DNA from: Bolinopsis microptera
Lineage: Eukaryota; Ctenophora; Tentaculata; Lobata; Bolinopsidae
Assembly (NCBI RefSeq): GCF_026151205.1
Contig: NC_087081.1
Span: forward strand, 9,297,246-9,357,245
DNA: 60,000 bases
Direction of reading: 5' to 3'
Shown: positions 1 to 60,000 of the stretch, piece after piece
Layout of the letters: each line of letters begins with the position of its first letter
How positions within the stretch are numbered: position 1 is the first letter of the stretch
Program-made: the position numbers and the translations under genes
The notes under the pieces: model-generated
The model's input: the letters and a program-made list of their open reading frames with translations, nothing else
What the model was told of the DNA's origin: nothing
Database searches by the model: none

Positions 1-432
1 TCAGGGTACATGCGTCACAGATCACGTCAAAGAAGCATTTTTTCCATATTTTAAATGATTCCCATCTGAATTCCTGTGCTAGGCTAAAAGGCTCAAAACA
101 TGCCGTCAGGTGATTTCATCTTCGTGGAAATTCCTCTCCAATCACGCGATTCACTAAATCATCACATCTAGAGACAACAATAATTTTCGATGCACCAATT
201 GTAGGTGTATGCACTAGCTCTGATTTAGGGTACTACAATTACAAACCCCGACTAGGTCACTAAAAGTGACCTCCACGGAATCATTCACTTCCAAGCTCGT
301 CGTCATGATAACGTGAGCTCAAAGTATCTAGTGTACCTACCTGTATGTAGTACTTAGTGCTGAAGATATCAACATAACTTCAGGATACATTGGCTTCCAG
401 AACTCTCGGGCTAGATGGTGGTACTTTGCTGT
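1..432. other. No gene recognised at left edge
   Basis: AT-rich sequence with no convincing exon. It may be intron or upstream sequence of the GPR180/TMEM145-like gene whose visible exons begin near 1215. Confidence 0.4.
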
Positions 433-785
433 GTCCAACTGTGATAATCCTAACGTAAGTATAACTGTGATAATACTAACGTAAGTATAACTGTGATAAT
501 CCTAACGTAAGTATAACTGTGATAACCCTAACGTAAGTATAACTGTGATAATACTAACGTAAGTATAACTGTGATAATACTAACTTAAGTATAACTGTGA
601 TAATCCTAACGTAAGTATAACTGTGATAACCCTAACGTAAGTATAACTGTGATAATCCTAACGTAAGTATAACTGTGATACTCCTATATAACGTAAGTAT
701 AACTGTGATAATCCTAACGTAAGTATAACTGTGATAACCCTAACGTAAGTATAACTGTGATAATCCTAACGTAAGTATGAGGTTT
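433..785. repeat. 26-bp minisatellite
   Basis: About 13 tandem copies of a 26-bp unit of the form ATAACTGTGATAATCCTAACG plus GTAAGT, with a few substitutions (aatcc, aaccc, aatac) and one copy carrying a short insertion near 680. Every unit contains GTAAGT, a consensus 5' splice-site string. It lies upstream of the first visible exon of the GPR180/TMEM145-like gene, probably in an intron. Confidence 0.9.
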
Positions 786-1116
786 ATACTGTAAAGTGTG
801 AGTGTGATTTTGCAGGTTTCAATGTTCAAATCTAGACCAAGATCAGAAACTTAAGTCTTACTAGCTTTAAAACAAATAAGATAAATAATTGTCATGATAA
901 CTGATATGTTCCCCCAGTCAACATCATTGAGTTTATATTGCCGATGTGTTTGGGCCGCTAATGTAGGTTTATCCATCACTTTGTAATGCAGCTCCATTCC
1001 CACTAATCACTAATACTACTATACAGTTAAACATTAAACAAGGAACTGAAACCGAGGGGCTCCGTTCAGGCCCTTCACACTTTGTTTCTGTCTAGTTCTA
1101 ATGTACCGTCACAATA

Positions 1117-1215
1117 GTGACTTTAATATACTACCCTAGGGGGTTGCAAGAATGTCCTACACAGTTGAACTGACCAATGTGAACACTCACTAATACTACT
1201 ATATACTACCCTAGG
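1117..1215. repeat. Partial tandem duplication of an exon 5' end
   Basis: The acceptor and first ~40 coding bases of the exon at 1215 (ACCCTAGGGGGTT to GAACTGACCAATG) also occur about 76 bp upstream at 1132-1180, with few changes. The upstream copy then diverges and lacks the rest of the exon. Confidence 0.8.
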
Positions 1216-4200
1216 GGGTTACAAGAATGTCCTACACAGTTGAACTGACCAATGGGGACACTTTCTGGACCAGACACGTGTCAGCAGATGAAATAGGTCA
1301 GTGTTTATATCAGCAGTCTTTCTAGCCTCTTATACAACACCACTATTTCTTCATTCAAGTAAAGCTATGGGACGTTTAAGCTGGCAAATGTTTGAGTTTG
1401 TGCTGGTCAGATTTTTCATGAATCTGTTCCAACGTGTTCCTGGGACTGGAAGCTGGAGAATCAGTTTTATTAACTAAGTGGCTTCACCTCTTCTTTACTT
1501 TAAGACGAATCTCACATTATGACGATGGTTCAATTTAAAAGCATTATTTAAACTTTTACTCATTTTCAGGGATACTGGAAACGGACATTGTTTTTGTGAT
1601 ATTGTTTATCTACTTGGTGATAGCTTCTGCTAAAGTTGCACGTGAGTTTTCAGTATCCAAACGAAATAATGGACAATTCTAAAACGTTCTAGTCTTATAT
1701 ACAGTTCTCTTTTTACTGATCGTCATTTCCAAACCTGATCTGATAAAACGTTCACTTTTCTTTCTGACTAGCAAACGTCGCGTATGTGATGGGTAAACTG
1801 TGCCAGACTAAATGGTATTTTTTTGTGAAATGTGGTATGTGTCATGACGTATTTAACGGATGATACTCGTAAAATAATTGTTCCATATATTAGGACCGTA
1901 TATTAGGACGAGTCCAACTCGGCGCGCGTCCTGGTAAACCTACAATGACGTATGGGTCAACTTACTCTTCTGGTTAAAAATTAAGGAAAATAGGAATAAA
2001 TAGGAAAACAGTCCGCATTCTCCGTAACTACTTAACTAGCAGTAGCAAGACCACAGCTGTGCGCGCGTGTACTCATGACTGGGTGGATAAGGGTGGAGCA
2101 GGTTGTGGCCCCGCTTCTCTTCTTTAGTCTACAGTCTAGATCAAACACCCTGAATTGTTAGCACTGCACTACAGTACGAGAACCGAGCTACGGTCATTCA
2201 CCAATTCATTAGGAGGCTCCGTTGAGTACGGTAGAGGTTTAACTTTGTTAAGTATTACTCACTTTCTGATATTGCTTCCACGGAAAATATCTTGCTATAG
2301 GATTAAGAGCAGGAGAAGAAAGCTGCCTAACCCTTTGAAAAAAGAAAGTTAAAATCAGAATAACACTAATATGACTTCCGATACTGTAAATGGGATTTTC
2401 TATATTCAGCAGAGTAGCCCGAGATTTCTGGAGAAATAATTTCAGGGATGTCGTAGTTTAATGTCTTGGATTTCCGTTATATCGTTATTTCATTTAAATA
2501 GACACGAAACGGAATTTTTACGTTACCATCACTATAATTCCATTTTCTATTTTAGTGATTACAATACTGCAAATGGAATTTCCTCTTTTTTTGGAGTCAT
2601 TCGATTTTGTGGAGCCAGGAGCTACGGAACGTTGTATTTATCTCTTTATATCCGCCTCTCGACTCGATTTCCAACCATCATCACCTGATCAGGCGTGGGC
2701 TGGTAACTATCAGCCCCTAAACTAGCCAATAATATCTAACGACTCACTCCCACAATGTCACCCCACTCAATTGAATGGTATATCTGACTCTTAACATGAC
2801 AAAACAACTCCCAGGTACTCTAGCGAACAGGCAGCTCTACCATACTTCCTTTAAAATCTTCATGGCCTCCGTTACTATGCAAGGTAATAAGACTATTACC
2901 TGGGGACCTCAGGCTATTATTTTCATAATAGAGATTCGGCGGAATGACAGGCTGAGCGCGGCCCAGTAATAAGACTACTATACTACTACTATGTCGGAAC
3001 TAATATATATATATATATACAATATATATAAGACGTCCTATCTACGCCAGATAACCCCCTCAATATATCCCTGTCCCGCATCAGGGTTCGCAGTTAATAA
3101 GAATTACAGACCGTGTGAATTCCATATATTACCATAATCATTTCCACATGATGTTATTTTGGCGTCGAAGGACTCTATTCCGATTGTGTTCAAGATAATT
3201 GATAAATCTTACGATAAAACGATGACGATTGTGACACCACAAAAATTTGTAATCCTCTGCCAAGAACTGTAATGTGATAAGTATGACCTATTAAGTCAAA
3301 TTAGGGCACATATTTTACATTTTTCCGAGCCAATGATAAGAAAATCTACATTTTTCAGCTGTTAAATTTAAATTTTTCAGCTATAAGCCAGATAGTGGTC
3401 GTGATATTCCGGTGTATGATAAACATGAACGGACAGGAAAATAAAGTGCTGAAATATTTTGGTAAGTAAGGGTCATTTTTTGTTAATTTAAGCATCTGTC
3501 TAATAAATAATCAGCCTATCGGCTTATAGTTCATTCTTTTCGGATCATTTTACCGCAATTATGAACCTTAACTTGAGAGCGGTTGTAGTTACTTTTATTT
3601 TAACCAAGAGCTAAATAATAAAAATCATGTTCAATCTGCAGGTAAAGCTATTGCAGTTATTGCTGAAACACTGTTCATTTTGTTGCTCATTCTTCTCAGT
3701 AAAGGCTGGACCGTAGTAAGGTAAATATTATAACATTTTTTTGCCCGAAATTCTTCGAGTGAAAATATACAAAAACATTCCAAACTCCGAAAATAACCTT
3801 TTCTTGCCCAAATTTCTGTAGAAATCGTTACAGCTTAGGGAAGTCATAGGAGTGCTTCGCCAGAAATGTTTTCAGATCATATACTTTAAACTTATTTTAC
3901 TGCATTAATAACACGTACACGTAAATTTTCGACGTTTTAACGTTTTAACTAATTTTAAAGTGTTTCAGAGGACGTTTGAGCACTCAAGGTACTATGATAC
4001 TATCAGCTTCTATAACATTTTACTTCTTATCACAAGTGGTGGCTCTATTTTGGTCTGCTTACGTGAGTTATATTACTAATTAACTAATTGGTTACGTGAG
4101 TTATATTACTAATTAACTAATTGGTTACGTGAGTTATATTACTAATTAAATAATTGGTTACGTGAGTTATATTACTAATTAACTAATTGGTTAATCAGTT

Positions 4201-5652
4201 AAAAGTGATGAATCAAACAGTAGACTGTGATCAATCACCAGAAAGATTTTACATCTCATTAATTAAATGAATTAAAAAAAATAAAAAATAAAATAAATGA
4301 ATAAATTAACAACCTTAAAAATTAAAAATTAATTCCCTCCAGATGTTCGATCCTGGTGAGGTACTATACGAGTATGAATCTGCGCCTGGTTATGTTGTAA
4401 TTGCATGTCTTACTCTCATGTGGATATGGTTTTGCACCTGCAATTATCACACTCTCCAAAATTATCCTGACCAAAATAAATTCTATGGAATCTTCTTCGC
4501 CGCTTACTCTATATGGTAAGAGGTTAGGTGAAGCACATTCTCATTTCTCGTGTTTCATTAGGACTTTTTATTGCAATATATATTACCAATACAACGTGAA
4601 TACCGTTTTATACAAGATGAAGTTTGATAATTAAAAAATCAAATGTTCATTAAAAACAAGTTCACCTAGTTTATTACGTATACAATCAAAATTCTTTGTT
4701 CCAAATTTCAAATTCAAATTGTCAACTTTTCCATCGTAAGCGGATATCTCGAGTTAACAATATACAAATAAATTATAAAAGACTTTAATAGAATTTACTG
4801 AAAACATAGTTTTTCAATTATAGCTACAGTTCGTGTGTAAAATTTCAGAATCAAACCTACTTATTTAACCTGCAGTGAAGACCCAATTACTAAATTACTA
4901 AATTAGACGGAGCAATTACGTAGAAATACGCTCAACAATATAGTCGGCTCATATTACTGCCAAGAACCCATGTCATTACTATTTTGCCCAAGTACTCATA
5001 TCAGTATTTTATATTTGACTCGGGGAAGTAACCTTATAGTATAGTGTAATACTTCATACCAGGCGTTCCAACTCGAATGAGAATTCCTTAAAGGGAAATT
5101 TATCTGCCGAATTCTCTAAAATTGCTATCATCATGGAATCCCGCCAAGAAGCCCTAATATACTTGCAATTTGAAAAATGTTCTGTTCTTGCGCTTTCGAC
5201 CATGACGAAATTATCATTTAAAGGCGTCATCCTATACGCCCCACCTTTGAAACCCTTGTGGTGTTCTTTTGCTCGATTTGGAGATTCTACAGAATTTTCG
5301 TAATCAACGAGGATTTCGGGAGTAGCACTGTCCGATTTATGAAAATGTATCAACGCAGCAAAACATGTTATCCTCCCTTTTAATCGTACCTATTCGTTTT
5401 AAGCCCTAAATTTAGATAAACCTAAATATTTAAATTTGATATTTGAACATCTTGCAGGTTCCTCGCGAAGCCTATAATGGTTCTCATAGCAGCCTTCCAA
5501 CTGGAGGACCACTACAGAGAAAAGGCGGTTAACGTGGTCCTAAACTCGAACCATTTCTTCGGGTACAGTGTGTTCCTGGTCCTGACACGACCCTCCACAA
5601 ATAACAAGATGTTCCCTTACAATGTTAAAACCTCGCAGGTATTTGCACGCTA
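1215..5652 (+). CDS. GPR180/TMEM145-like seven-helix membrane protein, 3' part
   Basis: Seven plus-strand exons join in frame: 1215-1296, 1570-1641, 3381-3461, 3642-3720, 3969-4062, 4343-4515 and 5458-5638. All have AG/GT boundaries and matching phases. The first encodes TNGDTFWTRHVSADEIG, which resembles the motif just before the membrane bundle in the GPR180/TMEM145 family. Hydrophobic helices follow: ILETDIVFVILFIYLVIAS, then AIAVIAETLFILLLILL with KGWTVVRGR, and further helices in the next exons. The last exon has WFLAKP and FPYNVKTSQ, also family-like. The N-terminal exons are outside or not seen. After 5638 the frame reads four more codons to TAA at 5650, so either the gene ends there by read-through or a final exon was missed. 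Members are membrane proteins of the secretory pathway with poorly known roles. Family assignment is from remembered motifs. Confidence 0.72.
1844..1953 (-). mobile_element. Short element, family B, copy 1
   Basis: About 92 bp flanked by the direct repeat ATGACGTAT (1844-1852 and 1945-1953). In reverse orientation it matches copies at 55270-55356 and 59110-59216. All share a GC-rich centre (GACGCGCGCCGAGTTGGACT) and an end reading ACGAGTATCACCCGTT. There is no coding capacity, so it is probably a non-autonomous transposon. This copy lies in intron 2 of the GPR180/TMEM145-like gene. Confidence 0.75.
1954..3380. other. Intron of GPR180/TMEM145-like gene
   Basis: Non-coding AT-rich intron with a (TA)n tract near 3001-3027 and a family A element at 2888-2980. 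Small open frames here (2155-2352, 2461-2688, 2775-2969) show no recognisable domain. Confidence 0.5.
2888..2980 (+). mobile_element. Short element, family A, copy 1
   Basis: Roughly 71 bp beginning CCTGGGGACCTCAGGC and ending GACAGGCTGAGCGCGGCCCA. It is flanked by near-identical 11-bp repeats, TAAGACTATTA (2888-2898) and TAAGACTACTA (2970-2980). The ends are imperfect inverted repeats (CTGGG...CTCAG). The same sequence, inverted, interrupts the minus-strand endoglycoceramidase copy at 22917-22995. Confidence 0.75.
4059..4193. repeat. 33-bp tandem repeat that duplicates a splice donor
   Basis: Four tandem 33-bp units beginning TTACGTGAGTTATATTACTA. The first unit spans the exon 3969-4062 donor (TAC then gtgagt), so three further copies of the exon end plus donor follow at 33-bp spacing. 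Confidence 0.9.
5054..5353 (-). CDS. Unrecognised open frame inside an intron
   Basis: An open frame of about 99 codons on the strand opposite the GPR180/TMEM145-like gene, in its last visible intron. It has ordinary amino-acid composition (for example HHKGFKGGAYRMTPLNDN) and no motif I recognise. It has no ATG at its apparent start, so it could be an exon or a retro-copied fragment. The 3' end (CTG then gtatga) resembles a splice donor. Weakly supported. Confidence 0.2.
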   Translation of the reverse strand: MIHFHKSDSATPEILVDYENSVESPNRAKEHHKGFKGGAYRMTPLNDNFVMVESARTEHFSNCKYIRASWRDSMMIAILENSADKFPFKEFSFELERLV

Positions 5653-7975
5653 ATTAATTATACTTGTTGATGACTTTTAATTGAGTTATTGCAATCTTTT
5701 TGATACTTTTCATGCTTAAAAAATGGGGAAAACTTGATGCGATCGATACGAAAATCTATAAATTTATCGATCAAGTTGCAGTCGCGTTGTGAAACATCAC
5801 AAAAAAAATTTCATGCGATAATTTTCGTTTTAACTAAATATTATACAAGCAAGTAGAAGACTCAAAAGTAAAAGAATGTAACAAAGCGTAAAGTTATTGT
5901 TAATAAGTCAAAAAGATCAAATTTTTATAGGGGTCATTTCTGCCATTCATCTTTCTACGTAATTCATATTCCACTAAAATTGATCTTTTGAAATGATAAT
6001 GTTCATGATAAGGTTCTACTGGGTATTGTAGAAGGGTCTGGGAACATTTAATTCATTTGTCAGGGTAAATTACTGATATAATGATACGACCTTTAGAAGA
6101 TTCCACGGAAATACAAGTTGAGGAAAACCACAAAACGATGATACACGTCACACTTAGCTCTTCATATTGTTGTTTGCTGCTTCAAAATGAGTAGCTCCGA
6201 ATTCCGATTGATTTCATGAAATACTGCATACTTAGAACGCATGAATTACCGCTCAGATCACAACCATGGTACTCCACAGGAGTGAGGAAGTGTGCAGAAA
6301 ATCATTCGAACCAAGTATCCAAACTATCCATTCAACGGACAACGTCTGCTGGAAATAATGTGTAGGTGTTCCTGAATGCGAAGCCACTTCTTCTGTATCT
6401 GTAATCTGACCATCCCCATGCCTACAATACCCTACCGAAGCTGATCATATCCTATGGTAATTCGTTATTCGAGACAAAAAAATGGTGATATGACTTCAAC
6501 CGGAAAAGTTTGTTAGATATCACGGCAGTGATGAGTAAGTATAGTTAAATATCCGAAACTGCAAAGAAGAAACAAGAAATAGGACAAATGCAAATGGGGC
6601 ATAATAAAAGTCGATAAACTGTATTAATAATAACTTGAACTAAGTTATTTAAAATCGACACAATTTATAGGTTAATTTCTGCCATTCAATTGTTCAAGTA
6701 CTTCGAAAATCATCCAATTTTTCGACTTGATGATATTCCAAGAAAATGCCATCCTTTCAGTTCTGAGTTCTGACATCTAAATTTAGTCGGTTCTTTTGTG
6801 ACACAAACTTCATTAATGGTTCATGTCAAGATAACATGGTTCTAGATGATTCCACGTGAGTATAGGGGAATTAACCACTGTGAACCACTGTCATGGACCA
6901 GCATATGTTAGGAAGTGTATAACTATTAACTGGTGTGCTTCATGGGTTAGAATAACCAAAAACGTTCAGCAGAACTTAAAAATTAATTAAAAAATTCTTC
7001 AGGCTGGCTACAAATCACCCTGATATTCCTCAAGTACGTTCCTCAAAAACATTCCTCAAGTACATATTCCTCAAATACATTCCTTAAATACATTCCTCGA
7101 GTATATAAATCACCTATCGAAGATTAGTTTAACTTCTACTCTTAGTTTATGTTCTCATATTACATCGAATAAACAGAAATCTATAGTACTGCAGGACTTT
7201 TTGTCGATATTGTTCAATCGCTTATATTAAAAGAGTAAGTGGTATAGCTACTAAAAAACAAATTCCGAGTGAAATTTCGAGTGAATTTCGAGCAGCTAAC
7301 TAATAACCAATAAGATGTAGAATTATTTGTCACGTGCAGACCGTTTAACTGTTCAGAGGATTTTGATTTGCCTTCATATAAAAGGGTCAGATAACACTTT
7401 CACCACCACTTAAGTTTTAACTGCTAATGGTATTTAGATTCGGTAAGTCAGATACAACTTTACAGTGAATTACTCTCACTCCCACACGAGGTCAGTGGTC
7501 ACCAGTTACCATCATGCCGATAGTTTGCGTTAACATAAATTAGTTATTAAATTAATAATAAATTAGTAATTTTTTTCTGTCACTTCTTTATAGTGGAGCC
7601 TGGAGGATTGAAACAAATTCCCGTGAGCAACGTTTTGTTCCTGTCAACTTTGAGTGTTAGAATCAACGTAAAATCAATGTTCTCGAGTCCATCGTTGGAA
7701 TCTTGATCCACGTAGTTTAGTTCGACAACTAAAGTTCGCCAGAAATCACCGCCGTTAAACGCCGAAGTAGCAAGGTCAAGTCCAGGTAGCGTACTCTAAT
7801 TCGAAAAAATATTTTCTCTCTATTTTATGATTGTGGTCCAACGGCTCATGACTCATGTCATGAACAGTCGTTTATTGAATAATTATTGCCGAGTGCAGCT
7901 GCCTTCGGGTTTTCCTTAATATGTTACAATTGTAAATTAAAATTGAAACTTTTTTATTTTGTCGTTTCTATATTT
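5653..7975. other. No gene recognised
   Basis: AT-rich non-coding sequence downstream of the GPR180/TMEM145-like exons. Near 7020-7105 the phrase CATTCCTCAAGTACAT recurs imperfectly. No exon is supported. A motif near 7785 (AGTCCAGGTAGCGTAC) recurs near 10806. Confidence 0.4.
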
Positions 7976-8857
7976 CCTTATCGGACTTTATTTGGACAAA
8001 CATTAAATGAACGGACATAATTTTAAACGGACATTAATATGAACGGTAGAAGGCATTCAAAACCATCAAAAATCCGAATTTTTTAATTTTTTGACGTTTT
8101 TTTATTTCAGCAAATGATTTTTAAATCCATTTTTAAACAGTAAGTAAGAAAAGCAGTCGTTAAGCAGTAAAAATGTTAAAATATGTGTACATGATCAGTG
8201 TCTATTAATATCACATATCATCTCCATCAAATGGGTTTTCGTGCATAAAAAAGTCCATGCTTAAAGCATCGCAGTGATTTCTAACTTTATGGAAACCTTT
8301 TTTTATCAAACTACCCCGGTCCTGCATTTCACTTTCAGTGTTAACTTTTACAAGCCATTTTGTGTGAAGTGGTTTTATATTAGACAACTTTAGGTTTACC
8401 TTAACATCACGTGAAGCTTTCCTAGCACCCTGTCATTACCTCCGCTGAGTAATATGAACTATAACAACGTCGGACAATGTCCTAGTTGGCAACACGATTT
8501 ACCGTAATATCTAGAGGCTGGAACAAGTTTGTCATGTAAGCGGGAACTAGCTAAAAAACTATGAGTATGTTGTTGAGTGCCATAATTTCGTTGACTTTTT
8601 CCACCAAGCGACCCTTTATATACTATTACTAGTAAAGTCGTCTCTGCCTCCGGCAGACCAAGGAAATAACTTAAGTTACGGCACAATAAAGTTCTCATAG
8701 TTGTCTTGTTCTGGACGAACTGGAAACGTTTTTGAAAAAAATTCAACGGACTTAAACTTTGACCTAGTAAATTAACGGACTTTATTTGAACGGACATTAA
8801 GATGAACGTTATAGGGCCTCCAGCGTTCAATTAATGTCCAAATAAGGTCCGATAAGG
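7976..8857. mobile_element. Inverted-repeat element, about 880 bp
   Basis: The left end CCTTATCGGACTTTATTTGG (7976) and the right end, read on the minus strand, CCTTATCGGACCTTATTTGG (8857) are near-identical inverted termini extending ~35 bp. Subterminal copies of GAACGGACATTAA-type motifs occur on both sides. No transposase is visible; a 123-codon open frame inside (8459-8830, minus) uses the repeats and looks spurious. No clear target duplication was found. Confidence 0.65.
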
Positions 8858-8859
8858 TA

Positions 8860-8995
8860 TTAAGGCACCTGAAAGTGAATATTACTTAATCTTATGCCTG
8901 TCATCATCGACATTGAATTAAAATGTTATGAACTAAAAATAAACCTTCTGGAAAACTTCCGATGAATATTAATTCCTGGAAAAAGTTAAAAGAAG
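8860..8995. repeat. Dispersed repeat family C, copy 1
   Basis: Begins TTAAGGCACCTGAA and includes a stretch around AAAATGTTATGAACTAAAAA and CTTCCGATGA, shared with 42698-42900. The two copies differ by substitutions and an internal length difference. Confidence 0.65.
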
Positions 8996-9946
8996 TATAA
9001 TAGTATAGTTGGTATAATAGTATAGTGATTATAATGGAAACGGTTGTGCCTGTCAGCACTGCGATGGGTCATACTTAAATTTCCTGAAAGTTTCGTAAAG
9101 ATTCATTGATTGAATTGGGTGTACCACGCCATTCCCTTTTTTCACTATTGTCACCATAAATTGAAAACGCTTTGAGCTAGAAAATCCAAAGTTTCTAGAC
9201 ATATTTGGGTTGATACAATTTAACCGAGTTATGACTCTTTCAATATCTAGTGGATACGTGATCTCGGTAATTAATCAGTAATGTTGTCAGTAATGTTGTC
9301 AGTGATCTCATCGGGAGCTATTCGCTAGCGTGCAACAATGAGCCTCATTAGGCGAAACCAAGAAAGTTGGGGGGAAAAGATCTGATCACTTTGTGTTAAT
9401 ACTGATAGTGACTTTCCTTGAAATCAAAGGAATGGTATCAAACATCATGTACTCTGAATCCTGAAAAGATAAAGTTAGCAAACAGTTGTCCTTTTGGTTT
9501 TGACTTTTGATTGTCCTTCATCTCAATATCTATACAGTAGAACACATGTCAGTTAAGCCTCATACTCTCATAGGAAACCTTCTGTAACTGTGTTTTTTAG
9601 CCCACATACGACATTCGCTGCTCTCTTTTTCAATAGATTTCTACAGCTTGAAGACCTTAATCTGAATTTATATATGTATATTACTGTCTCATCTTCGTCT
9701 TCTTCTATTGGAATGTTTTTTGTCGGTCCTGTGTCTTCTGTAGCCTAATAACGTTAATACTAACTTAAAGTTTGTAGGCTATCTCAATCGGTTTTAACGA
9801 ACATTTCAATTGGTCTTAAAGAGAAATGGTTATGTTTCAATTCTATAACAGTATCCCAAATTTGTTTGCTTGTTGTTTTTTTAAAGGAAGCCCTTTATAC
9901 TAATAAATTTCACAATATCGGAATTAATTAGGGATCTATACAAAGC
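8996..9946. other. No gene recognised
   Basis: AT-rich intergenic sequence. A small tandem phrase (TCAGTAATGTTG) occurs near 9280. Nothing else is supported upstream of the Ly6-like gene. Confidence 0.4.
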
Positions 9947-10495
9947 ATGTTGCGGTGTCTGCTCCTAACTGTGGCTGTGGTCTCTGCCACCTAGTCTGCC
10001 GTGAAATGCTACTTTGGATGTGGATTGTGGAGCCGGTACTATCGAAATAGCCGGACAAAGTCAGGGTTACCCCGACGGAGAATGCACTAACAAAACAACT
10101 GCAGAGTGTCATGCTGGATGTGTTACTGTTTCCCTGGAGTTCGACTATGAGATTAAGGCAGGAGGAACTGAAATAGCAAGGGGATCACGTGATGGTATAA
10201 AGACTGCTTATACGTGCATGGATAACGCCAATGACCAGTTCTGTAACACAATAAAGTCCTCTATGGAGTCAACCATGACGGGAAAAATGAGAACTGTTTC
10301 CATTTACAACCTGGGAACTGTTTCCATTTCCAACATGAAGTGTGATGTTTCGGACCCATGTGAAATCGAAATGTGCAACGACCCCACCAAATCTGAAGAT
10401 AAAAGTAATGGTGGTGAGGATGAGAATAGCAGTTTCGTCGTTCATATTGGCGTTTCTTTCGTCCTTTTCTCTGCTGCGCTTGGACTCCTCTATTA
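9947..10495 (+). pseudogene. Ly6/three-finger GPI-anchored protein, broken
   Basis: An ATG at 9947 starts a hydrophobic signal-peptide-like sequence (MLRCLLLTVAVVSAT) that meets TAG at 9992. Coding then resumes in the +1 frame from about 10014 to TAA at 10495. The downstream frame has evenly spaced cysteines (nine, plus one in the interrupted segment), as in Ly6/uPAR three-finger domains. It ends in a polar stretch (NGGEDENSS) and a hydrophobic tail (FVVHIGVSFVLFSAALGLLY) typical of a GPI-attachment signal. An AATAAA lies near 10627. As sequenced, the signal peptide is separated from the domain by both a stop and a frame change. This is a recent pseudogene, an unrecognised splice arrangement or a sequence error. 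A functional copy would be a small extracellular GPI-anchored protein. Confidence 0.6.
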
Positions 10496-10639
10496 ATCAA
10501 CAAGAAGTGAAGTTAGGACATGTTAATTGAGGAATGAAGCTCTGGCTCGTGGACATACAATATAACCGTTCATGGTTATTTCTGCGGCAGATGACTTCAT
10601 ATTAATATTTGGAAGATTTTAGCAAAAATAAATATGTAT

Positions 10640-11883
10640 AGGCACTTTTAAAATGTGTGTGAGTTATATTCGCACTTTCGAGAAAATTCGCCTCATATCT
10701 TCTTTTTAAAAATTTTTTTATTTAACTGATGTCACCTTAAGAGTTCAGATGTTTAAAAAAATTTTGTTTCCGCAGTCAAGGAAAGGAAATACTTGTTGAA
10801 CTAGAGTCCAGGTAGCGTACAAATTCAGGCTTTGTCGAACTACAGTATTATATATAACGTATCGAACTAGGGTACTCGTATAACTAAAGTATGTGTACCG
10901 TACTCTTTATGAGAGACAATAGTAATCATTCAAATCCATGTTGAATTATTATATTTATTATTCATTAAACGATAGCATACAGAAATTTCTGAAAGACAAT
11001 GTAGAACTATTCACAGATGGCAAGTTAGGCGATTTCAATGTCGATATTGCGAAATATCTTTTTACCGTATCATGTAGTAACCGTATATATAAACAATAAC
11101 GTAACCTCACCGAGTGTTTTAATAGTCTGTAATCAAAGTCAGGAACGGTTGAAGGCTCGAGTGATATAGTATTTTATTTGTCTGGTTGGTTCAGTCCAGT
11201 TTTCTGGAAGACAATAGTGAATCATTTACAGATGGCAAGTTAGGCGATTTTAATATTGATATTGCAAAATATTTGTTTACCGTATCATGCATGTTAAAAC
11301 GATTTCAGTTCCTTCTTTTCACCTTATCTTACTATATATAATGCGAGACGATATATATATATTTATCTGTGCCATTTTACTGACACCACGGCATCAACTT
11401 TAACGCGAATTTCTGCAAAAACCGTAAAAGATATACAACTGAAACTTTTTTGACTGGGTCAAATGCTTTAATGGCCTCCAAATCAGCATGAAAAAATAAA
11501 AAATTGGCCAAGAAATAGGAGTTTTAGAGCCCAAAATTTGGTACCCCAAGTGGTGTCAAAAACGCGAATTAAATAGGTAATAATTGTTTTAGTCTCTTGA
11601 GTCTTGACACCATTTTAGGGTTAGACGGGTTCCTGCTAGTACTTTTAAACAGTGTAGTGTGTTTGTATCCGTTGTTTACTGAAATAGTCTTACTCTTCGA
11701 TTAGAATGAACCAAAAAGACTCTTATCATTTTGCCGTATTATTTTCGCTCGCAGAAGTGGCATGAAGCTTCTTGACCTAATCGTACATTTTCATGAATCT
11801 GCTTTATATCTATATATCATGTACATGTAGTATCATGATATTAAGTTTTCAATAACAAAACTAACCAAAATTAACCAAAAGAA
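10640..11883. other. Intergenic, with two coding-like duplicated fragments
   Basis: Mostly AT-rich. Two diverged direct copies at about 10979-11075 and 11201-11283 both read as FTDGKLGDFN followed by an IAKYLFTVSC-like stretch, with several synonymous differences. No complete gene surrounds either copy. Confidence 0.45.
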
Positions 11884-12936
11884 ATGGCTATATTTGGAGA
11901 GGTAAAGACTTGGGTGTATCCATACTTCAGAATGTGGTACAAGCCCACCACCAGCTGGGACATATTCTTCAACTACTTCTTCGCTGCCCTCTTCATCCTG
12001 GTCTTCTTAACAGGACTGTTCCAGCCCGTCATAGTCTACTACCACTCCAAACAAAAGAGGACAATAGCTAACATTCTGTTTCTATGCATCTCCAGTCTGG
12101 ATACCTTTAAAAGCTTATACTTTCCGGTTTGGTTAGTCCCGAGACTTCTCTCCCCGATTGATGAAATTGGACCGTATGTCCAATATGGCTACAAAGGATG
12201 GTTTGGGTTGATGAACAGCGTCTTGGCATTTGTACCAGTCCAGATCACCTATGCTTTGCTGCTTCTCTTATGCGGGTTCAGATACCTAATCATGCTCACT
12301 TCCATGAACCCCAACATAAATTTGAGGCCAGTTAAAGTCGTATCACCATTTCTGTGCCTTGCAGGCCCAGGAGTTATGGTAGGGTATTGGGTTTGGGGGA
12401 CGGTCAAATACAAAGGCAGTGGCTCCGCATTCGTCAGGATTACCCAGACGGCATTTCCAGCAGACGTGGAATGGATGCTTGGCTCGAATGATTTCCTGCA
12501 TGCTTCCTGTGGAGCCTATTTCCTCATGATTGTTTTAAGCATTATCTTTAGTGTTCTAAATGCTCAGTATCTCATGAAATCTATCGGAGCTACCCCCTGT
12601 GAAGCAGCTAACAAGGATCTGAAGAGAAGTGTGGCGTGTATCCTGGTGATGAACCTCTTCAGTACTATCGTGGCTGTCCTCAACGTATGTTGGTTGGTCT
12701 ACCAGATTAAATACAGCATGTACAGAGCATTCCCTACCTACCTTGATGTCCTGAGGTTCACTGTATTATACGGGTTCCCTCTCACTCAAGCTTCCTTCAA
12801 CGCCATTAGCTTCGCCGTCATCAGCTCATCCTTTAGAAGATTTGTAAGGAATCTTGGTCCCGTAAAGAAGATCTGGCCGGTGAACACTCCCGCAAATCTA
12901 CAGTTTAAACTTAGAACTGTCCGAATACCAGCATGA
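11884..12936 (+). CDS. Divergent seven-transmembrane receptor, intronless
   Basis: A single 350-codon frame with ATG at 11884 and TGA at 12934. The protein has seven long hydrophobic segments at roughly residues 26-52, 60-82, 105-132, 145-168, 210-235, 250-275 and 290-315. There is a short extracellular-type N-terminus and a basic C-terminal tail. After helix 3 it reads CGFRYLIML, in the place of a rhodopsin-class DRY motif. Helix 7 reads NAISFAVISSSFRRFV, where NPxxY plus a basic helix 8 would be. I infer a divergent G-protein-coupled receptor at the plasma membrane. No ligand class can be named, and a non-GPCR 7TM protein is possible. Uninterrupted coding across 1 kb suggests a functional, perhaps retro-copied, gene. 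Confidence 0.6.
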   Translation: MAIFGEVKTWVYPYFRMWYKPTTSWDIFFNYFFAALFILVFLTGLFQPVIVYYHSKQKRTIANILFLCISSLDTFKSLYFPVWLVPRLLSPIDEIGPYVQYGYKGWFGLMNSVLAFVPVQITYALLLLLCGFRYLIMLTSMNPNINLRPVKVVSPFLCLAGPGVMVGYWVWGTVKYKGSGSAFVRITQTAFPADVEWMLGSNDFLHASCGAYFLMIVLSIIFSVLNAQYLMKSIGATPCEAANKDLKRSVACILVMNLFSTIVAVLNVCWLVYQIKYSMYRAFPTYLDVLRFTVLYGFPLTQASFNAISFAVISSSFRRFVRNLGPVKKIWPVNTPANLQFKLRTVRIPA

Positions 12937-14424
12937 GTGGAGTCAAATGAATTGAAAAATGATAACAATATCAATGTTAATCAAGAAAAGTGATATCTGT
13001 AAATTGGTGTTTGAAAGCAACTTTAGACATCAGTTATGAGCTGCATGACCTAACTGTTCATACATCATCTGATCTGTTGAACATGACCTAACTGTTCATA
13101 CATCATCTGATCTGTTGAACATGACCTAACTGTTCATACATCATCTGATCTGTGCATTTTTTGCTCTCGGTATTTTAGTTTTTGCCCCACTTCGTACATT
13201 GAGCTTCCCAAAACCCAAATAACACCCACACTAAAGTTTTTTAACCTCATCCGGTAGATAGTCATGTGTTATGAATGATTACATATTATTGTATCATACA
13301 ATATTACATAAATATGTATATGAATACATAAATATTATTGTATGAATGGTAATGAGGTGTAGAACTGTAAAACAAATGTTGTAAGATATATCACAGATTA
13401 CACGTTATGTTGTTGCAGTCGTGATTTATATGAAATAGTTGTTTTCAGGAAATTTTGATTAACTGCGCTTATGCTATACTATGTTAATTTGTTAATGAAA
13501 ACTAAAATTTTAATTGTTTGAGATATTTGAATTATTTTGAGATATTTTACTAGTAATCATATTGTAATTGTATTTTAAATTTGATTGATTGGCGGAAATC
13601 GATGGTTGTGTAGATACCGTTTATTATTTCGAATGTAATCGGTGGTTATCAGATTTGGTGTTAAACTGTAAATGAAGATTAAAATAGCAGAAGAACTAAA
13701 ACATTTTAAAAAATTAAAAAAAACAACTTAAAAGTCAGAAATTAGAAGTTCAAGGGATAATAACTAAGGCCTATATAAACGTGAAATAAATTTTAAAAAT
13801 TAAACTACCAAGAAATGCGGCCGCTTTTCTTTTGTGGATGGCCGCTCAATTTCCCGATCCGTGATGGCGTATTTATCATATTCCATACAACCTGGGGACG
13901 GCCCAGTCTTTACTGTTTATATAAACATGCAAATATGGCGAAGTGACATGCCGACTGCCGAGCGCCGCCCAGTTAATATAATTCTATATTGAATTTGAAA
14001 ATCGTGTATACTTCTATGTAACCATATGTTTATTGTTTATGCAACCTGACACGGATCTGTGCAAAATAGTAATACTAACTCAAAATAATAATAATATGCT
14101 ACCAATTAGTGCCTAGTGGGATACGCACATGATGAAATTAATAATGTACTTGGTTGGTTCAGCGCCGCGCGCCAACAATTATATAATTCAGATTATCACC
14201 CAAAATAACTTTGCGCAGGTAGTCACGTGGGCGATAACAGTGCTCGCAGGCACGTACGCACGCACGCACGGTCGCAAAGCTACCATATACAAAAAACCTC
14301 GATCGCTAACCCTTGTCCTTGACTCTTTTGTGCCTTCGGCACGAGTCATGGATCGGAAAAAAATTGTGGCTAAAATTGTTAATATTTGAACACAAAAAAC
14401 ATTAAAACATAAAACCCACCTCAG
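12937..14424. other. Non-coding, with a 38-bp triplicate and a family A-like element
   Basis: At 13045-13155 a 38-bp unit (CATGACCTAACTGTTCATAC...) is repeated three times. At 13889-13971 a segment starts CCTGGGGACGGCCCAG and ends CGAGCGCCGCCCAG, resembling family A termini but without a clear target duplication. The frame at 14129-14389 has no recognisable domain. Confidence 0.55.
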
Positions 14425-17400
14425 ATTGGGGTATCAGGAACTGCAGATGATTTGGTTGACGGAGAAAGACCGAAAGCTTCCTCTTTTGAGCGGGCCAACA
14501 TGTTCAGAGCCGCAAGAACCGTGAGTAGAAATTAAATTCAAACGATCCATTAAAATTTCATTATTTCATACGTTTTAAGTACTTAAAAATATAATCTGAT
14601 ATCAAGATATGAGTTAGTATTGGAACCGTCGCTAAAGGTTAAAAATATACTTACGGGGATAAGATAAGATCCACAAGGAACTTAAAATGTATGTCTAGGC
14701 GCTGCCAGTTGTGGGATAACTACACTGTCGCAGATGAACTTGAGATATTGATAAGTGGAAGTTCTAATGGTACAAAAAGAAGTTCCATCTGCATCAACTC
14801 TTGAGTACTAGGAAACGGACGAAATATAAAATCGGAATATGTGCAGCAAATAAAAGGGTTAAGTTGATTAAGGTAGATACGATTAAATCTCTAAAACCAG
14901 CTTTGCCAATGGAAAAAGTAAATTAAAAATAGAACACGTATATAATAAACGTCGAAGCGGGTCGCTAGAAACGCTAATCAATTAACAATTAGTGGTTTAG
15001 AGATTTAGTAATTGAATTAATGTAGGGAGGTGACTGGTGAAGGTTTGTAAAACTCACATTCAGCAACACTTTCACAACAAAACGCTGGATGTCTGTCTTT
15101 TGATTTTCTATTTTAAACCACAAAATAGATTGAAGCCAGAAAGTTGCCTGAAAGTAAAGCCACGCAAAAGCAGCATAATAATAGCGCTGCTGACTGCACA
15201 TCTTTAGAAAGCATGAAAACAGTAAACTTTTCTATCGTGCTCTTCCTATGACAGATCTTACATATTTTAAAACTGGTCGAAGGTATATACTATATAATAG
15301 TTGGATCATATCCGAACTGGCACAAGCTAGCCCACAAATATTCTGAATATTCTATTTGTGAAAATCTTGTAAATTCGAATATACGTCTTACGGATAATAC
15401 CCGTTTAAATTTGTTCCAGACCCGGCAACAAGGCGCAGCTCGGTCAGTTATAAACCTACAAATATCTGTTTGCAACGCCAACTGTATCAGTATGCACGGG
15501 TCGATTCTCCAGCCCACACAAAACCAAATATAAAATACATATCACCTTATACATAGTACTATAGTGTATACATAGTGTATAGTGTATAGTGTATAGTGTA
15601 TAGTGTATAGTGTATAGTGTATAGTGTATAGTGTATAGTGTATAGTGTATAGTGTATAGTGTATAGTGTATAGTGTATAGTGTATAGTGTATAGTGTATA
15701 GTGTATAGTGTATAGTGTATAGTGTATAGTGTATAGTGTATAGTGTATAGTGTATAGTGTATAGTGTATAGTGTATAGTGTATAGTGTATAGTGTATAGT
15801 GTATAGTGTATAGTGTATAGTGTATAGTGTATAGTGTATAGTGTATAGTGTATAGTGTATAGTGTATAGTGTATAGTGTATAGTGTATAGCGTATAGTGT
15901 ATAGTGTATAGTGTATAGTGTATAGTGTATAGCGTATAGTGTATAGTGTATAGTGTATAGTGTATAGTGTATAGTGTATAGTGTATCGTGTATAGTGTAT
16001 CGTGTATAGTGTATAGTGTATAGTGTATAGTGTATAGTGTATAGTGTATAGTGTATAGTGTATAGTGTATAGTGTATAGTGTATAGTGTATAGTGTATAG
16101 TGTATAGTGTATAGTGTATAGTGTATAGTGTATAGTGTATAGTGTATAGTGTATAGTGTATAGTGTATAGTGTATAGTGTATAGTGTATAGTGTATAGTG
16201 TATAGTGTATAGTGTATAGTGTATAGTGTATAGTGTATAGTGTATAGTGTATAGTGTATAGTGTATAGTGTATAGTGTATAGTGTATAGTGTATAGTGTA
16301 TAGTGTATAGTGTATAGTGTATAGTGTATAGTGTATAGTGTATAGTGTATAGTGTATAGTGTATAGTGTATAGTGTATAGTGTATAGTGTATAGTGTATA
16401 GTGTATAGTGTATAGTGTATAGTGTATAGTGTATAGTGTATAGTATAGTGTATAGTGTATAGTGTATAGTGTATAGTGTATAGTGTATAGTGTATAGTGT
16501 ATAGTGTATAGTGTATAGTGTATAGTGTATAGTGTATAGTGTATAGTGTATAGTGTATAGTGTATAGTGTATAGTGTATAGTGTATAGTGTATAGTGTAT
16601 AGTGTATAGTGTATAGTGTATAGTGTATAGTGTATAGTGTATAGTGTATAGTGTATAGTGTATAGTGTATAGTGTATAGTGTATAGTGTATAGTGTATAG
16701 TGTATAGTGTATAGTGTATAGTGTATAGTGTATAGTGTATAGTGTATAGTGTATAGTGTATAGTGTATAGTGTATAGTGTATAGTGTATAGTGTATAGTG
16801 TATAGTGTATAGTGTATAGTGTATAGTGTATAGTGTATAGTGTATAGTGTATAGTGTATAGTGTATAGTGTATAGTGTATAGTGTATAGTGTATAGTGTA
16901 TAGTGTATAGTGTATAGTGTATAGTGTATAGTGTATAGTGTATAGTGTATAGTGTATAGTGTATAGTGTATAGTGTATAGTGTATAGTGTATAGTGTATA
17001 GCGTATAGTGTATAGTGTATAGTGTATAGTGTATAGTGTATAGTGTATAGTGTATAGTGTATCGTGTATAGTGTATAGTGTATCGTGTATAGTGTATAGT
17101 GTATAGTGTATAGTGTATAATGTATAGTGTATATTGTATAGTGCATAGTGTATAGTGTATAATGCATAGTGTATGATGTATAGTGTATAGTGTATAGTGC
17201 ATAGTGTATAGTGTATAATGCATAGTGTATAGTGTATAGTGTATAGTGTATAATATACTGGCTTGAAAACACATAGAGTACTTTAATTAGCTGCAATTCA
17301 TCCACAAGGATAGTTTAGCCTCCCCAACCAAAAAGCAAAAGTTGATTTTTACCTTTGAGTGAGGGACGATGGACCATGTCTAGTGGACACTGGACATCCA

Positions 17401-17755
17401 TAAATTACACTTGTCGTTTACATGACAAAGGATGAAAGGAGGTGCCTGTGAAATGTTTATATATCGTAGGGACGAGCGAAAGTAACTGGGTACTGGATAT
17501 CTCGTATTACATACATATTATCCAGTATCAAGTTGTAAAATATCCCAAGTTAATGGGATTGCAGTAGTTGCTATAGTAGCTATAGTTGTTATAGTTGCTA
17601 CAGTTGCTATAGTTACAAACATACCCCAGGTTGATGGAGGCCGAGGTGACGCGTACGCTGTTGGATTCTCCTCGGTAGCATACAACGCAGAAACTGGTGC
17701 TACCAACCTGGACATGTTCAGTCCCTACGCTGGTCAAGATCCGCCACACATTTAA
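14425..17755 (+). CDS. Two possible exons of an unrecognised gene
   Basis: Exon 14425-14520 (acceptor cacctcag, donor gtgagt, phase 0) encodes a polar stretch containing DDLVDGERPKASSFERANM. Exon 17630-17755 (acceptor accccag, phase 0) encodes GGRGDAYAVGFSSVAYNAE and ends PYAGQDPPHI-stop, with AATAAA overlapping the stop. The two are phase-compatible and coding-like, but nothing shows that they belong together, and no family is recognised. A 1.7-kb (TATAGTG)n array lies between them. Just before the second exon are imperfect GTTGCTATA repeats (17560-17616). If read as coding, these would give a false transmembrane helix. Confidence 0.35.
15560..17255. repeat. (TATAGTG)n satellite, about 1.7 kb
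   Basis: Roughly 240 copies of a 7-bp unit, nearly perfect in the centre. Variants (TATAGCG, TATCGTG, a 5-bp unit near 16441, TGCATAG) are concentrated toward both ends. Reverse frames stay open because the unit has no stop there, giving artefactual repetitive polypeptides. Confidence 0.97.
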
Positions 17756-18499
17756 TAAAGAGTACTTAACACGGGTTTTATCAAATGGCTTTGTTATCGG
17801 CCAGCACTCGTGGCTTATTTATAGACATTATTTGCATTATTATGTTACGAAGGTCGAAGACCATGATTCACGAAGGCTCATAAAGTTATAAAAATGCTTC
17901 AGACTTGTAAAATGTAAAGCATGAGACAAAATAAAGTATCCCCATCCATACTACGATGTATGGGCACTACGATGTATGGGGACTTACCACCCCATGGCAA
18001 CATTAAACTATATCGACACTGTTACATCGTTTCCTGTTAATATCAACGTAGTATTATATGACTGCTCTAAGCCCTAGCTAAAACAGCCCAAAACGTAGGA
18101 TTTTAAATATTTAAGTGACTATTCCGTAGATTATAAAATTTCTTAGGCTTGTAAAGTTCACTTCCCCTGGAGGGTGCAGAAGTTAGTGCAGTGAGAATTT
18201 CGTGAGTTTAGTCTAAAGAAATAAGATTTTTTGTAAATCATTCTATTCACACAATATTATTGTTTATTCAATGTTTATTCATACTACGTAACTTAACAAT
18301 TTCTATGAACATTTGCAACATAATTCAAATTTCAAAAATACGACATTTAAAAATACAAATTTTCGTCAATTAAGAATATTTATTCCTATTTTCTACCTAA
18401 CCCACCCTCTATCAGTATCATTAGTTCCTAGAATTACATTCCTCTTGGATAGATTTCCTGAAACTACCTATAAAATGTTTTAGAATGTTTCCCAGCTCC
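17756..18499. other. Non-coding between convergent genes
   Basis: AT-rich 3' flanking sequence between the plus-strand exon ending at 17755 and the minus-strand TIR-galectin stop at 18500. A short duplication (CTACGATGTATGGG) occurs at 17951-17978. No exon seen. Confidence 0.45.
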
Positions 18500-21400
18500 T
18501 CAAACGTCTCTGATGTACGTTGTGCCATCAGGCATGTTCAACTCAGTCCAAACATTACTTTGTACATCATGGAAGCTAACATACCTTGCGTTGGCGAACT
18601 CATTTTTGTGGTTCATCTTCATCTCCAGCAGAACTTTCTCATTTTCCCCATCTTTGAAGAATTCTACTCGGAAATTCTTCTCCTCGACCAGAACAAACAG
18701 GTCAAACAGCTCACACTCAGCTAAAGAGTCTGGGATGGCAGCAGAGATTTCCTGAACGCGTTCTGGCGCATCCCTAATGTTCATGATGAGCACCACCACT
18801 CCCTCTAGAGGTCTAATTGAGATGTGGAGATGTACAGAAGTTGGGTCTTCTATGATTTTAATGTCAAAACGGTCCTCTTCTTTCCTAAAATGTCCCGTGA
18901 AGTTGATGACGTCTCCTATCGAAAGGCTTTTGAATTCGTACGTCCCAAATGACTGAAGTATTTGTCTAGGCTTTGGTAGGCTTATCTTCTTCCAGGGATT
19001 CTCGTTACTCCCCGGGGGAACAAAGCAGACTACGTGAGTAGCTGTATCAAGATCAAAAGCGTAGGGAATATACTCCTCCACCAGCATCTCATTCACAAAC
19101 AAAATCATTTTATTCTCAGCGAATTCGATCTTAATATGGAAGTTTCCACTTGGGTCTGCATGAGCCAGCTTCTTAAATAGGTCCTCTAGATGGAGATTTA
19201 AAGAACCTGTCCATTGTTGTGTTTTCACAATAGAATCCAAGCAAACAATCCCTTCTTTGGGCCTAACATCGAAGTGGAACAGGTAGTCTCCTTTACCCCT
19301 CATAATATTAAAGCTGTAATTATCTCCCTCCTGGTGCTTTCCCCAAACTTCTATGCAATCCCCCACTGCTAGCGACTGTTCCAGTATCATCTCCTCTCCA
19401 AGTTTAACATCTGAAGTACCCTTGCTCTCCTGGGTGACCCGCGGTGCTGGCACTTTTAGTTTCTTCCATCTCCCCAGATCGTCCTCGTCTCTTAAAACTA
19501 CGTTTCTCCCTTCCTTTAGAGGTACTCGGATTGGAAATGACTTCCTCATCTTATCACCATTTATGAAGAAGACGAGTTTATCTTCGTCGTATTTCACGAT
19601 GAGGTTGAAATTTTCGTCGTATTCTCCTCTCTCAAACTTTCTCACCACACGGTTATCTCGTATCTCTGTTTGCCATTGATCATTTACTTTATTGTTCATA
19701 ACAACAACGTTTTCTGTAGGCCGGATGTCAAAGTGGAGAAGGATTTGGCTTAAATCGTCTCCAATCAGGTTAAAGTTGAACTTTTCTCCGTATTCGTACA
19801 GTCCCCAAACCTGTAAGGAGCTAGATAAATTTCTTTGATCTCGTTATAAAACTATCTTTATTCTTAATTTTATATAAAATTCGGCGAGAAAAATACACAA
19901 CCCTCAGAACAATAAAGTTTGCTTAATTTCATGAGATTCTTGGCCTAATCCTCTGTTGGGGGTTAAATCTTGTGCTTGGAGTTAACTGTAACTTACCTCG
20001 ATCTGATCCCCAGGTTCTAAGGGTTGGTTCAGTGGCACGGTTATACTCCTCTCGTCAGGTAATACCATCACCGTTCCTTCCTCCGCTTGACCTACAAGTA
20101 CAACCAGTATTATAATTGGGTTGGTCGTCCGTATATTTGGGAATAAACACTATGAATCCTTTTGGCCTTCCCTTACTCCTTTAGATGATAAAACATATTA
20201 ATTTCAATTTTATAACCATTTTAAGAGTATTAAGATTTTTAAAGGAATTCTGGGTTTTACAATTTTTTAGGCTTATATCACTGAAAATGACGCCTTGCAA
20301 CATGTTTGACGATAGCCTGTAGATTGATAGTTTGATCTCAGTATTTACAACAAATCATCTAGCTTGAATCTTGATTGATTCAAAGGGAGAAAATAAATTC
20401 CTCTGTCGTCCGTATATGTTATGTTATGTTATGTTATGTTATGTTAACATGTTGTTAAATTGTATCTACAGAACTTGTTTTTCATCGGTTAGTAAACAAT
20501 TAGACGAATAATTAGAAACAACCAGAAGAACTACCTGCTGCGGCTCCACGAACTTTTTTCTTTCTTTGTACAGGAGCTTTCTTCTTACTCATCTTAGATT
20601 CCATAGACACCATCTTTCCGACAGGGGTCTCTATAAGAATAATTATAAATTGTGAATGACAGGAGCACTGCTTATAGACAAAACTTGTGGCCTGTTAGGA
20701 TCGAACCTGTTAAGCAGAATTAGTAAACAGTTACTACTGCAATCATGAAAGCTGTAAAAGTGTACAAATAACACAAAGCTACATCACCTGATTTGCAAAG
20801 CCTAGCGCAACACTCAGTAAGCAGCTGAACTATCCTCTTCTCCAACTGCTCGTCACTCTTGAAGTCTAGCCAGAGCTTGCCGGCTGTTAGGATCCCCAAC
20901 CAGCCACTAGCTCGGAACGGGTTACCGTCCTCTGTTCTGTTTTGTGCCATGCATGGCACCACCTGATGGATAGTTTTGTAGTTTAATAGCATCCAAAAAG
21001 ACTCGACATATTAACACACTCACCCCCTTACTTACACACTCACTCACCCCCTCACTTACACATATTAACACACTCACCCCCTCACTTACACATATTAACA
21101 CACTCACCCCCTCACTTACACATATTAACACACTCACCCCCTTACTTACACACTCACTCACCCCCTCACTTACACATATTAACACACTCACCCCCTCACT
21201 TACACACTCACTCACCCCCTCACTTACACATATTAACACACTCACCCCCTCACTTACACATATTAACACACTCACCCCCTCACTTACACATATTAACACA
21301 CTCACCCCCTTACTTACACATATTAACACACTCACCCCCTTACTTACACACTCACTCACCCCCTCACTTACACATATTAACACACTCACCCCCTTACTTA

Positions 21401-24400
21401 CACACTCACTCACCCCCTCACTTACACATATTAACACACTCACCCCCTCACTTACACATATTAACACACTCACCCCCTCACTTACACATATTAACACACT
21501 CACCCCCTTACTTACACATATTAACACACTCACCCCCTCACTTACACACACACTCACCCCCTCACTTACACATATTAACACACTCACCCCCTCACTTACA
21601 CATATTAACACACTCACCCCCTCACTTACACATATTAACACACTCACCCCCTCACTTACACATATTAACACACTCACCCCCTCACTTACACATATTAACA
21701 CACTCACCCCCTCACTTACACATATTAACACACTCACCCCCTCACTTACACATATTAACACACTCACCCCCTCACTTACACATATTAACACACTCACCCC
21801 CTCACTTACACATATTAACTCACTCACCCCCTCACTTACACATATTAACACACTCACCCCCTCACTTACACATATTAACACACTCACCCCCTCACTTACA
21901 CATATTAACACACTCACCCCTCACTTACACACTCACTCACCCCCTCACTTACACATATTAACACACTCACCCCCTCACTTACACATATTAACACACTCAC
22001 CCCCTCACTTACACATATTAACACACTCACCCCCTCACTTACACATATTAACACACTCACCCCCTTACTTACACATATTAACACACTCACCCCCTCACTT
22101 AAACACTCACTCACCGACTTACAAACTACACAGAGAACATTTTGGCTGGTCCGGGGCTGCACCAACTATTTCAGTCTTAGGGAGATCTTTTGATGGTCAG
22201 TTTGGTAGGCAAGAAAACTTACAAGTAATTATTGCTAGTATTTCAGACAAAGATGTTCAATTTGTGTTGAACTTCTCTAACAGGCAAATTTATCGTGATA
22301 ATTTTGCTTTTTAATTTAGTCATATAACACGAACTGAAGATTTTGATTTTGAAATTTGATGTCAACTAATACAGTCATTATTTCAAACAAATTTGTTTGT
22401 AGTCCGATTATACAAGGCCATGATTATAATGAATAATAAAGCATTCACACATTTCAATAAACTGAAATTTTAAAAATTCCCATCTTCTTAACGACCACAA
22501 ATTTGTATGCAAAATCGCAATAGTTTTTCTACAAGAAACAATATCATCAAATTAAATATTGGCTTAATGGTTAATGGGTCCACGATCATATTACTGTTAG
22601 CATCTGTTCTATTATTTTGCCTTAGGGCTAACTTTTATCGAAACCCTCTGAGGGTTTATAACCGTACTATCAAGCTTGAACAGAAGCACGTGATTATCTT
22701 CATCAAACGAGTACGTCAACACATCCGAACAGGACAATACCATTCCAAGCGGATGCCAGATAGGGGGGACAAACACTTCAGTTGGAGCACCAATCTTAGG
22801 ATCAACAACATAACTGTAAGTCATGGAGTGGGCGTCAACTTCCCAATGTAAAGATAAAGGTGTTCCAGCAGTAGCTCTGGGGTATGTTCTAATGAGGGGT
22901 TTCAGTATGTTCCACTTTACTGGGCCGCGCTCAGCCTGTCATTCCGCCGAATCTCTATTCTATGTTTATGAACATAATAGCCTGAGGTCCCCAGGTATGT
23001 TCCACTGGATGTGCCACTGGTCATCAAAGAAGTCTTCATCCCAGTATGTCCAGGAAGCAAAGTGGTCGTCAGCAACCTCCATCATGGCATTACACATGAC
23101 AGTGTCGGAGGAGTTTTTGTTCCCGTCAGGTTGGCAACCTCCAAAATCTGTCAGGAACCAGCCTCCTCCTGTTCTCATCATGTCTCCGTGAGCGGTGGAA
23201 ATGATAGCTTTTTCCTGGATGTCGTCGCAGGCAAGCTTCTGGAACGGAGTCAGAGGGTCGTGGTTTCCGTCGTGGATCCAGCAGTAGAGATGGTAGGATA
23301 AAGCACTTCTATCCCTGAACTCCGGACCCCCAGGTAAAGTATCTATCCCTGTTCCTAGAATCTCCCCATTCAGAACGTAACCCCACGTGACAGGTTCGTA
23401 CATGATGATTGTGCCGTTATCTACTTCTCTGATAGCTCGGGCTATCTTGTCATACACCGGGAAGAGGTTCTGAGATCCTGCTTTTACAGGTAGGAACAGG
23501 AGAGGGTCAGCCCAAACGTATCCTGCCCATGGCTCGTTAATCAGCTCGTAACCTAGCACACTCGTCACGTCTTTAAAAGTATAAGAGGCTACTTTCTTCC
23601 AGAATGCTATGAACATGTCCTGACTCCTGAGAGTGGTTGACGTTGTCGTATAGAAGCCTTGAAAAGTCGCACAGCAATCTTCAGTGAAGTATTGCTTGGC
23701 CCAACCTCCGGCATAAAATGGTTTGGTTGATTTCCAAGGATAGGGATATGGATTTGTACCTTTGGGAAGAATATCCACCAACCAGGCCGGTGCTCCGTCG
23801 TAAGTCCCGAATCTTTTTGACAGCACATCTTGGTGCATGTCCAGAAAAGCGTGCATGCCGTTATCAGCCAGAAGGCTAAGCTGAGATCTGATAACTTGAA
23901 GGTAAGTTTCGTTGTATTTACCCTGCTCAGGTTCCACTCCAGACCACATGGTTCCCAGTCTGACAGCGTTGAACCCCCACTCTTTATAGTGCTTAACCAG
24001 GGAGGCGTTGCTCATGTGTTGGGGATACCAGGGGAACGCTTTGTTCACTGCATTGAACCCGTGGAATATTCTAACTCTACCCTGGTTGTCAACATAATGT
24101 CTATCTTGTCTGACTTTTATTCTGGAGAGTTCAGCAGAAAGTTGTCCTAATTGCAGCACTAAAAATATTAGAACTGCATACCTGGAATCTGGATGTCATG
24201 CTGTCCTGTGATGTATCAAATTCATATCAATAAGAAATACTTCGTGAGCTTAAATAATGTAAAAATGAAAACATTTTATATTTCTAACAGTACTTTGAGA
24301 TACAAAAAGACTGGTAATATCACGAAAAAGTATTTTCAATTCCATATAAAGATAAAATGAAAATGTCAAAACCGAAGTATCAAGAAAGTCCACGTGAACT

Positions 24401-27400
24401 TTAAAACATAGCACATCAACATGTGATTGGTTAGGAAAACTGATATTTATGATTGATTGTGAACTTGCAGCTGACAGTATATCTTGCCTTAACGTTAGTA
24501 GATAAACCTAGAATCCTTATCTAAAAACATTTAGTCGGACCTTGTGATGGTGAAATGAATTTGAAAGCAGAAACCGAAACGTTAAGTAAATTATGATTGC
24601 AAAGTGCATTCCGTCTTTTTACAAAATTTTGGTTCAAATTTCTGGTATTTGAACTGATAACGTTGCATTGAGCGTTCGGCTAGTTTCGTAATCTAGAATT
24701 CTTCGATTAAAAATGTTTCAATAAAGCAGTTTAAAATTTAGGCTAATAGGTTAGGAGCCAATACATTTTTAGAAATCTATGTATCGTTTATCCGTGATTG
24801 GATGATTTAGTTAATCTTTTATTAAACTGAACATATGGCAGGACAGCATGAAATCTAGGTATGCAGTTCTAATATTTTTAGTGCTGCAATTAGGACAACT
24901 TTCTGCTGAACTCTCCAGAATAAAAGTCAGACAAGATGGACATTATGTTGACAACCAGGGTAGAGTTAGAATATTCCACGGGTTCAATGCAGTGAACAAA
25001 GCGTTCCCCTGGTATCCCCAACACATGAGCAACGCCTCCCTGGTTAAGCACTACAAAGAGTGGGGGTTCAACGCTGTCAGACTGGGAACCATGTGGTCTG
25101 GAGTGGAACCAGAGCAGGGTAAATACAACGAAACTTACCTTCAAGTTATCAGATCTCAGCTTAGCCTTCTGGCTGTTAACGGCATGCACGCTTTTCTGGA
25201 CATGCACCAAGATGTGCTGTCAAAAAGATTCGGAACTTACGACGGAGCACCGGCTTGGTTGGTGGATATTCTTCCCAAAGGTAGAAATCCATATCCCTAT
25301 CCTTGGAAATCAACCAAACCATTCTACGGGGGAAACTGGGCATTGCAATATCTTACTGAAGATTGTGGAGCAGCATATCAAGGGCTCTACGACAACGTCA
25401 ACCACTCCCAGGACATGTTCATAGCATTCTGGAAGAAAGTAGCCTCTACTTTTAAAGACGTGACGAGTGTGCTAGGTTACGAGCTGATTAACGAGCCGTG
25501 GGCAGGAGACGTTTGGGCTGACCCTCTCCTGTTTCAACCTGGAAAAGCAGGATCTCAGAATCTCTTCCCGATGTATGACAAGATAGCCCGAGCTATCAGA
25601 GACGTAGATAACGACACAATCATCATGTACGAACCTGTCACGTGGGGTATTTGGTTTAATGGAGAAGCAGGAACAGGATTTGAAACAGTACCAGGGGGTC
25701 CAGAGTTCAGAGACCGGAGTGCCCTTTCTTACCACCTTTACTGCTGGGTCAAGAGTGGTGACAGTGACCCCCTGTCTTTCTTTGATAAGGTCTTGTGTGA
25801 TGACCTTCTAGCAGCAGATGTGTTAACTAACGCCAAGAAGGAGTTCACTAGGACAGGAGGGGGTGGGTTCCTGACCGAGTTTGGAGAGTGTAAACCAGAT
25901 GGGAGACAGAACTCTTCCAACACCGTGCTCTGTGAAACAGTTCTCAAGTTAGCTGACGAGAATCTAGTGAGCTGGACATACTGGGATACAGATTTTTTTG
26001 ATGCTAGTGGGAACGTCCAGTTGGACACTGTGAAGCCCTTCATCAGAGCGTATCCTAGGGCCATAGCTGGAACTCCTTTGGGTCTCTCTTGGGACATGAA
26101 GAGTCACTCGATGGAGTTTAACTTTCTACTGGATCCTACGATCACGGCTCCTACTGAGATATTTGTTCCTCCCATCTACTTCGGGGAAGGAATTGAAGTG
26201 GCAATATCTGATACCTTGGTGTACACTTGGGACCTGGCCAATCATGTCATGCTTATCTATCCCAAGAATTCTGTTACAAATCCAGTTGAGGCTAAGGTGT
26301 ATCTTACACCCAAGTTTTCTTGAATTTATAAGCTTGAATTTAGTTAGAAATATCTGTTGTTTCTTTCTATACATCAATATTGAATATTAGTTAGGTAAAT
26401 TGCTTATACGTTTCCGATTCTCATCAAAAATTTTAACTACTATTGATTTTTTTTACTTGACTTACTTAATATATCCTACGAAAGGATTGTTACATTTTGT
26501 AAATCATTTGACCTAGTAACTATCCAACTTAACATTGATCATATGATCTATCTGAACATTTAAATCATGTAACCTAAGTAACCATCCAACTAAATATAGG
26601 TTAAAACATACCACAACTCCTCTATCATTTGCGTAGTTCAGTTCAGCCGAGCAATTCTTAGATTTTTCGTACTTCTGTGTCATAAAGCAACACACCACTG
26701 CCGAACCTTCAACTCCAGATGCCATCGCCTCATTGATGTTTCCTAACAGATTAATCCTTGAAATTCAGTGTCGCATGCGGTTTTTAAAGTTACCTTCACA
26801 AATAAAATATATAATGGAAGCGTCAGTAAGCTTGGTTCCCGTTCAACGTTTAAAAAATTAAAATAAGACAAATTAAAGAATTGTAATAGGCTAAAATTTA
26901 AAGATTTAATTGTTTAGTCTAAATCCATATTTGGCAAGTTATTAAATTGATAATAAACCTGTTACCCCTCCGTGAATGTCCATCCAAACGTTGATGTTGT
27001 GTTCCGACACGATATCATACACTTTGGCAACCAGTTCCTGATTGTCCCATTGATAGCTCAACATCATGTGCCTTTCGCCCATCTGCGGATACATGATTAC
27101 ACTAAGATCAGATGCTTGGAGAACAGAATGGCTTTTACTAATTCGCTCGCCCAAAAATTTCACGTGACTTTGGTTTTTATGGTTTTGCAGCCGTACAAAA
27201 CGGTTTTACATGAACCCTAATCCCAACCCTAACCCTAACCATAACCCCGAAGCTAACCATAACCCTTCCACAGCCCTAACCCTAACCCGAGCCCTAAGGC
27301 TAAACAATCGAATTCGTATTTTACCAGCCTGTCACGTGACCAAAACGGTTTTTTGCCCATAACTCTCCAAGGAAGCATTTTTACCCTACGTCATGGGGGG

Positions 27401-28284
27401 GGGGGGGGGGGGTGATTCGGAATCAGCTTTCAAAAATACACCGATTTAGATCACTTTCATGCCCAAAATTTGGGCGAGCGATTTAGTAGGAGCGGAACAA
27501 AATAGGGAGGAGGAACATGAGGGATTTCAATGATCTTGAGGATCTGAGGGAACTAGGGGAATTGAGGTACATCAGGTGATGGGGGAGCTGGTGAACTAGG
27601 GGACCTGGGAGCCTGGGAAACCAGAGGCAGATTTTAGTGGTGAATTATAAAATAACTAGTGTAACCCGTGCCTACGGCCGGGACTTCACTATCACAGTTG
27701 AAATGCAAAAGTATAAACCCGCTTATTATAGTTGAAAACACGCATTACATTGTCGTATGAAAAAATGAAAGTATGAACTCTCTCTACAGTCCAAACAGAC
27801 CGCAATGAGTTCCCCCCTAATAAGCTTATAATATTACATAACTGTGAATCTTGCGTCTAACCTAACTATGATTTATGCATTAACGCTGCATATGCAGGAA
27901 TGGGAGAGAGAGCGAAAATGGAGAAAACGTTAGCCATTTTATGTCACATTTGTGGTACGAATCAATTCATCCACTTACCACCAGCCGATTTTTAAAAATT
28001 TGCTTATTGGCTTCGTCGAAACTATACCAAAAAAAAAACTTAACTCCCATAACCGTTTTCTTGATTAAGCTGCTCGGAAATTACACGCGCACAGACAGAC
28101 AGACAGACACACATTGTAAGATTATTATCATTGATATGCATTATAGGTATAGTATTGGGATAGTTATTGGGGCCGACATACCGTATAACTGAAAAGACTA
28201 AAGAGTCTAAAATTATGGCATTACTGTCTAATACTGTTTTCTCACCTGATCTTTGAGTGCCTCCAGAACCTTCGTAAACTCCAT
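18500..28284 (-). CDS. TIR domain - triple galectin-like fusion protein
   Basis: Seven minus-strand exons join without a frame break: 28284-28246, 27082-26959, 26742-26612, 20962-20788, 20630-20535, 20091-19997 and 19810-18500. They total 1971 nt, about 656 residues. Exons 2-4 encode a TIR domain with HMMLSYQWDNQ, VYDIVSEHNINVWMDIHGG, SAVVCCFMTQKYEKSKNC and ASGWLGILTAGKLWLDF. The Glu in CSAEL (about residue 88) sits where NAD-hydrolysing TIRs have their catalytic Glu. Exon 5 is a lysine-rich linker. The rest holds three galectin-like domains. The first keeps HFDIRP and the WQTEIR (W-x-x-E-x-R) sugar-site pattern; the second and third keep HFDVRP and HISIRP but have lost the rest. There is no signal peptide, so it is probably cytosolic. 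Start chosen at MEFTKVLEALKDQ because it gives phase 0 into exon 2. Innate-immune sensing is inferred. Confidence 0.8.
21007..22127. repeat. 30-bp minisatellite in TIR-galectin intron 3
   Basis: About 36 copies of a 30-bp unit (ACACACTCACCCCCTCACTT + ACACATATTA), with variants in which the ATATTA part is replaced by an ACTCACTC segment. It starts 45 bp upstream, in gene orientation, of the acceptor of the exon ending at 20962. Long reverse-strand frames over it are repeat artefacts. Confidence 0.95.
22612..24202 (-). pseudogene. Endoglycoceramidase-like GH5 copy, disrupted
   Basis: Highly similar, in inverted orientation, to the intact gene at 24848-26323, and on the same strand as the TIR-galectin gene in whose intron it lies. 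Near the original ATG (24200) small changes put the start in the wrong frame for the signal peptide. The domain itself reads in frame from about 24159. The acid/base motif ELINEPWAG is kept, but the nucleophile motif is FLTDFG instead of FLTEFG. Compensating indels change residues around STTLRSQDMF. A family A element at 22917-22995, with an 11-bp target duplication, introduces a stop. Homologous C-terminal coding resumes downstream to about 22612. It is unlikely to make an active enzyme. Confidence 0.82.
22906..23006 (-). mobile_element. Short element, family A, copy 2
   Basis: About 79 bp (22917-22995) flanked by perfect 11-bp direct repeats TATGTTCCACT (22906-22916 and 22996-23006). Its ends, GCTCAGCCTGTCATTC and GCCTGAGGTCCCCAGG, match copy 1 at 2899-2969 in inverted orientation. 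It interrupts the C-terminal part of the endoglycoceramidase-like pseudogene. Confidence 0.85.
24203..24847. other. Spacer between inverted GH5 copies
   Basis: About 640 bp of AT-rich sequence separating the two head-to-head endoglycoceramidase copies. It could hold the promoter of the plus-strand copy, but no specific element is recognised. Confidence 0.5.
24848..26323 (+). CDS. Endoglycoceramidase (GH5 family), secreted
   Basis: One uninterrupted exon of 491 codons. Residues 1-20 form a signal peptide ending at about LSA/EL. The GH5 TIM-barrel shows HGFNAVNK (near 44), WGFNAVRLGTMWSGVEP (72-88) and FLDMHQDVLSKRFG (116-129). It also has the acid/base motif ELINEPWAG (Glu216) and the nucleophile motif FLTEFGECKPDG (Glu344). 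A C-terminal beta-rich domain follows (about 415-491). Length and motifs fit endoglycoceramidases, which release the intact glycan from glycosphingolipids; such enzymes are known from Hydra and jellyfish. It is predicted to act extracellularly or in the digestive or lysosomal lumen. It lies inside intron 3 of the opposite-strand TIR-galectin gene and faces a broken inverted copy. Other GH5 specificities cannot be excluded without a search. Confidence 0.88.
   Translation: MKSRYAVLIFLVLQLGQLSAELSRIKVRQDGHYVDNQGRVRIFHGFNAVNKAFPWYPQHMSNASLVKHYKEWGFNAVRLGTMWSGVEPEQGKYNETYLQVIRSQLSLLAVNGMHAFLDMHQDVLSKRFGTYDGAPAWLVDILPKGRNPYPYPWKSTKPFYGGNWALQYLTEDCGAAYQGLYDNVNHSQDMFIAFWKKVASTFKDVTSVLGYELINEPWAGDVWADPLLFQPGKAGSQNLFPMYDKIARAIRDVDNDTIIMYEPVTWGIWFNGEAGTGFETVPGGPEFRDRSALSYHLYCWVKSGDSDPLSFFDKVLCDDLLAADVLTNAKKEFTRTGGGGFLTEFGECKPDGRQNSSNTVLCETVLKLADENLVSWTYWDTDFFDASGNVQLDTVKPFIRAYPRAIAGTPLGLSWDMKSHSMEFNFLLDPTITAPTEIFVPPIYFGEGIEVAISDTLVYTWDLANHVMLIYPKNSVTNPVEAKVYLTPKFS
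27200..27296. repeat. Degenerate interstitial telomere-like CCCTAA repeats
   Basis: Runs of AACCCTAACCCTAACC and variants (AACCATAACCC, CAGCCCTAACC) on the plus strand, equivalent to TTAGGG on the other. It lies in intron 1 of the TIR-galectin gene. Just downstream is an 18-G run (about 27396-27412). Confidence 0.85.
27640..28120. mobile_element. Possible dispersed element with (ACAG)n tail
   Basis: Starts near ACTAGTGTAACCCGTGCCTA and ends near a CGCACAGACAGACAGACAGAC tract, an arrangement often seen in dispersed elements. There is no coding capacity and no second copy in this window, so this is only a suspicion. It lies in intron 1 of the TIR-galectin gene. Confidence 0.3.
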
Positions 28285-28691
28285 TTTGCATTCTACTCAA
28301 ACGGGAAAATATAAAAGATTTATTAATATTATCGAGTACTCTACTGAAATACTTACAAAGTTACAATAACTCCGACATTAGATTTATATTATCAGCTAAT
28401 TATCGATTCACATAATGTTGTTCATCCTGCAGGCCTATTTGAACTAAAAATAATATATCGAGGATGGGACGGTTAAATTATTTGCAGGCGGAGGCAGTTG
28501 ATTTGAAAAAGAAACTGAACAATGAGTCGGAGATCTAGTCCAGCTTGGGAAAATGAGGCATAATTAGGCGAGACATCATGTATTTGCCCGAATTCGTGCA
28601 ATCTAAACTAAAAATGCAACACATTAGCTGGATAGTACAAGCTAAAAATTCTAAAGACTGTGCAGTGTGCTAATCTCATTTATAAATATTT

Positions 28692-28739
28692 ACTTTAGCT
28701 AATTTGTATACTATAAATAGTATACAAATCAGCTAAAGT
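28692..28739. repeat. Palindromic hairpin, about 21-bp arms
   Basis: ACTTTAGCTAATTTGTATAC is followed within 6-8 bases by its reverse complement with one mismatch. This is a compact stem-loop with no gene around it. It could be a small MITE or a hairpin RNA precursor. Confidence 0.7.
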
Positions 28740-29566
28740 TAATATTTACAAAGTAAATAATAAAAGCTAGAGAACAGCTCAAAGAATGTTACTATCGATG
28801 GTATTAATAATTATACGAATTATACTCGTAACAAGGCGCAATAACTCCGCGGTGTATATAATTACTATAGCGATTCAAACTCAATTGTAAAGTGTAAATC
28901 TATTGGTTTGCTAGTGTAAAATGTTAATCCTCCCGAATAGGCATAAATGTATAATTGTTAATATGTGGTCACTAAATGTGGTCACTAAATGTGGTCACTA
29001 AATGTGATGATGGACACAGTTAGTAGTTATTAACTTGGCAGAATATGCTGTCACGTGATATTGCAGGATTGCAGTTCTCAGCTGATTCTACACCACTGAC
29101 TTGGGACGTATCAACCCTGGTCAGAAAAAAGTGGTGGCGCCACGACTATTATGACCGACCAGGCATTTTCTGCTGCGTTTTCGGTTACATTGGGTAACTA
29201 ATCGGAAGAAATAACCATTGGCTTTTTTGTTCATGTTCTTTAAAGTCATTCCTCAAAATCGGAACTCCGAAATAGTTCCCACCTATAGTTAGATAAATCT
29301 AGAAATTAAATGCAAAACAACTTGATCAACCCACATTGAACACAAAATAACTGTGTATTTCAATGTGCAGACGTTTTGGATATCAGACCTAATCGAGCTG
29401 TCATCAAGCAAATCACGTACATTTCGTGATAAGAATACTTATGATATTACAGCTGAGCAATACTACATTATTAGTGAATATGTGAAATAAAGAGTGTCCT
29501 AATGTGCGCTGAGCGCTCTGACCCTTTTTATTTCAGACTGGAACCCACCATCCCACCAATCATGCA

Positions 29567-29660
29567 CTCGACTTGCACACAGCGGAATTCTCGGTAATGA
29601 TCTTGCAGACAGTTTGGCCAATAAAGGCTCATATACTGTCCTATAGGGCACCCATGCCTT
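29567..29660 (+). pseudogene. RNase H domain scrap of a retroelement
   Basis: One plus frame reads LAHSGILGNDLADSLANKGS and then stops. This matches the conserved HSGIxGNExAD-type motif of retroelement RNase H domains. The flanks do not continue in frame. It is a decayed fragment of a non-LTR or related element, distinct from the intact element at 35-42 kb, in which I saw no RNase H domain. Confidence 0.6.
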
Positions 29661-30559
29661 TCGCTCCTTGACACTCGATCCAAGTCCCTTCACCTGGCCA
29701 GACTTTCGACCTTTAAGACAGCCAGCAACTTCCACCACAACAACATCCTTACTCTCTTCTCCAATAATTTGAATATCTTATCAAAATCTAAAGATGACAC
29801 TAGAATTCTAACTCATCTCTATACTGGATCCAGTTATCTTAACAGTATTTAGCCTAGTGTGTCTTGAAAAAGTCCGCGACCACCTGTCCAGCTCCACAGA
29901 ACAATGTGTATATTTGGTTGGTATGTTTGGTTGGTTTTCCAGGTAGCTTAGTTTTAGAAAATGTTGAATAAGCTGATCTAAAAATTTATGTAGTCAAATT
30001 TTCAAATAACTAATTACAGCTAATTTGATTGATGTTAGTCACAAAAATGGACCTTAAAACTACCGTGTGGCAAATTTATCCTACAACATCAAAGGAAGCG
30101 TAAATGAATTTATTATTCAATCTTCCCTGGGAGTTTTATCATCATCAATTTACTTCTGACAATGACCTAATGTCCCGTACTGAGTACTAATTTACTAAGG
30201 AAGCAAAACAGCAATTAATATGAAATAGCAATTCATATAATTTGATCAAATTACTGGGAGTTTGAGAGCAGTTGACAGTTGACTAGTATTATAGATTACA
30301 CTCAGTAGTCTGTATCAAAACCAATTATGTCATCCACTTTGAAATTGTTGTTGATAATAGTAAATATCTGCATGTATGTGGTACGGCCAATGGCAATAGT
30401 CATGGACCTGAGAATATTTCCGTAGAAACGTCTTCCGCCCCGACATTTGAGACCTGGAACGACTCAAGGGACCCCTTAGAAACAAATTTGGCTTGGAAGA
30501 CTTTCTGAATATGGGGCAGTTTTGAGCAATTGACCACGCCCATTTTTGGCGCTTTCGTG

Positions 30560-31030
30560 AACACTAAACCGTTCAGGCCTGAGGCCCTTCACAATTTGTT
30601 TCTGTCTGATTCTAATATACCGTTTATTATATCTCCACTTCTGATTGGAGAAAGGAGATCAACTTGGGTATGAAAATAGTTAGAATCATCGCATTTAGGG
30701 GGGTAGAACGTGGTTTCAACACACAATTAAGGTTGATAAGTTATATAATGACCACACACTTTTGCGGTCTCGCGAGTAACAATTAACACACTTATTTCAG
30801 GATGTCTCAGCTTCTGATTGGAGTTAAGCGCTCATCTCGGGCATAAAAATGGTCATAATCATCGCATTGAGTGGGGTAGAGCATGGTTTTAAAGTCTACA
30901 GACTCCAGGTTGTTGAGTTATTAGGTCAGACCCCATTTTTACGCTCTCGCGAGTAGCGACTGATGCACTAATTAGTACAAAATATTTAAGCATCTGATGG
31001 GAGCTAAGAGCTCATTTTAGGCATAAAAAT
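30560..31030. repeat. Diverged ~185-bp tandem repeats
   Basis: The phrase TTCTGATTGGAG...ATCATCGCATT...GGGGTAGA...TCTCGCGAGTA occurs at about 30640-30790 and again at 30811-30960. A third partial start follows at 30992 (CATCTGATGGGAGC). The preceding stretch 30570-30625 (CCGTTCAGGC...TTTGTTTCTGTCT) also occurs at 1064-1112. Confidence 0.75.
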
Positions 31031-31066
31031 GCCCTTAAAAACTGGAAGAAGGTGCGGCGACTGTAA

Positions 31067-31637
31067 AGTATACAAGATATACAAGATATACAAGATATAC
31101 AAGATATACAAGATATACAAGATATACAAGATATACAAGATATACAAGATATACAAGATATACAAGATATACAAGATATACAAGATATACAAGATATACA
31201 AGATATACAAGATATACAAGATATACAAGATATACAAGATATACAAGATATACAAGATATACAAGATATACAAGATATACAAGATATACAAGATATACAA
31301 GATATACAAGATATACAAGATATACAAGATATACAAGATATACAAGATATACAAGATATACAAGATATACAAGATATACAAGATATACAAGATATACAAG
31401 ATATACAAGATATACAAGATATACAAGATATACAAGATATACAAGATATACAAGATATACAAGATATACAAGATATACAAGATATACAAGATATACAAGA
31501 TATACAAGATATACAAGATATACAAGATATACAAGATATACAAGATATACAAGATATACAAGATATACAAGATATACAAGATATACAAGATATACAAGAT
31601 ATACAAGATATACAAGATATACAAGATATACAAGATG
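31067..31637. repeat. (ATATACAAG)n satellite
   Basis: About 63 near-perfect 9-bp units. Because 9 is a multiple of 3, every frame without a stop stays open, giving artefactual open frames on both strands. It lies about 180 bp beyond the stop of the CAP-sushi-TSP1 gene. Confidence 0.97.
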
Positions 31638-31819
31638 TACACAAACACTATTCCGTCTCAACCAAACATGCAGAATCCTTGCTTAAAAATGAAAAATGAT
31701 AAATTACATAAAAAGGTCTAATCAAATGACGAAAACATAAAAATTAAACTAAAAATCAAAAATGTTCTTAAATGTCTCTACTTCTGCAAGAATCCCAAAT
31801 AACCGTAAATATCCAAATA

Positions 31820-32325
31820 TCAACCGACTGTCCCAGGACAACCAGTACTGGTAACCTTTTCTCCAACTTCCATCTCCTCTGGCACAAACGAAAACACACT
31901 TTCGGCAGGATTTCCAGTGAAAGAGAACCGTTTAGCTGTGTAGTACTGTTCACGACAGGATCCCGTCAACTTATTCTCATACAAAACCTCTCCACCGATC
32001 TTTATTTTCACAACTCCGTTGTTGATGGAAACTGCCCAAAGGGTTGGCACTACTCTGTTACATTTCTTCTTTAAAGCGGCGGGTGTGGCACATGATATGC
32101 AACCTGTCAGGAAAATGCCTCGTTTATTCCACTGGAATTGTCCGAGTTCGTTCCCGACTTCGTCATAAAACAGGATGGGTACATATCGGCTGTGGTTAAG
32201 GATAGAGCTGACAGCAATGCCGTTCTCAGAGTTGAAGAGATCTTGTTTCACAGTACAGCCCAAGTGGGAGCAGTAGCCACACTGGGGGGTCCAACAGTCA
32301 CAGGTGGTGTAGTTCGCGTAGATAA
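31820..32325 (-). CDS. C-terminal exon: Cys-containing domain of unknown family
   Basis: The last exon of the mosaic encodes about 168 residues. It opens with a Cys-rich segment (TTCDCWTPQCGYCSHLGC) and continues into a beta-rich domain (SRYVPILFYDEVGNELGQFQ; NGVVKIKIGGEVLYENKL) with further cysteines, then TGA at 31820. I do not recognise the family. It joins the TSP1 exon in phase 1. Confidence 0.6.
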
Positions 32326-35300
32326 CTGGTGGGAATTATAGTTATTACTACATATTCTAATATTTTCGCGGTTTCTATATTTAATTTATTATTTAGTTAT
32401 TTGTTTATGCAATCATGAGTTACAGCCGCTTCATTTTTGCTTTAATAGTTATATCTTTAGGGAGAGGAGCTCTATGATCCTACAGTTAAAATGTTGTTAA
32501 TCACACTGAGCAGTATATCTCACCTGGACAGACTTGTTCATTACAAGGCCGGTGTTCCTCCGCATCACCCACGCAGTCATCTCCTCCGTACTCTGGTGCA
32601 GGGTTGGTGCAGGTTCTAGTTAGGGTCTGGGTCCCACCTCCACATTCTTGAGAGCATTCCGACCAATCACCGTCGTCTGTCCAGCCTCCGTGCACTGGAT
32701 TTTGGTAGAGTCAAGTTTCTTAATTTTGATTTTAGTCATTTCTTTTGTTGTGTTGACGAGCAGATTTGCTACATAACTTCAGGATTACAGAGTTATGACG
32801 TTTAAGGTTGGGGCGTATGGGCGCGCGAAGAAAAATTTCTTTTGAAACGTTTCCCCATCAGTGTCAGTCTGACAACTTTTTGGGGTGTTTCCTGGGACTA
32901 TAATAAACAACACATTGCTGAAAAGAAACCTTTGTTAAAAATTTTTTTCTCAGATGGCCCTATAAATTTCAATTGTTGCCCTAACTAGAGGTCTAGGCAA
33001 GGTTCGTAAATAACTGTCATGGTCCCACACGATCAATTAAACAGGCATGTTGTGCTCCGTGCAGTTGTTCTGCAGTTGTGCAGTTGTTCTGCAGAACCAG
33101 CTTGGAATTTATTAAACCATCCTAGTGCATTTCCAGCTCTTTAGTTCACTATATCCATTTCTACAGAATATCAACTGGATTGTAACGACGATGAACTAAT
33201 GTCAGAGCACGTTATGATACTCTAAGATGATGTCGGAATAAGTTAAGATGCTCCTAGATGATACCGGAAACGTGTAAGAATTGAAACTTAACCGGGAGTC
33301 ACGCTCAATGTTATTTGCATTTATGTGGAACCGCACCGCGTATATCACCGCGTTAACGTTTGAATCTCATAAACACATTTGTTGAATATTCCCATGGCCT
33401 CTGCAAGAACGTTATTTATATTTCGCAGAGATTGTCAATTTCTTTGATATGGCCGCTTGATCCGCTTTGTTAATTAGCTTTACACTACTTAAGATCATTA
33501 TGTCAAGGAGCATTAAGGAGCATTAAGAAGCAGACAGCAGTAAGGTGAGGAGCATTAAGGAGCAGTGAGGTGAGGAGAATTTAGCAGTGAGGTATTCTTA
33601 TCTTTCCCGTTTTAGTTATACTTATAAAGGTCGAAATATAATTTTCCGAATCGTGTCATTTGCTCATGATATTATGAACTTTATTAAGCTGTGTTGTCAC
33701 TGTTATACCTCAGACCAATTAGTATAATCACTAGAAAATACCTATTTGAGAATTTTGATATGTTATTTTACCAAAACCCATAATCATGGGTAGAGTGGAC
33801 CGCTGTCAGTGTCTCTCTTTCCCAAACAAAAGGAATTGATATTACTTTGATTGACCGTTCTCAAATGTAAAATGATACCGAGAATGAAATCGGTCGCTCG
33901 CTTTTCCCATTCATTCACGGCTTACGAATTGTAATAAGTTTCGATTGATTACATCAATCAGATGCTGTAAAAATCTCTTTGGGTTGCGTTCGGGTCGATA
34001 CCTAGTATTTCGGGGTAAGGGTGGTAGTTATTAGTATTACTTATTGAATTAGCTGAAGTTTATTGAATCTTCATTGCCGAGTACAGCTGCCTTTGGGTAG
34101 TTCTTCTTAATCTATTACAATTGTAAATGAATGGGAAAAGCGAGCGACCGATTTCATTCTCGGTATCATTTTACATTTGAGAACGGTCAATCAAAGTAAT
34201 ATCAATTCCTTTTGTTTGGGAAAGAGAGACACTGACAGCGGTCCACTCTACCCATGATTATGGGTTTTGGTAAAATATCATCTTTTTTTGATTATAATGT
34301 CAGGGTACTTTATAAAGTCGAAATATAAACTGATATCTTCATTAATAAGGAGGAAGTTTCAACGATTTCGAAATTTTTCCTTTAAAAACATTTCCTTGTG
34401 TTTAGGGAAGCATATCGGTCGATCACTGACTGAATATGCCACTTAATACTCATTCAAGTTGGCATTAAATTCATATATAATGACATTAAACTGTCGTGGC
34501 AAAGCAGAATTTGTTGGAAATCACGAATGAGCAAAATTCTCACCTTTCGCACGTGCAAACTTTGAGCAGACGTTGCGTGAGCATCCAATATTGAATCGCC
34601 GTAAATTTTTGAATGTAATTGATTTATATATAGCTTGATAAGCATGCAAAGTTTCAAAGTATTTCAAGAAGAACTGTAATCACAACGGCACTCTAAAGTT
34701 GACAGAAAATGACGAAAACAGCAATTTTCAGTGATTTTAGCGATTTTCTATCAATTTGGGCGTGTCCCAACGTGTGCAACTTTTCGATTTTCAACTTTAA
34801 AACTAGCCTAATGCACAATTTATACCTATAGGAAGCAGAACTGAGCTCCACAATCTAAGGCATGGCCCAACACCAGAGAATACTAAATCGCAAATTTGAC
34901 GTTTTTATAAAATAATTCTTCAAAAAAGCACAAACTTCAATGACGAATATCTTTATGAAGGAGCAAGCTAGAAAAACTTTCCGGTAGATTTTCAGAATGC
35001 TTGAACAATTATCTAAGGTGAAAATTTCCTCAGATTTTGAATAAAATTACTCCTTAATGGTTTAAAATTAATTTTAAAAGTTATTGCTTTGTCAAAAATC
35101 AAGTTTTAAAAATGGTTAACTTGATGACGTCATCAAGGGGTGTTTATGACGGCATATAATTTTATTATACAATGTAAACTAAAGTATAAACAATTATTTG
35201 CAAAACCTGTGGTCGGAAATGGCTGTATCTTTTATACTTTTGAATTTATGGACAATTAAATACAGGCTACAATTGACTGGCAAAGCGTCTATCCCTGAAT

Positions 35301-38300
35301 ATATGGATTAAACAGGATTAAACAAACAACAAGGATTAAACATGAAATTACCAGAGAGAACACTAACGGACTCGTCTTGGCTATACAAGGATGAATAAAT
35401 AAATCAATAAATAAAATTATTAAAACTGAATCATTTAAAAATTATTAAAATTTAACCGTTTACAATTTCACGAAAATAAAAGAAGATCGTCTATAATAAT
35501 TTAAGGTAATACAGTAAATAAAGTTCGAGTACGAGGATTAGGACTTATTTTTAGGATTTCGAAGGTTTGAAGAGTCTGTTAGGTATTTCCCGAATTCTTT
35601 TGTGTGACAAGAGTTCATTATGGTCCTATACTCTTTTAGCATTACAAGGCTTTTCAGGTTATCAGAAAGCTTTGAGCGGAGGGAGTGGTATCCAGGGCAT
35701 TCAGTTATGACATGATCCTCAGTTTCTAGGATAGGTGTTTCAAAGAAAGGTAGCTCTTCGAAAAAGCGAATGACGTCTGTGTCTGGAGAGCAGCAAAAAC
35801 GACACGTTTTCAATGCTGTGTTGTATCGATCACTAGTATATCGACCTTTCTCTACTCTCAGATCGTGACTGCTAGAGCGAAGTTTAGCAATGTTAGCTCT
35901 CTTAAGCCTGCACGGAATCTGTAAGTACTGTTCTTCACCAAACTCAGGTTTGACCGCGGTGTAGAATGACATCTTCGGCTGGTTGTGAAGATCCTTTTTC
36001 CAGTGGTTCACAAAGGTTTCGTGTATGTGCTCACGTGCTGCAAGAGCGGGGTGTAGGTTTGGTTTAGCGGAGGTGCTCATCTTGATGATAGTGGACCAAG
36101 TGTCATACCAGGTAAGGTTCAGTTGTTTCTGCTCCTGAAATGTATGGTGCAGAAGTGTGTTCACGTTACCTACTACCGCTTGTGATGCTCTATAGAAGTA
36201 GGCAATACATTGAGGGAGGACGGTCACTGTCCAGGGGGTTCTTCCTGTGTCGCCGTAACAGAAGTTGTTATTTGCCTTTTTGTGGACACCCAATATCCAT
36301 TTAAGAATTTTTAGGTGAGTAGATTCGAGAGCATCTTTTGCTGCTGCTTTTGGGAGACTCACTTCTTGGTTTTTTGAGAGAATGGCTTTCGCGATGTTGG
36401 TCGATGGCAGCCAAACAGGGCATCCGTATGTAGCTGCTGGCTTGACTAAGCTATCGATGAGTTTTAGCATCGTGCTAGTGGAGAGTGCTCTCGTGTCAAT
36501 AATTCGTCTCATAGAGAAGAACGAGCGTAGAGCTTTTTTCCTAAGCTCGTCGATTGCTTGTTTGAAGGAACCGTTCAGAGAGAATTGGATTCCCAGGTAG
36601 CAGTATTTTCTTACTGGTGCGATGTCCAAGTTTCCTAGCTTAAATCCGTAAGCACATTTGAGTATTCGTGAGCTTGTGTTAAATACCATCACACTGGTTT
36701 TGTTGATGTTCACAGACAACTCCCACTTTACGGCATAGTCATGCAAGCAGTTCAGCAGTTTCTGTAAGCTGTCCGCATCCAGCGCTAAGAGGACCAAGTC
36801 ATCTGCCCAAAGGAGGTGGCTTACTTTAACACCGTTTAGAAGAGGTACATCCAATTCCTCAATTTGTTCCAGCCTGATGGAGAGCTCGTGGATATAAAGT
36901 TTGAAGAGCTCAGGGGACATTGGATGCCCTTGTTCTGTACCGATCGTGACGTCAATGGCTGCGGAGAGCTTTTGGATCAGCTTGACTCGGGTTGAAGAGT
37001 TGTTGTACATGTGACTGATGCATTCGAAGAATTTGCCTGCTATTCCCATGTTGCTCAACTTGAACAGAAGTGCTTCCCTACATACACTATCGAAAGCCTT
37101 GCGATAGTCAACAAAGCATGCGAATAGTCGCTTCTTCTCTTTCTTGGCGTATTTCTCTATGACTGTATTTAGGGTGAGTATGTGGTCATTACATTGGGCT
37201 CCACTCCTGAATCCAAGTTGATAGGGTCGGTCAGGACAGGCTCTTTCTCTGAATTCGATTAACCGTTTGAGGAGTAGATTCGAAAAGAGTTTACCGAGAC
37301 AGCTCCCAATTGTTATGGCCCGATAGTTATCAGGGTTTTGCCGGTCACCCTTCCTATGGAGGGGAGTTGTGATGGAGTTGTTCCAGGGGTAAGTTCCATG
37401 CTGGAGGCAGGAGTTGAAGAGTTTTACCACGACGAGTTGGAGTTTCTCGTTGGAGTTTTTCAACATTTCGTTGGATATCAGATCATCGGACACACTCTTA
37501 TTGTTTTTGAGTTTTTTAGTTGCATCTTTGATTTCCTGTAACGTGAAGTCGCGATTCAGTTCATCGACCAGTTCCTTGGTGAGCTGCGAGTTGTTGGACA
37601 ATGGAGTAGGGGTGACATCGTCCCTTGAGTGATCGTTCCTACCACACTTCCGGTTGTAGAGATCATTAAAGAATTTGTGGAAGAGGATGAGATCGTAAAT
37701 GTCGAATGGTTCTTCATCTTTGTACTGGTCAGATAGCCGTTTGAGTGCTGCCCAGTTTACATCTCCACTTTCGTTTATCTTCTGGTTCATCTCATACAGG
37801 AATTTCCCCTTTTTCATCCTCTTAATAGCTCGGTATTCCTTTTTTCTGAGGAAGTGCTGGTCACGAAGGAAGTTGCTGTGTGGATTACTGTTGGCATTTC
37901 TGTCGGCTCTGTTGGCCTCCCTTTTAGCATGTCTACAGCTTTGGTCAAACCACTTTTTCTTACTGGAGCGTTTGCCACTTTTGGTCGTAGTAACAAAATT
38001 CGCAAGATTGTGGTATGTTGCAACCACGTCTTCATTAAGCTGAGCAGCGTCGTTTGCTGTGTTCACTGGTTGATCAAGGAGGCAGTCCATTTTGTCTTTG
38101 AATGACTGATCATTCTGTGCCAGCCGGAACTTAGTTGCTGTGTCAGCAGAGAGGTTCTCTGATAAGTTCCATTTGAAAGCTTTAGGTGCATCTTGGATAT
38201 CTGGCGATTCAAGACTGTTAGAAATCCTTCTTAAAGGGTTTGTCGATATTGACATTGACAGCGCTCTGTGATCGGAATATTGAGAGATGCTCTCAATTTT

Positions 38301-41300
38301 CAGGTGGCGGACTCTGTCATGAAGACTCGTCGAGACGCAAATGTAATCAACTGTGCTGACACCATGCCGCTGAATACAGGTGGGTTCACCGAATATGTCG
38401 CCGAGAGTTCTGCCATTTAGGATGACTAGGCCTGTCATCTGAAGGAGTTCGATGAAGGGTCGCCCATTCGTGTTTAGCTTTGGGTCTGAGTTATTGCGTT
38501 TAGCCAGCTTTTTAGAGAAATGAGCGTCGAGCTCTGTATCCTTCATTAGACTATGGTCTGATAACATGTCGTCCAGAGTGCCAGTTCTAGCATTGAAATC
38601 CCCGAGAAGAATGATATCCTCGTTCAGAGGAACTCCAGCCAGGAATTCTTGAAGATCCTCTAGAGTTGACATACTGTCTTCAGTTTCCAGACCTTTTCTT
38701 CGCTTCTTGTAGGATCCATTTTTGGGTGAGTCATAGACATTGATAATATAGGTGTTTCGGTCTAGGTCGAAGTAGTTAGCTTTAAGCTTAACTACAACGA
38801 TATCTTCCCTGGAATTCATACGAACGTTGGTTACACCAGCTTTTAAGCTTTTGTGAACTCCGATACATACTCCGCCTGAATTTGATCCCTTCCTGTTAGA
38901 GTTAAAGCAACAGTAGTTACTTAAGTTGATCTCCCCTTTTGTTTCTTGCAGAGCAAAAATATCGTGGTTGTCAAGTAGTTCACGAATTTCGGTTATATCA
39001 ACCTTGGCTCCTTCAATTTTGTCCCGAGAGTGGTTGATATTCCAGCACAGAAACTTAAGGGAGTGGCGGGACCTCGTTGATGTGGGTTTAGTCATTGCTA
39101 AACCTGTTGGTGCTGCGTCTTGTTTTATCATTGTCGTGGTAGCTTATTCGGGAGAGTCGCAGGGTCTTTCTCAGACCCTCCCGGAGGCGAAGCCAAAGCA
39201 TCTTTTGACCTCTCTGCCTTAGCTCGAATCCAGTGTTGAACGAATAAGAATTTTGATCGCCAATTTTATCGTTTGAAAAGGTGAAGATCCTATCTTTGAC
39301 ATCCGGCCTGTGTTTGTGGAGCCAGCTAACATGGTTTCTGGTCTCCTCATTGACGACTTGTATTCTTTCATTGATGCTAGAGTTGTTGGAGGAGGGTATC
39401 AGCGCTGAAAAGCATATTTGAGCCTTTGTGGTGTTCAGTAAATGTTCGTAGAGTTCCTTCACATTGCTTACAAGACTTGATTTCTTTTTAAGGAAATCAT
39501 TGCTCCCTGTGTGAATGTAAATGCACTCAGGTCTTAGTCTTTTTATAGTGTTGTTGAGCTTCTTTGATTTTTTCAGCATATCTGAGTAACTATCTGCTTT
39601 AAAACAGTGAACATTAAACTGACTGTTAAAGCGCCTCGGGTCAAACTCGTCAAAGCTCTCATCATGGATGAGAAGAACTGTGTGACGCCTGTAGCTAACC
39701 TTAGCTTCAGCGGCAGAGTTTGTTTCACTGGAACCCCGATCGGGGGGGTTAGTATGTTCTATTCTGTTTCCGAGGTCATATTGGCGGCTTCTAGTGTTGA
39801 GGTTCTCCCGACTTCGCCTCATTTCGCTAGAGGGTCGATCGCCTCTAGAGCCCCTTTCATTGTGGTTTTTCATGTTCTGCTTGTTTGCCACCGTGAATGG
39901 CGTCTTGTTGCTTTGATCAACCCTCTCTGCCCAGGACATCTCTGCTTGCTTGAGCTCGCTTTCACCTGAACGTGCTGTGGCATCGCTGGAGCTGTTACGG
40001 TGTACTCTGAATTTCTTGCGTTTGAGTGTTGGCTTGGAGTTCCCTGTGGAAGGACTATTGAGTGCCGCTGGTATATTATTCACTGCGGGTTGTTCAGCAG
40101 CGTTTAGAGCTTGTATCGTGTCCTCTAAGTTGATCTCCAGGGTTTCAATTCTGAAACTGTTCGATGCGCTTGTGGTTTCAATTGCCTCGACGATGGGGCG
40201 AAGCTCATGTTTAAGTTCTTGGGTTGAGGCATGTGATTGATTGAGTGCAGACTTGGCAATTCCTTTCGTGGCTTTCGTCAAGTTTTCTTGGCCGATCTCG
40301 AGGGTCTCGATCCTCTGTTTGTTAGCGGAATTGGCAGATGACAATACTTTCAGAGTCGTACTTTGTATCGTGTTTAGTTCGTCCGAGAACTGAGCTTTGA
40401 AGTTGATCAGTCTCTCGAGAATTAAGTTCTGCTCGTCTACTGCTGATCTAAGTTGGTCGAGGTCAGCCCGAATTCCATTAAGCTTGGTCTCTATTGGGCC
40501 AACTTTCTTTTTAAAGATGGATGACACACATTTTTCAGATGTGGTTGGGGATGATAGGATGAGGTCAGAGAATGCTTTTTGTTGAAGCATCTCTTCTTTG
40601 AGTCCGAGTAGACTGTCTTGAAGTACAGACATCGAATGTTTCAGGTCTGAGCAGTTATTGCAACCGTTCAGGGTCAGGTGATCCTCAGGGTTATCATCAC
40701 GAGTTGGTTGGTTTCCATCGCTGGCTTCCGTAGTAAGCTCATTGGTGATAATCCTAGCATCATTTGTAACGGAGGCATCAGAGGTTTTTCGGTGAGATTT
40801 CTGAGTGTCACCTGAGATGGATAAGCTTTGATCATCGGTGCGTTTCCCTCTCTTTTTCTTTTTGTTGCTCTTCCCCTTTTTCTTTTTCGGAATTTTAGGG
40901 CATTGTTGTGCCTGGGGTGTTAAGAAATCAAATTTTGTGTCGGAGCTGCCGGATAACGGTCCACCAGGGGTTATGTAATCGCCCGGGTCGTGTGGACTTG
41001 GCTCGCTATCAAAATGTTCCGTATTCTGCGACTGTATGACGTTACTACAAATCGAGTTTCCAGGTGCTTCCTCATTTGGACTATCGAACACTAGCCTAGT
41101 AATTTCGCTGCTTACGTGTCGGTTTGTGCAGAACGTAACCAGGTCAGTTTTCCTTTCCCTGGCTGAATTGCTCAGTGGGAGGCTGTTTGCTAGGAGCTCA
41201 AATTTGATCACGGTGTCCTCCAGTTTGTTTATAAGGTGTGTGACTAGTTTTGCGGTTTCCTTAGAACCAGTGGTCTCACAGGTTTCGAGAAGGTCACAGA

Positions 41301-44300
41301 GCTTCTTTTTGTTGGTGGTGACATTGTTGGAGCCTTTCAATCCGAGAGACGATGCTAATGACACCAGTGCGCTCTTTTTGTATGTGTTTGCTGCGTTTTT
41401 AAGGAGATCGAGTGTGATGTATCTAAACACGATGGAGGCGCTATTGTCCAGATTAGGTACTCCGAGAACCTTCTCTTTACCCGATGTAATTCTAGCAGGC
41501 TTTACGCAGATGTTGGACTGCTCGTTCAAATTGCTTCTTGGGTCGAAGACTGCAACTGGGGAGTTGGTGACACTTGTTTGGTCCTCACTGTGTTTGATGA
41601 AACAAGGGTCAGGAGGAGGTGGAACACTGTTTGAGATATGGTGAGCTGTTTCATTGGTAAACGCAGGTAGACTGACGGCTGTTTCTTTAGCTGATGCTGG
41701 TGTGGTTACGTCGGCAGCAGGAGGCTCAGTTTCGTCCGGTTGCGATTCCGTTGCTTGAAGAGTTTCTGGTTCATCAATAGCTTCTACTACGTTTTCGACA
41801 TACGGGATGATCAGGACTTGTTCGTCACCGCCCTCATTTTTCTTTAGCTCAGGAGAGAAATAGCAGTGTAGATGTTTAATGGAATCTGGGTATAGAGTAA
41901 CGAGGCTAAAGTTACCTAGACTGACATCACAGACTTCGGTGTCTTCTACGGCTGGGTTAAACCTGAGAGGGGTGATACTGAGGTCTCTAGGTTTTCCTAT
42001 ATGTAGAATAACAAGAGGCATATTGTCATCTTTATGAGTGTTCTTCAGAGGCATTCTGGAGGTCCTGTCAAATGAATATATAATTCTGAGCCCGTTGAAC
42101 AAGGTATTTTTGTTTGTTAAAGCTCCAACGCGGTTGTTTATGGTTGCGAGCAAGGTTTTAAGGGAGTTTTTGTCCTCAGGGTGGCCAGGACTGGGTGTAT
42201 TTGGCGGTAGACCTGAAGTAAGATCATTGCACAGTGCTTTCACAACACTGGGTCGCCAGAACAATTCGGTGCAGCTTGATTTGGCTTGGCCCGGCGTGAT
42301 TTCTGGTGAAACTTCACGAAGCGCAACTTTGATTTCTGACTGCACGGAATCAATTGAGATTTCGGAACCTTCAAAAAAAGATCGATCACTCAGTTCAAAG
42401 GAATGACCGTCACATTTATGGAGGCCTTGGCCCTGAATCTGATACCTTTCGTACTGTAGTAGCTTCCCATCGGTGTTGATCGCTTTCAGGGATGCTACAT
42501 CACCTTCCGATATGTGACGTGTTCTATTCTGTATAATATATGTATGTATGTATCACGACAATCTATCGTAAAACAGGGGTTCTAGAAAACCCACTTCCCG
42601 ATGCTCCTGAAACCTGAAACTTTTTTTGCAGTCGATTTGGTCAACGTCTAGACGCCCTAAAAAATTTCAGATCTCTAACTCAATTTTAACATGGTTTTTA
42701 AGGCACCTGAATATGGCGATTTTGGGTTTTTTACCGAATTTCGTATAACAGTGCTGGCGAGTATTTTATGCAAATTTCTTAAAAATCTCAACATAACTAT
42801 TTTATATTCCTGTCATCTTTGACATCAAATTAGAATGTTTTGAACTAAAAATAAATCTGCTGAACGACTTCCGATGAGTCTTAATGCCTGAAAAACTCGT
42901 GCCGGAGGAGGCGGCCTTCGGCCGCCGCCTCCGGCCGGAGTGCACGCTTAGCGTGCACGAAAGAGGCTTCCGACGAGTACCAAAGGGGTTATAGTAGTAA
43001 AGGGGGTATAATAGTAAAGGGGGTACAATAGTAAAGGGGGTACATAGTATACCCCCAATAAAGACACCGCTCGTGCTTGCCAGCACTGTGAAATATTACT
43101 AAGCATACCAAAATTTGTCGAATCAAATGACTCACGTTTGCACTTGTGTGTGTCTGGTGAGAAGGTGTCACACTGGAAGGAAGTGGCACTGGCACTGTAA
43201 CCATCCTCACACGAGAGAGTGAGTGTGTAGGTAGGATCCACCTTGTAACCTGTTTCCTGGTTCAGCGAGCCTTGCGGTATCTGAAGTTTTGTAGGTTTTT
43301 ATTTTGTATTCTGAAACCATATTCGAGGTCCAAGTCAAACCCAGCAAGAAGCCCTTGACTTATAGATTTTTACTTTGTATAGAAGAAAAATTTGTGACTG
43401 GTCGAGAGAGAGGTCTATCATTCTTTGAAGATTACAATGGCTTTCCATTTAATGGCACTTATATTATATTGTACATTGGGCCTGTTTCTTTGATTCTTTT
43501 GTAAACTCCAGACATAATAACCCTAGTTTATCAAAAAGTATAAAGATTTAAAAAAAAAATTTTTAATAAAAAAAAGTATCAAGATCTAAGCTGTGTTTGA
43601 TAGCACTAAGCAGTTATTAATAAAACTAATAACGCCTTTAAAAACACGTTGACTATATTATAATGCCCTGTAGTGAAACTCACAAAGCTATAAGTATAAA
43701 GGTACCTGTTATTTTAATATAATTTAAGCCTTTAGTTTGCTTATAACAGGGACACTTATCCTCCCTATTTTCGGCCGTTCAAATTTAAAACAATGTTAAC
43801 TCCAAATAGTTGGTCCGAATTTTAACACATTTGACCTTTTGAAGTTTTTCTGACCGCATTGTAAATAAAATAATAGGTATTGAATAACTTTCATTGTTTG
43901 AAGATGCACATGTACGGACGTCGGACATATAATATTTCAACACTTAATGAATTACTTATACTCACTCCATGAAATTTACCCAAATAGTTGCTCCTAATTT
44001 AAACACATTTCAAAATAAAATATCAGATACTGAGTACCGTTTAACTGGCATTAATTCGTAAACGTGTACCAACATGTAAGTTTTCAACAATAAATTAATT
44101 GCTACTTGGTACTCAATCCAATTATAATATCTTTAACTCAACCCATACAACATAACTTCTACTTGCTACACGATATTGTCGCAGATAATAACTGTTAATC
44201 ACTTTAATGGCTAATGACTTAATGACGAAATAGCTACACCAAATCCAGTAATCCATATTGTTAGTCTGAGGAGTAGAGAGAGAATGGAAATGAAGGTTTT

Positions 44301-47300
44301 ATTTCGGGATCAAGGAATTTCATAACTTTACTGCTGATTAATTTTTGTCTAGTTTAGTATTATAAACAATGTATCATTTTCTTTAGACTAGTAGTACGAT
44401 TGGTATGATGAAATTAAGAATTATTTAATCAGTTTAGCCCTGTTGACTTCAATATTGACTCCAACACTGCAATACTTAATCAGAATTATTACCAAGTAAA
44501 TAAATTTTATTTGTAATTTACAGTTACCTGGTTAGACCGTAAAATAATCTTTGATAAATAAATAGACTGGGCCGTTTTCGCAATAAAAACAATGATCTGG
44601 CGACTAAACCTAGAATCAGCTCACGTATAGCATATTAAATAAATAAATACCACAACAATAACTCAATAAATAACTTATAACTTACATCTGGAACGATACA
44701 GAGATGATAGCACTGGTGAATGTTAGTAGAACCTGTAGTGTAGGTGGTGTTATCTCCACCACATGGTATGCACTCTATTGCTCCCTCAGCTGCATTGTGT
44801 GTTCCTATCTCGCAGGGTAGACATGCTCCTTCTACTGTCTTGAAGCCAGCAGGACAATTTACTAAAGAGGGTGTAATGCCAATGGGGTTTGGGGGTTTAG
44901 GGGGGTTTAGGGGGTTTAGGGGGTTTAGGGGGTTTAGGGGGTTTAGGGGGTTTAGGGGGTTTAGGGGGTTTAGAGGGTTAAGGGGGTTTAGGGGGGTTAA
45001 GGGGGTTTATGGGGTTTAGGGGGGTTAAGGGGGTTTAGGGGGTTTAGGGGGTTTAGAGGGTTTAGGGGGTTTAGGGGGTTTAGGGGGGTTTAGGGGGGTT
45101 TAGGGGGTTTAGGGGGTTTAGAGGGTTTAGGGGGTTTATGGGGGGTTTAGGGGGTTTAGGGGGGTTTAGGGGGGTTAAGGGGGTTTAGGGGGTTTAGGGG
45201 GTTTATAGGGTTTAGGGGGTTTAGGGGGGTTTAGGGGGTTTAGGGGGTTAAGGGGGTTTAGGGGGTTAAGGGGGTTTAGGGGGTTAAGGGGGTTTAGGGG
45301 GTTTAGGGGGTTAAGGGGGTTTAGGGGGTTTAGGGGGTTTAGGGGGTTTAGGGGGTTTAGGGGGTTTAGGGGGTTTAGGGGGTTTAGGGGGTTTAGGGGG
45401 TTTAGGGGGTTTAGGGGGTTTAGGGGGTTTAGGGGGTTTAGGGGGTTTAGGGGGTTTAGGGGGTTTAGGGGGTTTAGGGGGTTTAGGGGGTTTAGGGGGT
45501 TTAGGGGGTTAAGGGGGTTTAGGGGGTTTAGGGGGGGTTCAATTTTAGAAAGTTACATTTGATGAGGTGTTTTATATTTAGAGTAGGTTTTTGCAGTTGG
45601 TTATATGGGTCATTTTTTGACTGATCACTTTAAAAGATGAGAAAATAAATTAATCACAATTATAAAGACGGCATTTATAAAGACGGTATAACCAAGGTAA
45701 CAGTTACCAAGGTATAGTAACGGTATAGTAACGGTATATAACGTACCACAGACTCCCTCCTGGATAACCTCTCCCTCTCTGCAGATCACTTCCTCTTCAA
45801 CCTCCAGAGAATCTCTATCTGCTAACAGGGACACCGCCCTCTTTCTCCGCCTCTTGTTCTCATCAATACTGGAATTATAAGGTTACGATTCAGTTAAAAA
45901 ATGTATCTTATCCAAATTGTAACGGCTTGGTTTCAATAATTTATCGTGATTAAAAAAAGGGTTAATGACTGGTACTATTTTTTATTTTCGGTAGGAAAAA
46001 GTCAAACGTTTAGGACTCCCGCTGTTACTCAGCATAGAATACAGCTAACCTCAGAGTGAATCTGTCTGACTTAACACTATTTTCAATCTTTATCTTAGCT
46101 TCTAATAATAGAGCACTCCTTAGCATGCCGTGTTTCTGTACCACTTCAAACGTAAGTGCGATGTTATTCTTATCACCGTTCAACTCACAAATCACTAACT
46201 CCACCTGAAATGGAAAATTGATAACTTGGTGATTATTTTTCATCGCCTGTAACGAGACATTTTTATTTTCTCTAAATTGTCGTTCGACTTAACTACGGTA
46301 CTAGCAAAACTGGGCATTTTGCTCTAGGAACACACTTTTTAGAGATTTTACCGGCGTATCCTCTAAAATCATCTAATTTGTCCAATTTTAGGGAGGGGCG
46401 CCAAAAAGGGAGGGGGGCGCTTTTTCAGCGTTTACGCCACTGATAATGCAGTGTAAGAACTTACCTGACACTGTCCATTACGAAGACAGGAAATACTGAG
46501 TGTATCCTGGAGAAAGGTCATTAAAGCTGCACTTATTGCTGCTTTCTGAAACAGTTTAATGTTTAATGCTGCTGAGTGCTGTCATTTTCTGGCAGTAAAA
46601 ATAAAAATATCGTATTTATAACCAGGGTATGATGAAGAAATTGCATTAAATTAAATATTTAACTACTTATGTAGGTTAAGTACATATTATTTTACAATCT
46701 GTAAACATCGAACTGTAACAAAAGAGACTTGGATAAAGTTGTATGTTAGCATCAGCTAACCTCGTCGTCGTTCTGACAGTAAACATCTCCGATAGTAACT
46801 TTGTTTTTCAACTTCTTGCTTACCGGTGCTATCATTCCTAAAGGAAGAGTAAATGCAGGTGGATCAAAAGAAATTGGTTCCTACTGAATTATTTTATTAT
46901 TTCCATGAGCCTGTGTTTTTAAAATAACATAACCATCCTTACTTATGCAAGGCCGAAAGAATCCGAGAAGATTTTTTGGGTTCTGGTGTATCCATTTGAA
47001 CTTATTGTCCTCACAAGTGGTTTCCTGAAATATTTTAAAACATTATGATTTGTGAAAAAACGTAATCTTTTGACTATCTATATAACGGGTGATGAATAAA
47101 AAATGGGACTATATGTTTTTTAGCCCTCAGATTCCACCTGAACAAAATTTTGATATTTTACCACAACCACCAGTTACTCTGAACGATACTCGAACAGTTT
47201 CCGCCCCCATTTGATCAAATTGGTTGATCTTTGTCCCCGATAATGGTCTCGAACTAGGGGAGGGGTCCTATAAAAGTTTTACAGTAAAGCACTGTTCACA

Positions 47301-50300
47301 GAAGTCGCCTCACAGGTAATTAAAGCTTCCATACCAAAAATATTTAGCAGAGAGTATGCCGAATTTTATGCTTAAGACGAGGGTTCAACACCCATCAGCG
47401 TAGCTAAAACCAGTAAGAAGATATTTGAGCTCAAAACCACCTGAGGGGTAAAATTTTACCGTGTGAAAGATCGAGGCTAGGTCAACTATCGGCTTTAGCA
47501 TGGTCTATAATGGTACCACGTAAAAATCAAAGTGCTTGGAGCCTTGCCTAGTGTTGTTCCTACAAGAAAATATCCCCAAAGGGTGGAAGGTGGTTCGTTA
47601 GGATGGGGCTAGATCGTATTTTTCTATGAAAACCACATCTTTATTTGCCATAGGGTTAATTTCGTCCCAAAAGTGATCGACCAAAGTAAATTTTGACAAT
47701 CTCAACCCATAGAGGACTTCTTTAGTATCCTGGCAACACATGTACATGCCCGGAATATGGCTAACAAGCATACATGGGCCCTAGGGCACAAAAGAAGAGA
47801 CTGCGCCAACACGATTTTAGGCCCAACTGTACAGACGAATTTTTGAGCTTGAAGAAAGAAGCCCTCCTGAACCAATCAAAATGGGCTCATGGGCGCTTGT
47901 CATTGACCATACTTGTTCAATATTGCCCGCTTTACAACGCTGTTTCATTGGTTTGAACCAAAAATAGTTTTATCGACACTAAAAAGACCCTTGAAAAAAG
48001 TCCCATTTTTTAGCCATCACCCGTTATCACATATATCGTAACCATTAAACCTGAAGAATTAACAACCTTGGTCGAGCCAGACCGTGATATTTGTTTTCCG
48101 AATCTAAACAAGGAGAACGGGAAGCAGGCTCTTACACTTACTTTAACAGAAGCCGGTAAAGCCAGGAAATTTTCCTCACAGCTCACAGTACACTCCGTCC
48201 CTGCCACGTATCTTCCCTCATCTTCCTCCGAGCAAGCTATGTTACCGTTAACGGGGGCACTTAACGGGATACATTGTCCTCCATCTGTTGGGGGAGAAAT
48301 TGAGGATAACAGCGGGGTTTAGCATCGTAGAAGAATAGGACAGGATTACGTTAGAAGGTTATAAGTTAATGCTATCTTTAGGGAAGGTAGAGAGGGTGAG
48401 AATTGTAAAGTTCTTTAGATTTTACCATGTTTAATGCAGATAGGTGCCGTATCCTCCCATCCACCCTCAGCACACTTCCTCGGGTTTGGTCCGATAGGAA
48501 TGTAGTCTGTGGCACACGTTACTTGTACTTCCTGGAGAGGGCAATCAAATAGCTGATTACAATCTTAATAAATTCCCCCAATGAAATTGACAACTGATAT
48601 TTACAGTTAAGCCTGAAGCACATACGTCCTCTTTTCCTATGCTATGTTGCACATGCAATTATTTTGTGTCACTGAGAAGAAGTCATTCTTGGACCTTTTA
48701 CTGAAAATATAATCAGACACTGAATTAATTTGAACACTATTTCAATCTGTGGTGATGTTCCTCTTAATCCTCATCCTTTTTTAATCAAATGACCTAATCA
48801 GGAAGCGGGGACTTACATCTTTAGTTATATAGGGATGCTTGATGCTGAGTTTTCCATTCTTCACGATAAACTCGTCGCAATTTGTGTTGATCGCTGAACA
48901 TTTTAAGGTTCAGACAATAATCATTCAATGTTTATAATTTTAAATTTTGTCCTATAATGCTTGAATTTGTATTAATGTTCGGCAAAACAACAAACTTACC
49001 ACTTGAAGGTTCAAACCTGTGCACTTTGGAGCTTTGCTGCTAAACTTAGTTCCTTTACACATTATAGAGGGGTTTCCATCTATTACAAAGTTTTCGTTAC
49101 AAGTATAGTCCACAACGTCTCCCATGACGTAGCTAGTGACCTGTTCTCTGGAAGTATGATAGCTTCCTCCAGGAATATCAACTTCTGCATCCTCGGGATT
49201 GCACGTCTCTAAAATAGAATTAGTTTCATGGTTCAAGAGATTTCAGAATTTAACAGTTTTGTTAGTGCAAAAACATTTCGAGATATAATATGCAGTAGTT
49301 TATTTCTGCAGCATTGCAAAATTGCAGAATATAACTAATGATAATAACGATTATGCCGTCACGGCTTGGATTAAACTAAATGGAGATCGCACCACAATCA
49401 TTAGTCCAAGAAAAGTAAATCCATACTAGCTCTTGTTTGACCGAATCAATTAGAATTACCGAATTATCAGGTGATATAGGTACCGTTAGGAGTTGTAATA
49501 CAATAATACCTTGTCTGTTGAGTGCTACGGGCGAGCCCGGCACGATTACTAAGCCATGGTGTCCACCACTTTTCGGGGAAATAATTCCCGGAAAATATTA
49601 TAACACCGCTTGTCGGACATTGACTCGGTAACAATTAGTTTGGGGTTCACCCTGATTTTTTGTGTGAAACTTAACTTCGAGACTAACAAACTAGGACCCG
49701 TGGATTAAATATATTAAAATCAATGTAATATTTTTCTCAAAAGTCAGCCAAACTTTACATGCGGTCGACACTCGACACCTGGAGTCCCCGGCCCCCTCCA
49801 AGGTTCGACCACGGACTCTAGTTTGTTGGTCAACTGCTATCTCGAAATCAAGTTTCACCAAAAAATCAGGGTGAACCCCCTAAATGGTTTTGGCTCATTT
49901 TTAAAATACGTTTGTAATGTGTATTCATACAAATCTTAAAACACTATTTGTCGCCCTTCCTCCCCTCCCTCGAACTGGTTCCCCTCCCTCGATCTGGTTC
50001 CCCTCCCTCGAACTGGTTCCTCTCCCTCGAACTACGGAACTGGTTCCCCTCCCTCGAACTGGTTCCCCTCCCTCGAACTGGTACTTAAGTTCAACATCGA
50101 CGTACTAGAAAAAAATGTAAGACCATCATCAATCCACTATTACTAAAAACTACCAACCTTTAACTTGGTAGCCTATCAATGGAAGAACTTGTGTTGGATA
50201 TTGGGACCTCCAGTTTCCTTTGGGGTAGTATTGACAAAACACGTATGCTCTCCGGAGAGTTGCAGACGTTCTAAACCCACAATTCAGCTGCGTCGTACTC

Positions 50301-53300
50301 TTCCATATTACCTGTGTGAACTGACTTGCCATGGCCGTGCTCGTGCTCAGCTCAAAGTTCCAGTTTTCTATTTTGTTGTACCAACGTTCAATATTAGAAA
50401 GGAGAATTGGACCAGGGTCGGGATCTTCTCCTCTGTAAGACGACCAGGCTGCGTTCTCTCCGAACGCCCTAGGCCAGGGCGACATTTTGAATTCACCAGT
50501 CTCTCCAACTTGATCGGCCCATTGCTGAGCTGTGAACTCCTTATCATCATCAGTTATCTCTGCATAACAGAGCGGGGGTGTGTCTTGATGCTTAGCTCGG
50601 TACTCGTTATGTTTGTCAAGAACCAACTGTTCCATTTCATTCAGATTAGTCATGCAACCCTTTGTCTTCACTCTGTCTTCCTCTGTAAGATAATATCTGG
50701 TCATCATTTTATAAGGAGATTAATAAAATTTGGATATTTCGCAGGATATAAACAATTTATATTTTAACATCGAAATATAATTATCGTGCGAGACTTCCTC
50801 ACAAATCAGTTTTTCGATAATCTTAGGCTGAAGATTTAGTCAACTGCTCACCATTACCTTCAGAATCCTGTTCTGTGTCATCTTCTGAATCATCTTTTGA
50901 ATCATCTTCTGAATCATCTTCTGTATCTTCTTCTGAATCATCTTCTGAATAATCTTCTGAATAATCTTCTGTATCTTCTTCTGATTCATCTTCTGAATCA
51001 TCTTCTGAATCATCTTTCAGATCAGATTCTGAATCATCTTTCAGATCAGATTCTGCAACTTCTGAACAAGTATTTTAGTTTAATTGAAGAGTGGCAGTAG
51101 GCTATATCGTACTATCGTATTTTATTGTACAGAGTACACAGTATGCCCCTCTGAAAGTGGTTGGACGGTGTGTAATCGTTTGATTTATTGAATGGGTTGG
51201 CTAGAACTTCTACTGTGTACAAGCGAATCATAGAATGGATACGATTCTCACTGCTAGTTAATTCAGAAAACTCAGGAGGTTTACGGCAATGTGCCGGCCC
51301 ATAACTTTTTAAAATTAACTACCAGTGAAAATCATGTTCATTCTTAGCAAGGGCAAGTATTTAGTTCTAAAACAATACGGTAACCATAATTGAGGCAATA
51401 AATCAGTATATACCTTACTCGGGATTATTACGACGGGTTTATTAACGACCGGTTAAAATATGGTTCGGGAAAAATATGGCGAAATTGCTCAAAACCCACC
51501 ACATTTTCCCGGTCGCCATTTTACCGGTGTCCAACCTTTCAATTTTAGATTCAAAAATTTTGTCTCAGATGTAAATTTCCTTATTAGAGATAAGCAAGTT
51601 TAGAAATTTTCGCATTGCTAAAACTTGTGAAACAAGTCGAATTATCAATAATTGTTGAAAGTAGACAGAAATAATGACTGTTTCTTTTACTTTGAGTCCT
51701 ATTTCATCATGTAGAGATAGTCAATACCTAAGAAATTAAAAATTGGCCTATTTAAATCAACTTTGACAATAAGGATATATGACAAGAATTGGGCAAAAAG
51801 GTGAATTTTTTGCAATTTTAGTCAAATGAAGTCGAAAAACCTACAACAAGTGTCCCAATAGTCTTCTTTAGTGAATATAAGACAACGATTAAAATATGAG
51901 CACCCATACCCCTTGGGAACCCTAAAAGCTGAGACGGCGGGTTTATTAACGACCGGTGAAAATGTGGTTCGGGAAAAATATGGCGAAATTACCCTAAACC
52001 CGCCACTTTATCCCGGTCATAATAATCCCGAGTAAGGTATTTATAAATACTGATTCAATACCTCTATCTATAACATCATCATGACAAGGTGTGGATCATT
52101 GCAACTTAGAAGTAAAAGAACTGTATATGAAACTTGTAAGAGACTAATAGCGATTAATTTTAAAATCGATCGAGAATCAATAAATACGTTCTATTAGTAT
52201 TATATGGATAGAAGGAGTTTCAATAACATACATTGAATGCTACAAAAGATTATTGCATTTACACAAATTGTGTCAATCGATATTGTAGGTGCTTTAAATA
52301 AGTTTACTATATACTAATAAATTGCTCACCAAATGTCAAGTTCTCGAGAAGATTATTCAAAATATCTGATTGTGTCTCTGAGGTGACCCCATCTGTAATG
52401 TAATATCTTGTTACGTCTTTAAATAAAGGATTTCAACTGCCATGAGTGGTTTAATTAAATAATCAAAAATATTAGGAAACTCTATTTCGGTATCTAAATT
52501 ATATTATTATACAAGGCATCCGCCATCCAATATTTATGATACAATTACAAATGGAGATCCAGTTGTCCACAACTTACTATCATCTTCTGAATCGTTTTCT
52601 AAATTCTGTTCCGAATCCACTTTTGGATCGGACTCTGCACCATCTGGACAAATTTCATTTTAATAATCTGGCCATGGTCTAGGCACTGTCTAAGTATTTT
52701 GCTTGAACATTAAAAAGGCGTGGATGATTGAAGCAAAAGAAGTTTCAATAGAAGTACTGTAAGATGAGAGTACTGTAAAATAATAGTACTGTAAAATAAG
52801 AGTGCTGTAAGATAAGAGTACTGTAAGATAAAAGTACTGTAAGATAATAGTACTGTAAGATAAGAGTACTGTAAAATAAAAGTACTGTAAGATAGGAGTA
52901 CTGTAAGATAAGAGTACTGTAAGATAAGAGTGCTGTAAGATAAGAGTACTGTAAGATAAGAGTACTGTAAGATAAGAGTGCTGTAAGATAAGAGTACTGT
53001 AAGATAGGAGTACTGTAAGATAAGAGTACTGTAAGATAAGAGTACAGTAAGGTAAAAGTACTGTAAGATAAGAGTACTGTAAGATAAGAGTACTGTAAGA
53101 TAAGAGTACTGTAAGATAAGAGTACTGTGAGATAAGAGTACTGTAAGATAAGAGTACTGTAAGAAAAGAGTACTGTAAGATAAGAGCACTGTAAGATAAG
53201 AGTACTGTAAGATAAGAGTACTGTAAGATAAGAGTACTGTAAGATAAGAGTAGTGTAAGATAAGATTACTGTAAGATAAGAGTACTGTAAGATAAGAGTA

Positions 53301-56178
53301 CTGTAAGATAAGAGTACTGTAAGATAAGAGTACTGTGAGATAAGAGTACTGTAAGATAAGAGCACTGTAAGAAAAGAGTACTGTAAGATAAGAGCACTGT
53401 AAGATAAGAGTACTGTAAGATAAGAGTACTGTAAGATAAGAGTACTGTAAGATAAGAGCACTGTAAGATAAGAGTACTGTAAAATAAAAGTACTGTAAGA
53501 TAAGAGTACTGTAAGATAAGAGTACTGTAAGATAAGAGTACTGTAAGATAAGAGTACTGTAAGATAAGAGTACTGTAAGATAAGAGTACTGTAAGATAAG
53601 AGTACTGTAAGATAAGAGTACTGTAAGATAAGAGTACTGTAAGATAAGAGTACTGTAAGATAAGAGTACTGTATGATAAGAGTACTGTAAGATAAGAGTA
53701 CTGTAAGATAAGAGCACTGTAAGATAAGAGTACTGTAAGATAAGAGTACTGTAAGATAAGAGTACTGTAAGATAAGAGCACTGTAAGATAAGAGTACTGA
53801 AAGATAAGAGTACTGTAAGATAAGAGTACTGAAAGATAAGAGTACTGTAAGATAAGAGCACTGTAAGATAAGAGTACTGAAAGATAAGAGTACAGTAAGA
53901 TAAGAGTACTGTAAGATAAGAGTCAAAAACTTACTATCAGCTTCTGGTTGGCCTTTTGAATCGTCCTCTGAAGAATCCTCTTCAGAATGGTCTTTTAAAT
54001 TGTCCTCTGGATCGTTCTCTGAATCTTCTACTGGCTTCTCTGTTGGCTCGGAAACTGCACTTTCTGCATAAATACAGCATTTTATGATATCATGATGACC
54101 ATGAGTTTTTGAAATTTCTTAATAAGTATTAGATAATTAGAAAGTTAGAAGTTCAAGTAAATGTGTCATACTGTTAATAATATTTATATGTACCCAACCC
54201 CTTTGGCCAACTTACCTTCACGTACAAAACCCAGCGGTGGGCGAACTTTTGCTGCATATTCAGACTGCCGGCCCCAGTTTCCTTTGGGCCAGTATTGACA
54301 AACCACATAGGCTCTACGGAGAGTTTCAGACGTTGAAAATCCGCAATTCAGAAGAGTAGAACTTTGCCAAACAATCTGAGTAAAATGAGTTGTCATCCTG
54401 CCCTTGCTCAGTACAAAGTCCCAGTTTCTAATCTCACTGTACCAACGCTCCATGCCAGAAGTGTAAAAAGGTGCTGGATCAGGATCCTCTCCTCTGAAAG
54501 ACGACCAGGCCATGTTCTCACCGTATACTTTAGGGTTTGGAGTATGTTTAAATTTACCGGTCTCCCCAACATGATCGGCCCATTCCTGAGCCATGAACTC
54601 AACATCATCACCAGTAATCTCTGCATAACAGAGCGGGGGTGTGTCTTGGTGCCTAGCTCGGTACTCGTTATGTTTGTCAAGAACCAACTGTTCCATATCA
54701 CTGAGGTCAGTCTTGCAACCTTTTTGTTTCACTGAGGTGTATTTTCTGTAAAGTATAATATCTTTAAATATTTCGGTTGTGAGGGTTAACAATTATTGTG
54801 AGTTGAAAGATGAGTTTTTATTTTTTGCAGAATATAAACAAATTTTGTTTCAACCTTTTTTGTCTCCCTTTTCAGCCTTTTCTTTCTCCTCCTTAAGTTC
54901 CTCCTTAGGTTTTTCCTGGTGTTCCTCCTTAGGCTCATCCTTAGCTCTCTCCTTAGATTCTTCTTTAGATCCTGAGAGATTAAAGTTATCGATTTTTTAA
55001 CTGGATAGGCTATGAACTGTGGTTGGACGATTGAGTTCAATTATGCCAGCAAAATAACTGATAATCCAATAGGTGCTCTGGAAATTTATACTTACCAAAG
55101 ATCAAGTTCTCTGGGCCTTCAATAAAGTTGTCTGCCTGTTCCTCAGAGGTGTTATCTTCTGTAATGGTAATTTTTTAGGCAATCGTTTGTTCTTTTTGAT
55201 AATAACATTAACGATATTTTGACATTTTGCAGCATATGAACTTGTTTTGATTTGAAATCAAAGTTCAAATTGTAGGTTTACAACCTACCAGGACGCGCGC
55301 CGAGTTGGACTCGTCGACGGTCCTGTGGAACAGATATTTTACGAGTATCACCCGTTAAAGTTCAAACAATGTACAAAACAATGTCCGGATAATTAAATAT
55401 CTACTTATGAAGATCCGGCTGCAAAAAAGTGGTATAGTAGTTAGCACTTACTTTCTGATTCTGAATCGTTTTCTAAGTCGTTTTCAGAATCATCTCCTAA
55501 AAATATTTGATATTTATTATTATGGTAGTACACTGACTATTATGACAGCAATCTGTTAGTTACTTAAAAATAACGGGATGTTAATAATTTGTAAGTAAAA
55601 GTCAAGCTAACCTTCAGGTTCAAACCCTATCAATGGGAGAACTTTCACCGGATATTCGGACCCCCAGTTTCCTTTGGGCCAGTATTGACAGATTACGTAA
55701 GCTCTACGAAGAGTTTCAGACGTTGAAAATCCGCAGTTCAACTGTGTCGAACTTTTCCAAACAATCTGAGTAAAATGAGTTGTCATCCTCCCCTTGCTCA
55801 GTGCAAAGTCCCAGTTTCTTATCTCACTGTACCAACGCTCCATGCCAGAAGTGTAAAAAGGTGCTGGATCAGGATCCTCTCCTCTGAAAGACGACCAGGC
55901 CATGTTCTCACCGTATACTTTAGGATTTGGAGTATGTTTAAATTTACCGGTCTCCCCAACATGATCGGCCCATTCCTGAGCCGTGAACTCAACATCATCA
56001 CCAGTAATCTCTGCATAACAGAGCGGGGGTGTGTCTTGGTGCCTAGCTCGGTACTCGAATTATGTTTGTCAAGAACCAACTGTTCCACATCATTGAGATC
56101 AGTCTTGCAAACCCCCTCAGCACCGAGGTAGTATGAAGCACCGAAGAGGAAGTGAAGGAGGACGACTTGCATCCTCAT
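31820..56178 (-). CDS. Secreted CAP-sushi-GCC2/GCC3-TSP1 mosaic protein
   Basis: A chain of 23 minus-strand exons, each with AG/GT boundaries and compatible phases: 56178-55612, 55496-55452, 55158-55096, 54971-54855, 54731-54216, 54063-53935, 52643-52578, 52392-52330, 51061-50858, 50682-50158, 49208-49017, 48893-48817, 48531-48426, 48284-48142, 47024-46943, 46837-46761, 46545-46465, 46204-46050, 45868-45747, 44861-44686, 43280-43136, 32694-32524 and 32325-31820. The total is a multiple of three once the 2-nt excess in the first exon is set aside, implying about 1441 residues. Order: signal peptide, CAP, acidic linkers, CAP, acidic linkers, CAP, three sushi domains, an undefined region with an RRRKR site, GCC2/GCC3, sushi, TSP1, C-terminal domain. 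Two links (donors at 54855 and 50158) are weak, and a stop follows each within a few bases if unspliced. Two or three separate genes therefore remain possible. Confidence 0.62.
32524..32694 (-). CDS. Thrombospondin type 1 repeat exon
   Basis: A symmetric phase 1-1 exon encoding one TSP1 repeat: WSECSQECGGGTQTLTRTC, then a CVGD segment, and CNEQVC near the end. These show the WSxCSxxCG core and the conserved cysteines. It is the penultimate exon of the mosaic, placed about 10.4 kb from the preceding sushi exon because the retrotransposon lies between. Confidence 0.85.
32700..35389. other. Intron with a large inverted repeat
   Basis: The intron between the TSP1 exon and the upstream sushi exon, left of the retrotransposon. 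It holds the inverted repeat at 33764-34283 and imperfect GAGGAGCATTAAG repeats near 33508-33590. The frame at 34454-34657 has no recognisable domain. Confidence 0.55.
33764..34283. mobile_element. Fold-back element with ~150-bp inverted arms
   Basis: Left arm about 33764-33917 and right arm about 34129-34280 are near-perfect reverse complements (for example CCATAATCATGGGTAGAGTG against its complement at 34245-34264). They flank a ~210-bp loop. Part of the loop, GCCGAGTACAGCTGCCTTTG, has a relative at 7889-7908. No coding capacity. Confidence 0.85.
35538..39131 (-). CDS. LINE ORF2: endonuclease - reverse transcriptase
   Basis: 1197 codons. Residues about 25-300 form an APE-type endonuclease (FLCWNINHSR, FALQETKGE, LLGDFNARTG, SDHRALSMSI). 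Residues about 540-830 form a reverse transcriptase: RKGDRQNPDNYRAITI, FVDYRKAFDS (near 670), GTEQGHPMSPELF, and the catalytic box LLWADDLVLL (near 775), where the usual YxDD is WADD. A C-terminal CRFCC...HVITECPGYHSLR segment (about 1112-1150) is a zinc-knuckle-like motif common in such elements. No RNase H domain was recognised. It overlaps ORF1 by 44 nt in a different frame, so translation probably needs reinitiation or frameshifting. Confidence 0.9.
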   Translation of the reverse strand: MIKQDAAPTGLAMTKPTSTRSRHSLKFLCWNINHSRDKIEGAKVDITEIRELLDNHDIFALQETKGEINLSNYCCFNSNRKGSNSGGVCIGVHKSLKAGVTNVRMNSREDIVVVKLKANYFDLDRNTYIINVYDSPKNGSYKKRRKGLETEDSMSTLEDLQEFLAGVPLNEDIILLGDFNARTGTLDDMLSDHSLMKDTELDAHFSKKLAKRNNSDPKLNTNGRPFIELLQMTGLVILNGRTLGDIFGEPTCIQRHGVSTVDYICVSTSLHDRVRHLKIESISQYSDHRALSMSISTNPLRRISNSLESPDIQDAPKAFKWNLSENLSADTATKFRLAQNDQSFKDKMDCLLDQPVNTANDAAQLNEDVVATYHNLANFVTTTKSGKRSSKKKWFDQSCRHAKREANRADRNANSNPHSNFLRDQHFLRKKEYRAIKRMKKGKFLYEMNQKINESGDVNWAALKRLSDQYKDEEPFDIYDLILFHKFFNDLYNRKCGRNDHSRDDVTPTPLSNNSQLTKELVDELNRDFTLQEIKDATKKLKNNKSVSDDLISNEMLKNSNEKLQLVVVKLFNSCLQHGTYPWNNSITTPLHRKGDRQNPDNYRAITIGSCLGKLFSNLLLKRLIEFRERACPDRPYQLGFRSGAQCNDHILTLNTVIEKYAKKEKKRLFACFVDYRKAFDSVCREALLFKLSNMGIAGKFFECISHMYNNSSTRVKLIQKLSAAIDVTIGTEQGHPMSPELFKLYIHELSIRLEQIEELDVPLLNGVKVSHLLWADDLVLLALDADSLQKLLNCLHDYAVKWELSVNINKTSVMVFNTSSRILKCAYGFKLGNLDIAPVRKYCYLGIQFSLNGSFKQAIDELRKKALRSFFSMRRIIDTRALSTSTMLKLIDSLVKPAATYGCPVWLPSTNIAKAILSKNQEVSLPKAAAKDALESTHLKILKWILGVHKKANNNFCYGDTGRTPWTVTVLPQCIAYFYRASQAVVGNVNTLLHHTFQEQKQLNLTWYDTWSTIIKMSTSAKPNLHPALAAREHIHETFVNHWKKDLHNQPKMSFYTAVKPEFGEEQYLQIPCRLKRANIAKLRSSSHDLRVEKGRYTSDRYNTALKTCRFCCSPDTDVIRFFEELPFFETPILETEDHVITECPGYHSLRSKLSDNLKSLVMLKEYRTIMNSCHTKEFGKYLTDSSNLRNPKNKS
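39088..42345 (-). CDS. LINE ORF1: long multidomain protein with SGNH-like C-terminus
   Basis: About 1085 codons from the GTG at 42345; the frame is open about 60 codons further upstream without an ATG. In order: an N-terminal globular region with THKDDN (HKD near 104-106) and IKHLHCYF (near 157-163); a SAP-like helical stretch around ALVSLASSLGLKG; a Lys-rich patch (KKKKGKSNKKKKRGKR, near 480); a coiled-coil-like region (about 580-730); and a C-terminal SGNH/GDSL-esterase-like domain. The last shows LLIHDESFDEFD as the Ser block and YIHTGSNDF as the G-x-N-D block (near 943). The expected final D-x-x-H block is replaced by NTGFELRQRG. Esterase-like ORF1 domains are known in CR1-type LINEs. RNA binding or chaperoning is inferred. 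Confidence 0.8.
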   Translation of the reverse strand: MQSEIKVALREVSPEITPGQAKSSCTELFWRPSVVKALCNDLTSGLPPNTPSPGHPEDKNSLKTLLATINNRVGALTNKNTLFNGLRIIYSFDRTSRMPLKNTHKDDNMPLVILHIGKPRDLSITPLRFNPAVEDTEVCDVSLGNFSLVTLYPDSIKHLHCYFSPELKKNEGGDEQVLIIPYVENVVEAIDEPETLQATESQPDETEPPAADVTTPASAKETAVSLPAFTNETAHHISNSVPPPPDPCFIKHSEDQTSVTNSPVAVFDPRSNLNEQSNICVKPARITSGKEKVLGVPNLDNSASIVFRYITLDLLKNAANTYKKSALVSLASSLGLKGSNNVTTNKKKLCDLLETCETTGSKETAKLVTHLINKLEDTVIKFELLANSLPLSNSARERKTDLVTFCTNRHVSSEITRLVFDSPNEEAPGNSICSNVIQSQNTEHFDSEPSPHDPGDYITPGGPLSGSSDTKFDFLTPQAQQCPKIPKKKKGKSNKKKKRGKRTDDQSLSISGDTQKSHRKTSDASVTNDARIITNELTTEASDGNQPTRDDNPEDHLTLNGCNNCSDLKHSMSVLQDSLLGLKEEMLQQKAFSDLILSSPTTSEKCVSSIFKKKVGPIETKLNGIRADLDQLRSAVDEQNLILERLINFKAQFSDELNTIQSTTLKVLSSANSANKQRIETLEIGQENLTKATKGIAKSALNQSHASTQELKHELRPIVEAIETTSASNSFRIETLEINLEDTIQALNAAEQPAVNNIPAALNSPSTGNSKPTLKRKKFRVHRNSSSDATARSGESELKQAEMSWAERVDQSNKTPFTVANKQNMKNHNERGSRGDRPSSEMRRSRENLNTRSRQYDLGNRIEHTNPPDRGSSETNSAAEAKVSYRRHTVLLIHDESFDEFDPRRFNSQFNVHCFKADSYSDMLKKSKKLNNTIKRLRPECIYIHTGSNDFLKKKSSLVSNVKELYEHLLNTTKAQICFSALIPSSNNSSINERIQVVNEETRNHVSWLHKHRPDVKDRIFTFSNDKIGDQNSYSFNTGFELRQRGQKMLWLRLREGLRKTLRLSRISYHDNDKTRRSTNRFSND
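42698..42960. repeat. Dispersed repeat family C, copy 2, with GC-rich hairpins
   Basis: Shares TTAAGGCACCTGAA and a stretch near AACTAAAAATAAA...CTTCCGATGAG with 8860-8995. Its right end is a GC-rich palindromic block: GGAGGCGGCCTTCGGCCGCC (from about 42907) followed by the perfect hairpin GTGCACGCTTAGCGTGCAC (42940-42958). This is strikingly GC-rich against the AT-rich surroundings. Confidence 0.75.
43136..49208 (-). CDS. Sushi/GCC2-GCC3 section of the mosaic gene
   Basis: Eleven exons. The first (49208-49017) is a whole sushi domain (CNPEDAEVDIPGGS ... CNENFVIDGNPSIMC ... APKC). Sushi 2 is split over 48893-48817 and 48531-48426 (CDEFIVKNGKLSI; VTCATDYIPIGPNPRKC). Sushi 3 is split over 48284-48142 and 47024-46943 (CIPLSAPVNGNIAC; CEENFLALP; CEDNKFKW). 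Exons 46837-45747 form a region without a recognised domain, containing KRRRKRAV (a furin-type site). Exon 44861-44686 is a GCC2/GCC3 (ephrin-receptor-like) Cys-rich unit: CPAGFKTVEGACLPCEIGTH. Exon 43280-43136 is a further sushi half (LSCEDGYSASATSFQC). The order resembles parts of SVEP1/polydom-type extracellular proteins. Confidence 0.75.
43505..44685. other. Intron, nothing recognised
   Basis: AT-rich intron between the GCC2/GCC3 exon and the last sushi exon. No mobile element or exon seen. Confidence 0.45.
44885..45537. repeat. (TTTAGGGGG)n G-rich satellite
   Basis: About 70 units of a 9-bp G5-containing repeat with TTAAGGGGG, TTTAGAGGG and G6 variants. The plus strand is strongly predisposed to G-quadruplexes. 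It lies in the intron between exons 45868-45747 and 44861-44686, starting 24 bp from the GCC2/GCC3 exon acceptor. It is telomere-like in composition but not the TTAGGG motif. Confidence 0.96.
47083..48026. mobile_element. Tc1/mariner-like inverted-repeat element, 940 bp
   Basis: Ends ACGGGTGATGAATAAAAAAT (47085) and, on the other strand, ACGGGTGATGGCTAAAAAAT (48024) form inverted repeats of about 26 bp, flanked by TA on both sides (47083-47084 and 48025-48026). The interior has no long open frame, so it is non-autonomous or a decayed transposase copy. It lies in the intron between sushi-3 half exons. Confidence 0.85.
49642..49879. mobile_element. Inverted-repeat MITE, about 238 bp
   Basis: Left end GGGGTTCACCCTGATTTTTT and right end, on the minus strand, GGGGTTCACCCTGATTTTTT are identical over 20 bp. 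Inverted similarity continues for about 50 bp in total (to CTAACAAACTAG and its complement). No coding capacity and no clear target duplication. It is intronic in the mosaic gene. Confidence 0.8.
49965..50085. repeat. ~20-bp minisatellite
   Basis: Six or so imperfect copies of CCCTCCCTCGAACTGGTTCC just downstream, in gene orientation, of the third CAP exon. Confidence 0.85.
50150..54731 (-). CDS. Second and third CAP domains with acidic linkers
   Basis: Exon 54731-54216 encodes a CAP (PR-1/CRISP-type) domain: LVLDKHNEYRARH, GENMAWSS, HFTQIVWQSS, LNCGFSTSETLRRAYVVCQY and PKGNW. It keeps the GEN Glu and the His of HFTQ. Four phase 1-1 linker exons (54063-53935, 52643-52578, 52392-52330, 51061-50858) are rich in Asp, Glu and Ser; the last is a run of DDSEDD-like repeats. 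Exon 50682-50158 is a third CAP domain (GENAAWSS; NCGFRTSATLRRAYVFCQY) in which the conserved His is Gln (QFTQVIWKST). All three CAP exons end at the homologous position inside a Gly codon. If that splice is not used here, translation stops at 50150-50152. Secreted CAP proteins have diverse roles, so none is assigned. Confidence 0.75.
51411..52039. mobile_element. TA-flanked inverted-repeat MITE, 625 bp
   Basis: Ends CCTTACTCGGGATTATTACG (51413) and, on the minus strand, CCTTACTCGGGATTATTATG (52037) form terminal inverted repeats, flanked by TA at both sides. Inside, a ~80-bp block (CGGGTTTATTAACGACCGGT ... GGTTCGGGAAAAATATGGCG) is repeated directly near each end. No open frame. Mariner-type size and TA duplication. 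It is intronic in the mosaic gene. Confidence 0.88.
52745..53927. repeat. 16-bp satellite, about 1.2 kb
   Basis: About 74 units of AGTACTGTAAGATAAG with scattered single-base variants (GCACTG, AAAATAAAAG). It occupies the intron between linker exons 54063-53935 and 52643-52578 and begins within 10 bp of the donor of the first. Each unit contains the donor-like string GTAAGA. Confidence 0.97.
54850..56178 (-). CDS. First CAP-domain section with signal peptide (frameshifted)
   Basis: Exon 56178-55612 starts with a signal peptide (MRMQVVLLHFLFGASYYLGA) and then a CAP domain (GENMAWSS is encoded near 55900; HFTQIVWKSS; NCGFSTSETLRRAYVICQY). Compared with the second copy there are two extra bases at about 56058-56061, just after LVLDKHN, shifting the frame in the middle of helix 1. 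Downstream the correct frame is open. Linker exons 55496-55452 and 55158-55096 are acidic. Exon 54971-54855 is Lys/Glu-rich (KEEHQEKPKEELKEEKEKA); it either splices on to the second CAP exon or stops at TGA 54850-54852. The extra bases could be a real break, a polymorphism or an assembly error. A separate single-CAP gene is the alternative model. Confidence 0.65.
55260..55366 (+). mobile_element. Short element, family B, copy 2
   Basis: An 87-bp element (55270-55356) flanked by perfect 10-bp repeats AAAGTTCAAA. It begins TTGTAGGTTTACAACCTACC, has the GC-rich centre and ends ATCACCCGTT. It is intronic between linker exons. Confidence 0.85.
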
Positions 56179-58590
56179 CTTCTAGCTGTGAAAAAGTTAT
56201 TTTTCAAAACTCGAAAGACAAAATCATTCATAACAGTACATACAAATTAATTAATTCTGAGCCTTATTGGTTAAATTGCACATTGGTGATGAAAATGAGG
56301 ATGGATCTTGAAATAGCAATTAAAAGGCTCTGGCGAAATAATGATTTGGAAACTTTGAAATAATCTGTGCATAAAAGTTAACTATATGATGCCACCAAGT
56401 GATGAAAATGAGAAATTGTAGGTAGAAAATTTATTCTTTTAAATTTCTTTAAATGTAAGTACAAACTTCCAATAAAAGTTAAAGATAACTCGAATGCTAA
56501 ATGATTTTAGAATTTTTGTAATGCACACGGAGCCCAATACGATATCTTGAACAATCGATCAATACGACTTTTAGCGATTAAGCAAAAGATAACTCAAACT
56601 TCAATCTGGTAACGAAGTATCAGAACCTGGCCCAGCCAGAGAGCTTGATAATAAAACACATTTCGCACATGATAATGTCAATTGCTCTGTATATTACGTA
56701 CTACAGTAGTTATAGTACGTGATACAGAGTACTACTACTACAGAGTACTGTACTGGTAGCACTGCGGTAGTACTGCGGTAACACTTCACAAGTTTGTAGA
56801 ATGTAGATGTTCCTATTATTGAAAATGTTGGTGAAAGGCAAAGGTGTATATAAGGTATCTAGTCAATGGCAGGTATAATGTGGAAAACGTGGAAAACGTG
56901 GAATTCTATGTTTGAAACGAGACAGTGATCATGGGTATGATTACGGATTACCCATTATAGGTAAAAACTCTTTACATACCGCGGTACTTAAGCTTATTTC
57001 ATTGAATTACACACAGATAGCCTGGTAAGATCCGTTCAGACTTCAGATATGTTCCGGTATAAAGCTTACCTACTATATTTGTATAACTGACATTTTCCCA
57101 ACTACAAACTGGCCGACAAAGTGTTTTCCTAATCCTCATAGATTAAAATAAAATAAATTTATTTGTCTTCCAGTCAATATTACCATAATATATTTATTTT
57201 ATATTTATGCTTAAAATTTACTTTGGCCGACATGAAAGTGTTTTCCCAATCCTCATAGATTAAAATAAAATAAATTTATTTGTCTTCCAGTCAATATTAC
57301 CATATATTTATTTTATATTTATGCTCATGCTTAAAATTTACCTTAAAAGTTTAAATAAAATAGTATGGTAGTTATAATTTGATATTGGACCCGAAAAACT
57401 GGTACCGTACTATAAGTTATATTAATTTTAAAATTGTACAGTATTCCCTCTCTGTAAGTGTAACACTAAAACGGTTTATGGGATGAAAGAAGATTTGGTG
57501 TACACCAGCGGGGGACCGCGTTATAACGTGGGACGCTTATTTTCGTACACAAAATACGTTCTGACGTGCGCCATACACATGAGATCATATAAACGAAATG
57601 AACGAGATTGCAAACGCAATTAGATGTGATTTCGTTCCAACTGATAAAGATAAGAAATAAAAATGTTTACTACAAATAAAAGGCGATGAGCTAGGAGGGA
57701 TTAATGATGCACACCGCCGCGTTTTGCCAAAATCGGCGGCGGTGAGGCCAAAAATTTGATTTTACCGTTGGAAGATATTTCACAATTCTCAAAATACAGT
57801 GTTCACGCGGCGTGCACCACTGGGAGGGATATTGTACAGGACAAGTGATTAATAAAATGTGGAGCAGAAAATATTTTAAACTAATCACGGCAACTAATGA
57901 GGCAGCTTAGGAGTTCTAATTCTCCTCTCGTTCTAAGTATAAAAATGGTGCATCTCTTGTCTCATATGTAATAATAAAACATATTTACAGAAGTAAAATG
58001 ACTTATGCAATATATCGCGATCGTTAATTGTATTAAAGTCATGTTTGCAGTGCATATCCCAACCAAAAAGATGATTGAACACTAGCATGTGTGATGATTA
58101 ATTTTATTAATTTTGGTCCTCTCAATTACTCTTTGATTCATGTTTACCCACCGTGAAATTGGCGAAATGCTCCACTATATAAGATTACAATAGAAATATG
58201 AGATTATGATAATTTGCTAGTAAACTAGTTACGTCTGCAGGAACCTACAAATCGTAGCAGTCGGTATGCGGAATAGTAATGTAGTCGAGATATTTCATAT
58301 CATTTGAACTAACCCTTCGCCTTTAATACGAGTCCAGTATACTTCTTTACTTCGGTAAAATATGATATTTATCTGCTGACAGGATCCGAAGTAATAATTA
58401 CAATTGTGCCAGCGACGGTTCAGAAAATGAATTCCATACTTTTTTGTTCGAGGCTTCGCTGCAATGGACAGCTCCTCATTTCACCTTCAATTTCGGTTTC
58501 CCGATCGTTCGGGTAAGTAAATCGAGGAGAAGTTCAGAAGTTGTAAAAGGAGTTTAATGATGTAAAGATCCAACAGAATCCTAACCTCAT
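56179..58590. other. No gene recognised
   Basis: 5' flank of the mosaic gene. AT-rich, with a tandem duplication of a ~115-bp block (57113-57345; GTGTTTTCCTAATCCTCATA and GTGTTTTCCCAATCCTCATA). No exon supported. Open frames at 56133-56363 and 57691-57888 have no recognisable domain. Confidence 0.5.
57113..57345. repeat. Tandem duplication of a ~115-bp block
   Basis: Two adjacent copies sharing CTCATAGATTAAAATAAAAT and GTCTTCCAGTCAATATTACC, differing by small indels. Confidence 0.9.
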
Positions 58591-58599
58591 TTTCTAAAT

Positions 58600-58684
58600 T
58601 ATAAGCGACGCCGGGATTCGAACCTCCTACTCTCGGATTGAAAGTAGGATAGCTAACCTTTAAGTTTAACCACTCGGCTATATA
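58600..58684 (-). other. tRNA-like sequence (pseudo-tRNA or SINE head)
   Basis: On the minus strand a box-A-like TAGCCGAGTGGTTA is followed about 45 bases later by a perfect box-B-like GGTTCGAATCC. Between them is a perfect stem TCCTACT/AGTAGGA. The T-stem and acceptor stem do not pair well, so a functional tRNA is unlikely. A tRNA-derived SINE promoter or a decayed Ser/Leu-type tRNA is more plausible. Confidence 0.4.
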
Positions 58685-59931
58685 TAAACATCAATATCTT
58701 AATATTTAATTAAAATTGTCTACGTCGTGGACTTAACCCGGCGGTGGCACAAAAAAACTCGGCGTCGGTGGTGCATCGTTTAAAACTAGTGCTGTTCGAC
58801 TTTACAATATATATTATGTGGCGCTTATAAGTCGATACAATTACATGTACTATAGGTAGACAGCTCTTTCACTGTCCACCTCTTGCAGCAAACTCAGAAA
58901 GGGGAAAAGTTAAAAACGAATTGTTCAGTCCGGAATTTGCAGCAGTAAAGAATTTACAGTATTTAAAGGAAATAGTTAAAGTTAAACTTGGAAGACAGTT
59001 TTAAACAGCCGTGGTAAATGCTATACAGCTTAAGTTCTTAAACTGCAGAAACTGAACCATTGAAACAATATAAGTCACGTACCTTAAATTTAATTCCCAA
59101 ACATTTGATTGTAGGTTTATAACCTACCAGTACCGGGACGCGCGCCGAGTTGGACTCGTCGACGGTCCTGATAATTGGAACAAATATTTTACGAGTATCA
59201 CCCGTTAAACATTTGATGAACGAAAACTTTGGGCGGTCCTCTCGGCAAATTTATTGAGCACAAAGTTCTAGCACAGGTACCAATCTATGGGAACTAAGTT
59301 ATACTCAACTACGCTAGACTAACTACCTAGTCTCTAATTGCCACCACCCTTCTCTACAGCTGAAGTAAATAGAACTCCGTCTTGCACTATGCAATTCCTA
59401 ACAATATGTATAACTATAATAATGTTCTGAGGAAATATAAAAAAGTAATAAGAGAAAATCTTACTTGCATGAAATTTCAGGACTAACAGAGAATAATTAA
59501 TGCCGTTTTTATCAAGTTTTTTAATAAGTTTAATAATACGTTTATGTCGTCTGCAAAAACCCAGGATCACGACCATTATTATATTATCATATTAATATCA
59601 TGGTATCAATGGTTTGTTATCATCATATTTAAGTCTCGAATCTGACCATAATGTATGAGTTATAATATATACTGAAAATAATATTGCAATAGCTATAAAA
59701 AAACGTAATAACACTTCAAAGAAACATTAAAGAACAAAAAATGTAGTTTAAACTTAAAAAGAATAGTTTAAGTTTTACTTTTAAGGAGGGAACCCCAAGT
59801 ATTTTTTTCTCGTTTTAATAATATTTAATAATATTTCCTTGGATATAATATTAATTTCCTATAAATTGATGGGCCCTGTCATATACTATTATAAATAAAG
59901 TCAGTATCTCCCGGCGGCGATAGTCACACGC
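58685..59931. other. No gene recognised
   Basis: AT-rich sequence containing the third family B element. The frame at 59334-59576 shows no recognisable domain. Confidence 0.5.
59099..59227 (+). mobile_element. Short element, family B, copy 3
   Basis: A 107-bp element (59110-59216) flanked by perfect 11-bp repeats AAACATTTGAT. It starts TTGTAGGTTTATAACCTACC and ends ATCACCCGTT. Relative to copy 2 it has short insertions near the centre. Confidence 0.87.
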
Positions 59932-60000
59932 GTTTCTCAAACTTTTGTTAAAACGTGTCAATTTTGTCAAAACTGTTTCTCAAACTTTTGTTAAAACGTG
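59932..60000. repeat. ~43-bp tandem repeat running off the right edge
   Basis: TTTCTCAAACTTTTGTTAAA (from 59932) recurs 43 bases later and continues to the last base, so a tandem array probably extends beyond the window. Confidence 0.7.

Follow-up and report, generated by a model that had tools for sequence, protein, structure and literature searches.

The window analysed here, a 60,000-nucleotide stretch of the genome of the ctenophore Bolinopsis microptera, carries a minus-strand gene that runs from 28284 to 18500. Splicing of seven exons rebuilds a coding sequence of 1971 nt, which encodes 656 amino acids plus a stop, and all six introns are of the GT-AG type, with phases 0, 1, 0, 1, 1 and 0. 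The protein (P0001) is the NCBI gene model 'uncharacterized protein LOC134821743 [Bolinopsis microptera]', at 100% identity and 100% query coverage. The earlier note on this DNA had claimed seven exons with matching phases and 1971 nt without a frame break, and both the rebuilt coding sequence and the identical NCBI model bear this out. The features of the gene, all on the minus strand, are the following:

28246..28284, minus: exon 1, residues 1-13, with the start codon; identical to P0001
26959..27082, minus: exon 2, residues 14-54 plus 1 nt; first part of the TIR domain (TIR_2 match 20-140)
26612..26742, minus: exon 3, residues 55-98; TIR core with the CxxE motif and E88
20963..26611, minus: intron 3, 5649 bp; holds a 30-bp tandem array as well as two inverted glycoside-hydrolase-5 (GH5) copies
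20788..20962, minus: exon 4, residues 99-156 plus 1 nt; last part of the TIR domain (GWLG..TAG.LW)
20535..20630, minus: exon 5, about residues 157-188; Lys-rich linker, symmetric phase 1-1
19997..20091, minus: exon 6, about residues 189-220; start of galectin domain 1
18500..19810, minus: exon 7, residues 221-656 and stop; remainder of galectin domain 1, galectin domains 2 and 3
19511..19810, minus: exon 7 part of galectin domain 1 (Pfam stretch 206-320), with H246, D248, R250, N259, W266, E269 and R271
18971..19390, minus: galectin domain 2, about residues 361-500 (Pfam stretch 361-467)
18524..18949, minus: galectin domain 3, about residues 508-649 (515-602 in Pfam), with an altered binding loop in P0001
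18263..18384, minus: three AATAAA motifs past the stop codon (motif scan)

At the end of exon 2 the first GT after GGAGGG gives the wrong frame, for which reason a microexon between exons 2 and 3 was considered; it was rejected, as the next donor, ACAG/GTTTAT (26959/26958), brings back the reading HGGVTGNIN, just as in the NCBI model. A search of Rfam over 18000-29000 gave no match.

The TIR and galectin domains

The earlier note had named TIR/TIR_2 and Gal-bind_lectin as the Pfam families to look for in the predicted protein, and both matched above cut-off: TIR_2 (PF13676) at residues 20-140 (E 8.7e-16, 59 bits against a cut-off of 28) and Gal-bind_lectin (PF00337) over three stretches (E 2.7e-27). 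No other family passed its cut-off, ARM and SAM being absent, and the TIR_2 match starts after only 19 residues. The same scan contained no LRR up to E 0.1, and P0001 shows neither the LRR ectodomain nor the transmembrane helix of a Toll-like receptor.

The TIR domain is the most conserved region between P0001 and P0006, a diverged relative described below that scores 59.7 bits with TIR_2. The CxxE glutamate, E88, is invariant together with its motif in all seven aligned TIR rows, and aligns with Cat1, the nearest solved relative in a profile search; when the single protein was used as query against the PDB, none of the 44 sequences found was a TIR, and only the profile search gave one. Toll-receptor TIRs also have a glutamate near the CxxE position, so that E88 alone does not demonstrate activity. 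In residues 1-155 of the AlphaFold2 (AF2) model the order of elements fits the alternating beta/alpha fold of TIR domains; the fold comparison used the whole-protein model rather than the TIR standing alone, and no TIR chain was among the rows shown. Concerning bacterial defence systems, PADLOC gave weak matches of P0001 to ThsB, bSEFIR and SAVED-TIR models and of P0006 to the bSEFIR and SAVED-TIR models (best E 5.4e-7), while in NCBIfam a Thoeris match of P0001 lies far under the cut-off (20.2 of 220 bits) and P0006 has no match.

Scored singly, the galectin domains reach 56.3, 30.7 and 23.7 bits against a cut-off of 22.1, which the third passes narrowly. Galectins bind galactosides through the residue set H, N, R, N, W, E, R. 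In domain 1 the H, R, N, W, E and R are kept in all seven aligned sequences, including P0006, which is 40% identical over this domain; the first signature Asn is an Asp (D248) in six of the seven and an Asn in P0006. The canonical set is incomplete in domains 2 and 3. Domain 2 has a non-canonical site whose residues (H399, D401, R403, C410, D412, W420 and N425) are identical in 7/7 sequences, while in domain 3 the Trp is missing from P0001 and P0003, with both W and R lost in P0001. Judged by these residues, the three galectin domains are not equivalent, a point that goes beyond the earlier note.

Residues 156-193, the Lys-rich linker, have pLDDT below 50 in the AF2 model and are probably disordered. 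The model is built on an alignment of only 10 sequences and has a pTM of 0.33, too low for reading the arrangement of the domains. Among its best 50 Foldseek rows galectins predominate, interspersed with rows that include laminin, neurexin and sliding-clamp entries; the 50 VIA-align rows shown are all galectins, with galectin-8 the top row among solved structures. A simple hydropathy scan revealed neither a signal peptide nor a membrane stretch (no 19-residue stretch above 1.35), and the protein has eleven cysteines. Galectins can be exported from cells without a leader, so its lack is no proof of a cytosolic location.

A single gene and its relatives

The fusion of a TIR domain to three galectin-like domains, as claimed by the earlier note, is supported by the Pfam matches and by two related proteins. 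P0006 (654 aa) is 43% identical to P0001 end to end and has the same TIR plus triple galectin architecture, so that the search for this domain pair beyond P0001, also suggested in that note, did return a second protein. Its contig of 2161 bases probably derives from mRNA, because it is far too short for such an intron-rich gene. P0002, on a contig of 1984 bases, spans from mid-TIR to the C-terminus. Both short contigs carry the TIR/galectin junction with its conserved SExPVGKM linker.

Gene prediction might have falsely merged two adjacent genes, one for the TIR and one for the triple galectin, and there are features that such a division would use: exon 4 can be read on to a stop 22 codons inside intron 4, and ATG codons occur within exon 5. 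However, P0006 and P0002 carry both sides of the junction, which makes two separate genes very unlikely, and the NCBI model is identical to the rebuilt single gene. The motif scan points the same way, if weakly: introns 4 and 5 contain no AATAAA or ATTAAA, against the three past the final stop, but the motifs also occur in intron 6 (one) and in exon 7 (three). We therefore rejected the two-gene reading on the junction-spanning proteins.

The Bolinopsis genome holds at least 30 galectin matches, at least 22 other TIR_2 matches and at least 36 matches to P0001, in exon-level lists that are lower bounds, were compared by eye, and miss the split TIR of this very gene in the case of TIR_2. In these lists, this gene excepted, no galectin match has a TIR match closer than 1 Mb. 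Two other galectin loci that we examined (L056, L057) encode galectin alone, and tblastn of P0001 near the closest TIR paralogues (C2, the C11 pair, C3 and C9) found no galectin match within about 4-9 kb downstream, apart from a single hit that is no better than chance and is interrupted by stops (E 0.08; L052/L053).

Proposed function and alternatives

TIR domains occur in immune and cell-death proteins. The TIR-galectin fusion suggests that the protein might detect exposed sugars and convert this directly into a TIR response. A cytosolic glycan sensor with a TIR output is plausible, and is the reading we favour, because there is no leader or membrane stretch, the signature of galectin domain 1 is near-complete, and the TIR glutamate is conserved. 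With somewhat less than even confidence, we propose that this single ctenophore gene encodes a TIR effector for glycan sensing, leaderless and probably cytosolic, which is composed of a TIR domain, a linker and three galectin domains. By analogy with galectin-8, domain 1 would bind beta-galactosides that are bared to the cytosol by phagosome or endosome damage, or that are borne by microbes, and domain 2, with its conserved non-canonical pocket, would bind a second ligand or a partner. Multivalent binding would crowd the N-terminal TIRs via the flexible Lys-rich linker, and the crowded TIRs would either cleave NAD+ or recruit other TIR proteins; both the CxxE glutamate and the nearest solved relative favour the former. 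It is a more doubtful proposal that ctenophores, in which no classical Toll receptor was found among three surveyed genomes, possess a 'galectin-TIR' receptor class in which NAD+ cleavage is set off by the clustering of the CRDs on exposed glycans.

Alternatively, the fusion may be real and glycan-triggered, with a TIR that has no enzymatic role and serves as a scaffold for the recruitment of other ctenophore TIR proteins. The other exon-level TIR_2 matches of the Bolinopsis genome would provide possible partners, and, according to a passage of PMC11797021, a TIR2 protein of Mnemiopsis leidyi that carries a death domain 'might be considered as Myd88-like'. However, the invariance of E88 and its motif across the seven rows and the position of Cat1 as nearest solved relative by profile argue against a scaffold, as does the statement in the same source that no ctenophore TIR2 sequence is placed in TLR-like or MyD88-like groups; we regard this alternative as unlikely, if a serious contender. 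Slightly less probable again, the galectin domains might be structural or protein-binding modules rather than glycan sensors, with the TIR regulated otherwise. This would accord with the conserved yet non-canonical site of domain 2, with the missing Trp of domain 3 in P0001 and P0003, and with the binding of the protein NDP52 by the C-terminal CRD of galectin-8 (title of entry 4gxl), whereas the six signature residues kept throughout domain 1 are hard to explain without selection on a ligand site. Finally, given that leaderless galectins leave cells without a signal peptide, the protein could be exported and act extracellularly, for example on microbes; eleven cysteines in a protein with no leader, and the intracellular nature of NAD+-consuming or TIR-scaffolding outputs in known cases, make this quite improbable.

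Comparison with known systems

The favoured glycan-sensing TIR effector can be set beside several known proteins. Galectin-8 is a tandem-repeat galectin and a cytosolic sensor of damaged vacuoles that signals through the autophagy receptor NDP52, not through an effector domain of its own. P0001 resembles it in being leaderless with tandem CRDs, and in the VIA-align ranking of its model, but galectin-8 has no TIR and two CRDs instead of three. Plant TNLs and bacterial TIR-SAVED, TIR-STING and Cat1 combine a TIR effector and a sensor in one chain; P0001 shares with them a TIR output and a sensing part in one polypeptide as well as the CxxE glutamate, but its sensor is a galectin array in place of a nucleotide-binding or LRR module, and its activity is predicted. 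SARM1 has ARM and SAM domains and a C-terminal TIR. Like P0001, it is a leaderless animal TIR protein with a catalytic-type glutamate, designated E642 in a passage of PMC7282519, but P0001 has its TIR at the N-terminus and no Pfam match to ARM or SAM. The SARM1 TIR lies in a clade separate from other animal TIRs in a 2026 preprint (PMC13142454, section 5).

Among ctenophores, M. leidyi has 15 TIR2 genes, of which four are upregulated on Vibrio re-exposure, as reported in the text of PMC11797021. These also encode TIR_2 proteins with unusual partner domains, but as such partners the legend to Fig. 3a lists zinc finger, EF hand, lamin tail and FN3, in contrast to the galectins of P0001; the terms galectin, GLECT, galactoside and Gal-bind do not occur in the main text of that article. 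The literature searched, mostly open-access main texts, contained no report of a TIR-galectin protein. This is consistent, as far as the text of PMC11797021 is concerned as well, with the claim of the earlier note that no animal protein of this architecture had been described.

The TIR-galectin architecture points toward the eukaryotic TIR clades that section 5 of the same 2026 preprint terms uncharacterised (PMC13142454), to one of which P0001 may belong.

Vertebrate galectins report vesicle damage via separate adaptors, and plant and bacterial TIR effectors often carry their own sensor. If our reading of P0001 is true, an early-branching animal lineage that apparently lacks Toll receptors would couple glycan sensing directly to a TIR output within one chain.

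A gene joining a TIR domain to three galectin domains

In the window, G000:C10:9297246-9357245, the minus-strand gene at 28284-18500 consists of seven exons with GT-AG introns of compatible phase, which on re-splicing gave 1971 nt and 656 aa, so that the coordinates and length reported in the earlier note are correct. The spliced product is the NCBI entry 'uncharacterized protein LOC134821743 [Bolinopsis microptera]' (100% identity, 100% coverage; hereafter P0001), from a lobate ctenophore. Pfam profiles match both of the domains that had been proposed: TIR_2 at residues 20-140 (59 bits, cut-off 28) and, C-terminal to it, three galectin domains that taken alone score 56.3, 30.7 and 23.7 bits against a curated cut-off of 22.1, the third narrowly above it. 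They are separated by a Lys-rich linker encoded mostly by a 96-nt exon of symmetric phase (1-1), in a region (residues 156-193) where the predicted structure has pLDDT below 50. The TIR-galectin observation is confirmed and strengthened.

The joining of the TIR exons to the galectin exons is likewise well supported. The junction is spanned by P0006, a diverged relative (654 aa, 43% identity across 100% of the query, contig of 2161 bases), and by P0002 (585 aa, 74% identity across 89% of the query, contig of 1984 bases), which begins at V70; the predicted NCBI gene model is identical to the re-spliced gene. Since the Bolinopsis gene spans 9.8 kb in the genome, these two contigs are most easily read as spliced transcripts, and all three proteins keep an SE-x-PVGKM linker. 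No AATAAA or ATTAAA was found in introns 4 and 5, and three AATAAA lie within 240 bases past the final stop; this placement is a weak argument for one gene, because such motifs also occur in intron 6 (one AATAAA) and exon 7 (three AATAAA/ATTAAA).

Other features of the window

Intron 3 contains two inverted, apparently intronless glycoside-hydrolase-5 (GH5) copies (22612-26323), which presumably resemble endoglycoceramidase and are 84% identical in DNA over 1216 columns; the minus copy includes an 81-bp stretch like window 2897-2969. By eye, two long overlapping minus-strand ORFs (1154 and 1201 aa) recall a non-LTR retrotransposon (the second contains sequence resembling an endonuclease and a reverse transcriptase), and three similar minus-strand ORFs look like tandem CAP/SCP-domain genes.

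15572-17252: long tandem array, 7-bp unit
21006-22105: long tandem array, 30-bp unit, in intron 3, ending 43 bp before exon 4
about 24195-22612, minus: GH5 copy, Cellulase, in-frame stops around 22939-22968
24848-26323, plus: GH5 copy, open for 491 aa, Cellulase and Glyco_hydro_5_C
31069-31641: long tandem array, 9-bp unit
35538-42552, minus: retrotransposon-like ORFs
44884-45535: long tandem array, 9-bp unit
50150-56059, minus: CAP/SCP-like ORFs
52753-53923: tandem array, 16-bp unit, near the CAP/SCP-like ORFs

Homologues and conservation of the domains

Each protein search scored only the 7997 best word-sharing candidates, and further family members may exist. Among these, 11 proteins passed with P0001 as query. 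Both Pfam domains are precomputed in two (P0001 and P0006); P0002 has galectin plus a TIR fragment at 22.1 bits, below the cut-off of 28 because the protein is truncated. Four have TIR only (P0008-P0011) and four galectin only (P0003, P0004, P0005, P0007), the latter beginning at or within exon 7, as expected from single-exon reading of genomic DNA. A profile search returned 12 proteins, adding P0012 (galectin only) and P0013 (TIR only), with P0008 absent.

Galectin sites were compared in seven of the eight galectin-bearing proteins, P0001 included; P0012, found later and left out, is without the domain 1 site. We take the roles of the aligned positions from vertebrate galectins. Domain 1 has H246, R250, N259, W266, E269 and R271 in 7/7, the first Asn being Asp in six and kept in P0006. 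Domain 2 shows a fixed, non-canonical set (H, D, R, C, D, W, N; 7/7) without the Glu/Arg pair. The Trp-Gly-x-Glu loop of domain 3 is found in five (P0002, P0004-P0007), its Trp being lost in P0001 and P0003. From these patterns the domains are not alike in predicted role: domain 1 looks like a galactoside binder, domain 2 seems suited to a different ligand, and domain 3 is decaying in the lineage of P0001.

Elsewhere in the assembly, at locus L057 (G000:C4:1269500-1279400), four galectin matches fall within an open frame of 745 aa (2908-5423, minus). In a frame that overlaps it upstream (5423-4998), a hydrophobic stretch comes ahead of a galectin-like part, so the product is perhaps a secreted multi-galectin.

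Between P0001 and P0006, identity is highest in the TIR (63% of 156 positions; galectins 1, 2 and 3: 40, 45 and 34%). The CxxE glutamate, E88, is unchanged in all seven aligned TIR rows, among them P0010 and P0011, which have NB-ARC (PF00931) as well; P0013, an eighth TIR protein outside this alignment, shows the same motif. A profile built from the TIR rows matched three solved sequences, the best being the CRISPR-associated TIR Cat1 (E 5.2e-5); of 44 PDB sequences matched by P0001 alone, none is a TIR. According to a 2020 review, TIR NADases depend on the glutamate, and self-association favours them (PMC7282519). A 2026 preprint (PMC13142454) reports that TIR_2 matches almost all TIR subclades and describes several eukaryotic clades, found in some animals, as uncharacterised; its main text mentions neither galectin nor ctenophores. 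The TIR_2 match alone therefore cannot place the TIR of P0001 in a clade.

Literature searches on TIR combined with galectin domains, also for architectures in Trichoplax and for fusions with NADase, returned no papers, and no entry listed for ctenophore galectins, or for TIR with galectin in ctenophores, appears to concern TIR-galectin. The M. leidyi genome is reported to have 15 TIR2 genes, in a paper whose tree includes B. microptera sequences (PMC11797021); galectin is absent from its architecture legend and main text, a supplementary listing being possible. The text of a choanoflagellate gene-family paper (PMC6040629) does not mention galectin.

TIR paralogues and a possible sensor

Exon-level match lists for galectin, TIR_2 and P0001 revealed no second TIR-galectin gene in this assembly. 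The nearest TIR paralogues lie on contigs C2 (46% across residues 11-182), C11 (a pair, 44%), C3 and C9. The C11 genes are in opposite orientations in locus L052 (G000:C11:12932500-12942000):

4280-5297, minus: TIR gene 1
7758-8745, plus: TIR gene 2

Both carry a 138-residue domain C-terminal to the TIR, with no match in Pfam, nothing convincing in PDB (best E 0.41) and, by protein search of the genome, matches to this pair only (2/2). By eye, its repeats recall a candidate beta-trefoil.

Architecture, conservation pattern and the absence of a leader by hydropathy are shown for P0001. Our favoured reading, in which we infer location, ligand, enzyme activity and clustering, is that a cytosolic galectin array would bind exposed glycan and that crowding of the glycan-bound protein would switch on the TIR. 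The sensor function proposed in the earlier note is a good hypothesis rather than a result. In Bolinopsis the TIR subfamily of P0001 is joined to two or more kinds of C-terminal partner, as would fit a sensor-effector family built from modules.
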